Translations under genes and position numbers: made by a program
In this document: positions 1-64,000 of the stretch, in pieces
Layout: each line of letters opens with the position of its first letter
Position numbering within the stretch: the stretch's first letter is position 1
NCBI GenBank assembly: GCA_900095095.1
Contig: FMBT01000416.1
Location: 60,471 to 124,470, forward strand
DNA from: Fragilariopsis cylindrus CCMP1102
Lineage: Eukaryota; Bacillariophyta; Bacillariophyceae; Bacillariales; Bacillariaceae
Direction of reading: 5' to 3'
Length of the DNA stretch: 64,000 bases
The notes under the pieces: generated by a model
What the model was told of the DNA's origin: nothing
What the model saw: only the letters and a program-made list of their open reading frames with translations
Databases searched by the model: none

Positions 1-79
1 GTATTCTGATTGTCGTCCTCGACGACCACAACTACGACAACGACAACATCAGCATCAAAGACGACGACTTCTTCATGCC

Positions 80-1354
80 GTGGACGTCGTCTCTTCATTG
101 AAGATGAAGGCAATGATGCGCACGATGATGATAATGATGGCTGTGGTTTTTGTTTTTGTTCCTGTTGAGCGGCAAGCAGTACCTGTACAAGTAGCTGCAT
201 TTTCATTTTCACCATCATCGTCATCATCGTCATTGTCATCGTCATTCTACTCATCACAATCATCAAGGAAAATAAAAACTACAAAAAGAAGAACAGGAGA
301 TTCGTTCTCGTTCTCGTTCTCGTCAACGTCGTTATCAATTTCATCACAACAACAACAACCTTCCTTCATTTTACACGTAGATGATTCGACAACACTTACA
401 ACGGGAACAGTAGTGTTACCTCCAATGGTATCTGTACCTTGTACAATTACAACAGCAAAAGCAACAGCAACAACAGATGTATCGTTATTAACTGAAATTA
501 TTAAACCACCTAATGTAGATGAATTGTATGATTGGTATATCGATGTACGGAATGAAAAGGATGCGGATCCCAGTTGGGGTGTGGTGTGGCCGACTGCTAT
601 ATCATTAGGTAATTATTTATTAATGAATCCAACTTTAGTTAAAAATAAAAATGTTATAGAATTAGGATCGGGATTAAGTGTATGTGGTTTACTAGCAGCA
701 TCGATTGGTGCGAACAATGTAATTGTTTCGGATCGAGAACAATTTGCCTTGCATTGTGCATTGTCCTCTGCTGCCTGTAATAACATATCAAAGAATGTCT
801 TTCAAGGTGTGATATTGGATTGGTGTGATACACAAAATAATGCGGAATTAGATCATACCGCTGATCTTATATTAGCAAGTGATGTATTGTATGATATGGA
901 GACAGTGGATGCCTTTGCGAATGTCTGTCAACGATTATTAGTGTCATTGAATACTACTACTAGTACTACTACCACATCAAATAATAACAATAAGAATGGT
1001 ACTGCTGCTGCTGCTGCTGCTGCTACTAGTACAATCCTTGTTACTGATCCGAAAATTGAACGTACTATGGGTGCAAGAGAACGATTTAAAAAGACATTGT
1101 TTAAATTATTGAACAACACTAACAACGACGACGATGACGACGATCATAATAATAATGGAGTAGTAACAGAAATTGAGATTGAAGAAATTGATTTACCACT
1201 TCCTTGTGTCACAACTAATAATAATGATGGAAGTGGAGATGGAAGTGGAAGAACATTAGATGGAAAAGATCATACAAAAAGAATGAAAGAAGAGACAGTA
1301 TTGATACGATGTACTATACGTACCACTACTACTACTACTTATACTGCAACTTAG
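80..1354 (+). CDS. METTL21/Methyltransf_16-like protein lysine methyltransferase, probably plastid- or ER-targeted
   Basis: The open frame is 424 aa. Residues ~16-40 are hydrophobic and end in VAAFSFSP, which resembles the diatom plastid ASAFAP cleavage motif, so import into the plastid is plausible. Met8 would give a more ordinary signal peptide start than Met1. The SAM-binding core follows: motif I VIELGSGLSVCGL at ~193, then the acidic VIVSDRE strand, and DLILASDVLYD at ~262. That last motif corresponds to the (D/E)xxY-type catalytic segment of family-16 protein lysine methyltransferases. Asn/Thr and eight-Ala low-complexity runs interrupt the second half (~290-320), and an acidic Asp/Asn loop follows. 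The substrate cannot be told from sequence. The fold assignment is strong; the subfamily and location are inference. Confidence 0.78.
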   Translation: MDVVSSLKMKAMMRTMMIMMAVVFVFVPVERQAVPVQVAAFSFSPSSSSSSLSSSFYSSQSSRKIKTTKRRTGDSFSFSFSSTSLSISSQQQQPSFILHVDDSTTLTTGTVVLPPMVSVPCTITTAKATATTDVSLLTEIIKPPNVDELYDWYIDVRNEKDADPSWGVVWPTAISLGNYLLMNPTLVKNKNVIELGSGLSVCGLLAASIGANNVIVSDREQFALHCALSSAACNNISKNVFQGVILDWCDTQNNAELDHTADLILASDVLYDMETVDAFANVCQRLLVSLNTTTSTTTTSNNNNKNGTAAAAAAATSTILVTDPKIERTMGARERFKKTLFKLLNNTNNDDDDDDHNNNGVVTEIEIEEIDLPLPCVTTNNNDGSGDGSGRTLDGKDHTKRMKEETVLIRCTIRTTTTTTYTAT

Positions 1355-1425
1355 TAGCAAATTCTTTTTAATATACTATATTATTTTATATTGGATTTTG
1401 TCTGGTTTTTTGGTTTCAGGGCGGA

Positions 1426-1439
1426 GGGGGGGGGGGGGG
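1426..1439. repeat. G14 homopolymer between two convergent genes
   Basis: Fourteen consecutive G (C on the minus strand) lie in the 129-bp gap between two convergent gene ends, probably in the 3' UTR of the minus-strand gene. Such tracts are length-unstable and hard to sequence. Confidence 0.85.
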
Positions 1440-1483
1440 TTGTATTCAACATTAAATCGTTGCATCTTGTCTTTCTTTTTGCG

Positions 1484-2044
1484 TCATAGTTCATCTTCAT
1501 TATCGTATTGGTCATAATATTCATCGTCGTCGTCGCCATACTCATCATCGTCATCCTCACCTTCATCATTACCATAATCATTACCATAATCATCACCAAT
1601 TTTTTCATATTCTGGTTTAAAATAATGATCTGGTAAACCTGTTTCACGATCATAGTATCTTCCCTCCATATAAACAAGAGCTGATGAATAGTCAGTATAT
1701 TTTGATTTCCTGTCTGAGATAGTATTATTTGATGCTTGCTTTCTATTGTCATAAAAATAATCAGTATTATCCTTATTACTATACCGACGTTGCTGCGGTG
1801 GTGGTAGTGGCGGATATTCTCCTTTATATTGTCGTGAGGATGATACCAACGATGATGATGATGCGACAATAAGAAGCACCACCATAATCAACGACGATAG
1901 ACGAACAATAGGGATTGTTATCATTTTAATTCTTCTTCGTCGTAGTGGATGATGCTGCTGCGTACAAGTGGTGGTGATAGTATTAGTAGTAGTCGCTTTC
2001 TTGTTCGTCGTCGTCGTCGTGGTTGTTGTCGGTATCATCGTCAT
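1484..2044 (-). CDS. Small membrane-anchored or secreted acidic protein, unknown
   Basis: The frame encodes 186 aa. A Thr-rich N-terminus and an RRRR cluster precede a hydrophobic segment (~43-60), which could be a signal anchor; an internal Met41 would make it a normal signal peptide. The middle region has a Tyr-rich patch (VYMEGRYYDRETGLPDHYF). The C-terminus is almost wholly Asp/Glu/Tyr and ends in NEDEL, which is near but not identical to a canonical ER-retrieval KDEL/HDEL signal. No family is recognised. It converges on the methyltransferase gene, whose stop is 130 bp away. The long non-repetitive middle supports a real gene, while the low-complexity ends make homology searches hard. Confidence 0.55.
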   Translation of the reverse strand: MTMIPTTTTTTTTNKKATTTNTITTTCTQQHHPLRRRRIKMITIPIVRLSSLIMVVLLIVASSSSLVSSSRQYKGEYPPLPPPQQRRYSNKDNTDYFYDNRKQASNNTISDRKSKYTDYSSALVYMEGRYYDRETGLPDHYFKPEYEKIGDDYGNDYGNDEGEDDDDEYGDDDDEYYDQYDNEDEL

Positions 2045-3021
2045 AGTGTTTTCTTCTTCCTGATTATTGCATCAACCAAAATAATGGATATATCTATTCC
2101 TCTCTTCGTTCTCTGAAGGACATCAACAGTAGACAGAGCACAAGGACACACCAGCACAAGAACTGCTGATAGTCTGATAGACTTTAGATTGGAATGACAA
2201 TCGGCATTGTATTGTATTATATTATATTGTATTTTGTGATTGTTTGTTTGTTCTTTTGAATTTGTGACGTTATTTATTCATATTGTGCCGTTGGATTTCA
2301 AATCTCGATTCTTTCGTATTTCCTCCACTATCCAAAAAATAGAAAATCAGTCTTGTTGTTATTTTATTTTCCACGACTTAAAAAAATTTGTATCGAATTT
2401 TGTGTGGTGGAAAATCTTGCGAAGAAAAAAAATGGCATAAAAACTTCGCTTTCTATGGATGAATAAGTAGACTAGACGGAAACCAGCAGTAATTTATATA
2501 TCTTATGAAATAGTGTGAAGGAGAAAGGACAATCGAACAAGCAAACCGAGATTTCGCGACATTTTACGGTAAACAAAAAACCAGTGAAAATAGGAAACAA
2601 CCCACTACTACTGTAGCTAGTAGGTAACATCTTAAACAAAAAAAATATCTGTGATAGTATATTGACTACTGTTTTTCTCGGGTACTATCGATGCATCGAT
2701 CAACAGGCAAAAAAAGGCACCAGCGAGTGTATCGTATACAACAAAAGCGGATCGTTTGCTAACTGGTATATCTAAGGTTCTTGGAAAGAAACGATCGAAT
2801 AATAGCAAGGCCAATAATAGATGTATAGAAAAAAATAGACTAAGGTTAGATACGGTAATGACTGGCACAAAACATTTGTCGTAACGTAGAATAATAAAGT
2901 GATGGGTCGTCTACTCACTCGGTAGCCTTTTCTAAGGCGGTTGCGAGCAAGAGGGCAGGCTAATATAGTATATAATAGTAATAATAATGATAATAATATA
3001 ATAATAACATATATAATTAAT
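2045..3021. other. Intergenic, no gene seen
   Basis: AT-rich DNA. A 78-codon frame at 2632-2868 on the minus strand has no recognisable features. The segment after 2960 is A/T simple sequence. It may hold the promoter of the acidic protein and the 3' flank of the PSxxPS gene. Confidence 0.5.
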
Positions 3022-6000
3022 TTATATTTCCTCCGGTAACTGACTGGTATCGATAATTATTGTAGCTATTGCTGTAACTGTTACGAATCCTATTTCGCAA
3101 TCTGACACTGTTGTAGATGTGGTGTTTCCTCCGCTTACTTTTGCGGTCGCTGTTGCGGTCGCAGTTGCTGTCGCTGTTGCGCAAGCCATAAAGCCCGGTC
3201 CTGCGGTAGCTGTTGATGTGGCTGTTGCGATCGCTATGGCGAGCGCTACTCCGGCAATATTTCCGGTTGCTGTTGCTGTTGCTGTCGCTGTTGATGTTGC
3301 TGTTGCGGTCGCTATTAGGGAGACGGCTCGTACATTCGCTGTCCCTATCGCTGTTGCTGTTGCTACTTCATTCACTGATGAGGCAGAGGGTACTGTTGCG
3401 GTAGCAGTTGCGGTCGCTGTTATGAGAGATTGTGATGTAGATATCGATGTCGATTGGTCGATTTTTGTTTCGGTCACTGTAATTGTCGCTGTGTCGGCCC
3501 GGGGTCCCCAAGTCGGGACACCACTTGGCTCAGAACTTGGTTCTGAACTGGGTCCATCACTTGGAAGTGAGCTTAGACTTGGAAGTGAGCTTGGTTGTGA
3601 ACTGGGCATTAGACTTGGTTGTGAGCTCGGTTCTGAACTAGGAGTAGCACTTGGCAGTGAGCTCGGTTCTGAACTCGGAGTGGAACTTGGCAGTGCACTT
3701 GGTTCTGAGCTGGGCATTAGACTTGGAATTGAGCTTAGACTTGGAAGTGAGCTTGGTTGTGTACTGGGCATTAGACTTGGCAGTGAGCTCGGTTTTGAAC
3801 TAGGAGTAGCACTTGGAGATGGACTTGGTTCCACACTCGGGATGGAACTAGGACCAGAACTTGGTGAAAGACTAGGCATTAAGCTAGGACTGGAACTGGG
3901 AGAATTACTTGGGACAGTACTTGGCGCAGAACTAGGGGTAGCACTCGGTTCAAGACTTGGAGTGGAGCTAGGCATTGAGCTGGGTTCCAGACTAGGGAGA
4001 GAACTTGGTGCACCACTTGGATCAAGACTTGGGATGGAACTAGGTCCAGCACTTGGCAAAGAACTTGGTTCTAAACTAGGCAAGCTACTTGGTGCTTTAC
4101 TCGGAATTGAACTAGGAGCGGAACTAGGAGAAGCACTTGGAGATGCACTTGGCTCCACACTTGGGATGGAACTAGGACTAGAACTTGGTGAAAGACTAGG
4201 CATTAAGCTAGGACTGGAACTGGGAGAATTACTTGGGACAGTACTTGGCGCAGAACTAGGGGAAGCACTCGGTTCAAGACTTGGAGTGGAACTAGGCATT
4301 GAGCTGGGTTCCAGACTAGGGAAAGAACTTGGTGCAACACTTGGATCATGACTCGGGATAGAACTGGGTGCAGCACTTGGCAATAAACTTGGTTCCAAAC
4401 TGGGCAAGCTACTTGGTGAAAGACTGGGACCTGCGCTTGGGTCAAGACTTGGAGCAGAACTGGGGTCAAGACTTGGAGCAGAACTAGGACCATCACTTGG
4501 AAGACCGCTCGGATCAGAACTAGGACCACCACTTGGAACTACACTTGGAAGAGAACTGGGCAAATTACTTGGCTCCCCGCTTGGATTAGCACTCGGAATG
4601 ACACTCGGAATGGAACTTGGAATGGAGCTGGGTTCCAAACTAGGAACAGAACTCGGTGCACCACTCGGATCAGAGCTAGGTGAAAGACTAGGAACAGAAC
4701 TTGGTGAAAGACTGGGACCTGCGCTTGGGTCAAGACTTGGAGCAGAACTGGGGTCAAGACTTGGAGCAGAACTAGGACCACCACTTGGTAGACCGCTCGG
4801 ATCAGAACTAGGACCACCACTTGGAACTACACTTGGAAGAGAACTGGGCAAATTACTTGGCTCCCCGCTTGGATTAGCACTCGGAATGACACTAGGAATG
4901 GAACTTGGAATGGAGCTGGGTTCCAAACTAGGAACAGAACTCGGTGCACCACTCGGATCAGAGCTAGGTGAAAGACTAGGAACAGAACTTGGTGAAAGAC
5001 TGGGAGCTGCACTTGGGTCAAGACTTGGAACAGAACTCGGAAGAGAACTTGGTGAAAGACTGGGCCAAAAGCTCGGTCTGGAACTAGGAGCAGTACTTGG
5101 GCCAGCACTTGGGACAGAACTCGGTGCGCCGCTCGGATCCAGACTAGGAGTAATGCTGGGAATCATACTGGGCTCCGCACTTGGTATAGCGCTCGGTACA
5201 GAACTTGGGTGAGCACTTGGATCTGAACTGGGTAGAAGACTTGGTAGTGAGCTCGGTTCCAAACTGGGCAAAAGACTTGGGATTGTGCTTGGAATGGAAC
5301 TCGGTGCACCACTAGGATCAAGACTAGGAGCATGACTAGGAGTAGAGCTAGGCGCACCACTTGGAACAGCACTGGGCAATGAACTTGGGACAAAACTTGG
5401 GGTAAAACTAGGAGCAGCACTCGGCGAAATACTTGGAAGGGAACTGGGTGCAAGGCTGACCGTTGGGTCATCAGTTGCAGTAGGATTAGAACTAGGTGCA
5501 GCACTTGTGGTGGGTGCGTTACTAGTGCTCGGAACGGAACTGGGCATTGAGCTCGGTTCCGAACTAGGCTCAGCACTTGGAATCAAACTAGGCATAGCAC
5601 TCGGAACAGAACTGGGGACTTTACTCGGTTCTGAACTGGGCAAAAGACTTGGAAGGGAGCTGGGTTGTGAACTGGGCAGAACACTTGGTTCTTCACTTGG
5701 TTTAGCACTTGGAATGGAACTCGGATTAGCACTCGGTTCTGAACTTGGCAAAAGACTCGGAAGGGAACTGGGTTCCGAACTAGGTGCTGAACTTGGTGCG
5801 CCACTCGGATCCAAACTAGGAGAAGAGCTAGGTGCACCACTTGGTGTAAGACTTGGAATGGAACTTGGACCAGCACTTGGTGCAGAACTTGGCACAACAC
5901 TAGGCACATCACTTGGTGTAAGACTTGGAATGGAACTTGGTGCGCCACTCGGATCCAAACTAGGAGAAGTGCTGGGTGCACCACTTGGTGTAAGACTTGG

Positions 6001-7959
6001 AATGGAACTTGGACCAGCACTTGGTGCAGAACTTGGCACAACACTAGGCACATCACTTGGTGTAAGACTTGGAATGGAACTTGGTGCGCCACTCGGATCC
6101 AAACTAGGAGAAGTGCTGGGTGCACCACTTGGTGTAAGACTTGGAATGGAACTTGGACCAGCACTTGGTGCAGAACTTGGCACAACACTAGGCACATCAC
6201 TTGGTGTAAGACTTGGAATGGAACTTGGTGCGCCACTCGGATCCAAACTAGGAGAAGTGCTGGGTGCACCACTTGGTGTAAGACTTGGAATGGAACTTGG
6301 TGCGCCACTCGGATCCAAACTAGGAAAAGAGCTGGGTGCACCACTTGGAGTAAGACTTGGAATGGAACTTGGTGCGCCACTCGGATCCAAACTAGGAGAA
6401 GAGCTAGGTGCACCACTTGGGATTGAACTTGGTGCTGAACTTGGTGCGCCACTCGGATCCAAACTAGGGGAAGAGCTGGGTGCACCACTTGGAATGGAAC
6501 TTGGTGCGCCACTCGGATCCAAACTAGGAGAAGTGCTGGGTGCACCACTTGGTGTAAGACTTGGAATGGAACTTGGAATAGCACTTGGTGCAGAACTTGG
6601 CACATCACTCGGGATTGAACTTGGTGCTGAACTTGGTGCGCCACTCGGATCAGCACTTGGAATGGTACTTGGATTAGCGCTTGGAATGGAGCTGGGATTT
6701 AGACTTGGGAGAGAACTCGGTGCACCACTCGGATGAAGACTTTGAATAAAACTGGGTGCAGCGCTTGGCAAGAAACTTGGTTCCACACTTGGTAAACTGC
6801 TCGGAGACTCACTCGGCTCTGAACTAGGAATAGCGCTTGGAAAGAAACTTGGTTCTGCACTCGGTTTGAGACTAGGTGCGCCACTTGGAAATGAGCTAGG
6901 TATCGAACTGGGTAAAAGACTTGGAAATGAACTAGGTTCAGAACTGGGTAAAAGACTCGGAAGTGAGCTGGGTGCAGCGCTTGGTAACACACTTGGCTCC
7001 CCACTCGGAAAACGACTTGGGATGAAACTTGGTCCAGCACTCGGCGATGAACTTGGTTCCAAACTGGGCAAGCTGCTTGGTGACTCGCTTGGCTCCAAAC
7101 TAGGGACAGCACTTGGAGATAAACTTGGTTCTGTGCTCGGTATAGCACTTGGCACAGCACTAGGGAAAGCACTCGGATCGAGACTAGGAACAAAGCTAGG
7201 AAACGCACTAGGATCGACACTCGGTGCTTCGCTTGGGTCAACACTAGGAATAGAGGTTGGCGGTATCCTTGACTTCAAATCAAGACTAGGGGCATCAGTC
7301 GGTGCTGCACTTGGATCCGCACTAGGACCCGTACTTGGTACAAGGCTAGGGACAGCGCTCGGTTTGAGACTAGGAGTGGAGCTAGGCAAAGCACTCGGAT
7401 CATCACTTGGTGCTGTGCTTGGGTCCACACTAGGGGCAGCGCTCGGATGAAGACTTGGGACGGAACTGGGTGCAGCACTCGGCGTTAAAGTTGGTTCTAA
7501 ACTGGGCAAGCTGCTTGGCGATCCAGATGATAGACTCATTATAACAACAAAGGCAAGATCATTTGTATATAAACCAGATACTATATCTCCCATAACTATT
7601 TTACTTGCACCATCTACATTGCATGATCCACCATTACTAGTAATTCTAAATGTAACTTCATAACATGTTGTTACATCTATAGGAATAACCTCATCGCTGC
7701 GATATACATTACTACACTTTGTTGATCTTGGTATAATGATTTTCACAACACAATCTTTATAGGGATTGGATGGTATTGAACAATCATCAATACGTAGACA
7801 TGTTTTTGTTACCTTCATCAGAGCTTTTTTTAAATTCTTTCTTGGTAAAGTTCGGACCGGTGGACCAGCGAATCCAGTAATATCTACGAATCCTAATGTA
7901 TCAAATGGTGTAGGTGAATTAGTTGGACGTTTTGTTTTTGGACGTTTTGTTTTCCTCAT
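3022..7959 (-). CDS. Giant PSxxPS-repeat cell-surface protein, repeat and C-terminal part
   Basis: This open frame has 1645 codons. A short unique region at residues ~20-140 contains four or five Cys (TCLRIDDCSIP, DCVVKI, CSNVYRS, TCYEV, GSCNVDG) and looks like a small folded domain. About 1,270 residues of SxPSxxPS tetrapeptide-type repeats follow. The last ~200 residues are alternating Thr-Ala/Val (TATATATA) with a Ser/Thr-rich spacer. PSxx repeats are known from secreted, O-glycosylated diatom surface proteins; a wall or mucilage role here is inference. The first Met is probably not the true start. Reading upstream in this frame continues into Lys/Ser-rich sequence matching the neighbouring frame at 7956-9527, so the two are most likely one ~2,150-aa type II membrane or secreted protein broken by one missing base near 8075-8150. 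Confidence 0.75.
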   Translation of the reverse strand: MRKTKRPKTKRPTNSPTPFDTLGFVDITGFAGPPVRTLPRKNLKKALMKVTKTCLRIDDCSIPSNPYKDCVVKIIIPRSTKCSNVYRSDEVIPIDVTTCYEVTFRITSNGGSCNVDGASKIVMGDIVSGLYTNDLAFVVIMSLSSGSPSSLPSLEPTLTPSAAPSSVPSLHPSAAPSVDPSTAPSDDPSALPSSTPSLKPSAVPSLVPSTGPSADPSAAPTDAPSLDLKSRIPPTSIPSVDPSEAPSVDPSAFPSFVPSLDPSAFPSAVPSAIPSTEPSLSPSAVPSLEPSESPSSLPSLEPSSSPSAGPSFIPSRFPSGEPSVLPSAAPSSLPSLLPSSEPSSFPSLLPSSIPSSFPSGAPSLKPSAEPSFFPSAIPSSEPSESPSSLPSVEPSFLPSAAPSFIQSLHPSGAPSSLPSLNPSSIPSANPSTIPSADPSGAPSSAPSSIPSDVPSSAPSAIPSSIPSLTPSGAPSTSPSLDPSGAPSSIPSGAPSSSPSLDPSGAPSSAPSSIPSGAPSSSPSLDPSGAPSSIPSLTPSGAPSSFPSLDPSGAPSSIPSLTPSGAPSTSPSLDPSGAPSSIPSLTPSDVPSVVPSSAPSAGPSSIPSLTPSGAPSTSPSLDPSGAPSSIPSLTPSDVPSVVPSSAPSAGPSSIPSLTPSGAPSTSPSLDPSGAPSSIPSLTPSDVPSVVPSSAPSAGPSSIPSLTPSGAPSSSPSLDPSGAPSSAPSSEPSSLPSLLPSSEPSANPSSIPSAKPSEEPSVLPSSQPSSLPSLLPSSEPSKVPSSVPSAMPSLIPSAEPSSEPSSMPSSVPSTSNAPTTSAAPSSNPTATDDPTVSLAPSSLPSISPSAAPSFTPSFVPSSLPSAVPSGAPSSTPSHAPSLDPSGAPSSIPSTIPSLLPSLEPSSLPSLLPSSDPSAHPSSVPSAIPSAEPSMIPSITPSLDPSGAPSSVPSAGPSTAPSSRPSFWPSLSPSSLPSSVPSLDPSAAPSLSPSSVPSLSPSSDPSGAPSSVPSLEPSSIPSSIPSVIPSANPSGEPSNLPSSLPSVVPSGGPSSDPSGLPSGGPSSAPSLDPSSAPSLDPSAGPSLSPSSVPSLSPSSDPSGAPSSVPSLEPSSIPSSIPSVIPSANPSGEPSNLPSSLPSVVPSGGPSSDPSGLPSDGPSSAPSLDPSSAPSLDPSAGPSLSPSSLPSLEPSLLPSAAPSSIPSHDPSVAPSSFPSLEPSSMPSSTPSLEPSASPSSAPSTVPSNSPSSSPSLMPSLSPSSSPSSIPSVEPSASPSASPSSAPSSIPSKAPSSLPSLEPSSLPSAGPSSIPSLDPSGAPSSLPSLEPSSMPSSTPSLEPSATPSSAPSTVPSNSPSSSPSLMPSLSPSSGPSSIPSVEPSPSPSATPSSKPSSLPSLMPSTQPSSLPSLSSIPSLMPSSEPSALPSSTPSSEPSSLPSATPSSEPSSQPSLMPSSQPSSLPSLSSLPSDGPSSEPSSEPSGVPTWGPRADTATITVTETKIDQSTSISTSQSLITATATATATVPSASSVNEVATATAIGTANVRAVSLIATATATSTATATATATGNIAGVALAIAIATATSTATAGPGFMACATATATATATATAKVSGGNTTSTTVSDCEIGFVTVTAIATIIIDTSQLPEEI
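3850..4330 (-). repeat. 324-bp internal tandem duplication in the PSxxPS gene
   Basis: A distinctive block beginning actaggcattaagctagg occurs at 3871 and again at 4195, an offset of 324 bp. The offset is a multiple of three, so the frame is kept. Confidence 0.7.
4411..4986 (-). repeat. 288-bp internal tandem repeat in the PSxxPS gene, two copies
   Basis: The block containing ctgcgcttgggtcaag starts at 4431 and 4719, and the block caaattacttggctcc starts at 4561 and 4849. Both give a 288-bp period (96 aa). The copies are nearly identical at the DNA level, implying recent unequal exchange. Confidence 0.75.
5839..6300 (-). repeat. 144-bp internal tandem repeat in the PSxxPS gene, three copies
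   Basis: The block ggaccagcacttggtgcag recurs at 5867, 6011 and 6155, a strict 144-bp period (48 aa) with near-identical copies. This is the youngest-looking part of the repeat domain. Confidence 0.8.
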
Positions 7960-9061
7960 ATTTGGACGATTCTTCTTTGATTTCTTCGATTCTGACTTAT
8001 TTGATTTTTTTGATTTCTTGTTGTTTTTATTGCTTTTGTTGTTATTTTGTTGTTCTTCTTTTGACTCTTCCTTGAAAGACTGATTATGGTTGATGAAAAC
8101 CTGGAAGGCGATGACGTCATCTGAGAGGATATTGGTATATTAGTCGGATTTGCTGTAGGATTACGATTTGGACTCTCTTTCTTTTGACTCTTCACGCTTT
8201 TGTTACTCTTTGAATCTTTTCCTGAACTTTTTTGTTCATAGTAATTGTTCTTGGTACTTTTCGAATCCTTCTCTGAACTTTTTTCGCTTTTGTTATTCTT
8301 TGAATTGTTGTTCGTCCCTTTCGATTTACTCTTTTTTTCGTCTCCTTTGCCATTACCTTTCCCTTTACTTTTCTTTACGCTCTTCGAATCCTTCTCTGAA
8401 CGTGTCTGTTCATAGTAATTGTTGTTCGTCCCTTTCGATTTACTCTTCAAATCCTTTTCTGATTTTTTTTCGCTTTTGTTGCCCTTCGAATTGATGTTTG
8501 TTTCGACGACTATGCTACCTATTGATTTTACTGTTGGTATATTAGTCGGATTTGCTGTAGGATTACGAGTTGGGGAAAATCTTGGTAAGCTAATGGGAGA
8601 TTGATTATTGTTGTCTTTACTCTTTTTCTCTTCTTTGCTCTTTCCTTGACTCTTTTCACTTTTCTTGCTGTACGAACCCTTCCCTGAACTTTTTTGGTCG
8701 TAGTAGTAGTTATTTGTACTCTTTGAATCCTTCTCAGGTCTTTTTTCGCTTTTGTTGCTTTTCGAATTGTATTTCGCACTTTTCTCGTTTGTCATTTCGT
8801 AAACTATGCCTTCGCTTTTGTTGCTTTTCGAATTGTATTTCGCACTCTTCTCGTTTGTCATTTCATAGACTATGCCACCTGTTGCTTTCAATCCCTTCGA
8901 CTCCTTTAGTTCAAGTTCTAACTCTTCGTCCATGTTGGGACTTTTGTTCTTGTAGGTAAAGTCGTAGACTTTTTTCTGTAACAACTCTTGGTAGCTATCC
9001 TTGACGAACAAGATATATTCTTCTGTGGTGGTGGTAATGGACAAATTCTCATCGTTGTTGA

Positions 9062-9096
<35 letters not shown>

Positions 9097-9527
9097 CTGT
9101 CAGTATTTGTGTCGGTGGTACCAATTATAATGGGACGAGCATCTTCTTCACTATAACAAGGAATGTTACCGGTATTGATACAGGTACGAGGGATGCTGGT
9201 AACATATGAAACTGATCGAAAAACTATAAATGTTAATAACACCGATAGAAGTAACAACAACGAAGTACTCCTTTCAACTCCAAAACAACGCAATTGATGT
9301 TCTTGTTGTTGATGATGATGATGATCATCATCATCGTCGCTGTCATCATCATTGTCGCTGTCATCATCATCGTCGCTGTCATCATCGTCGTTGTCATCAT
9401 CATCGTCGTCATCATCATCATCATCATCATAGCGTTGACGTGATTGCTTTCTGTCGTCTTCATCATGGCAGTGTCTCATTGAAGACTGGCTTCTTCTTTC
9501 TTTGATTACGCGGGACGAGATTTGCAC
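7956..9527 (-). CDS. N-terminal part of the PSxxPS protein: acidic tail, membrane anchor, Lys/Ser-rich stalk
   Basis: The frame encodes 523 aa. Residues 1-75 are dominated by Asp runs followed by HHHH. A hydrophobic span LLLLLSVLLTFIVF (~88-107) is a likely signal anchor. A unique stretch with two Cys and a KDSYQELLQKKVYDF helix follows, then long Lys/Ser/Glu repeats. The 22-aa unit beginning GIVYEMTNEKSAKYN is present twice in direct tandem. NPTANPTNIP motifs occur twice and begin to resemble the PSxxPS style. The last ~40 residues look like frame-shifted text. The correct continuation (KEESKEEQ, then KKSKKSNKSESKK) is one base out of phase and runs straight into the downstream PSxxPS frame. 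The two should be treated as one gene until checked. Confidence 0.65.
8740..8872 (-). repeat. 66-bp tandem duplication
   Basis: Two adjacent near-identical 66-bp units encode the repeated block GIVYEMTNEKSAKYNSKSNK in the Lys/Ser-rich stalk. Confidence 0.7.
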
Positions 9528-10515
9528 TGTGATTGAGAGGTCTGTTAGGAAAAATTACAACAATACAACGTTGCTTTGAAAGAATGATCGGGGTTCCTCT
9601 TCATTTTGTTCCTGACTGTATGTATTATTCTGATCAGCGTTTCTACATCATTTTTCATCGTCTTCTATTCATCATGGGCAAATGCGTGGGTCAATTGTAA
9701 GGATGGAGTCAGTTGAGTCTCATCTTTTGCATGTATATATGAGATACGGTATTCGTGTTACGACCAAATAAATACTGTGCCTTCATAGTCAATGTTCAAC
9801 TCACTACGAAAAGAAGTATGTAAAAACAAATATTATGCGAATTAAGTTGCGTTCGTCGTCGTCGTCGTAACTTGCTTCGACATGTAACGCGGTACAGTAG
9901 TCGCGTTTTAATAGCGCGAGAGTACTTCAAGTATCAATCGAAAAACGTACAATTATCATAAGTAACATAATTGTAGTATCAAATAACAGACGTCTCTTAG
10001 TTTCATACAGAGCCTAAGTATTAATCAAAATTATCCGGATTTTTTTAGTGAGCATAATTATGTCGAACAGATACTGACGCCAAGAGCCTAAAAGTCGCAA
10101 AATTATCCGGATTTTTTTCGTGCATGGGACGAGTAAGCGTGTAATTACTAGGAAGAAAACTACTTATAGTATACATTTGCAAAGGTAACTGGGCGAAGAA
10201 AGAGGGCAAGCTATATAAATAAATTAAGGAAAATTTGAAAAGTGAAAATCACCTGAGCTTTATTGTGTATGCTTCGTTGACCTCGCATCCAATGCAAGTG
10301 TTCTCTTCCGCGAGCATTACTGGTACAGTACTACTAATATCAAAAAAGTACGAATAAAAAAATAGAAGTGCGAGTATTGATTCAAAAAGTCACGATTAAA
10401 AATATCATTTACTAGTATCGATCGCGAGAGCAAAGAAACAAAAGGTATCCGAATTTTAAAAAAATTTAAAAAAGAGTAAATCCATAATAAATAATGTTCC
10501 ATAAATATTATTGGT
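9528..10515. other. Intergenic; imperfect 72-bp duplication
   Basis: No gene is seen. The element gagcctaa...aaaattatccggattttttt occurs at about 10012-10046 and again at 10084-10118, offset ~72 bp, which is a degenerate tandem duplication. The rest is AT-rich. It probably contains the promoter of the minus-strand PSxxPS gene. Confidence 0.5.
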
Positions 10516-11360
10516 GTGTCTTGGTCATTTGCACAATATAATACTGTAATAGAACTCGTCTGGGTGTGGACTACAGTAATTCCTTTTTTGGGTGTTGTGA
10601 GAGCCCTTTTCTTAGGACTGCTTTTGGGGATGGAAATGTGTTATTGTTCTGCTGCAACCAAGAATGACCGTTGGTCCATCCCTTCCCTATGGCATGGGTA
10701 TGGAATGGTTGGGGTCAAAAATTAGCTGCTGCTAATTATTTCTATATGAATCTTAATAATGCTTACAAGCTATATTCTTTTATTTATAAATGGATCCATC
10801 CTGGACGGAAAGAGATGCCATTGAAGGAATGCATACATAATTTGACCCACTCTCTTCTTCAAAGAGGTGATGCAATGTGACAGTGGGATTCAAGACCTCC
10901 ACCAAGCGCTACAAAGGATATTACTACTTCTGCTTACATAATTTGAATAGACAACCATTCGAATCTCCACCAGCACATGCACATGGAGGAACACATGCTG
11001 GAACTACTCGTTCATCAACTGAGGGGTTACTAGTAGGGGTAAGCTAAAAAAATGAATAGCTTTTAAGAAGCTGCAGAAGATACTACAACCTGATAGAGTT
11101 CATCAACCAATGCCATGTCTTGTAAGAATTAAGGATCCTGATAAAGCTGGAAGTGGTCCTTACTGTAGATACAAAAATGTCCCGGTCTCAAGATCAAAGC
11201 CAAAACGAAAAGATCTTATAAAACAATTATTTATCAATGTGAGCAGTGTACTGTGGAGAAAGGGTTCAATCTTTGGCTTTGTCATACAACTGAGAAAATG
11301 AAAGGAGTCCAAACAGTCTGTTTGATGTGCATATTGTTGTTGTGCATTACTTCTAGTTTT
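10516..11360 (+). mobile_element. Decayed piggyBac-like transposase, C-terminal region
   Basis: Coding-like pieces are spread over shifted frames with stops. The first segment carries KNDRWSIPSLWHGYGMVG. The next carries LAAANYFYMNLNNAYKLYSF, then PLKECIHNLTHSLLQRGDAM and, after a stop, RPPPSATKD. The last, around 11110-11330, carries GPYCRYKN and then YQCEQCTVEKGFNLWLCHTTEK-like text (split here by the 20-residue rule as YQCEQCTV / EKGFNLWLCH). An N-terminal KECI-NLTHSLLQ block followed by a CxxC...C zinc ribbon is the arrangement I associate with diatom piggyBac/IS4-type DDE transposases. No terminal repeats were located. It is certainly non-functional, and the family call is moderate. Confidence 0.45.
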
Positions 11361-12984
11361 TATTGGTTTGGTACTAGTGGCAGGAATAGAACCCAAAATG
11401 ACATTATGCACAAATAATAGGGATATGTGAGTATCTTACCTAGCCAAGGTACCATGTTTTTCTTTTACCTATCCCACACACACCATGTATTGCACTACTA
11501 AATTTTATCACAGCCCAATAGTATAGTATGAACCAATAATAGAGGTGGGAAGTACATTTTTTGGTCTGGTAATTTGGGCTCTTATAAGAGACCCATAGTA
11601 CATAACATGGTCACGTTGCTGTTCTCTATAAGTGAATATTTTGATGAAGCAAAAACTAACACCTAGATTTTTGTGTAGAACAAATCTCTCCAAGGAAAGC
11701 TCAACAAAAATCCATTATGCGATACAACATCACCCCATCATACAAATAATACAGTGCAGAAGAAAAGAGGAGAGTATCACAAGCTTACTACAGCAGCACT
11801 ATGGGTGGAATGGAAAATCTCAATACATAAAAAATTGACCTGAAAAAAGGTAATCAACCAATGTTCTTTCTACCTATAAAGCTGTATATTCTAATAAGCC
11901 ACACAAGCACTCTGGATTGATATATATATATGTTTGATTGCATGTAGGTATAAAGCCATTATGCCCACATTCTAGCTTGTATGACATCATCAAAGCTAGC
12001 AGCTTTTACAGCAAAGAATAAATACTGGTACAGTGGAGCAGCAGCCAGTCAATGCGCTACTGAGTAGTAACTCAACACAACAGTTTTTCTTTGTCCTTGG
12101 GCAAAAGTGAGTCAACAGTTATAATGTTGCAAGAAGAAGTGAGCCTATTGACAGAAGTGTCACTATAGTTGCAATTAGGGCCATGATGATGATGATCAGT
12201 TTGTCTATAAGAAAGAATATCAAGAAGATCAAAACAACAGCATCTCTGGAGTAGTAATGAATACCATTATATATAAGAAGAGAATCAATGTTAAATTATC
12301 TTCCTTGATGGCAGGAGCACCAGATCCAGTGAAGATAAACAAACAGATGGATGGAGTCTTGAAAATAGTTCTGCCTGGACCGTTTAAATTCATAAATAAT
12401 AGATGATGTAATAAGTTAAACAATCAGGCAAAAGTGTGCTGCTAAAAAGAAATATTCCAGTGAAATTTGTGGGAGGACAAAAATAGGAAAGGCTAACATA
12501 ACTTAAGCAGCATTAATTAATACCTGTCACCTTATTTATTTGCCTGGACATAACAAGCATGATCTCACAATGAATAATCAGTTGATGTTGTATGCAATGA
12601 TGATGGCAACAAAATGCTCACATCCATATATTATTATTGGCTAGAGTACTGTAACATTTGGGTGTAGAGTAGAGTAAAAGGAGAAGTTCAGAAAGGTCAT
12701 CTTCTTATTCATCTTCTTTTTCTATGAATTCCAACAATGCACACATTATCAGCTACTGTACATAGAAGGTGACATACTTACTGTAGATCAATACTACTGG
12801 TGTGGATATCATCTATCAGAGGATAGGAGGAGGTTGTCTAGCAAGGTTGTTAGTTAGGCAGGGTCACACTCTCTTTTAATTTTATCATGGCAATTGTTCA
12901 CACTTTCCCAAAAAAAATCGCGCGCACCCATCCACATCATGTGACGCCTAAAAACCGATCCTTTTGCTCGCAAATTTTGTCTAA
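11361..12984. other. Gene-free, possibly transposon-derived DNA
   Basis: There is no frame of convincing composition. The sequence differs from gene flanks: few homocodon runs and many CA/TG-rich words. It may be the remainder of the mobile element to its left. Confidence 0.4.
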
Positions 12985-13201
12985 CTACTTCCTCCAGCGA
13001 GTGCTAACTTTAGCTGAAACTATTGCGTGGAATTATTAAACGATAAAAGCGCTTTGAACCCTTAAAATCAACCCACAAAATTCGAAATGTACAGGAAAAA
13101 ATTAAAATAAGCGAAGATTTTATGGGCTCAACTTGCTTTTATTGTCTAAATAATTCCAAGCGAAAACGCATCATTAAGTTAGCGATCGCTGGAGGAAGTA
13201 G
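12985..13201. repeat. 217-bp imperfect inverted repeat, MITE-like foldback
   Basis: The left end CTACTTCCTCCAGCGA is exactly mirrored at the right end (13186-13201). The arms stay ~75-80% complementary for ~86 nt. Shared inner blocks include gctaactt, tggaattatt, ataaaagc, ttga/gccc and taaaatc. A ~45-nt AT-rich centre separates the arms. No clear target-site duplication was seen and there is no coding capacity. This fits a non-autonomous MITE or a hairpin-forming ncRNA locus. Confidence 0.65.
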
Positions 13202-13686
13202 GTGCTTCTTTTTTTACCTTACTAATAATTCCATCCAAAACGAATTGAATTCCAATGAATAAAAGATACTAGTACGTAAAATGAGACATACGAAGTATCC
13301 AACAAAAATGGCCAATAACTTAACGAGTTTTAACTGCCGAATGCAGATTTTAGTTAGTCGAATATCAAACGAACAGACAGAGCGACAACAACGGCACTGA
13401 AGCAATTATTTATTTAGAGGAACAAAATTTCATTTTGCTTGCCGACCGACATGTTTTTACAAAAGAAGAATCATTTCATCTTTATCTGGTAACTTAGTAT
13501 CTGTATTCAATGTCAATTTGTTAATAGTACACCCGTAATACTGAGTACTCATTTCTTTGTTTCTAGGAAGCGGCTTGTCCAAACTAATGAGGGAGAGAGA
13601 AAGGCAGCAAAAGTATTGCAACGAAAGAAATATAAAGAAAGGAAGAGAAAGACTAAAATATAAAGCAAGCAAACCATCGTATCATT
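13202..13686. other. Upstream region of LRR protein 1
   Basis: No gene seen. A purine-rich stretch (about 13590-13665) directly precedes the start codon and is probably 5' UTR. Confidence 0.4.
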
Positions 13687-16637
13687 ATGCCGTCTTGGTT
13701 TAAAGGTAGTAAAAAGTATAATAAAACGGGAGATCATGCGATCGGTGAGAACTTTTCTTTTGTGAGTGATGTAGAGAATGGTGAACACCAGGGAGGAGCT
13801 ACCATGATGGAGACGTACTCTCATGGACCAGCACCTGTCACAATTTTATTTGGTGAACAAAATGAAGATTTTGATGATGTGGATCATGACAGTATTGATC
13901 ATGTTGATATCGAGAATCATTATGTAGCAGGAGAAGGAGGAGGACGAGGAAGAGGACAAGGAGGAAGAGGAGGAGGAAGAGACGATGATGGTGACGATTT
14001 TAAGGACGAAGATGATGCAGCTAATATTACACAAGATACTATTGATATAGGAGAAGGTGAAGAAATATCGTTTGATAAATCGATATCGATGCGGGGGAAA
14101 TCAATCACCGATTTACAACCAATCGATTTAGACGACTTTTGTTGCGGCCTACCAAGTAGTAGTAATAATATTGGTTCTTTGGCATTGGCGTCAATGATGA
14201 CAACAATGATGACAACAGCAGAAGCAGCAGAGGCAGGAGGTTGCGTTGACGCACCAGAAGAAGGAGGAGGAGCTGAAGATGAAGAACAAGATCAAGAACA
14301 ACAACAAAGAGAAGGAAGAGGAGGAGGTTCTGGAAAAATCCATTCGATTCAACTATGCAGTACTGAGGATGATTGTGAAGAAACTAATTCTGCAGCATCT
14401 TCTTCTTCGGCAGTAGCAGCGCTTGATAATATTCGTGGTATAGGTCCTATTCGTGATCGTGGTGGTGGGCAGGATGGAGGTGGTGGAATAGATCAATCCT
14501 CATCCGCAGCTTCTCCAATGTGTATGAAAATGAATACTCTACCATATTCCGGTGAAAAAAATCGATCCAAGTTATACTGGTACATTACAGTTACATTCAT
14601 TTGTCTCTTATTGGCAGCAATCATTGGTACTGTCGTTGCCGTTTATGGTAATCCAAAATCCAAAAATGAGGAACAAAAGGTGAGTGGTGATGTGAATACC
14701 AACAATAGCGGCAACAACAACAAGACTGCTATTACGCCGCCTACCATTAACATCAATAATGAAGCCGAAATTAATAATAACAATAATACTAACAGTCCTG
14801 CTACTGCTACTGTTGCTGCTGCCAATAATAACACCATTACTGATATCGATTCTACTAATGTTGTTGTTGACGCTAAAAATAACATCACCGATGTCGTCGA
14901 TGATGAATCGCAACAACAGACTTCAACCAACGACGACGTCAATTCTATAACGGTGGGATCGATGGGTGATAAAGAAAATGGTATCAAAGCAGTGTTAGCT
15001 ATGTCAGTACCACCACCCACCGATTTTAATACAGCAGAAGATTTATCTTCGTCATCACCACAAGCAATGGCATTTGATTGGATTGTGAATACCGATGAGG
15101 CTCAACTTACGGTAGAAACTGCATCCGTAATAGAAATTACCGAACGATTTGCTGCGGCAACATTATATTTTGCTACCGGTGGTCCATCCTCGTGGATTAC
15201 ATCATTAGGATTTTTATCAGAAGATTCTATTTGTAATTGGAATGATGGTAACGATGTTGGAATTTTTTGTTATGGTGAAGGTGAAACTGCTGGTAGTCCA
15301 ACTGAAATCAAAATTGGTAGGTTGTTGTTGTTGTTGTTGTTGATGATGGTTGTGCCTTTTCTCTTGTGTCTCGTGTGCGTGCGTGTGCGTCTTTTTCTCG
15401 TTTTTGGTTCAGAAGAAAGAAGGACGAAAGCGACAATTTTCTATCTCTGATGATTGCTTTTTTCTCCTCGTTTACTATAAAACATTCTTAAAATACTACC
15501 ATAGTGGCTAATAATCTAAGTGGTAGCATACCCAATGAAATCAACTACTTCACTGATTTAGAAACGCTTGATCTGTACTACAACAAGCTACTAGGAGCAA
15601 TTCCTGATCTTTCTCAACTGATTAAGTTGCGACAATTTGATGTAGACGGCAATATGTTATCTGGCATGGCTCCCGAATCTTTATTCAATCTTCCAAGTAT
15701 CGTTAACATGTATTTGTTGAACAATAAAGACTTGACTGGAACAATTCCTGTCATCGGAGATTCTTCTCGGCTTGAAAAACTTTCAATTCTAGGTTGTTCC
15801 TTCACCGGCTCGATCCCGCAGTCGTTGACTGCTGTGTCTACACTTCGTCTTCTTCAAATGAAGGACAATGCTATCAGCGGTACCATCCCTGCAGGATTAC
15901 TTTCATTGCCCGCTTTGGAAACGTTAGGATTACACGGCAATCGGTTGGTAGGAAGTATCCCTTCCATTGATGCAACAGCAACCGGCACTAACGGTAGCGC
16001 CCTTCGTAGTCTTTCATTGGGCAGTAACTCTCTTGAGGGATCTCTCCCCGACGGCATTGAGACACTAACCGCATTGCAATTTCTATATGCACACGATAAT
16101 GCCCTCACGGGGGTGATCCGTAATGAAATCGTAGCATTGCCTTTACTCGAACAACTCTGGTTGTACGAAAATAAATTAACTGGAAAAATTCCTGATTTCA
16201 CAAGTTCGAGCAATGCTCTCACTGATTTATTCCTTAGTGACAACGACCTATCGGGTAATTTACAAGACCTATTAGCATCTGCACCGACATCTATCGAACG
16301 GATCGATGTTAGCAATAACAATATTCGAGGTTTTATCTCTGATGATATCAATCAGTTGACGAAAGTACAAACCTTTGCGGTGGCGGGTAACAAATTGACT
16401 GGAGTAATCCCCGAAGACATTATGAACTTGGGATCACTTACTTCATTTGATTTTTCTTCAAATCCATTCCTTGAGGGTGATCTGACGTCCACTATTTGTA
16501 CAACACCAGTGATCGCTAATGAATTGATTTTCGCTGCAGCGGATTGTGATGGAGGAGATCCTGTACGAGTCAATTGTGACTGTTGCACGGAATGTTGTGA
16601 TAGATCAGGTGAATGTACTCCAAACAAGAGCGACTAA
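13687..16637 (+). CDS. LRR membrane protein 1 (receptor-like, no kinase)
   Basis: Two exons, 13687-15316 and 15505-16637, are joined by a 188-nt GT-AG intron (gtaggt...ccatag). Joining restores the phase and gives 920 aa. Residues 1-290 are acidic and low-complexity and presumably cytoplasmic. A transmembrane helix (YWYITVTFICLLLAAIIG, ~297-320) is followed by an Asn/Thr-rich linker. An LRR-capping region then begins (ERFAAATLYFATGG, ~480; Cys in ICNWND and GIFCYG). About 13 plant-type LRRs of LxxNxLxGxIP form follow (~545-860). The C-terminal cap is Cys-rich (CDCCTECC, GEC). The architecture matches the second LRR gene at 26421-29382. With no cytoplasmic kinase, it is probably an adhesion or ligand-sensing surface protein. 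Confidence 0.85.
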
Positions 16638-17655
16638 CTATCTAGAGGTATTAAATAAATAAAAAAGAGATATAATTGTGAAAAAATTCGGGACGGGAAT
16701 TCGGGATCGGGATGGGATCGGAATCGGGACGGGATCATTTTGGATAAACTATGATTTGCTTTAACCGCAATCATATCAATATCTTTAGGTAATGGTTAAG
16801 ATCAAAATCAAAATAATAATAATATTGTGTAAAAGAGAAAAAAGGACTTTCCTTTTTTTTGTACTGGACCATACGATAAAAATGTTGCTGTCATAAATCT
16901 ATCATAAATCTAGATCCAATAGTGAATGTAGAGGCAGACGACGACTCTATTAGTAGCTTTACGTCCATAGATAGAATTATAAAATTGTGTTGAATATCTT
17001 TTCTTAATTATAGTATCTATAGAAAAAATGAATACTGTAATGTATTAGGATTTAATTTCATAATTCAATTTCTAGTCGTTCCAATCGTAACATATTCATA
17101 ATTTCAATAATTAGATAACTTCGAAACCAACGTAAAGATGGAGGAGCATTCCGAACAATTTTGATCACAGCGTTTTGTGGAACCACGTTTACATCAGTGT
17201 AGATGCTATTACACTATTTCGCATTCCGAATCGAATCGAAACACGTTCAAGAGCCCTTGCAGCAATGATGGAAGATGAAGGTATATCGCTGTGATTTTTT
17301 AAATTCGATATGGTATCTCTGAGTGTGTGTGTGGCCAAACGAATACTGAATCGATCGTCAATGATGATTTTCTTTTAGACCATTAGAAGAGCTCATGCCT
17401 GCCGTATCCAATTCAAACTGACGCACGAATATGCATTGATCGACGAGGTCATTTTCTCTAAGCTCTTGTCCCCCATGTGGGCTGCCAACCAACAGTGACG
17501 CTGCAGTAGGGCGTGTGCCCCGTTAATGCTGTCAACTCGTTGTTGTTCGTACTGAGTACGCAGATATTATTTATATATACACAACAAGTGTGCATACGTT
17601 GCTGCTGTTATTGTTGTCGTATTATCATTACGGCGGAATAGAATGTCGCTTATTT
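16638..17655. other. Intergenic with a G-rich minisatellite
   Basis: Positions 16688-16736 are degenerate GGGACGGGA/ATCGGGAT repeats just after the LRR 1 stop. Nothing gene-like was seen in the rest. Confidence 0.5.
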
Positions 17656-18200
17656 TTAGGGTCCTCCTCTTTTACGTCTTTGATGTTTTTGTTTGGAATC
17701 ATAAAATTCGTTGTTGTTGATGATGATGTTGTTGGGATCCAATGTTGCCGCTGCCGCCGGTGTTGTTGTTGTTGTTGATGATAATTGGTGTAAAACATCC
17801 GGATGTCTTCGTAACAAGAAATGAACACAATCTAAATGAATGTCCACGTCGATGGCTGCCATTATTAATGCACTAGCAGTCACTACCACCAGTGTTGTTG
17901 TTGTTGTTGCTGCTGCTGCTACCATCCAAAGAACGCCGTCGTTAGAAATCAAGTAATGCATCTTCTATTACATTCATTACTCTATCACGACTATATCTTT
18001 TGCAAGCATACCGGAAGGGTGTATCATCATCGCAATCATCCTATTTGCGGAAGAGGAGACTAATTCCTTTTTTTCTCTGGAAGATAACGAATCCATGCCT
18101 CAAATACCGATCTGAATCTTTCAGTACAAGAGTCGATGGAGGCAACGCAATGGAGTGGGTACAGTTCCATATCTATGCTAGCGTGTTATATGCGATCGTT
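17656..18200 (-). pseudogene. Relic of an ankyrin-like diatom multicopy protein, copy A
   Basis: Reading the minus strand from ~18195, coding-like segments survive in shifted frames with stops. They are PLHCVASIDSCTERFRSVFE, then WIRYLPEKKG, TPFRYACKRYSRDRVMNVIE and HLDCVHFLLRRHPDVLHQL, with a Lys/Arg-rich tail ending at 17656. PLH..A and LDxVxFLLRRxPDVL are ankyrin-repeat-like signatures. A second degenerate copy with the same block order lies at 39883-40460. At least three frame changes or stops are present, so it cannot encode a protein. Confidence 0.6.
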
Positions 18201-18289
18201 CAGTATAAGATACTACTATTGAGCAAAACCATAGAATGAATGATGCGTATACATTATACATAATTGAGGTAAACAAATGGTACCTGGGC

Positions 18290-18294
18290 AAAAA
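18290..18294 (-). terminator. Pol III T-run downstream of tRNA-Lys
   Basis: Five A on the plus strand (T5 on the minus strand) lie 20 nt past the tRNA 3' end, a minimal Pol III termination signal. Confidence 0.5.
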
Positions 18295-18313
18295 GGTATC
18301 TGCTATAACATTA

Positions 18314-18386
18314 CACCCGATGAGGGGATTGAACCCTCGACCACACGATTAAAAGTCGAGCGCTCTTCCAACTGAGCTAACCGGGT
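18314..18386 (-). tRNA. tRNA-Lys (UUU)
   Basis: The gene is 73 nt and intron-less. The acceptor stem ACCCGGT pairs with ATCGGGT and is followed by the discriminator G typical of eukaryotic tRNA-Lys. Box A TAGCTCAGTTGG and box B GGTTCAATCCC are intact. The anticodon arm CGACTTTTAATCG presents TTT. No CCA is encoded, as expected for a nuclear gene. Confidence 0.95.
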
Positions 18387-18611
18387 TACTGTTGTTACTT
18401 CTAGATGAACATCGTGGCTCTTATGAAGGTCTGCTTTCTTTCTTTGCTTTCTCTCTTTGTGTTGTGATGTGTCAGTCGTTGTAATAAAAATGTTGTGAGC
18501 GATGTCGTGTATCATCCTTACTGTGATCGGCGGTATGATGTGTAAATTTATTGCGTTTGTCGCGCGTTGACGTGCACATAATTTATAAACATCAGTTTTC
18601 GACAAACCAGA

Positions 18612-18700
18612 GAGAACGACCATACCAACATGACAGCACCGCTTCCCGTCTGCTCAGTACTACGGTGGGGGACCACGTTGGAATCCCAGGTGTTGTTCTC
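18612..18700 (+). pseudogene. Internally deleted 5S rRNA copy
   Basis: The 5' part GAGAACGACCATACCA and the 3' part GGTGGGGGACCACG plus GGAATCCCAGGTGTTG are unmistakable 5S rRNA. The terminal stem is perfect: GAGAAC (18612-18617) pairs with GTTCTC (18695-18700). The copy is only 89 nt against ~118-120. The missing ~30 nt is the middle, after CTTCCCGTCTG, where the conserved AAGTTAAGC box A segment should be. A T6 tract follows at once. It lies 225 bp from tRNA-Lys on the opposite strand. It is probably a pseudogene, though its ends look oddly well preserved. Confidence 0.8.
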
Positions 18701-18701
18701 A

Positions 18702-18707
18702 TTTTTT
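18702..18707 (+). terminator. Pol III T6 terminator after the 5S copy
   Basis: Six T begin one base after the 5S-like terminal stem, the position expected for a 5S transcription unit. Confidence 0.6.
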
Positions 18708-20449
18708 GTCTTTATTTTATATTTTATTTTATTTTTATTTTGGAATCTATCTGATCTTATTCCTCCTACAGTATCCTGGACTACTCCTCTATCTTGGAGG
18801 TTACATACAGTAAGTATAACTACCCTTCACATTATATTCTCTCCATAACAACTCTCCTCAAAAGTGAAGCAAGAGTGGTGACTGATGATGTTGTGGCATA
18901 TATAGAAAGTTAACCAATATTCTAACTATGACAGTGAGAATGAATGTAAAATTCAGGTATATATCTTCTGCTGTTATCATTATTTATCTTGAAAGGGTGT
19001 TACTTCAGTTCATCATGCTTATTCCTACTTCTCTTCCATTTTGCATACAGTAACCACTCATCATACACAAACTAAATGATCTTGCTCTAAATAAATAGAG
19101 TGATAACAAAGTTGAGGTTGTTGCATTGATTTGGCTGTGCTAGCTGCCTCTCTATGTGTGATTAGTTTGCAAAATTTGAGGAAGGACTGTTCAAATTATT
19201 GTGTCATTCCTATCTAAGTCAAATATCTCTTCATCATCACTTGTAAATAAAACATATTTCTTGCAGACTACAGACTGCTGCATCATGCATCATTAATTGT
19301 TGTGCCTTGTTGTAAAAAAATAGTGCAGATATATATAGACTTGACACTACTTACTTGAGGACATCATCAAACGTGAGAATACTTTGTTGTTAGCTAATTT
19401 GTTGCTGATAATTTGACAGTATTAGAAATATTATGTGTGCACTTTTTATTACTATTTGTACCTGATGCAACAACATGTTGGGTGTATGACCCCCCCAATA
19501 ATGTTTGGGTGAGAGGGTGAGGGATGTGTAATGGATGCAGAATCTGTTGTTGAAACTATTCAAACTGCTGTTCCATCACACTTTTTCTTTCTCAAACTAT
19601 ATTGTTTCATCAGACTTTTCTTTTCTTATTGCACAACTACAACCTTGTATCCAATTAGTGCAGAGAGGAAGAAGTAATTTTATTTAAATTGAAGACCTCA
19701 TGGACTTGTGTGTATGAGCTGATCTATTTGGATTGATTTATCCGGTGCATTTAGCTGTTAACCAAATCCAATTGATGGTCTATCCTGAAGAGACAATTGG
19801 ATAAGCAAATTCATTACTGCACTACTACCAAGCACTGTGTTTCCCCCTCTCCCCCCTTGTTCTTTGCTAATTCATCATCAGCAGCGCTGGTAATGGGAAT
19901 GTTGATCTCAGATGTGATATATTATAATAGCTAGCTACTAGCTAGGCATTCACCTAACTTGTAGAGAAATTGTATGCTATCATCTGTTTTCACAGGTGTA
20001 TATTTATCATTTTGGGTGTTACTGTTAGCAAAAACCACCACTCATACAACCAATATTTCTCAAATCGCCATTTTTTCAAGCTTATGAAGAAGGATTGTAT
20101 TTTTTGTGATTGTATTTTTTGTGATTGCAATCATCTATCAGTGTTACCTCCTACATGTCAATTCTTGATGTCTTATCCTAGTAGCATTGTTATGTGCTAC
20201 TGTTCAACTGGAGAGATAGATAATAGGCTAGAAGTAGTGTGTAATACTAGCTAGCCTAGCTAATACAAGACTAATATCCCTCATGAATCCCTTTAGCCCT
20301 CATTGGACCACCTTTTCAAGGGTTCAATCCCCAGCTACTTTTACTAGTTGTTTTACTAGTGTATATGCCAGTTCAGTCAAAATTTCCATCGCACGATTTT
20401 GAGAAGCTTGATGTTTTATATTATTTATTTAACATCAGTCACAGTCAAG
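18708..20449. other. Gene-free 1.7 kb
   Basis: No convincing frame. A lone box-B-like word (ggttcaatcccc, 20318) has no matching box A at tRNA spacing. The composition resembles the 11.4-13 kb and 24.6-26.4 kb gene-poor blocks. Confidence 0.4.
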
Positions 20450-20616
20450 GTGTGCGTGCGTAACGCGACGAGATTTTTTGTACGATTACAATTACCACCG
20501 GTACTCGAGTTACTAGTACGGACGAGAAAAACTTCCTAGACACTGGATGAATCACAGACAAGATTTGAGAACGTTCCTAACTACCAAGACACTGGATGAA
20601 TCCAATTGAGAATGTT
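20450..20616 (+). repeat. Left arm of a long inverted repeat bracketing two genes
   Basis: It begins GTGTGCGTGCGTAACGCGAC and includes ACCACCGGTACTCGAGTTAC and GGACGAGAAAAACTTCC. An internal near-repeat of acactggatgaatc follows. The same blocks, in the same order, are found inverted at 24472-24619. The arm ends 140 bp before the start codon of the next gene. Confidence 0.85.
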
Positions 20617-20755
20617 AGTACCGGTACTAAGGTCTACCTGAATTGTACGTCAAATGTAATTCACAAAAAAGTTATTTTATCAAATTTATGAAATAATTGA
20701 AGTACGAACACAAAGCATTCCTTATCCCCATAAAGATCAAAATCTTCACAATTCA

Positions 20756-22042
20756 ATGCTGCGAATCAACTTTAAAATGGATCCATCGATGCGTGACCGC
20801 GTCAGAGTGTCGAATACTTCAAAAACAACAACAACAACAACAACAATAACAAAATCTATGTCGAACGTTCTTTCTCCATCACAGAAATATTTTACTCTAT
20901 CTCCAACGGCAATCACTCATCTCCAAAATCCCGCACTTTACAAAGAGATTGTAGATGACGAGATGATCAAGCAGCTCCGTTATGATGATCATCTCACCCA
21001 TCCAAGTTCATATCCGAACACACCCACCAGTGCTTCCTCCGAGGTGTTGTTCAGATCCATCATCAATAATCCGATGCATCAAGAATTCATTAACATGATC
21101 AATTCAGTCAAGAAAGATGGAAATATGATATACATTGGTTTTACTGGACAAAACAACGTGGATGACGAAGCGTACCAATTTTTATATCGTCGGCATTGTT
21201 CCGATAAGTATGCTAACACCGGCCTTACTTTGTTAACGGATACGAAGAATCCACTTACTGCGTCGATTAGGGAAAAATATAAATCCACGGTGTATGTTCT
21301 TTTTTCTACATTTTCAAAACAAGCAGCCACCCATCTCGAATTGTGCATCCAACAAAATCTACAATCAATTATTCCGGGCCACATTCTCAATCGTGGTACA
21401 AGTACTATCAGTTATCAACATGCCAGCGTCGAGTACGACGTGTCTTCAAAAGTATACCGAGTTTATGTGACGGTATTGGAAGGAGTTCGTCACGCCATCG
21501 ACAAAGGACTTGTTACGTTCAATTATTGGAAGATGTCTGATACAAGTACGACTAATCAACTAGACGATGTGGAATCTACTATTAGGGAAGAGAACAAAAG
21601 GTTGAAGGAACGAATATGCACACTTGAAGAAGAAAACCGTATATTGAAACGGAATATCGGATACCGCATTCCGATGAGGGTTCGTACCGATACCAACAAC
21701 AGTCTCATTAGTATCTTGGTCGAGAAGAACCGCATCCGACCCCCCTACCCAGCAAACAGGGTACAAGATGTTCGAAGAAGCACAAGTCCAACGAGCTTCG
21801 ATCTTCAGTGGCAAAGCCGCTATCATGAGTTGAAAGAATACAACACACTAAACAAACATACAAATGTTCCTTTTGATTACACCAGGAACCCTCAACTTGG
21901 ACGATGGGTTGATACCCAACGGACACAATACAAGTTGTGGTTACGTGAAAAGAAAAGTCACATGACACCAGAACGAATCAAATTACTCAAAAAGATTGGT
22001 TTCAGATGGCGCATGAAAAGGGAAATCATTCCAATAGATTAA
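20756..22042 (+). CDS. Helicase-associated (HA) domain protein
   Basis: The frame encodes 428 aa. The N-terminal ~60 residues include a Thr run. A unique region (~100-260) contains NMIYIGFTGQ and RRHCSDKYANTG, faintly recalling GIY-YIG spacing but without enough conserved residues to claim it. A short coiled coil (IREENKRLKERICTLEEENR, ~275-305) follows. The C-terminus (~340-420) is one HA domain: WQSRYHELKEY, NVPFDYTRNPQLGRWVDTQR and LLKKIGFRW. HA domains are small three-helix modules common in diatom proteins and probably bind nucleic acid. It is convergent with the secreted-protein gene, and both lie inside the inverted repeat. Met8 is an alternative start. Confidence 0.75.
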   Translation: MLRINFKMDPSMRDRVRVSNTSKTTTTTTTITKSMSNVLSPSQKYFTLSPTAITHLQNPALYKEIVDDEMIKQLRYDDHLTHPSSYPNTPTSASSEVLFRSIINNPMHQEFINMINSVKKDGNMIYIGFTGQNNVDDEAYQFLYRRHCSDKYANTGLTLLTDTKNPLTASIREKYKSTVYVLFSTFSKQAATHLELCIQQNLQSIIPGHILNRGTSTISYQHASVEYDVSSKVYRVYVTVLEGVRHAIDKGLVTFNYWKMSDTSTTNQLDDVESTIREENKRLKERICTLEEENRILKRNIGYRIPMRVRTDTNNSLISILVEKNRIRPPYPANRVQDVRRSTSPTSFDLQWQSRYHELKEYNTLNKHTNVPFDYTRNPQLGRWVDTQRTQYKLWLREKKSHMTPERIKLLKKIGFRWRMKREIIPID

Positions 22043-22283
22043 TAATAGAATACATAATTTAAATAGATAGATTAAACAAAAAACAAAAAAACGTTTATTA
22101 ATACTGTGTAATCCATCTTACCTCGCTTAAGATTACTTTAAACGTGACTACAAGAACGACGAAAATCAGGAAGAAGGTACTACTTTTACCGCCTGCCGAC
22201 GCTTAGACTGTTCGTTTTGTGGTGTCCGACGAAACACAAATAGAAACAACGGACCGTGAACCTCCCGCATTACATTCTACTAC

Positions 22284-22470
22284 GATAACGATAACAATAA
22301 CAATAACAATAACAATAACGATCCGATATGGGTGTAAATGTGTAAATGTGTATGTATAAGTATGGATTAATATATATTAATATGCATTTGTATGTATCCG
22401 TATGTATTCGTTTGTATTCGTATGTATCCGTATGTATTTATATGTATCGATTATTTATATGTATCGATTG
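22284..22470. repeat. Simple repeats between convergent genes
   Basis: (ATAACA)n at 22284-22320 is followed by degenerate GTATGTATCC/GTATGTATTC units to about 22470. The array fills the gap between the two convergent 3' ends. Confidence 0.75.
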
Positions 22471-22482
22471 TTAAATAGTTGA

Positions 22483-23910
22483 TCAGTTTGTTGTGCTGTG
22501 CTCGACAGCGAACGCAGCCTCGTAGTATTCACTTGGTGTAAGATTTTCGATAGTAAAGTCCATTAAATGATAAAATGATGGATTACCGTAGCGAATCAGA
22601 TCATCGGCGGCAGCATCAGCAATATCACGTAGGCTGGCTTCCGAGAGGTACGAGGAGGCGTCTTTTTTTCCACCACTCATATCGATAGCTAATGCTTCGA
22701 CGACGACGGCAGCAGAAGCAGCATCGGCTCCACTACTACGGACACATTTGATTTTATCAATTGTTTGACCAGCATCAAAGATCCCATCCGTGGTCGTACC
22801 ATGAATGGCATTGAAGGCAGTATGAATGGCTGCACCAAAATCGAATAAATCAGCAGTATGCCAGACACCACATTGACTACGATTTCGTTGTGGCATCTCA
22901 ATACCATTTAAAGTGATTTTGAGAAATCCTGTTCCCACAATTCCATCGGCGGCCTTGATCTTGTTACTTGTTTCTTGATTGCCATAAAAGTACGGAAGAG
23001 AAACGGCGGCAGAAGAATCGGACGATTCGGAATCGGAAGATTCGGCGGGGAGGATGTCTTCTTCTTCTTCTTCTTCTGCTTCTTCGGATGTAGTATCATT
23101 GTTGTCGTCGACTGTTGCTGTGGAAGCGGCAGCGGCAGTATCCGAATTAGTAGTAGTAACAATAGTAGTAAGAGCAGTAGTGTAATCCGTTTCACTCAAC
23201 ATGAAAATATCACACATCTTGGCATGTTGGAACCGTTTGTTTCCACTTGAATCTTTCAAGAAGCGACAGAATTCATCCGCCACGGCATCCAAATTGGATT
23301 CCTCATAGACGTAGTCGGATGCTTCTTGTTCCTTGTTCGTGTTCGTGTTACTACCAAGAAGTAGTTGAAGAAGGGACGTTTCAGTTGCATCTGCATTATC
23401 CTCCATCATAGTAGCATCATCATCTCGACACATATTACATCGTCCACTCATATCCACATGAAGATAAATATCCCATTTATTATAATATCTGGACTTTTTG
23501 GGCGCCCAACGTGGTTGTCGTCGACGTCGTCGTCGAGCAGTAATCATATTATCCGAAGACGACGCGTTGACATTATTGATGCCATCAATTTGTTCACCAC
23601 TTAAGTACAAACCATCACGATCACCATGGATGGTATCAAAGGCTTGTTGGAAGGCATAATTGAAATCAGCACGATCTTCTAAGGAGAGATCGTCCATTGG
23701 AACATCCACGATATCAATTACCAGAAAGGAAGAGACGGTCACGATCTCATCATTACCTTGTAGAGAAGCTTGAGAAGAGGAAAGATCATGATGTCCACCA
23801 CGAAGATGAATAGACGACGATGATGATGTACCAACGGTAGTAGTGGCAGTGGCAGCGGCACCCACAAAGATTGAGGTGAAAAGGAGAGAGGATGCAGAAG
23901 AGAGCTTCAT
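22483..23910 (-). CDS. Secreted protein with two copies of an undescribed module
   Basis: The frame encodes 475 aa with a good signal peptide (MKLSSASSLLFTSIFVGAAA). Two related modules follow. Each has a motif of the form AFxxIHGxxxDGxxxxGxxID (~90-110 with HGDRDGLYLSGEQID; ~362-385 with HGTTTDGIFDAGQTID). Each then has a strand with VDMSG or IDMSG, and a helical end with A(V/A)(D)(E/A)..CRF/LIRYG and (L)(S/T)xS(E)(T/Y)xxA. A Thr/Asp/Glu-rich linker (~245-300) joins the modules. I recognise no family. The internal duplication strengthens the case for a real folded domain. The ATG is well placed for the signal peptide. Confidence 0.75.
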   Translation of the reverse strand: MKLSSASSLLFTSIFVGAAATATTTVGTSSSSSIHLRGGHHDLSSSQASLQGNDEIVTVSSFLVIDIVDVPMDDLSLEDRADFNYAFQQAFDTIHGDRDGLYLSGEQIDGINNVNASSSDNMITARRRRRRQPRWAPKKSRYYNKWDIYLHVDMSGRCNMCRDDDATMMEDNADATETSLLQLLLGSNTNTNKEQEASDYVYEESNLDAVADEFCRFLKDSSGNKRFQHAKMCDIFMLSETDYTTALTTIVTTTNSDTAAAASTATVDDNNDTTSEEAEEEEEEDILPAESSDSESSDSSAAVSLPYFYGNQETSNKIKAADGIVGTGFLKITLNGIEMPQRNRSQCGVWHTADLFDFGAAIHTAFNAIHGTTTDGIFDAGQTIDKIKCVRSSGADAASAAVVVEALAIDMSGGKKDASSYLSEASLRDIADAAADDLIRYGNPSFYHLMDFTIENLTPSEYYEAAFAVEHSTTN

Positions 23911-24471
23911 GGTTGGATGTTGTTGTTGTTTGTTGTTGTTGATGATAATGGTCGAGAAGAGGTGTAGCGTAGTAGTGCTGGCTTATTTGTTGTTGTATTT
24001 GCGTTTTTACTGGATCGAAATTTAAAATTATGAGATTGACGAAAGGAAAGATTGATGAGGAAAAGCTGAGTTGTGTCGCAGCACTCTTTCGTGGTTTTGA
24101 TCTTGCCACTCGTTATTGTCGTGTTATTCATTTCCGCTGTTGAATTTCTACTGGATGATTCATTCATTCCGTGCAACAATTTCCCTTTCAATTCCTTCAT
24201 GCATGATTCTCACAGACATTGCAAGATTGAAATAAATCGGGATTAGAATGACACGTGACGCAGACTTTTTATTTAAATTCTTATATTGCTTGTGCATAGA
24301 AACGCCAATGCGATGCATCTCACGGACAAACAAACTTGAAAAAAAACTTCCTAGTTAATTGTTTTGTCGTAAGTAGAATTTGTACTGATTCCTCTCGTTT
24401 TCAATATATTCAATGACCACATACGCACGGTTCTATTCTATTTGAGTTAACTGATTATTATTATTTTAACG

Positions 24472-24619
24472 AACGTTCTCAGTCATTGGATTCAAAGTGT
24501 CTTGGTAGTGTAACGTTCTCATCCAGTGTCTTGGAAGTTTTTCTCGTCCCTACTATAGTAACTCGAGTACCGGTGGTAGTGCATACATAAATCTCGTCGC
24601 GTTACGTACGCACGCACAC
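24472..24619 (-). repeat. Right arm of the long inverted repeat
   Basis: Read on the minus strand it gives GTGTGCGTGCGTACGTAACG, ACCACCGGTACTCGAGTTAC and GGACGAGAAAAACTTCC, then acactggatgagaacg. It matches the left arm with a few small indels. It lies ~560 bp upstream of the minus-strand secreted-protein start. Between 23911 and 24472 nothing else was seen. Confidence 0.85.
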
Positions 24620-25846
24620 CACCACTCCTATTTCCTCTGGAACACTGCATAGAGTAGATTCAGACCGTACGTAGAGAGACTACTGTATTTATACAACCAG
24701 TACAGTACAGTAGTTACCGGTATGCAGAAAGGGATGCTTCTCAAAAAAAAATTAAAGTGTGATGATGATGTGTCCAATTTTCAATTTTCAAAAATTGATT
24801 CATTGCTTGCTTTACTCACTGACTGATGCATTGATTGATTCACGCGTTCCTTTCATTATATCCTTTCTAACGCATTCTCTCTCTATTTCCAATCGTGCAA
24901 AGGAACTTTAAATTACGTTTGCTCTCGACAAAATTGGTGGTGAAACACGAATTGATTGACCGAGGACTTCATCGACTCACTCTTCTGAAACTCGATTGAT
25001 TCATTCCACGACTGAGGATCTTTTTTGTGTGTGTGGATTGTTGCTTGTACATTGTAGTGCTACAATAAATGATGCTGCTCCTGCTGCTGCTCCTGCTGCT
25101 GGAGGGGTCAGTAGTGATGGTGTATAGCATTTATTTGTCTTTTGTCTGCCAGTTGCGTATCAGAGTAAGCGCATTTTTCTTCTTTTGCTCCATTGTCTAC
25201 ATCATGCCTGCATGCTGCAGAAGGTGTGTGTGTGCGTGGATGGTTGATAGAGATAGTTTAATCTTAGTGGGGACTGAAAAGACCCAGTTTTTGAGCTCAA
25301 CCTTTGAATACAAACCCATAGTTTAATTCCAATTTGCTGCTGAAGGAATCCATAGATCCCTGTCACATAAAGGCACCATAAGTACTCTGTTGTTCTTCAT
25401 AGAGTACTCCATTGCTCATTTCTTTTAGTACTGTAAATTTTCTGTAAATTTTGGAACCATGATATCCAGCCACTCCAACCCCACATGGCTGACTCTCAAA
25501 TGCTGCTCCCTACTTTACATAAAAATGAATTTGGTGCAAAACTAGAAAACAAACAAACACACAGACAGACACACATGACATATACATACTGCAAGAGGTG
25601 GTGGAATATTTTATTCAACCATGATATGGTATCATGTTGTGAAGAGTCAACTCAATAAAAATTCTTGCATGTCAATATTAATTGGTGGTATATGCAAGAT
25701 AACTTGACTGGACTCAAGTAAATCACTCAACTCCAAGACCAATCTTTTCATTTTGTTTTGCTAGCTGTTGCTGCTATGTCTGTTGCTATATCTATTGCTA
25801 TACCTGTTTCTATACCTACCTGTTGCTATGTCTGCAATGCAGGCAA
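24620..25846. other. Gene-free
   Basis: Only short frames without recognisable features (for example 25069-25326, hydrophobic). Simple CTG and gttgctat-type repeats occur at 25069-25100 and 25765-25835. Confidence 0.4.
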
Positions 25847-26094
25847 GGTGCATCTCCAGAATGGTTCAGATATTTCCCATTCATTGGGTGGTAGGAATTT
25901 CTCAAAAATATAGTACAACATCACAAGAACATGAAAAACTTAGGTCAATTTCTCTAGTAGTATCCACAGCGGTGCATCTCCAGAATGGTTCAGATTTTTC
26001 CCATACACTGGGTGGTAGGCATTTCTCAAAAACATAGTACAACATCACAAGGACATGGAAAACTTAGATCAATTTCTCTAGTAGTATCCACAGC
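25847..26094. repeat. 124-bp tandem duplication
   Basis: Copies start at 25847 and 25971, both with ggtgcatctccagaatggtt. They share gggtggtag, atttctcaaaa and tctctagtagtatccacag, at about 92-95% identity. No coding is evident. Confidence 0.85.
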
Positions 26095-26381
26095 AATAGA
26101 AGAAAATCCTTGTTGCTTGGGATAGGCAGTGATACAGGTAGTAACAGCTCTAGCAATTATTTAATTCTAAAATAGTACTGCTACATGGCCATATGCATGT
26201 CACTCGCATAAGTAGAATTAATTTTTGAGGGATAGATACCTACTACAACATTCTAACTTTGAAATTTGAATTCGTATCGTGGTATAAATAATATAACTTT
26301 TCCTATTACATGTAAAATGAATGAATGAGATAAAAAGACATCTAGCTTCAACAGGCTCTTGTTTATTCTTCTACTTCTTCT

Positions 26382-26402
26382 TCTCTCTCTCTCTCTCTCT
26401 CT
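26382..26402. repeat. (CT)n microsatellite
   Basis: About ten CT units lie just beyond the stop of LRR protein 2, in its 3' UTR. Confidence 0.85.
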
Positions 26403-26420
26403 GTTAACTATAAAAACAAA

Positions 26421-29382
26421 TTAGATACAAGTATCTCCGGGGCAGCATACATCACAGCAGGGACATTGCACGGCGTTGTCACCAGAACAATCAGCCCACA
26501 TGTCAATCTTTTTGTGATGGACAAGTCCGCATACTTCATCGGGTACTTCACCAATGATATTATTCGACTCCAAACCAATTCCATTCAGATCCTTCAAATT
26601 CTGTAAGCTTGCGGGCACAGTTCCAGTTAGTTGATTCCTGAAGAGATAAAGTTGCTTAAGATCTTCGAGTCCTCCAAAGCTATCTGGAATGGGACCACTC
26701 AATTTGTTTGTATCTAAAAATAGGGCCTCTAATGATGTGAAGGCACCCAGTTGAGATGGTATGGTTCCATCGAAATAGTTATCGGATAAGTATAATCCCT
26801 TGAGTGTTGGACTTAAGTAGATGATCGATGTTGGAATCGTGCCCGTCAGTCTGTTGGAGCTCAAGGATAAAATTTCTGTGTTACAGATTTCATAGAATGT
26901 AGCAACGTGTTAGAATTACAACTTTTTTGCTCGAACGATAGGAAAACGCAAATGTTTGTTTTTGAGTCCTTACCTAGATTTTGCAATTGTAATACAGATT
27001 CGGGGAAAACACCTGACAGGTCATTCTCGTATAGCTGCAAACTCTTTAAATTGATCATGTTAGAAATGCTCGCCGGTACCACTCCTGTTAACATGTTTGA
27101 GTTAACCTTCAAAGTTTTTAAACTTGTTAGCATACCGATATTCATCGGGATTTGTCCTTGTAAATTGTTGTTGTTTACTGAAAGGTATTCTAATCGGTTC
27201 CACTGCCCGACTTCCGCTGGGATGCTACCAGTGAATTCATTGTTACCAAGATCAATTGATTCTATGTGCGAGAGAGGAAGATATGTATAGCAGAAAGAAT
27301 GTAAGCGAATTGAAGTATCGACCATCGTATTGCATCGCGTCATTTCAAAATGGATGGCAAAAACATTAAAAATAGAGAAACATTTTACGTACTTAAATGA
27401 CTCAAGTTTCCAATATGTACCGGAATGGTACCTCTCATTATATTGTGATCCAAATATAGGTATTCAATTGTATCCATGTCATTTATAGACGTTTCCAATC
27501 TACTAGAGAAACGATTATGACTGAGACCCAAATATTTTACTCCGGTTGATGACAATTGTGTAAAAGGGACGATACCCTCCATACGATTATTCTTGAGGAC
27601 AAGTGTTTCAAGACTTTTCAAATGCCGGATTTCTAGTGGGATACTACCGTGGATATCATTATCTTCCAAATTGATAAGCTTGAGGGATTTTGTATGTTCG
27701 AAAATGTCTGGAATAACCCCAGAAAGATTGTTATTGTACAAAGCGAGCTGTTTGAGATTCCCCAAATGGGAAAACGTTACAGGGATCCAACCGATCAGGC
27801 TTGGATTATTCTTCAAGATAAGATTTTCAAGCCTATAAAGATGGCCGACCTCTGGCGGGATAGTTCCCGATAGACCCCAATCGTCTAAAACAATCGATCG
27901 AATATCACCATCTAGATTACAATTAACACCAAACCAAACATCATTATTTTCATCTCCACATTCTGGTCCGAGTAACCAATTATTTTCCACCCATGTATCA
28001 TCACCACCACCGGTAGCAAAGTATAAACTTGCCAATGTATATCGTTGAATGATGCCTTCCTCACTTTCAATGTCCCATACGATATTATCTTTATATAATA
28101 ACCAATCACGTGCATCATTTTGGGGTGTACCTTGTTCCGTCAATGGTTTTTCACCAGAAACACGGCTTAATATGTTATGGATTTCTTGTTGTTCTTCCGT
28201 TAATGGGTCGCCTGGTTGCGGTTTATTCGCTAATGAGAATGAAAGCAATCCAATTGCAGTGAGAAAAGTAACCAATACAACTAATGACCAAATCTTATGC
28301 TTCGTTACCATCATCATCATACGTTGCTTTAATGTGGTGGTATTATCCTTAGCAAGTGTTTCAGCACCGTGCCCGCTCTTATCGGCATCATCATCATCAT
28401 CAAAATTTGCAATTGATTTTCGTCCTCCTCGTTTCCACAATATCTGATTTTTCTTCTTCGTTGATGCATCCTTCTTTCTTCTCCAACCTTTAGGTTTACC
28501 ATTTTCAATATCATATGCAACCTTTTCTGGTGTACCACTAATAAGACCAGATCGACGTCCATTTAATGCAATTTCTTCCAATTCTTTTTCTAATACTGGA
28601 TCATTATCATCATCACCATCACCGAATGCTGTTACATCAATATGTAATGGTAATCTATCCTTCTGATCATTCTTTTCTACTTCCGTTTTCTTCTTCCTAT
28701 CTCTACTCTTACTTCTACTTTTTCTTGCAACCATTGCTATTGTCTTTTTCAAGGAAGAAATACCTCTACTGCTCTTTTTCTTCTTAATATCAGCAGCAGC
28801 AGCAGCAGCAGCAGTAGGAGTAGCAGCAGCAGCAGCAGCAGTAGCAGTACTGTTTTTACACCATTCTGGTGTCGATTGTTCATCCTCATTTTCTTCATTT
28901 ACGCTTGCTGGTTGCACCATCTGATTTATTGTGTTCTTCTTGTGAGCAATCTTTGATAATGATTGTTGCTGCTGCTGCTCCTGCTGATGTTGCTTTGCCA
29001 CCAATAAATGATTCACTTTACGATCTCCACGTACAGCACGTTCAGATTCAGACTGCGAGTCTTCATAATCACTCACATAGATAGGACAGATTGAGGACCC
29101 ATCCACATCCACAGCAACAGCTCCACCAATTGTTTCCATTGATGTAACTGCATACGGAACGGTATGTTTCCGTCGTCCATTACCATCCCTATTATTGTGA
29201 TCGGGTATATCATCTGGAATGTTTTCAATTTTAATTGATTTTTTGGATGTGGAGGATGATGATGGTGGTGTTTTCTTCTTCTTCTTCAGAATTTTGTTGT
29301 TGTTGTCACTATAATTTCCAGCAATTGCCGCGGATCGAGGTGACGACGTTGACGATGTCGACGATGAGTACGGAGTCGTCAT
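26421..29382 (-). CDS. LRR membrane protein 2 (receptor-like, no kinase)
   Basis: Three exons on the minus strand (29382-27393, 27261-26974, 26875-26421) are separated by GT-AG introns of 131 and 98 nt. Each junction reconstitutes an LRR (HLKSIDLGNNEF; NLEILSLSSNRL), which gives 910 aa. Residues 1-360 are basic/acidic low-complexity, with Gln and Ala runs and a KKKK-rich patch. The transmembrane helix is IWSLVVLVTFLTAIGLLSF (~364-385). The cap region (ASLYFATGG, ECGDENND, GVNC) leads into about 15 LRRs of GxIP type. The C-terminal cap is CPCCDVCCPGDTC. It resembles the protein at 13687-16637 in order and length, but the intron positions differ. The likely role is surface sensing or adhesion. 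Confidence 0.85.
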
Positions 29383-30313
29383 GGTAGGTAAATTATTGTG
29401 CGTTTAGTGTGTAGGATATAGGTAGATAGGCAGGTAGGCAGGTAGGTAGATAGGTAGTTAACTAAATATCAACGATGTAGTATGTAACAGCTTTCTTCAC
29501 TTTGTTTATCTCCCGTTTGTGTAGTCTTCTTTAATTTCGCCAAATGGTTATGCTTTCTTAGACTATTAGTAGTAGTTGCCACAGCAATTCATTCAATGAT
29601 CAGAGAGTAGCTTCAATGTACGGTATCGTACTTCTGACGAAAGAGAACGTAAGGCGTTGTTGTTTGATTGAAAAGTAAGAGAGTAATGGTGTGTTGACCT
29701 CTCCTTCATCTCAACGGGTCATGCTTTACAATTTTTGTCACATCTTCTGTTATATCTTTCTCGAACCGATATGTACTCACCTTTTTGGATGCTCCATAGC
29801 AAAACACAAAACACTAATCAACTGAAATATTTTGTGAGTAGTAATATTATCTGCTCGGCTAACTTTTACTAACGCGCACTACTTTGAAGTCGTACTTTAA
29901 GCGTGCACGTATATTTAGGGGAGAGGTAATATCTTACAATCCCCCCTTTAATGCTGTCAAGAAGTAAGTACAATCCGTATCTCCGTCCGCGAACGCGCAA
30001 AGATCTCACACATTTACTTAGCTACTTATGGTACTGTACGAATTTTAGATGTTCTTTGTGCTTTTTGAAAAGAATGCAATTGTATACTCTAAATACCGAT
30101 GTCGATGTCACTGAATTTGCACTTGCAATCGCATTATGCTACTGTACTTTTTATTTTCCAATCGCCATTCGGTAAGTTAACGTAACGACAACACTTGCCT
30201 TCTGAAGCTTGGTCTATTCATTCATTGATTAGGATACGTAAAAGCGTCATCTGTATATTTGACACGCAATAACGCAGAGATATCTTCATTATTCATTGTT
30301 TTGATTTTTCAGT
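29383..30313. other. Divergent promoter region between LRR 2 and the ABC transporter
   Basis: A TAGG/CAGG repeat (29412-29458) sits in the probable 5' UTR of LRR 2. No gene is seen. Both neighbours are transcribed outward from this 930-bp interval. Confidence 0.5.
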
Positions 30314-33300
30314 ATGAGTAGCAACGACGGTGGTATTGGTGTTGGTTTGAATAGTCAACTCTCCACGAAGGAGTTGTTGCCGAATACGAACAATCATGAC
30401 AATGGCAATGGCAATGGCAAGAAGAAAATAAGAAAAAAGAGCAAGAACAATCGACGACATACAAACAATAGCGGCGAACACAGTAGTGATGCAGGATTTT
30501 ATCAAGCAGGTTTAGCTGGTGCAGGATCAATATCAGCTGCAGATGTTTTAATTAATTCTGTTCAACAAAAAGTAGATCATCTTGCTGCGACAGACCTTGC
30601 ATTATCTACGAACGTTGATGTTGCTCCTGCTACAGTTGTGGTTGCTGCTGCTACAGAACCAAGTAAAATTGGTTTTCTATCAATGTTTTATTTTTCTACA
30701 ATCAATGAAAAAATATGGATGATAGTTGGATTATTTTGGGCAGCAATTGCTGGTTTAGCAATGCCAGCGTGGTTACTCCTGTTAAGTACATCATTAGAAA
30801 CATTCAATGATATTGGTTCAATAGTTGCTGCCGGTGGGGATATTAGTATATTACAAAAAGAAATGCAAAAATTAATATATAGTTTTGCTATTGTTGGTTT
30901 TGTTACATTGATTAGTGGTACATGTTATGTAGCAATCTGGTCCTATACTGGTGAAGCACAAACATTACGGATCCGAAAAGCATTCGTTAAAAGTGCATTA
31001 CGACAAGAAGCTGCATGGTTTGATACACGACCCGGTGGCGGCGATCCACAAGAATTACCTGTATTGGCAGCTAATGGTCTATCGAGAATCCAAACATCGA
31101 TCGGTAGGACTGTGGCTGATACATTTTCTAACCTACTAAGTGCGATCGGATGCTTGATGGTTTCGTTGGGACTAGATCCACCATTGGCATTATTTATGCT
31201 ATGCGTATTGCCACTAATTGCTATCGTTATTGGTATTGTTAGTTGTTATATGCGACGAAGTAGTGGTAAAGCACTTGCTGAATTTGCATCCGCTGGTGCA
31301 TTCGCATCAGAAGTTCTTACAGGAATTAAAACAATTGCATCATTACGAGCTGAAAATTGGGCCGTACAACAATATACAGAATATGCAATCGAGGCACAAA
31401 AATATTCAATACGGTCTCAAATATTATCTAAATTAGCATCAGGATTAATGGGATTATTCTTTTATATAACATATACATTTGCATTTGTCTTTGGTACAGA
31501 ACAGGCAGCATCACGTGTTGAAGTTGAACAAAGTTATATAAGTCCATTCGCATGTATGTTCCGTGATACTGATTGTGGCATCAGTGGTAGTGAGGTTATG
31601 GTATGTATATATGGTGTTATATTAACAGCACAATTTATTGCATTAATGAATCCTGGTTTAAATTCAATTAATTTAGGCCGTACAGCTGCTGTAGATATAT
31701 ATGGTACTATTCATCGTACACCTGCCATTGATGGTACAGGTAATGTAAAAGGAACAAAATTACTAGGTAGTAGTAATAAGAGTCATTACGATGGTAGTAT
31801 GGAATTCAAAAATGTTGTATTCTCATATCCATCCCGACCAGGTGATTTGGTGCTTGCTAATTTCTCATTAAAGATTAAAGCTGGGACAGCTGTTGCATTA
31901 GTAGGTCCGTCTGGGAGTGGTAAAAGTACACTCAGTAAACTTTTGTTGCGACTGTATGATCCAATTGGTGGGCATGTTATGGCAGGTGGTGTACCATTAA
32001 CTGAATTGAATTTAAAATGGTGGCGAAGTCAAATCGGGTATGTTGCACAAGAACCATCATTATTTCCTGGATCGATTCGAGATAATATCGCTGCTGGTAA
32101 ATTGGATGGAATTGCTTCGAATGAAGAAGTTATTAAAGCAGCGATGGCAGCAAGTGCGCATGAATTTATTACAGATTTACCGGAAATGTATGATACCTTC
32201 TATTCTGGTTCATCAATTCAATTGAGTGGAGGTCAGATTCAGCGGATAGCAATTGCAAGAGCTATGATTCGTAATCCTGTTATCTTATTACTCGACGAGG
32301 TACGTACGAGCTTATGTCTCGAATGACGATTTCGGAATATGGATACCCTGTTTTCTTTTCTTTTGTTCTACTGAACTAACAAAAACATTTCTATCATACT
32401 CTAATCGATATTCTAGGCAACATCGGCGTTAGATACACAATCTGGTACGTTCTACTATTGTTTGTCGTTGATTTTCTAAATACTGCATCTCTCAGAATAC
32501 TTTTTATCTGACTCACTCACTCACTCACTCACTACTCTGCGTTGATCAATGCTTCACATATTTTACTATTTACAGAACGATTGGTCCAGGAGGCGCTCGA
32601 TAAAATCAGGGGACAACGCAAACTTACAACTGTAACCGTGGCTCATCGACTATCAACGATTGTAAATTCAGATCAAATTGCTGTGATTGCAGATGGCTCG
32701 ATTCAAGAATTGGGTACACACGAGAAGTTGATCAAAGAAGGTGGGATATATGCGTTGTTATGTGAAGGTCAAGGCTTGACAGCAGATGCTGCTTCAAATA
32801 ATAATACAACGACGAAGTCATCAGACAGCACGCCCGCAGCAACACCCGCATTTGGACGATCGATGATCAAAGGACGATCGATGGTCAAGGCCGACAACGA
32901 GGATGACGTTGAGGCAGGAATTATTACCATCGATGAGGATGACGACGACGACGATGATGGAGTGCCTGATACTTCCAGTGTCCTTTCTCGGTTATGGCAA
33001 TACAATAAGGCAGAAGCAGGATATACAATAATGGGATATAGCGGAGGAATTATAGTAGGCGCTTTACCAGCTTGCGAAGCAATCCTTTTTGGAATTATCA
33101 CGGGAAATTTTTATCTTATTGAAGATCCACAGGAAATGCGTGCAACGAACTTCTCCTTATCACTTTGGTTCTTATTATTGGCAGCTGCTAGTTTTGTAGC
33201 AAATATCGCGATGGGAGTTGGCTTTGTAAGTTCCGTCACGACGAAGCGTCACTATGTGTTTCTATTGGTTATCGTTGATACTGCTCTACCATTTCGATCT

Positions 33301-35054
33301 GTTTGATTATTCTACTTTCATGGTCATCTCACTTTATCTATCGTGTTGCTTACGATCTAGGGTATCTCGGGCTTTCGTTTAACAAGAAGAATGCGTGTAT
33401 TGGTTTTTCAAATGATTATGCAACACAATATGGGATGGTTTGACTTTCCAGAACACAGTACAGGAGAGCTAACAACACACTTGGAGGAAGACTGCGAAGC
33501 CGTTAGCAACGTTACGGGTTGGCAACAAGGTCAACGAGTTCAAGTACTTTCAACCCTAACTTCTGGTATGGTAATTGCACTTGTGTATTCCTGGCAGATT
33601 GGCTTGATCGCTATCTGTTGTATTCCTTTTATTCTCGGTGCAAGTATATTGCAAGCAAAATGTGCATCCCGTCAACCAAAGCATCGTCGAGAGATAAATT
33701 CTGTATCTGCCGCTACTCTGCTTGAAAGAGCATTCCACGACATAGTTGTTTTGCAAGCATATGGTTTACAAGATGATGCCTCGATGAAATATTCGAAGTC
33801 ATTAGAGCCTGATTCTGAATTTAAGAAGAAGCAGGGATTCTACAATGGACTTGCTTTTGGAATCTCTCAGTTTGCGGTATTCTCGACGTTTGCCATTATA
33901 TTTTCGGTTGGGATACAGCTCATGATCAATTTGCAGATAGGCTTCATAGATTTTTTTGTTGCATTGTTGGCTGTCATGTTCTCAGCGCTTGGAGCTGGTC
34001 AGACTGGTGCAGACTTTTCCTCGCGGCAGGCTGGTTTGGAAGCTGCCGCACGCCTTTTTGAAATCGTAGACGGATCAGCTGACGAAGATGATCCTCTCTC
34101 GATGAAGGGAAGTAAACCAAGTAGTCTGATCGGTAAAGTTGAATTCAAGGGCATGTCACTTCGCATATCCTACACGACCAAATGCTCCTATCTATTACGA
34201 ACGAGATGGGAGAGATGGCTTTACGCTTGACATTCCTTCTCAAAAATCCGTTGCATTTACAGGTAGAAGCGGATGTGGCAAGAGTACAGCATTGCAATTG
34301 CTATTGCGTTTCTATCGTGTTGAATCAGGATCCGTCTTGTTGGATGATCAAAATATTTCGGATGTGAATATTGGTTGGTTACGGAATGAAATTGGGTATG
34401 TGGGACAGATGCCGGTGCTATTCGCTGGTACTATTCGAGATAATATCAAATTAGGTAAACCAAATGCAACCCAACAAGAAATCATCGATGCTGCAAAGGC
34501 TGCAAATGCACATGATTTTGTATCTAACTTAAGTAATGGCTACGATACAGATATTGGTACAGGGTGAGTATATTGTGATCGAACGTGGCATCATTTATTA
34601 TTCTTTATTTTTGCTCTGTAATTTGTTTCACGAACTTAAGCATAATGGGTATTCTAACTTTTTTCTATATTTGCCTTGTCATCGCATATCTCGTTTGTAT
34701 CTGGAATCATTTTATTCATCTAGTGGTTCTTTGTTGTCAGGAGGCCAGAAACAAAGAATTGCCATTGCTAGAGCGATCGTGAAAGATCCTAAAATATTAG
34801 TGTTGGACGAAGCTACGTCGGCACTGGATAATGAAAGTGAAAAGATTGTACAGGCAGCACTTGATGCTATGCAGGAAAAGAAACCCCGTACTACACTTGT
34901 TGTTGCACACAGATTAGAAACAGTGAAAAAATGTGATAAGATTGTTGTGTTAGATCGTGGTGGAGTTAAGGAACAAGGATCACACGCTGAACTGCTGAAA
35001 CAAAAGGGTCTATATCATACACTCTGGTCCAAGCAAGGTTGTAAAGAGGAATAG
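30314..35054 (+). CDS. Full-size ABC transporter, ABCB (MDR/P-glycoprotein) type
   Basis: Five exons: 30314-32299, 32417-32444 (28-nt micro-exon), 32576-33225, 33361-34563 and 34724-35054, all with GT-AG introns. The exons total one base over a multiple of three. The extra base is near 34157-34160, after GKVEFKG, where the frame must shift to continue [15 protein letters not shown]. Corrected length is ~1,398 aa, typical for TMD-NBD-TMD-NBD proteins. NBD1 has Walker [10 protein letters not shown], signature [15 protein letters not shown] and Walker B ILLLDE; its D-loop ATSALD is supplied by the micro-exon. NBD2 has [24 protein letters not shown] and [12 protein letters not shown]. Family members export lipids or xenobiotics; the substrate here is unknown. 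A (TCAC)n tract lies in intron 2. Confidence 0.9.
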
Positions 35055-35639
35055 GAAGAAAATAAAGACCGAGTAGAGAATTTATTGTAACGAAATGGTA
35101 TAAATATCAAATCTTAAAGAAAAAAACACAATCTACTAGTACATGTTGATATTATTATTTATTTTAATACGGTACTAGTAGCCCTGTTCTCTTTCACTGT
35201 TCTCTTTCAGTGTTCTTAATTCATTCACATCGTGAAGTCTGTTTGTCAACCGTATGTGATTTCATTTTTGCAACAAGGTTTGTAGTAGCTGCTTAACAAT
35301 AATCTTCGTACATGATTTCTCTTTGCCAGCTTTAAAGATATCTTTCTCAAATTCAATTATTTTTTCCTTTCTTTCTTATTCAATTGCTCTTTATAATGCT
35401 CGTATCTTATGTAGTTGTCGTCATCCGTTTCAAACTGTTCCTCGCTTGCGGGATCTTGAACAGCAACAGAATTATAACTTATGCCTTGGACTTGGTAAAA
35501 GGCAGTTATCAATCCAGCCTTGTCAGTATGGGTAAGGTACTGAGATGTTGTTTGATCAAGTTTCCACATCTTGAACATGACAAACTAGCTGCTTTGAAAT
35601 AGGAATGGATACATTTTTGTAATTATAGAGGTTCCTTAC
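35055..35639. other. Intergenic with short coding-like patches
   Basis: A minus-strand frame at 35357-35578 has plausible composition (VAVQDPASEEQFETDDDNYI) but no start context or relatives that I recognise. A direct repeat of ctgttctctttca occurs near 35188-35212. It may be part of the same decayed block as the adjacent nitrite-reductase-like fragment. Confidence 0.35.
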
Positions 35640-35810
35640 TTAATTCAAAACACAACAACTAGTACTAGTACTGAACTAGATGCTAAGAAATGTGTCGTCG
35701 TTATTGGTAATGGTATGGTCGGACAAAGATTTATAGAAAAGATTTTAGAAGATACGACTGATCCAGAAGATGTTCAATTGTTGATATTCTGTGAAGAACC
35801 AAGGCTGGAA
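35640..35810 (+). pseudogene. Fragment resembling the N-terminus of NAD(P)H nitrite reductase (NirB-type)
   Basis: A short patch reads KKCVVVIGNGMVGQRFIEKI, then LEDTTDPEDVQLLIFCEEPR. This matches the FAD-binding start of NirB-like nitrite reductases: a GxGxxG Rossmann loop followed by a strand ending in (G/C)EEPR. Recognisable homology stops right after EEPR; the next residues are unrelated and end at 35903. A possible splice acceptor (attatag) precedes it. It is far too short to be functional, so a truncated duplicate is most likely. Chance similarity is possible but unlikely given the motif order. Confidence 0.5.
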
Positions 35811-36278
35811 CACTGCCATCACCTCTTTTGGTACTGTACCAATTCGAAATTGTATGGCTGTGCACTACTCGCTACCAGTGTCTATTTGAAAATTAAAATT
35901 TGAATCAAGAATCAATCAACACTCGACTCACTCGACTCACAAGAAAAAGAAGGCAAGCCTTTTTTTTAATATTTTAGACCTCTCGAGTGATCGAATCAAC
36001 AGATGATGTTATACAAGGAATTGCGAATACTACCACTGTACCAAAATAAATCCATACAGTACAGTACAGTACAGTACAGTACATGAAAATAGCAAAGCAA
36101 GCAGAGCGACAAAAACAGACTAAGACAGCAACAGTTTGATTTACGACGCACATCGCACAACACACGACGCTCATCTACATTTACGCAAGGACAACTTTAC
36201 GTCTTTGCTTTGCTTTACAGTAAATCCATTTCAAACGTCACAAACAAACTTGAAATAAAGTAGTGATCAGCGACTACG
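35811..36278. other. Upstream of the HA protein; (ACAGT)n microsatellite
   Basis: ACAGT is repeated about five times at 36056-36083. No gene is seen. Confidence 0.55.
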
Positions 36279-39008
36279 ATGGAGGACGACGGTAATCATA
36301 CCAAGAAACACAAACGCAAACACGATGACAACGACGATGATGATGACAATGACGATGGAAGAACCATGGCCAACAACAACAACGACAACAACACCAACGT
36401 AATACAAGACCAACAACAAATGATTCAACACGCTATGCATTATGCTCGAGAATTGCAATCGGAAAAGGACGAGCTAGAACAACGATTGCGTGTCGCAGAG
36501 GACACTTGTGCGACCTTCGCAAGGGAACTTCAAGCAACTAATATGGAATTAGGGGCGTTGAAACAAGACCTCGATGAAGCAGAGCAGATTGAACTGCAAA
36601 ATGAAGAGTTAGAAAGCCGTTTGCGCGAGATGTCAGAGAAGATGGCAGATCTCGGAAAGTTACAGGAAAATGCAAATGCAAATAAAAGAATGGCATCGGC
36701 ATCGTCATCATCGTCTGCACCTACACTTAACGCTAACACTAGCAATACTCCATGGAATCGTTTAGTGAAAAAAGTAGGAGGAGGAGGAGGAGGAGGAGAT
36801 ACTAATGATACACAATATTTATTATGGTTAGAAGATGCAGATATAGATGCGGAGGAATATAATACTATATCGGCTATTGATCGTAGAACTTTACGTAGTC
36901 AATTTGAAAAGGAACATTATAATAATAATAAAAAGAAGAGGAAGACTACGAATACTATTACTAGTACTTCTAATACTGCTAGTACTAATACAAATTATTC
37001 TACTGCCATCAACAACAGCGGCAACGGGTACAACAGCAACAACGGTAACTCATCTACTAACACAAATACAAATCCGATTAATAAAAGTAGTAGTAGTAGT
37101 AATAATAGTGGTGGTAGTGGTAATAACAGAGCTAATACTGCTGCAAATGGAAAAGAAAAAGAGAAGGGAAAGAATAGCACGAAGAAAAAGAAGAGAATAA
37201 TTATTACGGGCCCAAATAATGAAAACAAACAGTCGTCGTCGTCATTTGGGCGTGTCGCAGCTGCTGCAGCAAAAAAGAAAGATGAAGGGACAAAAAATTC
37301 AAGTAATAGTAGGATGATTCCTCAGGAGAAGGTCAAAGTTGGGAATAAGAACGATAAGAAGAACAATGATCATAGTAACAATAGCATCAGCAACAACAAT
37401 GGTGACGGTGTGTATTCAAAAAACGACAGGATGGGCGATAACTTAAATTATGCGTCCGAACCCGGCATAGCTGGGAAGGATGACGATGACGCTGATGATG
37501 ACAATGACAATGCCAATGACGACGACAATGACGACGACAATGACGACGACAATGACGACGACAATGACAATGACAATGAAAGTAAACCACCGGCTAAAAA
37601 GAAGATGAGACGCCATCTATCAAAAAACGATATTATAAGGAAGAAGAAGGAGGATTGCGTATACGATGCAAATAATGCAACACATGCTAAAGCTAACGAT
37701 AACTGCAACAACAAAGATAGCACCAACAACAGCAATAACGGAGGTGATGATGGAGAAGGATATGAATCAGGGACGGAAGGTGACGGTGTGTATTCAAAAA
37801 ACGACAGGATGGGCGATAACTTAAATTATGCGTCCGAACCCGGCATAGCTGGGAAGGATGACGATGACGCTGATGATGACAATGACAATGCCAATGACGA
37901 CGACAATGACGACGACAATGACGACGACAATGACGACGACAATGACAATGACAATGAAAGTAAACCACCGGCTAAAAAGAAGATGAGACGCCATCTATCA
38001 AAAAACGATATTATAAGGAAGAAGAAGGAGGATTGCGTATACGATGCAAATAATGCAACACATGCTAAAGCTAACGATAACTGCAACAACAAAGATAGCA
38101 CCAACAACAGCAATAACGGAGGTGATGATGGAGAAGGATATGAATCAGGGACGGAAGGTAACTGTTCCTTGGTATTACCTTTTCCTGCAGCAACAGATAG
38201 ACGGCGGGGTGTCCGTAAAAATCCCTCCACGAATCCCGTGGGAGGTATTGATGATAATGATGATAATGTTGATGCGTATGAGGATGATGGTGACATTGAT
38301 TACAACAAAGATTCTGATGACGATGATGACAACGATGCTGTATCGTCCACAAATTCAAAAAAAGGAAAAGCTACATCGGGAAGATGCACATCGTTCTATG
38401 ATAGAAGCTGGGACAAACATTTCCAATGTCTTGTTGCCTATAGAAAGGAATACGATTCTACTACTGTACCTTTCGTGTATAAAGTAAATGGTCTAAATCT
38501 TGGAAGGTGGGTTAATCGTCAACGGATAAATTTTAAGAACAACGAACTTTCCAAAGAGCGGATCAATCATCTTGAATCAATTGGTTTTGTTTGGGACTCG
38601 CATGATGCGAAATGGATGGAAATGTATAAGTTACTCGTTGCGTACAAAAAACGGCACACGTCTACCAATGTGCCTAGCAAGTACAAAAAAGTTCCAAAAC
38701 TTGGATCATGGGTTCTTGCTCAAAGGCAGCTCTACAGGAACAATGAACTTTCCGAAGAGCAGATCAATCATCTTGAATCAATTGGTTTTATTTGGAATGT
38801 ATTTGATGCAAAATGGACAGCGACGTATCATATACTGGTGGAATACAAGAAGCAACATAAAGGTTCAACGACAGTACCAACACGATACACGAAAGACCCT
38901 TCTCTTGGGAAATGGGTCTATAAACAAAGATGTGACTACAACAAAGGTAATTTGTCGGAAAAGCGCTTGAAACTTCTGAATGCAATCAATTTTGTTTGGT
39001 CAGCGTAG
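36279..39008 (+). CDS. Nuclear-type protein with three C-terminal helicase-associated domains and a 126-aa tandem duplication
   Basis: The frame encodes 909 aa. The start has basic KKHKRKH and acidic runs. A coiled coil occupies ~48-130 (SEKDELEQRLRVAEDTC, then NEELESRLREMSEKM). A long Asn/Ser/Lys-rich region follows. Two identical 126-aa units (~375-500, ~501-626) each hold Asp/Asn repeats and a basic KPPAKKKMRRHLSKNDIIRK block that could act as a nuclear localisation signal. Three HA domains end the protein (~706-770, ~775-838, ~842-905), each of the form W..Y..LV.YKK.H...VP..Y...P.LG.WV..QR..Y...LS..R...L..I.FVW. Binding to nucleic acid is inferred from the domain. Confidence 0.8.
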   Translation: MEDDGNHTKKHKRKHDDNDDDDDNDDGRTMANNNNDNNTNVIQDQQQMIQHAMHYARELQSEKDELEQRLRVAEDTCATFARELQATNMELGALKQDLDEAEQIELQNEELESRLREMSEKMADLGKLQENANANKRMASASSSSSAPTLNANTSNTPWNRLVKKVGGGGGGGDTNDTQYLLWLEDADIDAEEYNTISAIDRRTLRSQFEKEHYNNNKKKRKTTNTITSTSNTASTNTNYSTAINNSGNGYNSNNGNSSTNTNTNPINKSSSSSNNSGGSGNNRANTAANGKEKEKGKNSTKKKKRIIITGPNNENKQSSSSFGRVAAAAAKKKDEGTKNSSNSRMIPQEKVKVGNKNDKKNNDHSNNSISNNNGDGVYSKNDRMGDNLNYASEPGIAGKDDDDADDDNDNANDDDNDDDNDDDNDDDNDNDNESKPPAKKKMRRHLSKNDIIRKKKEDCVYDANNATHAKANDNCNNKDSTNNSNNGGDDGEGYESGTEGDGVYSKNDRMGDNLNYASEPGIAGKDDDDADDDNDNANDDDNDDDNDDDNDDDNDNDNESKPPAKKKMRRHLSKNDIIRKKKEDCVYDANNATHAKANDNCNNKDSTNNSNNGGDDGEGYESGTEGNCSLVLPFPAATDRRRGVRKNPSTNPVGGIDDNDDNVDAYEDDGDIDYNKDSDDDDDNDAVSSTNSKKGKATSGRCTSFYDRSWDKHFQCLVAYRKEYDSTTVPFVYKVNGLNLGRWVNRQRINFKNNELSKERINHLESIGFVWDSHDAKWMEMYKLLVAYKKRHTSTNVPSKYKKVPKLGSWVLAQRQLYRNNELSEEQINHLESIGFIWNVFDAKWTATYHILVEYKKQHKGSTTVPTRYTKDPSLGKWVYKQRCDYNKGNLSEKRLKLLNAINFVWSA
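37401..38156 (+). repeat. Perfect 378-bp tandem duplication, two copies
   Basis: Unit 1 is 37401-37778 and unit 2 is 37779-38156. Both start ggtgacggtgtgtattc. Reading the two side by side I find no difference, including in the internal GACGACAAT microsatellite. The unit is 126 codons, so the frame is kept. Confidence 0.9.
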
Positions 39009-39882
39009 AATGCTTCTTCCTAATAATAATGGTTAAGTCTTGTAGTCTACTTACGATTTTAATACTAGAAAGAAACATGCTCCGGTTACTACACAATGTA
39101 CGACGGAAAATAATGTGAAGATCGTAAGATAAGCGCTGGTGCTTGCTGATATCCTGGTGGAGATGTAGGTGCTCATCATGCATGGAGACGGTGGAAAATC
39201 TCTCCAACTGATGGAGATTGTCTTGTTACCTTAGCGTTGACAACGATGATTACTTGTGTCGTAGAGAAAGAAATAGGAAGGAGGGATGGAAAATGGAGGA
39301 GGAGAACGGTACTAAAAAATTGAATAGTACTATACTAGCAGCATCATTTTTAATGATTCGATTCGATTTAGTACGTAAATTAGCTATACTAGTAGGCCTA
39401 ATTTATATCACTCAATTTTTACTTCGTCGCAAGTTATATCATTTTCAAAAGCAACCTGGCATTTGGTCGTGTAAAACATCCCAATCCATAACATCGGCTT
39501 TTGTAAATCAGTTCGAATCTTTTGAGCTCACCGGTCCTTTCTTCGAGAAAACGATCATTCTTTGCATGAACCAGCAATTGAAAATCTACATCGATGTACC
39601 CAAAAAATAAATGATCAAGAATATGCGATATAGATGCTAGTCGATGTCGCTGTCGAATATTAGTAGTAAATAATATAACATGTTGTATAATGGTGCTAAT
39701 AATATATTTTGATATGACTCAATACAAAATTTATCCTCACACACTCCCAAAAAGATAATTCATCATCGTTTGTAGGAGTTAACCATACTATGATCCTCTT
39801 TCTTTTCGTTTTTCGCTTTTTTGGACTAGTAGTTATATTGCAAACGAACCAATTGTCCTCCACGCTGTTGTTGCCATCATTA
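39009..39882. other. Intergenic; weak frame at 39218-39610
   Basis: A 130-codon plus-strand frame (39218-39610) has one hydrophobic segment (LVRKLAILVGLIYITQFLL) and no recognised family. An overlapping frame (~39158-39320) reads AHHAWRRWKISPTDGDCLVT and also looks protein-like. Neither is convincing alone; decayed coding sequence is possible. Confidence 0.3.
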
Positions 39883-40460
39883 TTATCGCTGGTACTTCTT
39901 TTTACGATCGTTACTATCAACTTTGTTACTGTCGTTGCTCCTTCTGTTATTGATGATGGCGAAGTCGCTGTCGCTGTCGATGGATCCTGGTGGTAACGAT
40001 ACCGATGCCGAGGATGAGGATGAGAATGATAGTAGTTTAACTAAAATATCAGGCTCTCTCCGCTCCGTAGCAAAAAATACATACAATCTAAGTGTACATT
40101 TTCATCAATAACTGCCGTTAATAATACCTCCATAGCGTTCAATGGTGGTGCATTATTATTATCATTGTCGGAAGAAGAAGAAGAAGAAGAACGAATAAGA
40201 GTGTCTTCTATAACTTTTATCACTCTGTCTTTCATCCGTACTTTTTACATGCCTCTCTTTGAAAGGGTGTACGATGAATAAAATGATTTTTACAGAACAA
40301 TAGATCCATTCCTTTCTTAATCGGATATAGTAAAGAATTCCGTAGTTACTCAAATAATAGTCCGAAATCCGAGAATGAATTGAAAGTTATGTAGAACCTA
40401 GTGGGAGAGTGGTGTATATACGAATCAATCGTTGCTTGTAATGCGGGTTGGATCTATCCC
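39883..40460 (-). pseudogene. Relic of an ankyrin-like diatom multicopy protein, copy B
   Basis: Minus-strand pieces in order: ATIDSYIHHSPTRFY, KKGMDLLF, TPFQREACKKYG, MKDRVIKVIEDTLI, NVHLDCMYFLL, RREPDILVKLL and a Lys/Arg-rich end. Block for block this matches the relic at 17656-18200. A 5-base tandem duplication (CGGAG, about 40058-40067) breaks the frame between FLL and RREPDIL, and upstream stops and shifts add to the damage. It is not translatable as one protein. Confidence 0.6.
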
Positions 40461-41042
40461 ATCCCATTCAACTAAAAAAAACGACATCTCTTTTCCCACG
40501 AAAACATAATTATGACCTAGTTTATTTATCGAGAAGATCATACTATATTTAAATGTCTTCTATCCTTAGATGCTGACCCATCTGTCTCAAACGTTTCATC
40601 ACTAAAAGACACTCTTGCTTCATCAACGTCTTCATCAGGTGCTACGTGATAGGAAGGTATTTGTAGGATTCTTGGTTGTTCGAATGAATGAATCGAATGA
40701 ATCGAATCGTGTTTGCAAAAATTGATTGAATAAATTTAATTTCCCTCCTGAAAAAATTGAGCGAGAAAAGAAGAAAGGATCATCACCTCCCCCCGCAATA
40801 AAATTGAACGATCTGTTGATTTGTTGTTCAAATTTCTTATGCCCCTTTCGCGTCTCTCATATTATGTCTACTTATTTTCGCTGAAGATCACAAAATTTGT
40901 GAAGAGGAGGCAAGAAGGCATGATGCATTAAAAGAGTTCATGACATATTATATTGTCTGCTACCACTGGCTTGTAAAAGTCGATACTATATAGGACTGTT
41001 GCATGCAACGGAGTAGCGATAACGATAACGATAACGAGGACG
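40461..41042. other. Upstream region of the Cys-rich protein; no gene
   Basis: AT-rich; gaatgaatcgaatgaatcg repeats occur near 40680-40705. Confidence 0.4.
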
Positions 41043-42200
41043 ATGAGAAGTAGAAGTAGAAGTAGATTATGGCGGGTTATCCTCCTTCTGCTCTTCAGTG
41101 GAACCACGATAATAATGATGATGTCGACCCCTGCAACTGCAACTGCCCTAAGGAATAAAATTATATTTTCCGACGATAATGATGCTGTGTCATCTAGGTT
41201 AGATTCAGTCGAAAACAACAACAACAGCGTCGTCGTCGTTAATAATAGTAATGGAATCGGAGAATCATCAGCATCAGCATCAACCAATACCAACAATACC
41301 AATAAGAATAAGAATAACGATAATAATAACGATAACAACGATGATGATGATGATTGTTGTACACTTGAAATTATTACTGGTGAAACTATCACATTCCAAA
41401 GAGGTGAATCCTATGGGACATATTTACCAACTCGTTGTAATCAACCCGATGATTTTCCATGTTATTGTAATCCAGATTTATATAATCAACTGGAATGTCC
41501 CTATTGTGGTTTTAGTATTACAGGGGATGATGACAACGATACATTATTACTATGTGCAAGGCATCAAGAAACTGTCTCATTTTTCGTTCCTAATAATAAT
41601 ATGGGGGATGTGGAAACATGTTCCTGTTATATCCCTACTGATCTTACAGCGAATCCAATTAAATATTGTGCCGTCACAAATTCATTACTACCCGTTGACG
41701 ATAATACTAATAATGACAACATCCTACCGCCATCAGACGACGGAGAAGGAGGGGGGTCGTCAGGCGGCGGCAGCAGCGAATGCGTAGTAACTGATACAAA
41801 AACAGGTCATATTATTATTGTTCCGGATGGTGAATCATTTGAAGAGTATGAGGTAATCATTGAAGGAGGACTTTGTGGTAATTCCAATGAATGGCCTGCC
41901 TATTGCAATGCAGATGCAGATGCAGATACAGATTCAAATGCAGAAGCAGACTCTGTTTCATTAAATGTACAAGTAGTCGATACTACTGCTACTAGTACTA
42001 CTAGTTCTACTGTCGTTGCTGTTGCAGTCCCTGATAATAATAGTAGTAGTAGTAGTAGTAGTAGTAACCAGCAGCAACAGCAACTACAGCGACCACGGCC
42101 ACGGCAACAACAACAAAAACAACAACCAAAAAAAGAAGAACAACGTGAACAAAATAGTTCCGATGGTAGTACTAGTAGTACTAGTATCGTCGTGAACATC

Positions 42201-42236
<36 letters not shown>

Positions 42237-42773
42237 ATTGAATATCCATATTGTATCTACACTGATACATTTTCTGGTACACCAACATGTGCAAAAAGTA
42301 ATCGTTATGTTGTCTATAGAAACGAGGACGGACAACATATACAATGTTCCTGTTTGTATTTAAGTGAAGAATTAGGTGGTCCTCAATCCACATGTGCGCC
42401 GTACTTAGTATTGGATAGTAGTAGTGGTGGTGGGGATAGTGGTACTGGAGAAATCGAAGAAGAAGTAGAGGATAATGATGATAATAACAATGACAATGAT
42501 AATGATAATGAGAATGATCCAAATTTGAACACGCCATCACAACAACAACAACAACAACAACAACAACAGCCGTCATCACCATCTGTCACTCCTGCTCAAC
42601 GTCCATCGAACTCCCCTGTTGTGGTGGTGACTATGCCATCGAATCCTTCTACAAGACCACCAACACTTCCTACTGCTGCTGAAAGTGGGACGACGAGGAA
42701 TTATGCCGTCTTAAGCATGATAATAAGTACGACAATAGTATCGATAGTAGCAGGACAATACATCCTTCTATAA
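41043..42773 (+). CDS. Secreted or GPI-type protein with two Cys-rich modules
   Basis: The frame encodes 576 aa. An Arg-rich start and hydrophobic core (VILLLLFSGTTIIMMM) form a signal peptide. Two modules share a pattern. Module 1 (~103-235): G(E/D)SYGTY, TRCNQPDDFPCYCNP, CPYCGF, LLLCAR, ETCSCYIP and YC. Module 2 (~247-465): DGESFEEY, GLCGNSNEWPAYCNA, a long Ser/Gln/Asn insertion, YPYCIYT, PTCAKS, IQCSCLYLS and STC. The C-terminus has a Pro/Ser/Thr stalk and a final hydrophobic tail (YAVLSMIISTTIVSIVAGQY) with only ILL after it, which is typical of GPI-anchor signals. A two-module Cys-rich surface protein is well supported; its role is unknown. Confidence 0.78.
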
Positions 42774-43046
42774 AATCTAGCTAACTAGCAGTAAATGAGG
42801 TGATAAATTAAGTGAAACTAAGTAATTCATGATGTCTTTGTATTAAGTAGTTTTTTTAGTCGATATAATTATTTTTAAATTAGTGTATTCCCTATTAGCA
42901 GTTTCGTATTTTTCAGTAATAATGCAAGATGCTCTATCTGTACATATTATTGTTCATTTCTTGTGGAATTGTGTGGAATTGTGTGGTTGTTGTTGTTGTT
43001 GGTGGTGATGAATTGCAACTGCAATCGCTTGCTTCCTGCTTTAGCT
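42774..43046. other. Gap between convergent genes
   Basis: 3' flanks only; a TTG-rich run lies at about 42985-43000. Confidence 0.4.
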
Positions 43047-43939
43047 TTAGCTGGATGCAGTGAAATGTTGAATGATACCCATACCATCCGTCAATTCTTG
43101 TGCCATGAAACCAGTCGCGGCTAACATCGCCAGACGACCATTTTGTAATTCTTTCGTTTGCATAATTCGAAATTCTTCCTCATCAGTTGGTTTTAATCCC
43201 AATGGATCAAACCCAATATCACCCGGAATATAATCCGACCGTAAGAGTCCGGGTTGATCCACTGGGACTTGTTCCGGTGGTACCCATCCCACAGTGGCAC
43301 GGTATTGTTCCGCAGCACCGATTGCAATGGTTAAGATAAGCCAAAATCCAACACTATTTATTGATCGATGAATAGTTATGAGAATGATGATGGAAGGGAA
43401 TGGAGCAAGAAAAATTAAATTAGACAATTGAATCATTCCTTGGTCGACACGCAAATTACATTCATTATTTATTATACATTGTAGTGGTATTTCACGACGT
43501 TACAAAACATACAACGTCCCGACACAACAACAAATTAAATTAAATCAAATAGACTTTAGATTTCTACTTACGGTACTTGTGCTAAGTGAGTGATAGCAGG
43601 ACCAGTGATTTGACTATCGAACAGGAAGGAGGATCCTTCGACTTGTTCTCCGACCAGGAATCCCACAACGGCCAGCATCGCCACACGTCCATGAGTTAAT
43701 TCCGCTTCACGGTATCTCTTTAAGGTATTATCATCGGCCTTTTCCGCAAATCCTAATGGATCAAATAATCCCACTGGATCTAGTGCACCGACCATATCAT
43801 CAATGGATGCGGCACTGAGGGCAGTAGTGACAGTGACAGTGACAGCAGCAGAGTTGCTGTTGCGTTGACTGACAGGTGCGAAAGCAGTGGTAGAACCGAG
43901 AAGGGCAAGAAGAGTAGTGGTGGTGGCGACGGATTTCAT
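43047..43939 (-). CDS. LHCX: LHCX-type fucoxanthin chlorophyll a/c-binding protein
   Basis: Exon 1 is 43939-43572 and exon 2 is 43353-43047. A 218-nt intron (gtaagt...aatag) restores AQVPVGFW and gives 224 aa. The presequence ends in GSTTAFAP, the diatom plastid motif, cleaved before F. The mature protein has three membrane helices. Helices 1 and 3 carry the conserved pigment-binding [11 protein letters not shown] and [11 protein letters not shown] motifs. [17 protein letters not shown] and [11 protein letters not shown] are hallmarks of the LHCX (LI818-like) clade rather than Lhcf or Lhcr. LHCX proteins sit in the thylakoid and support photoprotective energy quenching under light stress. The orthologue number within LHCX cannot be fixed from one gene. 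Confidence 0.95.
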
Positions 43940-44980
43940 GTTGAGTAAGGATTTAGTTTTTTATAAGTTTTGAAGTTAGTGGATTGGTTTTTGTTTTGTT
44001 TGTTTGTTGAGACAATTTGATTTTATGAGGTGCAGGAATGTGAATTATTTCGACGACAAGAAACAAGCAAACAAAAGGATCACATGCATCCCAACAAAGC
44101 AACAGCGAGCGATTGATGACGGTAATCATTCGCATCATTAAGATTTTATTTACTCGTGCCAGCCACTCTGTGCAATCATGTCGATCTTCGCATGTGTAAT
44201 CTTGGCGCAAGGAGGATGCATTGCTGACAGAATCATTCCGTCGTGTTCTCATTTTCAGATCTTTGCATCAGCGGCAGGACGATACAAGTACAGCCAACCA
44301 ATGCCCACCATATTATATCCAAAAAACGAAAAAAAACTCGTGAAACAACACATAAAAATTTATCGTCACGGTAGTGTGAGTCGACTCAGCAATTGCATTG
44401 AAACGACGCACTTTGATTGGTAAAATAGAACTCGCACTTTGTTAGCACTTTCACAAGAAGAACGATGTGGCGTGTCAGAACATCATTTTTGTGACTGAAA
44501 TTCTGATACGAAAAGATACTTTTGAAGTTACAATTTGTACGTACTTTCGGTACAGTGGTACTTACAGCAATATGAAGCCAGCGCGTGATCAGTGATTTCA
44601 ACGGAAGCAATCATGCAGTCCCACTTTGCTTTGAACTTCTTGTATTGATTTTCATTGATAGTTCACGTAATTTTCAAAATACGACTCGACTCAACTCAAC
44701 TCCGTATATATGTGTGTAAACATCATTTTTGTATCAGTTTGCTTTGCTCAACTGCTCAACGTACTCAGGTCGACATTTTTTTTCAAGAGAAAGGACGGAA
44801 TGCAACACGGTAACAACTAGAACTAGAACTAGAACACAGAACTATAACTAAAACAACGAGAACAAGCAAAAAGAAAATAATTCAGTTCAATTCTGTTCTC
44901 ATACTTTTCAAAAAAGATCTTTGTCGCAAACTCTCAAAAACTTTTAAATTAAAACCAACATTCTAAAACAAATCATCAAA
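43940..44980. other. Divergent upstream region between LHCX and a small basic/acidic protein
   Basis: No gene seen. It must hold the LHCX promoter, and light or stress control is expected for that family. I could not single out a motif. agaactagaactagaac repeats lie at 44815-44835. Confidence 0.4.
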
Positions 44981-45340
44981 ATGGCCGCCGAAACAGTTGT
45001 TACAAAGGAAGAATCACCAAAGAAAAGTATGCTGGGAAGTATTGGATTTGGTGGTAAGGAAGGAAAACCGAAAAAAGAGAAGAAGGTCAAGGAAAAGAAA
45101 GTCAAGAAGAACGCTGCTGGTGGTGATGATGATGATGATAACGATGATAGTTCCGTGTGCAGTACTACCAGTAATGGTGATAAGAATTGGTTAGGCCTTG
45201 AAAAGAAAAAACCACGTGCGGAATATCAAGCGGAGATTGATGAATTACGATTAAAACTAGTGGCAGTGGAAGATGAACTTGCCACCAAGACGACTCAATT
45301 GGATCGATTCATGAATTGGGCACGTCAAATGCCTAGATAA
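44981..45340 (+). CDS. Small charged protein with C-terminal coiled coil
   Basis: The frame encodes 119 aa. The start context caaaATGGCC is favourable. A Lys-rich segment (KKEKKVKEKKVKKN, ~31-45) is followed by an Asp/Asn run and Ser/Cys spacer. NWLGLEKKKPRAEY leads into a short coiled coil, EIDELRLKLVAVEDELATKT (~84-104), and the end reads DRFMNWARQMPR. No family is recognised, but the non-repetitive C-terminus and clean start make a real gene likely. It is divergent from LHCX. Confidence 0.65.
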   Translation: MAAETVVTKEESPKKSMLGSIGFGGKEGKPKKEKKVKEKKVKKNAAGGDDDDDNDDSSVCSTTSNGDKNWLGLEKKKPRAEYQAEIDELRLKLVAVEDELATKTTQLDRFMNWARQMPR

Positions 45341-46288
45341 ATTGATCGATCAATATCAACATCAACATCGACATCAACATCGATATCAATAAAATGAGAA
45401 TGATCTATACTATGGTATATGTGAATGCAATCATCAATCATGTATGATGGGCCATTTCATTGTCGGGTGTTTCCTATTATAATATTTCGAACAAAACAAA
45501 CGGATCTATTCGACATTCTCACTCTCTCTCTCTGTGTGTGTCTGTCGTCGACAATGAGAGAAGGGCGTGCAACGGTAGTCGAGTTGCACACCCCAAAGAA
45601 CAACAACAGCACAATCCTGTAAACAATAATAATGATACTATAAAATAATGCATACTGTAAATCATTTTTTTTTGAAAAAACACAATCATAGAGTTTTCTT
45701 CACACATTAATTACGTTAGAAATACAACATTGTAACTACTACTACGGAAGCGCGTATTTCATCCTATTTCGGCGTCAGGTCCAGGGTTTAACTCCTCGTT
45801 CAATGTATTCTTCTCCATACAGTAGTATTATTCATCTTCAGCAAGAACTATTACTGTAGTTAAGATTTTCTATCACGTTCAGTATTGTCGTTCGCACGAC
45901 TGCCAGAATGAATCGAATCATGATCAATCGATGAATGAATCTAGAATCGAATCAATCCACGATTCGGCTTCAAGTATGATTGATTTCATTCATTCGTTAT
46001 TTTAAGTTTTTGTGTGAACGCGAAGAATGCAAGAATCGTGCATACCGGTAACTTACAATCAATCTTGTGTTTTTTTAATCTTTTTTTTTTACTCGTAAGC
46101 TCTACCATTTGTTCCAACCCATTCCAACCCATTCCATTCGCATACATTCGCATACATTGGCATTCTTACACCTATCTCACAAAATTTAAATAGACAAGGA
46201 CTATATACACAATATAAGACAAGAATAGACAAGAATAGACAAGAATAGACAAGAATAGAATAGAATAGAATAGAAAAGACAAGACACG
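45341..46288. other. Intergenic; simple repeats
   Basis: atcaacatcgac-type repeats occur at 45351-45390. A 10-bp unit AAGAATAGAC is repeated four times at 46221-46260, then TAGAA units to 46275, just 14-68 bp before the next start codon and so probably in its 5' UTR. No gene is seen. Confidence 0.6.
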
Positions 46289-47131
46289 ATGCATGCCATG
46301 ATTAATGATAACGCTGTAAGAAGCAGCAATTGTTATGATTATAATAAGTGTGCAACGACACGAAGTGAATATAATGATAGATTGACTACATTATTGAGTC
46401 GGAATGAAGAATTAGAAGTTGAATTACAAAATGAACAAAGATTAAATCAACGATATCAAATAAAAACAAATGTACAAAATATATTGATAGAAGAACTGAT
46501 TACTAGTCATTCGCCAACAATAGACGATAATGACAGTGATGATAGGAACAAGGATAACAACCTGCTACTTATAAAGAATGCAAAACGAGTCGCAGCACTT
46601 TCAATGGAAATAGAAGAAATGAAACAACAGCAACAACAGCAGCAACAACGAGGAAATGATAATGAGCATGAATCTCCCGGTCCCCTGAATCTAAATCTAA
46701 ATCACGACGACAATGATAAAGGCGTAGACGACGACGATGAGGATGACACGACTCGATCACTTTCATCAGATGATGAAAGCAATGATGAATTGTTGTTACT
46801 GTTAGAAAAGGAACGTGCTGATTATTTTGAAAAGAAAAATGAATCACTCCAAAGAAGTGTGGATACATTTAAATGTAAAAATTCCGAACGTGAACTACGT
46901 CACGCAATTTCCTTCCGTACTATGAGAAATCAAATTGAATCACTTGAAGTACAATTAAAACGCAATAGTAGTCTTCCACTTCAATTGCAAGAAATACAAG
47001 AAGAACAAGAAGCACGGAGGAATCAATTTGAAGTGGAAAATATAAAATTAAAATTACAATTGACACACTATCGTCGTCATGATGAAACAATCAACATCAA
47101 CGAGACAAAATTACTGCAACAGCAACAATAG
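46289..47131 (+). CDS. Coiled-coil protein, unknown
   Basis: The frame encodes 280 aa. Heptad-rich segments occur at ~30-70 (LLSRNEELEVELQNEQRLNQ), ~100-118 and ~165-270 (LLEKERADYFEKKNES, LEVQLKRNSSLPLQLQEIQE, ENIKLKLQLTHY). Asp-rich loops and a Gln run separate them. Met5 is an alternative start. It converges with the large coiled-coil gene on the minus strand (stop-to-stop distance 193 bp). It may be a cytoskeletal or scaffold protein, which is inference from structure only. Confidence 0.62.
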   Translation: MHAMINDNAVRSSNCYDYNKCATTRSEYNDRLTTLLSRNEELEVELQNEQRLNQRYQIKTNVQNILIEELITSHSPTIDDNDSDDRNKDNNLLLIKNAKRVAALSMEIEEMKQQQQQQQQRGNDNEHESPGPLNLNLNHDDNDKGVDDDDEDDTTRSLSSDDESNDELLLLLEKERADYFEKKNESLQRSVDTFKCKNSERELRHAISFRTMRNQIESLEVQLKRNSSLPLQLQEIQEEQEARRNQFEVENIKLKLQLTHYRRHDETININETKLLQQQQ

Positions 47132-47324
47132 CAAAAAAAGATTGAAATTACATCGAAGTAATGTCAAGATCGCCCCTAGTTGAAGAGAGAAAAAAAAATG
47201 TAACACTTTCTATAAGGCATTAAGGACGTAGAATCTAGATAGTATTCAATTAGACTCTATTAGTAGTAACATCTTATTATTACAATTATTTTATAACGCA
47301 ACGCTACGTAAAATATTGTTTTTA

Positions 47325-50300
47325 TTACACTTCATTACTTCTTAGATTGGCTTGTGCCAAATTATGGATCTCATCTTGTAATGCCTGATTCACTTGCTTC
47401 ATTGTATCAAATTGCATATCCTTAGCGGTGACGTAATCTGTCATTTCCGCTAATAGTCGTTCTAATTCTGTTGTACGTTCCAATGCATGCCGTGTTTCTT
47501 GTTCCATTCCTGACATCTCTTCTACCGCCTTCATTTGTTCGTATAAAGTACGGTACCTATGCGCATCTTCTAATGCCTTCCGTTTCTGAACACGTAACAA
47601 TTCCGCTTCTTGCAGTAACGATTCATGGTCGGCTATCAATTTTTCAATATCTCGTATATTCCGTCCACCACGACAAAGTCGAGCGACTTCCTTGGAAAGA
47701 CTTTCATTCTTTTGTTTATAATTATTACGCTCACCCTTCAATTGTTGATTCTGTTTTTGGATTGCTTCTAACTGACTTTGACACGATGATGCCTTTTCTT
47801 GTTCGCCCTGAATTCGATTTTTATTATTTTTGACAGCATTCAATGCAGATTCTAATTCATTTCGGCATTGTATTTCCACTTTCGTTTTGGATTCTAAATC
47901 TCTCTGAAGGCTTTCGTGGCGTTGATGCGATGCTTTTAATTGTGAGCGTAATGCGTCATGCTGAGCGACTTGTTTGGATAATTCTGCGTTAGTTTTTTGT
48001 AATTCCTCTAACTTTACCAGTTTCGATTCACGGGCTTCAACGGTCGCACCCAAAACGGCCTTTTCGTTCTGTAATGAACGATTGAGTTTTTCTATTTCAA
48101 TAACCTTTTTGTCTCGTTCCTGAATCTTTCCTTCTAATTCATTTACAGCGTGTTTGTGATTCGATTCGACTATTTGTGATGACTCATGTTGGGATTGCAT
48201 ACTCCGTTCGATATGACGTTTCGATATTTGGATACGTTCACAATCTTGTTGTGATTGTTTCAATTCCTGCTCAGTTTTAGCTAATACTTGTTTCGTCTTA
48301 TGATGGACCGTTTCAGATTTCGTTACCTGTCGTTGAAGTTCGGTAGTAACCTTGTCTTTACGAGTCAATTGTGCACGAAGAAATTCCAATTCACGCTGTA
48401 ATTCCTTGACCTGTACGGTATCATCCATCGTCGCTGATGCGCCGGCAGAGCTACTTGCTACGTCCGCCATACCAGGAGCAATAATAGACTCATCCTCGAC
48501 ATCATGATATTCTGTTCCTCCAGGAGTCCTAACAACAACGTCGTTGGGGTTATCACCACCGATTTTAGACGGGCAGGATGGAGATAACGGCGCCATGGTA
48601 CCATTATTATTATTATTATTATTATTGCTGCTGCTACTGCTGCTGCTGCTACACAACGGTCCATCACCACCACTATTCGTAGAAAGAGTATCGTCGTCGT
48701 TTCTACAACCACCAAAAGATTGTTCGCGTGATTGTTGGGATGGGGGTGGAAGAGAAAGTGCCTGGAAAGACGACGGTGACATTGTAAATGACTTGGTAGT
48801 ATTGTTGCTGCTATTATCGATGATATTGGGCGTACCTCGCACCTCAATATCTCGATACAAAACTTTCTTGTTATCTAATTGTGCAGGTTTTCTTTGATAG
48901 TTAGCAATCCCTAGTGCAAGAAGAAATGATTCTCTCGTCATACGATTCGGTGTTTCTAACTCCAAACGTGGCATCCTCGTCCTTCGTTTTCCACCATCCT
49001 CTGAGGACGATAATAATGAAAATGGCGATGCATGATCAACAGTGCAGTAATCCTTTAAAAATTGATGCGTCTTACTTGTATAGCAAGAAGAAGAAGAAGG
49101 ACGACTACTACTTCCGTCTACACGATCTCCAACTTCTTTTAGTACTTGGGGTGGGATTGCCGGGAAAAGTAAATCAACGTGTCGTGGATTTGTTGGATTG
49201 GCAACAGCAGCAGAAACTTGCAACAACGGTATATCCGTTAATGGTGCATATTCTTCTTGTGGAGATGATCGGCAATATATATGTACCAAATTCACATTCA
49301 CAATTTTCTTCTTCTTTTTCGCTGTAGTCGCAAGCTGTTGCTGCTGTTGCTGCTGCGACGACGATGATGTAACCATATCAGAAGGGGTATATGTAACAAT
49401 TTTACGCGCTGCGCCGACTTCAATCCTAAATGATTTGCCACAAGCTAATGTTGTTGCTACTGCCGCTGCTGTCGTTGTTGTCGGTACTGTGGTATTACTG
49501 ATACTTGTACTCACGACATCATCAACACCGCTACTCCCACGACCTATTAGATTAATAAACGTTGCACTCCCACGCGTCATCATTGCCTGTCTTGCACCAT
49601 TAAATAATACCATATCAGCTTGGATCGGTACAACTAAGTCACAAATAATACGTTCAGCATCATCCTCATCCTCATCTACTTCTACTTCTTCGACTTCGTG
49701 ATCATCATCCACATCATCATCATCTAGCAGGGAAACATTATTCGCAATCGCATTCGTAGCATCATCATCATCATTCGCATCGTCGTAATCGTCGTCAGCA
49801 TTCATAATTGCACTTGCATTCGAAGAATCCTTGGATGATAATGATGCTGACGAACCACCATGATCTTTCCTGATAAGGTTGTTGCTTTTAATACTATTGT
49901 TACTAGTATTAGTAACGTTATTATCTTCATCATCGTTATTTATATTCGATGATAATAACCCCCTAGTGCTAGTAGGTGGGGGGAGACAAGGAAGGCAAGG
50001 CCGGATGGTAACAATACAACGTAACTTTTTCCCTACTAAAGTCGTATTGGGTTGAAATGTTGGATTGGTCGCACCAACTAATATAATCCATTCTTCATCT
50101 TTTGTTGCTATAGTATTATTCGTTGTTATTGTTCCATTTGTTTTTGCTTTCGATTTACTATTACTTTTATTATTAGTAGTAGATGCCAATGAAATAGTAT
50201 GACGTGATATCCCTGCAGTTGACGTGGAAGCAGTATAGGATGAACCAGTACCAGATGATGATGATGATACTGATGACGATGAATAGGATGAATATGATCT

Positions 50301-52187
50301 ACCACTACCATTTGTACCTGTTGATTCACCCCCAACTGATGCAGAATCAGCATTGAAGTCGTTACCACTATCATATAATTCCGATGGTGATACTGGTAGA
50401 GAACTTTTATTGTTATGACGTGTTTTATTCGAGGATGATCGATACCATTGAAACGAATAGTGCTTTTCTTGTTGTTGTTTCTTACTATTACCACCACCAT
50501 TGGTTATTACACCACCACAACGACAAGGTTCTGTGGCTGATTTTCGTATGCAGAATAATGAGGATGTTGTGATGGATGATTTTAATTGGGATTGTGATGA
50601 TTTATTATAGTTGGATTTTGAAATTGGAAAATAGAAACCTAAATTTGTTTGTATATACATATCACAACAGGATGATGATAACTGTTGTGAGGGTGATGGT
50701 AATGTTGTTGTTGTTATTGACGTTGCGCCATTTTTATCATCCAATGAAAACTTTTGTTTACTACTTGAATTTGAATTTGTAGTTGGGATCGCCATAGAAG
50801 AAATAGCAGTAGCAGCTAATTTTTCAGACTGGGCTTTCATTCGTAATCCCCATGTACCTAATGCTGACATACTGGAAGATAACGAAGTAGTATTGTTGTT
50901 ATTGTTATTGTTATTTCTACCACCATTTTTATTTCTGTTATTATTATTACTGTTGTTGATGGGTCCTGCTGTCAACGATAATGATGATGATGATGATGAT
51001 GATCGAACATGATGATTTTGATGATGATCGTCTAATGCAGTATGGATTGATTTTTTATGTTCCTTGGAGGGTGTACCCGATTGTCTTTTCTTCAGTAGTG
51101 GTGGCAGTGGCTGTTCAGTTGTTGTTTTTGTTGTTGTTGTTTTTACTGCTGCTGCTGCTGCTGCTGGTAGAACATCCACCATCGTTGGTTGGAATAAAAG
51201 TTTTGGTTCCAGTCGTCTTTCATCGTCACCATCCAAATTTCTTTTACAGCTACTACTACTTATCGTTGTCGAATCTATGTCTATATCTATGTTAGTTGTT
51301 TTGGGTGTCGACATCATCCTGACATCGTCTTCCTTCTGTAACTCTGATTTTTGGGGAGTTCTTTCTGTTGTTATAACACGAAGATCATCTTCCTTCTTTT
51401 CTTCATATTTATCACCATCATCATCATTATCATCATCATGATTGTCATCAATACTTTTGTTGTTATTGTTGTTCTCGCATAATAGATCAACTTCGATCAT
51501 TGGTTCTTCTGCTTCTTCCTCTTCACTGTCAGATTGTAATGGCGGTGCTGATGGTGATTCAAATTTCAATACTATTGAAGATGGTTTTTCACGAAGTGCA
51601 GATAAAATATCAGTAAAATCTGTAGTTCGGAAATCATTTTCATTCTCATCGGCATCACCAGAATAGATGGATACTAAAATTAATCCTACAAATTTGGTAT
51701 TATCATCATAAGCAGCAACAATTGCACCGGTACAATCCTCTTCGATATTGTATGGCATTAATACTAATCGTGTTTGTAAATCAATATAATCCTTAAATTT
51801 TAATTGATGATATTGATTCTGATTCTGATGATGATTCTGTTGTGACAGTGGCTGTGGTTGTGGCTGTGGTGGTTTCAAATCATTATTCATATTCATATTC
51901 AAATCAGTATTCAAATTCAAATTATTCTGATCCTCATCCTCCTGAATTGTAGAAGAAGAAGAAGTTTCATTCTGATTTTGAATTGGAGACGACGATGAAG
52001 AAGACGACGACGACGACGTCGTCGTTTCATTCTGATTCTGAACCTGACTCTGCTCCTGAATTATTATTGGAGAAGAAGGACACGACGGTGTTGTACAGGG
52101 AGACGCAGTAGTACTAGTACTCGTCGTTGTCACCTCGTCGTTCGATTCTTCAAGACTTAACTTGTTGGGTTCCATTTTATTTTCCAT
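47325..52187 (-). CDS. Large scaffold-like protein: low-complexity N-terminus, AIR9-like Ig region, long coiled coil
   Basis: One uninterrupted exon encodes 1,620 aa. Residues 1-125 are Ser/Gln/Asn-rich. A conserved block (~130-212: LVLMPYNIEED, FVGLILVSIYSGD, ILSALREKPSSIVLKF) could be a PDZ-like fold but is unproven. After poly-Asn/Ser regions, FQWYRSSS (~577) and ILVGATNPTFQPNTTLVGKK (~701-720) recall the Ig-like A9 repeats of plant AIR9, though a long insertion separates the two halves. A second conserved part (~870-1090) holds RIEVGAARKIVTYTPSDMV and RESFLLALGIANYQ. Residues ~1259-1610 are continuous coiled coil. A cytoskeleton-associated role is inference. Its length and lack of stops argue strongly for a real gene. 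Confidence 0.75.
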   Translation of the reverse strand: MENKMEPNKLSLEESNDEVTTTSTSTTASPCTTPSCPSSPIIIQEQSQVQNQNETTTSSSSSSSSSSPIQNQNETSSSSTIQEDEDQNNLNLNTDLNMNMNNDLKPPQPQPQPLSQQNHHQNQNQYHQLKFKDYIDLQTRLVLMPYNIEEDCTGAIVAAYDDNTKFVGLILVSIYSGDADENENDFRTTDFTDILSALREKPSSIVLKFESPSAPPLQSDSEEEEAEEPMIEVDLLCENNNNNKSIDDNHDDDNDDDGDKYEEKKEDDLRVITTERTPQKSELQKEDDVRMMSTPKTTNIDIDIDSTTISSSSCKRNLDGDDERRLEPKLLFQPTMVDVLPAAAAAAVKTTTTKTTTEQPLPPLLKKRQSGTPSKEHKKSIHTALDDHHQNHHVRSSSSSSSLSLTAGPINNSNNNNRNKNGGRNNNNNNNNTTSLSSSMSALGTWGLRMKAQSEKLAATAISSMAIPTTNSNSSSKQKFSLDDKNGATSITTTTLPSPSQQLSSSCCDMYIQTNLGFYFPISKSNYNKSSQSQLKSSITTSSLFCIRKSATEPCRCGGVITNGGGNSKKQQQEKHYSFQWYRSSSNKTRHNNKSSLPVSPSELYDSGNDFNADSASVGGESTGTNGSGRSYSSYSSSSVSSSSSGTGSSYTASTSTAGISRHTISLASTTNNKSNSKSKAKTNGTITTNNTIATKDEEWIILVGATNPTFQPNTTLVGKKLRCIVTIRPCLPCLPPPTSTRGLLSSNINNDDEDNNVTNTSNNSIKSNNLIRKDHGGSSASLSSKDSSNASAIMNADDDYDDANDDDDATNAIANNVSLLDDDDVDDDHEVEEVEVDEDEDDAERIICDLVVPIQADMVLFNGARQAMMTRGSATFINLIGRGSSGVDDVVSTSISNTTVPTTTTAAAVATTLACGKSFRIEVGAARKIVTYTPSDMVTSSSSQQQQQQQLATTAKKKKKIVNVNLVHIYCRSSPQEEYAPLTDIPLLQVSAAVANPTNPRHVDLLFPAIPPQVLKEVGDRVDGSSSRPSSSSCYTSKTHQFLKDYCTVDHASPFSLLSSSEDGGKRRTRMPRLELETPNRMTRESFLLALGIANYQRKPAQLDNKKVLYRDIEVRGTPNIIDNSSNNTTKSFTMSPSSFQALSLPPPSQQSREQSFGGCRNDDDTLSTNSGGDGPLCSSSSSSSSNNNNNNNNGTMAPLSPSCPSKIGGDNPNDVVVRTPGGTEYHDVEDESIIAPGMADVASSSAGASATMDDTVQVKELQRELEFLRAQLTRKDKVTTELQRQVTKSETVHHKTKQVLAKTEQELKQSQQDCERIQISKRHIERSMQSQHESSQIVESNHKHAVNELEGKIQERDKKVIEIEKLNRSLQNEKAVLGATVEARESKLVKLEELQKTNAELSKQVAQHDALRSQLKASHQRHESLQRDLESKTKVEIQCRNELESALNAVKNNKNRIQGEQEKASSCQSQLEAIQKQNQQLKGERNNYKQKNESLSKEVARLCRGGRNIRDIEKLIADHESLLQEAELLRVQKRKALEDAHRYRTLYEQMKAVEEMSGMEQETRHALERTTELERLLAEMTDYVTAKDMQFDTMKQVNQALQDEIHNLAQANLRSNEV

Positions 52188-52603
52188 TTTATTTTATTAT
52201 GCTTTTAATATGATGATGAAGTTGAAAAATACTTACTTCTATTATGCAGTATTTTGATGTTGAAATACCGTTGTTTCGGTTATGGTCGTTATGGTTGATA
52301 ATGTTAAATTATATGGTCTCAACGAAATACAAGATTACCTTACTAAAACCAATGCCAACATACAGTACGTACGGTTCAGAGCAGATATCTTTGTTTTGTC
52401 AACAGATACAGGTAACGTTTCCAACACGATATACGATATGCTATCGCAGCATACCTTTTAATTTTGCTTGTTGCTTGTTTATAATTTTTTTAGGAAGGAA
52501 TCTCTTGCCCACAAAATAAACTGCCATAAGTATTTAGAGATCAAACTTGAATCATAATGTCCAAGTTTTCACGAAAGCGCGCGTATGGGAATAAATCACC
52601 GTG

Positions 52604-52649
52604 ACAGCCAGTCTTTAGTATCGCTAAAGATTAATTTTTGGATGGCTGT
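52604..52649. repeat. Nested hairpin-forming sequence
   Basis: The outer arms ACAGCCA/TGGCTGT (52604-52610, 52643-52649) enclose the inner arms TCTTTAG/CTAAAGA (52612-52618, 52624-52630). GCGCGCG words lie on both sides (52577, 52650). Confidence 0.55.
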
Positions 52650-52911
52650 GCGCGCGTCATGGCAGTCGTATTTTTGGCTAAGAACGACCCATCTTATATA
52701 TGCTTACTGTATGTGCTCTCTCTTTAGTTTCAATGACATACAGGAGTACTACTAGTACTTACGGGACACGTGCCCATCCGATAGCGAGTTGGATGATAGA
52801 AAATTCTTTGATCGTTCAGCTTCACAGTTTCTGTTGTACAGTCTGTTGTACAGTACTTACTGCCTGTACATACCGATACTTACACGTACTGTAGGTTATA
52901 TTGTGCAGGAG

Positions 52912-52966
52912 CGTTTGGTTTGAGTCCTCAAACCAAACGAGCTTTTGGGGGCTACGGCACCCCAAA
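52912..52966. repeat. Two adjacent strong hairpins
   Basis: A perfect 13-bp stem CGTTTGGTTTGAG/CTCAAACCAAACG with a 2-nt spacer (52912-52939) is followed within 5 nt by TTTGGGG/CCCCAAA around a 9-nt loop. Confidence 0.7.
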
Positions 52967-53384
52967 TAAGCGATATAATTAATAGAGAGGTAAAATTTCA
53001 TATAAAGTAACTGAAATTGATACCACTCTATTGAATATATGTTTATCATACTGTCGATGCAAATAGAAGGAGGAAAAAAGCGGCTGTAAGACCGGTACTA
53101 GAAGTAGTATTGTAGCAGAGAAAGTATCGAATAGTTTAGATTTATAATAATAATTATTATTATTATCGCTATCACTTTTGCAAATCAATCCTACACATAG
53201 ATAGTACTTCTTACGTTATTACTATGAAGCGAAAGCAGTCAATCCAATTTTGAGATTGAGGCACATCTTCCTCATCAATGATAACACACCTTCTTCACCA
53301 GAAGAATCATTTGAACTGCCATCGTCATCATCATTTGAATCCTTGCTGTTATCTTCATCCTTGTTCGAATCAATTCCATTGTCT

Positions 53385-55256
53385 TTATTCTTTGTTGTTA
53401 TTGATAGATTGAAATACTGCTGTGACACGCTTGAGAATTCTCGTTGCTTCTTCTTCATTTTCATTTTGTTGTAAATGAGAATGAAATCGTTGTAGGAATT
53501 TGTCGGGATGCCATCTTCTTATTAATTGACGATGATAGACCTTTCGTTCACCCGGTGTCAATAATGATACAGAAGAAGAAGATCGTGATCCTCCTGGAAA
53601 TGGTGTCTCATCCCCCAGACAGGGCCATGGCACATCCGTCATGGTCATCATCATGGTCCTCCTATTACGTTGCTGCATTATTATTGGATCATCATCTTTG
53701 GTCTCTGTTACTAGTAGTAATGATGATGATGATGGCGAAGATGTTGCCGCTCCCTCTGTTGTTGTTGATTTCAACGTTGTTGTTGTTTTGTTGGTAGAAA
53801 CGACAACTGCGGCTGGTGCTGCTGCTGCTGCTGACCATTTTTCAATAAATGCTGACCAAGCACGATTGTCAATGGCTCGAGCCTCTATTGGATCTATTAT
53901 TATTATTTCAGTAGGCCCAGTAGTCGTCCCAGCAGTAGTGTCTTTCTTTTTGTTGTTGTCACTACTACTCTCATTATTCGTACTCTTACTCTTACCACCA
54001 TCATCTTCATTACCAGAACTATTCGAACGGAATCGTTTCTTATTACCACTTCTTGCAGCAAAAGCTGAAGCAGCAGCTTTTTCTGCACTTCTTCTTTGAT
54101 GTTTCTGTTTCTTTTGTTTCCGTTCTGTTGCAATACGACTCCACCAATCTCCATCGGAATGACCACCCGCTTCGTTGAGGACATTATTGGTGGTAGTGTC
54201 GTCCCATCCTGTTCCAAATTTTTGTTCTGCAAAAGCAGTTGTACCATGTTGCATCTGATCTTGTGCCTCGACATCAGCAAGTTTTTTCGACCATTCCATA
54301 TCTCTTACAGTTTGTTCCTGCTGTAATTCCTGGTGTTGAGAGTGATCACGTTGATTGGCACGTTCCTTTGCTTCTTGTCGAAGTACAGAATTCTCGTACT
54401 GTGTGAGTAATTCAGTCAATCCCAGATCGTCGAATGGTGTCTCACCATTCGCATCACGTGCATATTTGTTAGCACCGTATTGTATCAAACTATAGGCCAT
54501 TTTACCATTGTGGAGAAGACAGGCAATGTGCAATGGTGTTGTGAGCATATTACTCGAGTTCGAGCTGTTATTACCACCATCCGAACTATTATTATTAGTG
54601 CCATTGATAAGATCGTCGATGTCGATACTATTATATTTGGTATTGTTATTTTTCTTCTTATTCTTGTGTTTTTTATTTTTAGTATGTTTCTTCCTACTAG
54701 TAGTATTAGTATTATTCCATTTCGTAATCTGTTCCAGGACTAATGTCACGGCATCATGATTACCACAACTCGATGCTAAAAAAAGACAGGAGGACAGTTC
54801 TGATAGACCGGCACCCGTGAATAACATTTTTTGTAGACAATCTTTCAGTAGTATCATATTGTTTTTTTGTTTATTATTTGGATTTGGACGACGAGCAGTA
54901 TTATTATTATTATTACTATTATTAATTTCGTCGTCGTCGTCCGCAGCAGTATCAGTATCAGTATCCGTGATACCTTTGTGAAAACGTTGAAGATAACGTT
55001 TTATTCTACGATCATTCTTATTATCTTCATTATTATTATCATTATCTCTTTTCTGTTCATATTCATCTTCAGTATCACGATTATTATTATGGCGTCGGCG
55101 TCGTAATAGTCGCCTGCTATTACTACTACTATTACTTTTTCGTTTCTTTTCACTGCTTTTTCGATCCTTCATATTGTTATTCCTATCATCATAACAATCA
55201 AGTGGTGGTTCATCTTTGTCCTTATTGTCCTCCTCCTCGTCCTCCTTCTCCTGCAT
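53385..55256 (-). CDS. NFKBIL1 (IkB-like)-type ankyrin protein
   Basis: The frame encodes 623 aa. The N-terminus is acidic and then Arg-rich (RRLLRRRRHNNN). Two ankyrin repeats follow: LSSCLFLASSCGNHDAVTLV (~152-182), and after a Lys/Asn insertion, TPLHIACLLHNGKMAYSLIQ with YGANKYARDANGETPFDDLG (~238-277). A coiled segment contains MEWSKKLADVEAQDQ. DGDWWSRIATERKQKKQKHQ precedes the low-complexity region. The C-terminus YHRQLIRRWHPDKFLQRFHS (~570-590), followed by ATRILKRVTAVFQSIN, closely fits NFKBIL1. In other eukaryotes NFKBIL1 is linked to mRNA splicing. Position and order of parts match that family; Asn/Lys insertions enlarge it. Confidence 0.72.
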   Translation of the reverse strand: MQEKEDEEEDNKDKDEPPLDCYDDRNNNMKDRKSSEKKRKSNSSSNSRRLLRRRRHNNNRDTEDEYEQKRDNDNNNEDNKNDRRIKRYLQRFHKGITDTDTDTAADDDDEINNSNNNNNTARRPNPNNKQKNNMILLKDCLQKMLFTGAGLSELSSCLFLASSCGNHDAVTLVLEQITKWNNTNTTSRKKHTKNKKHKNKKKNNNTKYNSIDIDDLINGTNNNSSDGGNNSSNSSNMLTTPLHIACLLHNGKMAYSLIQYGANKYARDANGETPFDDLGLTELLTQYENSVLRQEAKERANQRDHSQHQELQQEQTVRDMEWSKKLADVEAQDQMQHGTTAFAEQKFGTGWDDTTTNNVLNEAGGHSDGDWWSRIATERKQKKQKHQRRSAEKAAASAFAARSGNKKRFRSNSSGNEDDGGKSKSTNNESSSDNNKKKDTTAGTTTGPTEIIIIDPIEARAIDNRAWSAFIEKWSAAAAAPAAVVVSTNKTTTTLKSTTTEGAATSSPSSSSLLLVTETKDDDPIIMQQRNRRTMMMTMTDVPWPCLGDETPFPGGSRSSSSVSLLTPGERKVYHRQLIRRWHPDKFLQRFHSHLQQNENEEEATRILKRVTAVFQSINNNKE

Positions 55257-55299
55257 ATTATTACTATTATAATTATGATTGTTGGTGTTGTTCTTATCG

Positions 55300-55930
55300 G
55301 AATTAACTTAGTAATACTTTTATTCTTATTTGATTTCTTCGAGTCGTGCAAAAATGTATTGTTCTGGCTAATTTTACCACAGCACCTAACTGGAGCATCC
55401 GAGAAATTAACAATAAAAAAGCCTATTACGAAAACTACGCCTTCTTCCAGTGGTATGGCAATGCTCCGATACTACTACTACTATTGCTGTTGGTGTTGGT
55501 GTTGGTGTTGGTGTTGGTGTTGCTACTAGGACTAGGATTTTTGATACCAAACGATTATTACGAGCTAATACTACTACCACCGCAAAAAAAACCATTGCAA
55601 TCGATGTTATAAACGATCGTACACATCGGTGATACTTTCAAATGTATATCCAGATATTTCTGCATTAGCTGCATGTGTCCGAACAAATTTTACCGTTCAT
55701 GGATTAGCAAATTTATGCTTACTACAACCTCAACAACTACCACATCATCAATCCAACGTGATATTATTAACACAACGAAGTCAAAAAGATCACACTCAAG
55801 CCATACTTTGGCATCAATCTATGCGTAGTACAGAATATTTTTCTTGATGGATTGAATTAAAAGAAGCGAGCGGTGATAAGGGTGTCGTTCCTCCTGGTCT
55901 AGTTAATGACAGAAAAGAATAATGAATCTC
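55300..55930 (+). pseudogene. Interrupted coding-like stretch, unknown
   Basis: Consecutive frames carry protein-like text. NFTTAPNWSIREINNKKAYY and ENYAFFQWYGNAP sit around 55360-55470. A (TTGGTG)n tract at 55490-55521 reads VGVGVG. FDTKRLLRAN follows, then YPDISALAACVRTNFTVHGL and SQKDHTQAILWHQSMRSTEY to ~55845, and after a stop WIELKEASGDKGVVPPGLVN to ~55918. The composition is coding-like throughout, but at least three frame changes are needed. I do not recognise the family. It could be a decaying gene or one hit by indel errors like its neighbours. Confidence 0.35.
55490..55521. repeat. (TTGGTG)n microsatellite
   Basis: About five hexamer units lie inside the interrupted coding-like stretch. 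Confidence 0.8.
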
Positions 55931-56432
55931 GCTGACAGAAAGAAACTTGCAGACACCATGGGCTGCATTTTCAACTAAGGACTACTCTGTTTAAAACCTC
56001 TATCTACAATATGTTTGATATTTTTTTTCATGTGAAAATCTAGTAGATCGGTGGATTTTGTTAGGTAACCGTGGTGTGCATTTCAATCCTTAAGACTGTA
56101 CCTGTTTCATGTTATATTTTGAATGTGCTGTTCTGTGGACTGTTGGGCAAAGGTGGCTTCGCATATTGTGCATTGTACATGGGTAGTGGCTCTCTTCCAG
56201 CCTGTCACCTATATACGACCTCATAGAATTTTCCCCAAATGACCAAATCACAGCGAAAGCAATCTTGCTTGAGCAACATTTTAAATAGAGTTGCGAAAAC
56301 GACCTAATTATATATTAAATAGGTATTATATTACCTTCTCATTAAAAACACAAAAGCCACATATATTACCAATCAACCAACAATATCCAACAATTTAAAT
56401 ACAACCAACGAACAGCTTAAGATCCGAAAATC
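55931..56432. other. Upstream of the secreted-protein gene; nothing seen
   Basis: AT-rich, with no frame of note. Confidence 0.4.
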
Positions 56433-57570
56433 ATGAAATCTACTACCCCAACCTACTTTCCTACTACCACGTTTGTCACTACTCTACTCCTCGATATTAG
56501 TAATGGAGCACACTTGCGTCAAACTACAAGTGTAAGTACAAGTCCAGCAGATCAGCTCTACTGCGGGCAGGCACCTTGTGTTACCCTGGCAGAATTGACA
56601 AAAGAACTCCGCAATCGTGTCCCTAGGGAAGATCCTAATATAAATTTATACGCAGCTCCTAACGACACTCAAATCTATGATTGGAAGAGTGTCGTAAAAT
56701 CTATGCTCATAGCAGATCCCCGATGCGAATCAATTCCAATCCCAGATAGTCTAAAAGAAGCAAAGTACACCACAGCACGGTTTACGGACGAGGACGATTA
56801 CGATTATTGTGTCCTATCTTCTTTACCGACTCAACCATATATAAAAAATATAATGATGCATATTCTAAATATCTATGGGGAACCGTCATTATACGCCTTC
56901 GGAAAAACGACATTTTTTTAACGAAGGTATCGATAGACATTCCACACCCCTGGTCCGATAAAGGAACCTATGCCCAAGGTACATCTATCTTCAAAACTCC
57001 AATGCCAAATCACTGCTGTTGGCTGGTTCAGAACGATATACCAACGGCAAGGACGAGAATAGCCCAAAATCTGACTGTGATAGTCGATATAATGAAGCGG
57101 ATGCGGCCCACGGTACCAACAACATGTTCCATGCTGCTGTGGAAAAAATTGACAATTATTTTAGTGGGAAAGGAGGATACACCGCCATTCAATTCCATGG
57201 TATGGGAAATACCACGTGTCCCGGTGTAGACGCTTTTTTCTCCGACGGTAATGATCAAGAGGCTTCATCGTCAGGTAACGAATTGAGATGGAACTTCGAG
57301 ACTAGTTCCAATTTCAATGAAGATACACTCAAACTGGTGGGCGAAGCTGAATGTAATATGAATGGAACAAGAAACATTCAAGGACGTTTTCTGAATGGAG
57401 TCTCAACACCAGAATTATGCCGCACTGAATCGGAAGGTGGTATATTTTCCACAGAACCCACCAGGTATGACGGAAAATTTCTTCAAATTGAACAGAAAGA
57501 GAACATTCGTGGTGAACAATACTACAAGGCGTGGGCAGAAGCCGTGATCAATTCATTCCCGTCATACTAG
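56433..57570 (+). CDS. Secreted protein of unknown function with two single-base frame breaks
   Basis: Three overlapping frames read as one ~378-aa protein. The first (from the ATG at 56433) has a hydrophobic start (FVTTLLLDISNGA), CGQAPC, YDWKSVVKSMLIADPRCESI and DYDYCVLSS. Near 56835, in an A-run, the frame moves to YNDAYSKYLWGTVIIRLRKN and VSIDIPHPWSDKGTYAQGTS. Near 56999 it moves again to LLLAGSERYTNGKDENSPKS, AAHGTNNMFHAAVEKIDNYF and AIQFHGMGNTTCP, ending at 57570. I recall similar secreted proteins with HP.Y.....Q...IFK...S..LAG...N.....C..AH...NMFHAA...Q.HG motifs in other microbes, but cannot name the family. Each break is explained by one lost base. It is either an assembly error or a young pseudogene. 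Confidence 0.6.
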
Positions 57571-57783
57571 AAATTTTTCCATCTGTTTGGCAAATCAACG
57601 ATGGACTCCAGAAAACCGTTTTGTCCGTAGATCGCCGCTGATTTGTTGCGTGTGCAATTGTACATAGGAATAATCAATTATTAGTAATTTTATGTATTGA
57701 AGATAAACATAGTCATTCATATTTTTTAATCTACTTTATCTATATCATCATCTCGATAATGTTGATGTGCTATCCACCGAAGA

Positions 57784-60700
57784 TCATGTTTGACGTCGTT
57801 TTCGGTGTTGTCCTGATGTATCTTGTCCAAGTCCAAGCAACGGACCAAATTTTTCTGTTAATACTCTTCGAACTAGTCTACGTATTTCGTCACTTTGTAC
57901 ACCAACTAGTTCACATACCATAGGGAAAAATGCAGCTTTATTTCGTTCTATAAGACTCGGTTCAAATGATAACATTGCTTGTAATAAACCAACAACTACA
58001 GAAGCAAATGATGTACAATATATAGCAACTTTTACACCACTTTCATTTGTGTTCCTCCATACATTCGGATCGACTTTATGGCCTTCTTTCGATTCCGATT
58101 CTGCAAATTTAAAGAATATATCTTGCATAATATTTGATAGGTATTGACCAGCGAAGACTCTTCGATCCCATTGTAGTTCTTCTCCTCCATCACCATTAAT
58201 ACTGCTACTGCTTCTGCTACTGTTGCTGTGCATTATTTCTTCGTGGTTGTGATCGTACAGAGCGCTTAGGAAGCGGATTACACCATTCGTTGCACCAGCT
58301 GTCTGTGTCAAAAAGAACATTGCACTACCTTGAGTGTTATTCAATCGCGCAATGTTGTCCAATGCTTCCTCCCCCATACTATCCTCGTTGAGACCCCAAT
58401 CGCTAAGTATCGCCTCTTGAAAGGCATGCGCAATATCTTCATTCTTTACAGCATCCTCAGCAAATTCTCGTGAAATGTTCAATGTCTTTAATAGATCTGA
58501 TATTGTTTCCTTTGAAATAAACCCGATCAATTCCTCTTCGCGTAATGACAACAAAATCTGTTGAAGATAGTGAGCTGCAACGCATCGTAGTTTCAAAGCA
58601 GGTAAGAGTTTCATCCATTCCGGTGAATCTGGCGAGCTAAACTTTGAATCAAGTTTCGCAAAAGTTTCCACAGACAATCGTGGGGTACGGGGGGTGCGTG
58701 CAGTCTCGAATTTGGGACGAAAGAGAATTCCATACTCAAGTTGGATTGTTTCTAGTACCATCTTCTTTCCATCGACGTCTGCGATACTTCGCTTATCTTG
58801 TAGCGTCCCCGCACCGAAGTCGGTCTTTACTCGAAGTCCCTTCGCGACCAATGTACCGCCATTCGACTTCGTACTGTCCGATGATGATGATGTATTGAGT
58901 GCTCGAAATTTCGCATCCAATAGCATATCCATCATTTCCTGTTCCACTTCCAAATTATTCTGCAGAACTGCTGCATAAAATCCGACCATTTCATTCGCCC
59001 ATACCTTGGAATCATTCGTATCAATCTCTGTTACATCATGCATAACTCGTTTCATTAAACGTTCCAATTCGGATGTGGCAATTCGTACAACTGCTTCACA
59101 CGGTACCCACTTGGTGATGTCTCCGTTACACCACTGCTGATATATATCTCCAACAGTGGACCTCCATAAAGTTGCACCTTTCGCACCACGAATTAGCATA
59201 ACCTCAGTAGATAGATCAGTTAGTGTTCCAAGTGCGATTGGAGCTGTGGTTGATACCCAGCTATCGGGGAAAGGCTGTTCTTCGTCATCTCTTGATTCCA
59301 TGTCCTTTTTCGCAAACTTGTACGCTTCCGACAAATCACCTCCTCCTCCGTTCCTCATATCAGTGAAAGTCGCTTCAAGTAATAATTCTGCCGGACCCAT
59401 CGATCGGGGATTTCTTTATTGGTAAGAATATCGTAAGAAAAGGGAAAGTGGTTAGTAAGTATTAGGTTTGAAAATGTAATAGATATATATAAGAGAGCGA
59501 GAGAGCGGCGCAGTGCCTTTTTTAAACATACCTATCTGATTGTCTCGAAACATGTTCGAACTTAAGCAGTCCCATCATCATCACAATCAGGCGGGATTGG
59601 TAAAGGAGCAGCAAGGAAATCTAGGCTTGACATAGACGGCGATTCGGAAGTTATGGACGTAACTGGGGAGTATCATTTTCGACGGCTTCCTGGAAGGATG
59701 GAAGGATCGTTTCCTTTAGTACACCACGTAATTGATCGTCCGAGAATACCGACCCATGACGAAGAAGTATTGCACGGAGTGCGAGTACACTACCACGTTG
59801 AATAAGGTTACCAACACCCCCCTCTCTGCTTTGACTTGTTTTCGTACTCCTTCAGCAAGTCCCTCAAGTAAAGTACGCCATAGCACCATCTCCAATGCTT
59901 CTTTCTCGTCGAGTCCTTCGTAAGTGTAACCTGGAGAATTTGAATCAGAAAACTGAGCCCCTGAAAGAGGCGGCAAAATCCTTTTACTTGCTATCAAATC
60001 AGCATAAATTGCGGTATGACATAGTGCACGCATGGACACACCAATGGGATGTGAAGATTCTGTCTTAGCAATAAATGACAAAGATGCTCGGCACATACCA
60101 AGAAAATCTTCCGCATTCGAATTACGATGATTCTGGATAGTTACAGCGTCGTGTCTCGTCCCCTTTTCTTCCTTGTTATCTTTGCACATTTAATATACTA
60201 AGTGTATCCAAATGCTTGTCAAGAGTTCCCTGTAGGATATTTAACGAATGAATAGATACTTTATTATTTTTGTCATTTGCAGCAACAGTGAGAATATCAA
60301 AAAAAATCCTCCATCCGCTTTTCAAATTAACGGCTCGTGTATTGATCATCTGATCAACGCATGCTAATATAACCTCTTTAGTTTCTTGGCGCGTGTCGGG
60401 ATTTTCCATGATAAGTAGAAACGGTTGTAGAAATAATCGTTGGAAGTGGAAATCGGAAACTTCCGGTTTCTCTAAAAACTTCAAACTTAATTGTTTCAAC
60501 GCATCAACGGCAAACACGCTAACCATAGGATTGTTATGACAACCATTCTTCGTAAAGAACTTTGCCATCATATCCCATATTTGCGCCCACACAAATCGTG
60601 GTCGGACATGCATGTTATAATCGGCAACTTCTACAAGCCGTTGCATAGAGAAAACACTCGGACCGGTTTCTCCATGATTAGACCCTGATGTGGAGGTACT

Positions 60701-63700
60701 TACTCCAGTGATCCCACTTTTTGAATCCCCCTCAATTTCTGAATTTGCAACAGCGATCAATTGTTCAATGAATAATGCAAGGCTATGTGCGGATAGTTTC
60801 GTCGACGATGAAAATACTTGATCGATGAGTTGTTCACTAATTGCATTCAATACGATACGCGAATTTGTTGTTTCTGTCTCCTTCAGCGCATCCGCTTTCG
60901 TTTCACGGGCGAACATCGATCTGGATGACGACGCCGACGATTCTTTCTTCGCTGGTGATGTTCCAGAATGAGTAGAATCCTGAAGAAAAGACTCATCGGT
61001 ATCAAGACCCGATGCTGACATACGCATCCGTGCGAGTTGGGATATGCATTGTAAAACAGGACCCCAACTTTCACCGAGATATTCTCCATCCGTTATAGCA
61101 ATATTGATTAATGTTCGAATAGTCTCAATATTTTTGTATTTCAATTCCTTCACGGAACCTAGGTATGTGAATTTCGCAAGTGAACCTAAAAATGTATCCC
61201 GTGCCAATGACATATTGCTATGAGAAGATATCCGGATGGCATAAACGAACCCACTAAGGCAAACAGCAATCGATCGTTCATCGTTGGAACATTCCATAAC
61301 TTGAGATAAGGTACCGATAATAGCACCCCACGTTACATCAAACATAGGCTTCACGACGTGTGCAGGATCCACCGCATCTGTTAAATTTTCAGATTTGGAC
61401 TTCCTACCTTTCTTACGACGGATCAACAATTCTGTTGCTTGGACCATATCCTCACGTTCCTTTTTGAATTTTGCCTTCTTCCTTTCTTCCGAGGTCGTTC
61501 CAAAAAGTCCAGCACCGAGCAGGCCACCGTTGTCACCAAGTATGTTAGTAGTAGTATCTTCTGCAACCTTTTCTCTTGCGGCATCATCTTCCTTCAATGA
61601 GAATGGTTCTTCTTTAATCCGCACAAAGATACCCGTCAAGAAATCTTTTGGTAGGTCCGTTCCATTATCACCAATTCCACGATTATTTCTTAAAAAAGAA
61701 TCAATTGTCATCCGCCGTTCTTCTTTGATTGATGGATTATGTAGATCGGTATTAAGCATAATTACCGAAAATGCTAATATGAATGCAGTATCCGCCGAGG
61801 GGAATATATCAGGATTTTGAAGTGTGTACCGTTCCGCAAATTTTTCCATAATCCGATCAATCTTCTGTGCCTCCCCTGGTAAACGGAACCCCGATAGGAA
61901 TAATCGTATAGCTATATCGAAACACATATCGGTAAAATCTAATTCACCGATATAGTGTGATAATATCCGTAAGAAAAATCCTTTTCCACCTTTTTCTGGA
62001 TCTAAATCGGCTGGTTTCTTTATAAATGCCGCATCCGTTTCCCGGCCTAATGCTTCACCCATCTGTGTCTTATCAAGTCGGTCCTTGTTCGTTAAAAAGA
62101 ATTGTGCAATGGACTTTGCGTCACATTTCACAAACCCATTTTCGATAAAGAATTGTAATCCCTTTTTCATATCCATTGTAAATTTTACTACACCCAATTC
62201 AAGATTTTGTTCCGCATTACGTTTCTTTTCAAAAAATCCAAGAATCGTTCCTGTCACATCATCTGTGGCGGCAGCAGCTGCAGCATCGGTATCATCATCT
62301 TCTTCACCACCTTCCCCTCCTTGCTTATTATTGGTACCGTTATTGTTCAGCATCATTTCTGGTGGCGCAGTAGAAACAGCTTCAACGATAATACCATCAT
62401 CATTATCGATCGTTTTCGTCGTCGTCACTCCGTTAGTTGCTGCAGTATTCGTTGATATAATTGATGATCGTACGTTGTTGTTGTTCATCGAACTTCTACG
62501 AAAATTCGATGATCGACGTGAACCAGATGTTCTGACATCTTCAATATTTAAATCTTTGCGTATTTTTTTTCCAGCAATATCAATACTAGTATCACTATCA
62601 CTAACTTGAATATTCAATGCTTTTAGGAATGCTTGTAATATTGTTACTAATACCTCGCAACCAGCTAATGATAATTCAGTGTGTTCCACTACATCCTTTA
62701 ATTTTTGTGATCGTCCCCCACCACCACCACCACTAATATCCATTGACATCATTGTTGACCTGCCACATAATTGTGCTAAATGAAACACAATATCTTTATA
62801 TAAATTCATGGAATCAAAGTCACAATCATAATTTAAAAATATTTGACTTAATAAAAATGGATCATTGCAGATTGATCGCAATGATTCCAATACTAATGCT
62901 TTTTGACTAAAAGCGGAATTTTCGGATTCCTAATACTTTAAAGAAAATATTCGACATAAAGGCTTGTATTTCATCACGGATATGTGATTTAAATTTATAA
63001 CACATAATTAAAATACTTGTTGACTCACATAGGCCACCTGTGTACATTGGGACATACAATTTTTAAATAATGCAATCGAACCATTTTGACTTTGTATTAA
63101 TTGTATAAATTTTTCACCATTGCAAAATGTCGGTCCAGCACATTCCATTGCCTGTACCTGTAATTCTAAACTTAATATCTTATTATGAAGTGCTAATGGA
63201 TCCACAGTATTTGAGGAGGATGTATCCCAAAAGAAGGATGTTTTTTGTTGTAATACGGATGCCTTGGTGGTATTTTCATCAATACCGGAAATTTCTTTGG
63301 AACTTAATTTGACTAATGATCGATACATATAAAAACAATCGGTATACCATAATGAGGATGATGGAATTGGATTTGAATCAGTTTCTAATCGTCGTAACAT
63401 GTATTCAATTATATCTAATGATGCTTCCTTGGATGCAGTTCGACAGGAATCGTCATTGGATACTAAGTAGGAATGAAATACAATTCGTATCCCTAATAAC
63501 ATGGATGCCTCATGGATACACATCGTGGTGATGTCATAAGTGCTTTAGTGGTTCGTGCAATATGGGAATGTATTGTTGGCATCTTTGTGGCACTTTCACT
63601 ACATTTATGTAATCCTTCTAATAATTGATGTATTTGTGATACTGCTATATTCTTTTGTGATACTGATCCACTTCCTCCTGCTGCTGCTGCTCCTCCTCCT

Positions 63701-64000
63701 CCTCCTGATACAACACCATTACCATTCGCAGCATTATTACGTTGTTGTTCATGTTGTTCACGTGTACGTGTTGTAAGCCACTGATCCTGATCCAGTAGGA
63801 TCATCACGACCACAGCTCGTCCACTATAATTCTCGAATGACCAATTGTTCAAGACATTCCAATGCTTCCTGACAGGCAATTTTATAGATGGATTTACCAA
63901 TTAATTCATGTGATATTGTTAAAATATAGGCATCTACTGCCACTTGAATGGATTCATGCATTGGAATTTTGTGAATGGATCATCTTCTGTAGTAGTCACA
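57784..64000 (-). CDS. BIG/Sec7-type ARF guanine-nucleotide exchange factor, 5' end beyond the window, many frame breaks
   Basis: The gene reads right to left from the window edge. A large exon (>64000 to 59532) is joined by a 118-nt intron (59531-59414, gtatgt...ataaag) to the last exon (59413-57784). The joint gives RQSDRNPRSMGPAELLLEAT. The uninterrupted frame 62890-60176 (904 codons) holds the DCB/HUS-side helices, then the Sec7 domain (~62245-61600). That domain has the catalytic-glutamate loop FRLPGEAQKIDRIMEKF and the closing FILAFSVIMLNTDLHNPSIK. HDS repeats follow. The C-terminus (ELVGVQSDEIRRLVRRVL) is typical of BIG proteins, which activate ARF GTPases at the trans-Golgi for vesicle budding. 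About ten one-base frame changes lie outside the central frame, mostly in homopolymers, while the protein text stays conserved across them. Confidence 0.88.

Follow-up and report, generated by a model that had tools for sequence, protein, structure and literature searches.

A probable duplicated promoter-like segment in front of a chimeric HA-domain gene at a locus of Fragilariopsis cylindrus that exists in two versions

Background

Two convergent genes of the diatom Fragilariopsis cylindrus CCMP1102 are bracketed by a long inverted repeat. This raises the question whether the repeat arms are the ends of a mobile unit of 4.2 kb, or a promoter-like sequence that has come to lie in front of two unrelated genes. 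We have analysed the surrounding stretch of 64,000 nucleotides (contig FMBT01000416.1, positions 60,471 to 124,470), in the following called the window, together with the remainder of the same genome (67,884,144 bases in 818 contigs), of which C80, C230, C278, C337 and a few further contigs are named below. The genome paper describes F. cylindrus as diploid, strongly diverged haplotype contigs standing side by side in one assembly (PMC5634323).

Results

The inverted repeat and the genes between its arms

The original prediction had described two inverted, collinear arms enclosing only two genes that are transcribed toward each other, and these observations were borne out. The features are:

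20449..20619, + strand: left arm, a promoter-like segment read here as duplicated; 137 bp separate it from the HA start codon
24469..24620, - strand: right arm, the same segment, 559 bp before the start codon of the secreted-type gene
C337:27621-27778: counterpart of the right arm in the other version of the locus
20756..22042, + strand: HA-domain gene, well supported as a chimera, with an intact ORF of 428 codons (PF03457, E 6.5e-18)
22483..23910, - strand: secreted-type two-module gene, 475 amino acids, no Pfam match over the cut-off

Within the window, blastn aligned one arm to the other with 74.6% identity over 173 columns, gapped (E 1.2e-27). The local score of the arm pair was 168, whereas none of 1000 dinucleotide shuffles scored above 34. 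The best collinear blocks have 37 nt at 95%, 25 nt at 96% and 23 nt at 100% identity; shorter blocks accompany them, and the blocks are interrupted by gaps of up to 18 nt. Between the arms the HA gene and the secreted-type gene are the only long ORFs. The remaining ORFs there, when those of at least 80 amino acids are considered, have 86-107 amino acids and mostly overlap one of the two genes. Both genes had also been thought to carry the same sequence upstream: an arm does precede each of them, but the spacing is unequal.

Searches of the whole genome with either arm found the same three places, namely both arms and the C337 counterpart (best 3 of 3 candidates scored). The same three places only were found with the 23-mer core of the arm at up to 3 mismatches, the reversed control giving 0. 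A dispersed repeat family as the origin of the arms was rejected on the basis of these three genomic places among the candidates scored, one of them being allelic. The left arm, the right arm and the C337 arm are separated by roughly equal pairwise distances, and the arm mismatch depends on the aligner (12-14% by MAFFT, 6-8% by a gappier pairwise setting). Beyond the arms, the left promoter shows no relation to the right one, nor does the right promoter to that of C278. We read the arms as two copies of one promoter-like segment and not as element ends.

When the two versions are compared, 12% of aligned columns mismatch in the right arm and 7-12% in its flanks, so that no excess conservation was found. 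The lack of special conservation counts against a strong regulatory role of the arm, or is at least no help to it.

The other version of the locus

Of the 194.9 kb of contig C337, 78 kb from its start were compared with the window, the list of alignments keeping those of more than 80 columns. C337:1-49491 aligns to window positions 2-57411 with gaps between the blocks, the main blocks being 81-96% identical, with a switch in relative orientation around window 40-57 kb. We read C337 as the other haplotype of the locus, the alternative being a segmental duplication. It carries an LRR gene, the arm and the secreted-type gene (87% identical in protein) in the same order as the window, and has neither the left arm nor the HA gene. 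The difference between the versions is one segment:

19340..22349, no strand: present in the window version only, C337 having 184 unrelated bp (29980-30163) instead

The breakpoints at 19339/22350 do not coincide with the arms. Neither terminal repeats nor a convincing target-site duplication were found at the ends of this 3-kb segment; five inverted pairs within 19280-22420 are 70-86% complementary, none of them at the segment ends. No target-site duplication was seen, judged by eye, at the outer ends of the arms either. The search for a source of positions 19330-20455 matched nothing elsewhere except a dispersed repeat some 60-70 bp long, and for 22102-22349 no source was found by a search that skips simple repeats. 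The genome search found no further copy of the HA chimera.

Sources of the HA gene

The PF03457 match of the HA gene scores 65.2 bits, above the curated cut-off of 28.4. Its coding sequence resembles that of a gene on C80: 20759-22009 is 91% identical to C80:315387-314126 and 21849-22039 is 93% identical to C80:314061-313871, the C80 gene having two HA repeats and the window gene one. The sequences adjoining the coding part come from elsewhere:

20615..20630, no strand: 16-bp palindrome TTAGTACCGGTACTAA at the join of the left arm and C278-like sequence
20624..20756, + strand: C278-like upstream/5'UTR segment, 85% identical to C278:27708-27577
20714..20729, + strand: 16-mer AGCATTCCTTATCCCC within the C278-like 5' part, exact in the window and the C80 HA gene, with an internal 12-mer also present in C278
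22023..22101, + strand: C278-like 3' segment, 82% identical to C278:26165-26082

On C278 the same flanks enclose a different gene, coding for a secreted protein with a signal-peptide-like start and GxCNxCxDDD motifs and having one inferred intron. The coding part and the flanks of the HA gene thus have separate sources within the same genome, C80 for the former and C278 for both of the latter. That the gene is a chimera, a C80-type coding sequence sandwiched by C278-type flanks, is well supported by these matches.

At the 5' join the sequence reads CACAATTCAA / CTGCGAATCAA, and 2 bases between these match neither source, so this join is not a clean microhomology switch. The HA start codon is formed across it, and a shared 12-mer lies some 30 nt upstream, out of register. 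At the 3' join, 16 nt (AAATCATTCCAATAGA) are common to the window, C80 and C278. They are the first 16 nt of the C278-like 3' segment, and the HA stop codon comes after them, on the C278-like side. Sixteen shared bases at this switch would fit template switching. Furthermore, GAATACATAATTTAA is common to the window and the C80 3' region. Together with AGCATTCCTTATCCCC, it hints at a C80 copy that may derive from a gene of the same build as the window's.

A second chimera on C80

The upstream region and first codons of the C80 HA gene match C230 (499 columns at 89%, of which 392 inner columns are at 96%). The HA coding sequence has therefore been joined to two different promoters. On C230 the gene continues into a protein with a DUF6824 domain (E 6.3e-20) and an NF-YA domain (E 1.2e-8), as scanned in a hand-spliced N-terminal part.

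Between the window and C80 copies, 68 of 1073 aligned bases differ over 20759-21848. Of the 356 codons there, 13 differ synonymously and 49 non-synonymously, for a dN/dS of 0.89. In the HA part 13 of 191 bases differ, and no synonymous change was counted. The dN/dS comparison gave no sign of purifying selection between the two copies, and against the intact ORF of the window the C80 copy shows a frameshift of 1 base; given both, the HA gene may be decaying. Mismatch rates overlap (roughly 5-14%, aligner-dependent) for the arms, the flanks, the HA part and the comparison of both versions, and the pieces of the patchwork may therefore be of similar age. The genome is very rich in HA domains: of 583 candidates the best 150 were scored, and all of these were over the cut-off. 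This abundance, DUF6824 and the diverged haplotypes are in keeping with a diatom, as are introns and gene content with a eukaryote.

The secreted-type genes

Protein searches with the secreted-type gene found no members beyond itself and its C337 version, and a search with the C278 protein found nothing beyond the C278 gene itself. Directly compared by blastp, the C278 protein gave 0.001 with the window protein and 7e-6 with the C337 protein. The C278 and right-hand proteins have a common module order and common motifs. An hhalign comparison of small alignments gave a probability of 86% (E 4.6e-6, for one comparison), and 82% (9.9e-6) in the reverse direction. The right-hand gene is, by these measures, a probable distant relative of the C278 gene.

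The TGAGAAYGTT element

Both arms contain a spaced pair of a 10-base motif:

20566..20616, + strand: spaced TGAGAAYGTT pair, left arm
24472..24521, - strand: spaced TGAGAAYGTT pair, right arm

These are the only 4 sites in the window, two per arm; shuffles had a mean of 0.54 and reached 4 in 0 of 100 cases. Single sites were surveyed in 212 kb, made up of the window and stretches of C278, C80, C75, C680 and C337. The survey gave 14 sites, of which 13 lie in sense upstream of the genes described here: 2 at the HA gene, 2 at the right-hand gene, 2 at its C337 version, 6 at the C278 gene, where they stand in tandem units to about 1 kb upstream, and 1 at the C80 HA gene, which has no pair. The 14th is at C80:324221. 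Over the whole genome, 7 exact pairs with a spacing of 12-42 nt were reported, all 7 at the linked loci and in sense, with 0 in the reversed control. They belong to the left arm, the right arm, C337, three tandem copies on C278, and C230, i.e. five promoters.

The motif was selected after looking at the sequences. C278 and C80 were known by other homology before it was considered, while C230 came to light through the motif pair and turned out afterwards to carry the C80 promoter. When three random segments matched in size to the originals were drawn, they had some such 10-mer in common in 50 of 3000 draws, and in 24 of 3000 when simple repeats were left out. An element at gene promoters and rare elsewhere is what was found, as for a regulon, with a motif chosen post hoc. 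As pairs are moreover easily made by tandem duplication, the weight rests on the genome-wide restriction to these loci.

The dyad GAANNTTC, which we take to be the core of heat-shock elements, occurs in 4 of 5 promoters, those of the window HA gene, the right-hand gene, C80 and C230, and is missing from that of C278; its background is 0.22 per kb. Since the dyad and TGAGAAYGTT overlap, it is not independent evidence, and the heat-shock link is a lead only.

Discussion

We consider it probable that a duplicated promoter-like segment lies before a patchwork HA gene. The patchwork, the difference between the two versions and the distribution of the motif stand as observations, while the way and order of copying and a co-regulation of the genes are proposals. 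The right arm would then be the promoter segment of the right-hand gene, common to both versions of the locus. In one haplotype, a patchwork copy event would have brought an inverted copy of the arm, C278-type flanks and an HA coding sequence next to the secreted-type gene. This could have been produced by a copying process that jumped between several templates where they share short homologies, or else by ectopic conversion. The result would be an HA coding sequence behind a promoter with a spaced TGAGAAYGTT pair, a case of promoter capture. A factor binding the pair, perhaps HSF-like, would drive both genes, and their co-regulation via the common paired element is plausible. The shared promoter module suggested in the original prediction has gained partial support, as both arms carry the pair in sense and the genome-wide search reported it nowhere but at promoters of linked loci. 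Against this, the right arm is no more conserved between versions than its flanks.

The rival that prompted the analysis is a transposon-like unit of 4.2 kb with the arms as terminal inverted repeats and the two genes as cargo. Inverted, collinear arms around two convergent genes are what such a unit would display, but we regard it as very improbable. An empty site had been proposed as a check; C337 keeps the right arm and the secreted-type gene alone, and a version of this kind, lacking the left arm and the HA gene, contradicts a 4.2-kb mobile unit. The polymorphism breakpoints lie away from the arms, a second arm pair was not found in the genome among the candidates scored, and no transposase was recognised by eye among the ORFs between the arms. 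What replaces the 184 bp is a 3-kb segment ending without terminal repeats, and the arms were found elsewhere only at C337, so the idea of a cargo-carrying element had to be abandoned. At the opposite end, the arms could be a small duplication without any regulatory role, the motif pair being a coincidence together with tandem duplication. A right arm no more conserved than its flanks is consistent with this, and so is the frequency, some 1-2%, with which random segments share one 10-mer; the reading is at odds with exact pairs that lie, 7 out of 7 genome-wide, at loci tied by sequence homology and always in sense. We hold this reading to be possible but rather doubtful.

Alternatively, the locus may once have been a convergent pair of related secreted-protein genes, one of which had its coding sequence overwritten by HA through ectopic gene conversion, C337 then losing it. 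The C278-HA-C278 sandwich also fits the overwriting of a former C278-type gene, and the distant likeness of the C278 and right-hand genes seen by hhalign points the same way. Against this, the left and right promoters are unrelated outside the arms, so that a plain inverted duplication of a whole gene is not seen, and the divergence of the C278 protein from the right-hand protein is far above that of the arms. On balance we think this history unlikely. A yet bolder idea, which we put forward as a speculation with little expectation that it is right, starts from the HA coding sequence having been placed at least twice behind different promoters, one of arm plus C278 type and one of C230 type, with a TGAGAAYGTT element that is nearly absent elsewhere. 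Relocation might then be steered by a small co-regulated, perhaps co-localised, gene set, or the element itself might promote exchanges.

Chimeric new genes that arise via chromosomal rearrangement are of a known general kind; a study of Drosophila yakuba is one example (PMC6776367). The duplicated segment before a patchwork gene, which we favour, resembles this general kind, in which new gene material from rearrangement segregates in some haplotypes. The present case differs in that a coding sequence stands between the 5' and 3' flanks of a gene other than its own, and in that a duplicated, inverted promoter segment from a neighbouring gene lies in front. There may also be a likeness to template switching of the MMBIR type, for which discontinuous duplications, some of them inverted, with short homology at the joins are reported. 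In contrast to the 2-5 bp given there, one switch here has a longer homology of 16 nt, and the event is old and known through its product alone. The two diverged versions of the locus in one assembly are in line with what the F. cylindrus genome paper reports on haplotypes (PMC5634323). Literature searches found no work joining diatoms, chimeric genes and template switching, none joining DUF6824 and diatoms, and nothing related on the helicase associated domain and diatoms. Among the matches listed, there was nothing relevant on promoter capture or swapping and nothing of use on heat shock factor motifs and diatoms.

Conclusion

If the favoured reading is true, the locus would offer a clear example of a new gene present in a single haplotype, with an intact coding sequence within the 5' and 3' flanks of another gene and a duplicated promoter block ahead of it. 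The paired 10-base element, limited to this set of genes, would then point to a small regulon. With so many HA domains in the genome, the way in which HA coding parts gain promoters would be of general use.

Leader-like sequences and gene starts on other contigs

Upstream of the secreted-protein gene on contig C278, the region C278:27921-28522 (L030/L031) is made up of tandem units of about 281 bp, each containing one pair of the 10-base element TGAGAATGTT. On contig C89, positions 679118-679259 (L045) hold a 5'UTR and signal-peptide region with 76% identity to its counterpart in the C278 gene, but the protein following this leader appears unlike the C278 protein and gave no Pfam match at E 0.01. 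It is possible that leader sequences have been shuffled. Additionally, fragments resembling the 5' start of the DUF6824 gene on contig C230 were found at C459:317952-318057 and C354:271820-271882.

Repeats, further HA domains and relative orientation of the two versions

A repeat of approximately 60-70 bp is located at window positions 20316-20388, shortly 5' of the left arm, and its copies are both dispersed and clustered, on C328, C79, C714, C44, C49 and other contigs. The ORF of 909 amino acids at 36279-39008 carries at least two additional HA domains, at about 38400-38789.

In the alignment with C337, read as the other version of the locus, window positions 3507-7521 have internal repeats over a long stretch and align in many registers. 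The blocks pairing window 40830-57411 with C337:1-17182 are reversed relative to the remainder of the two-version alignment, which suggests an inversion of roughly 14-16 kb between the two versions of the locus.
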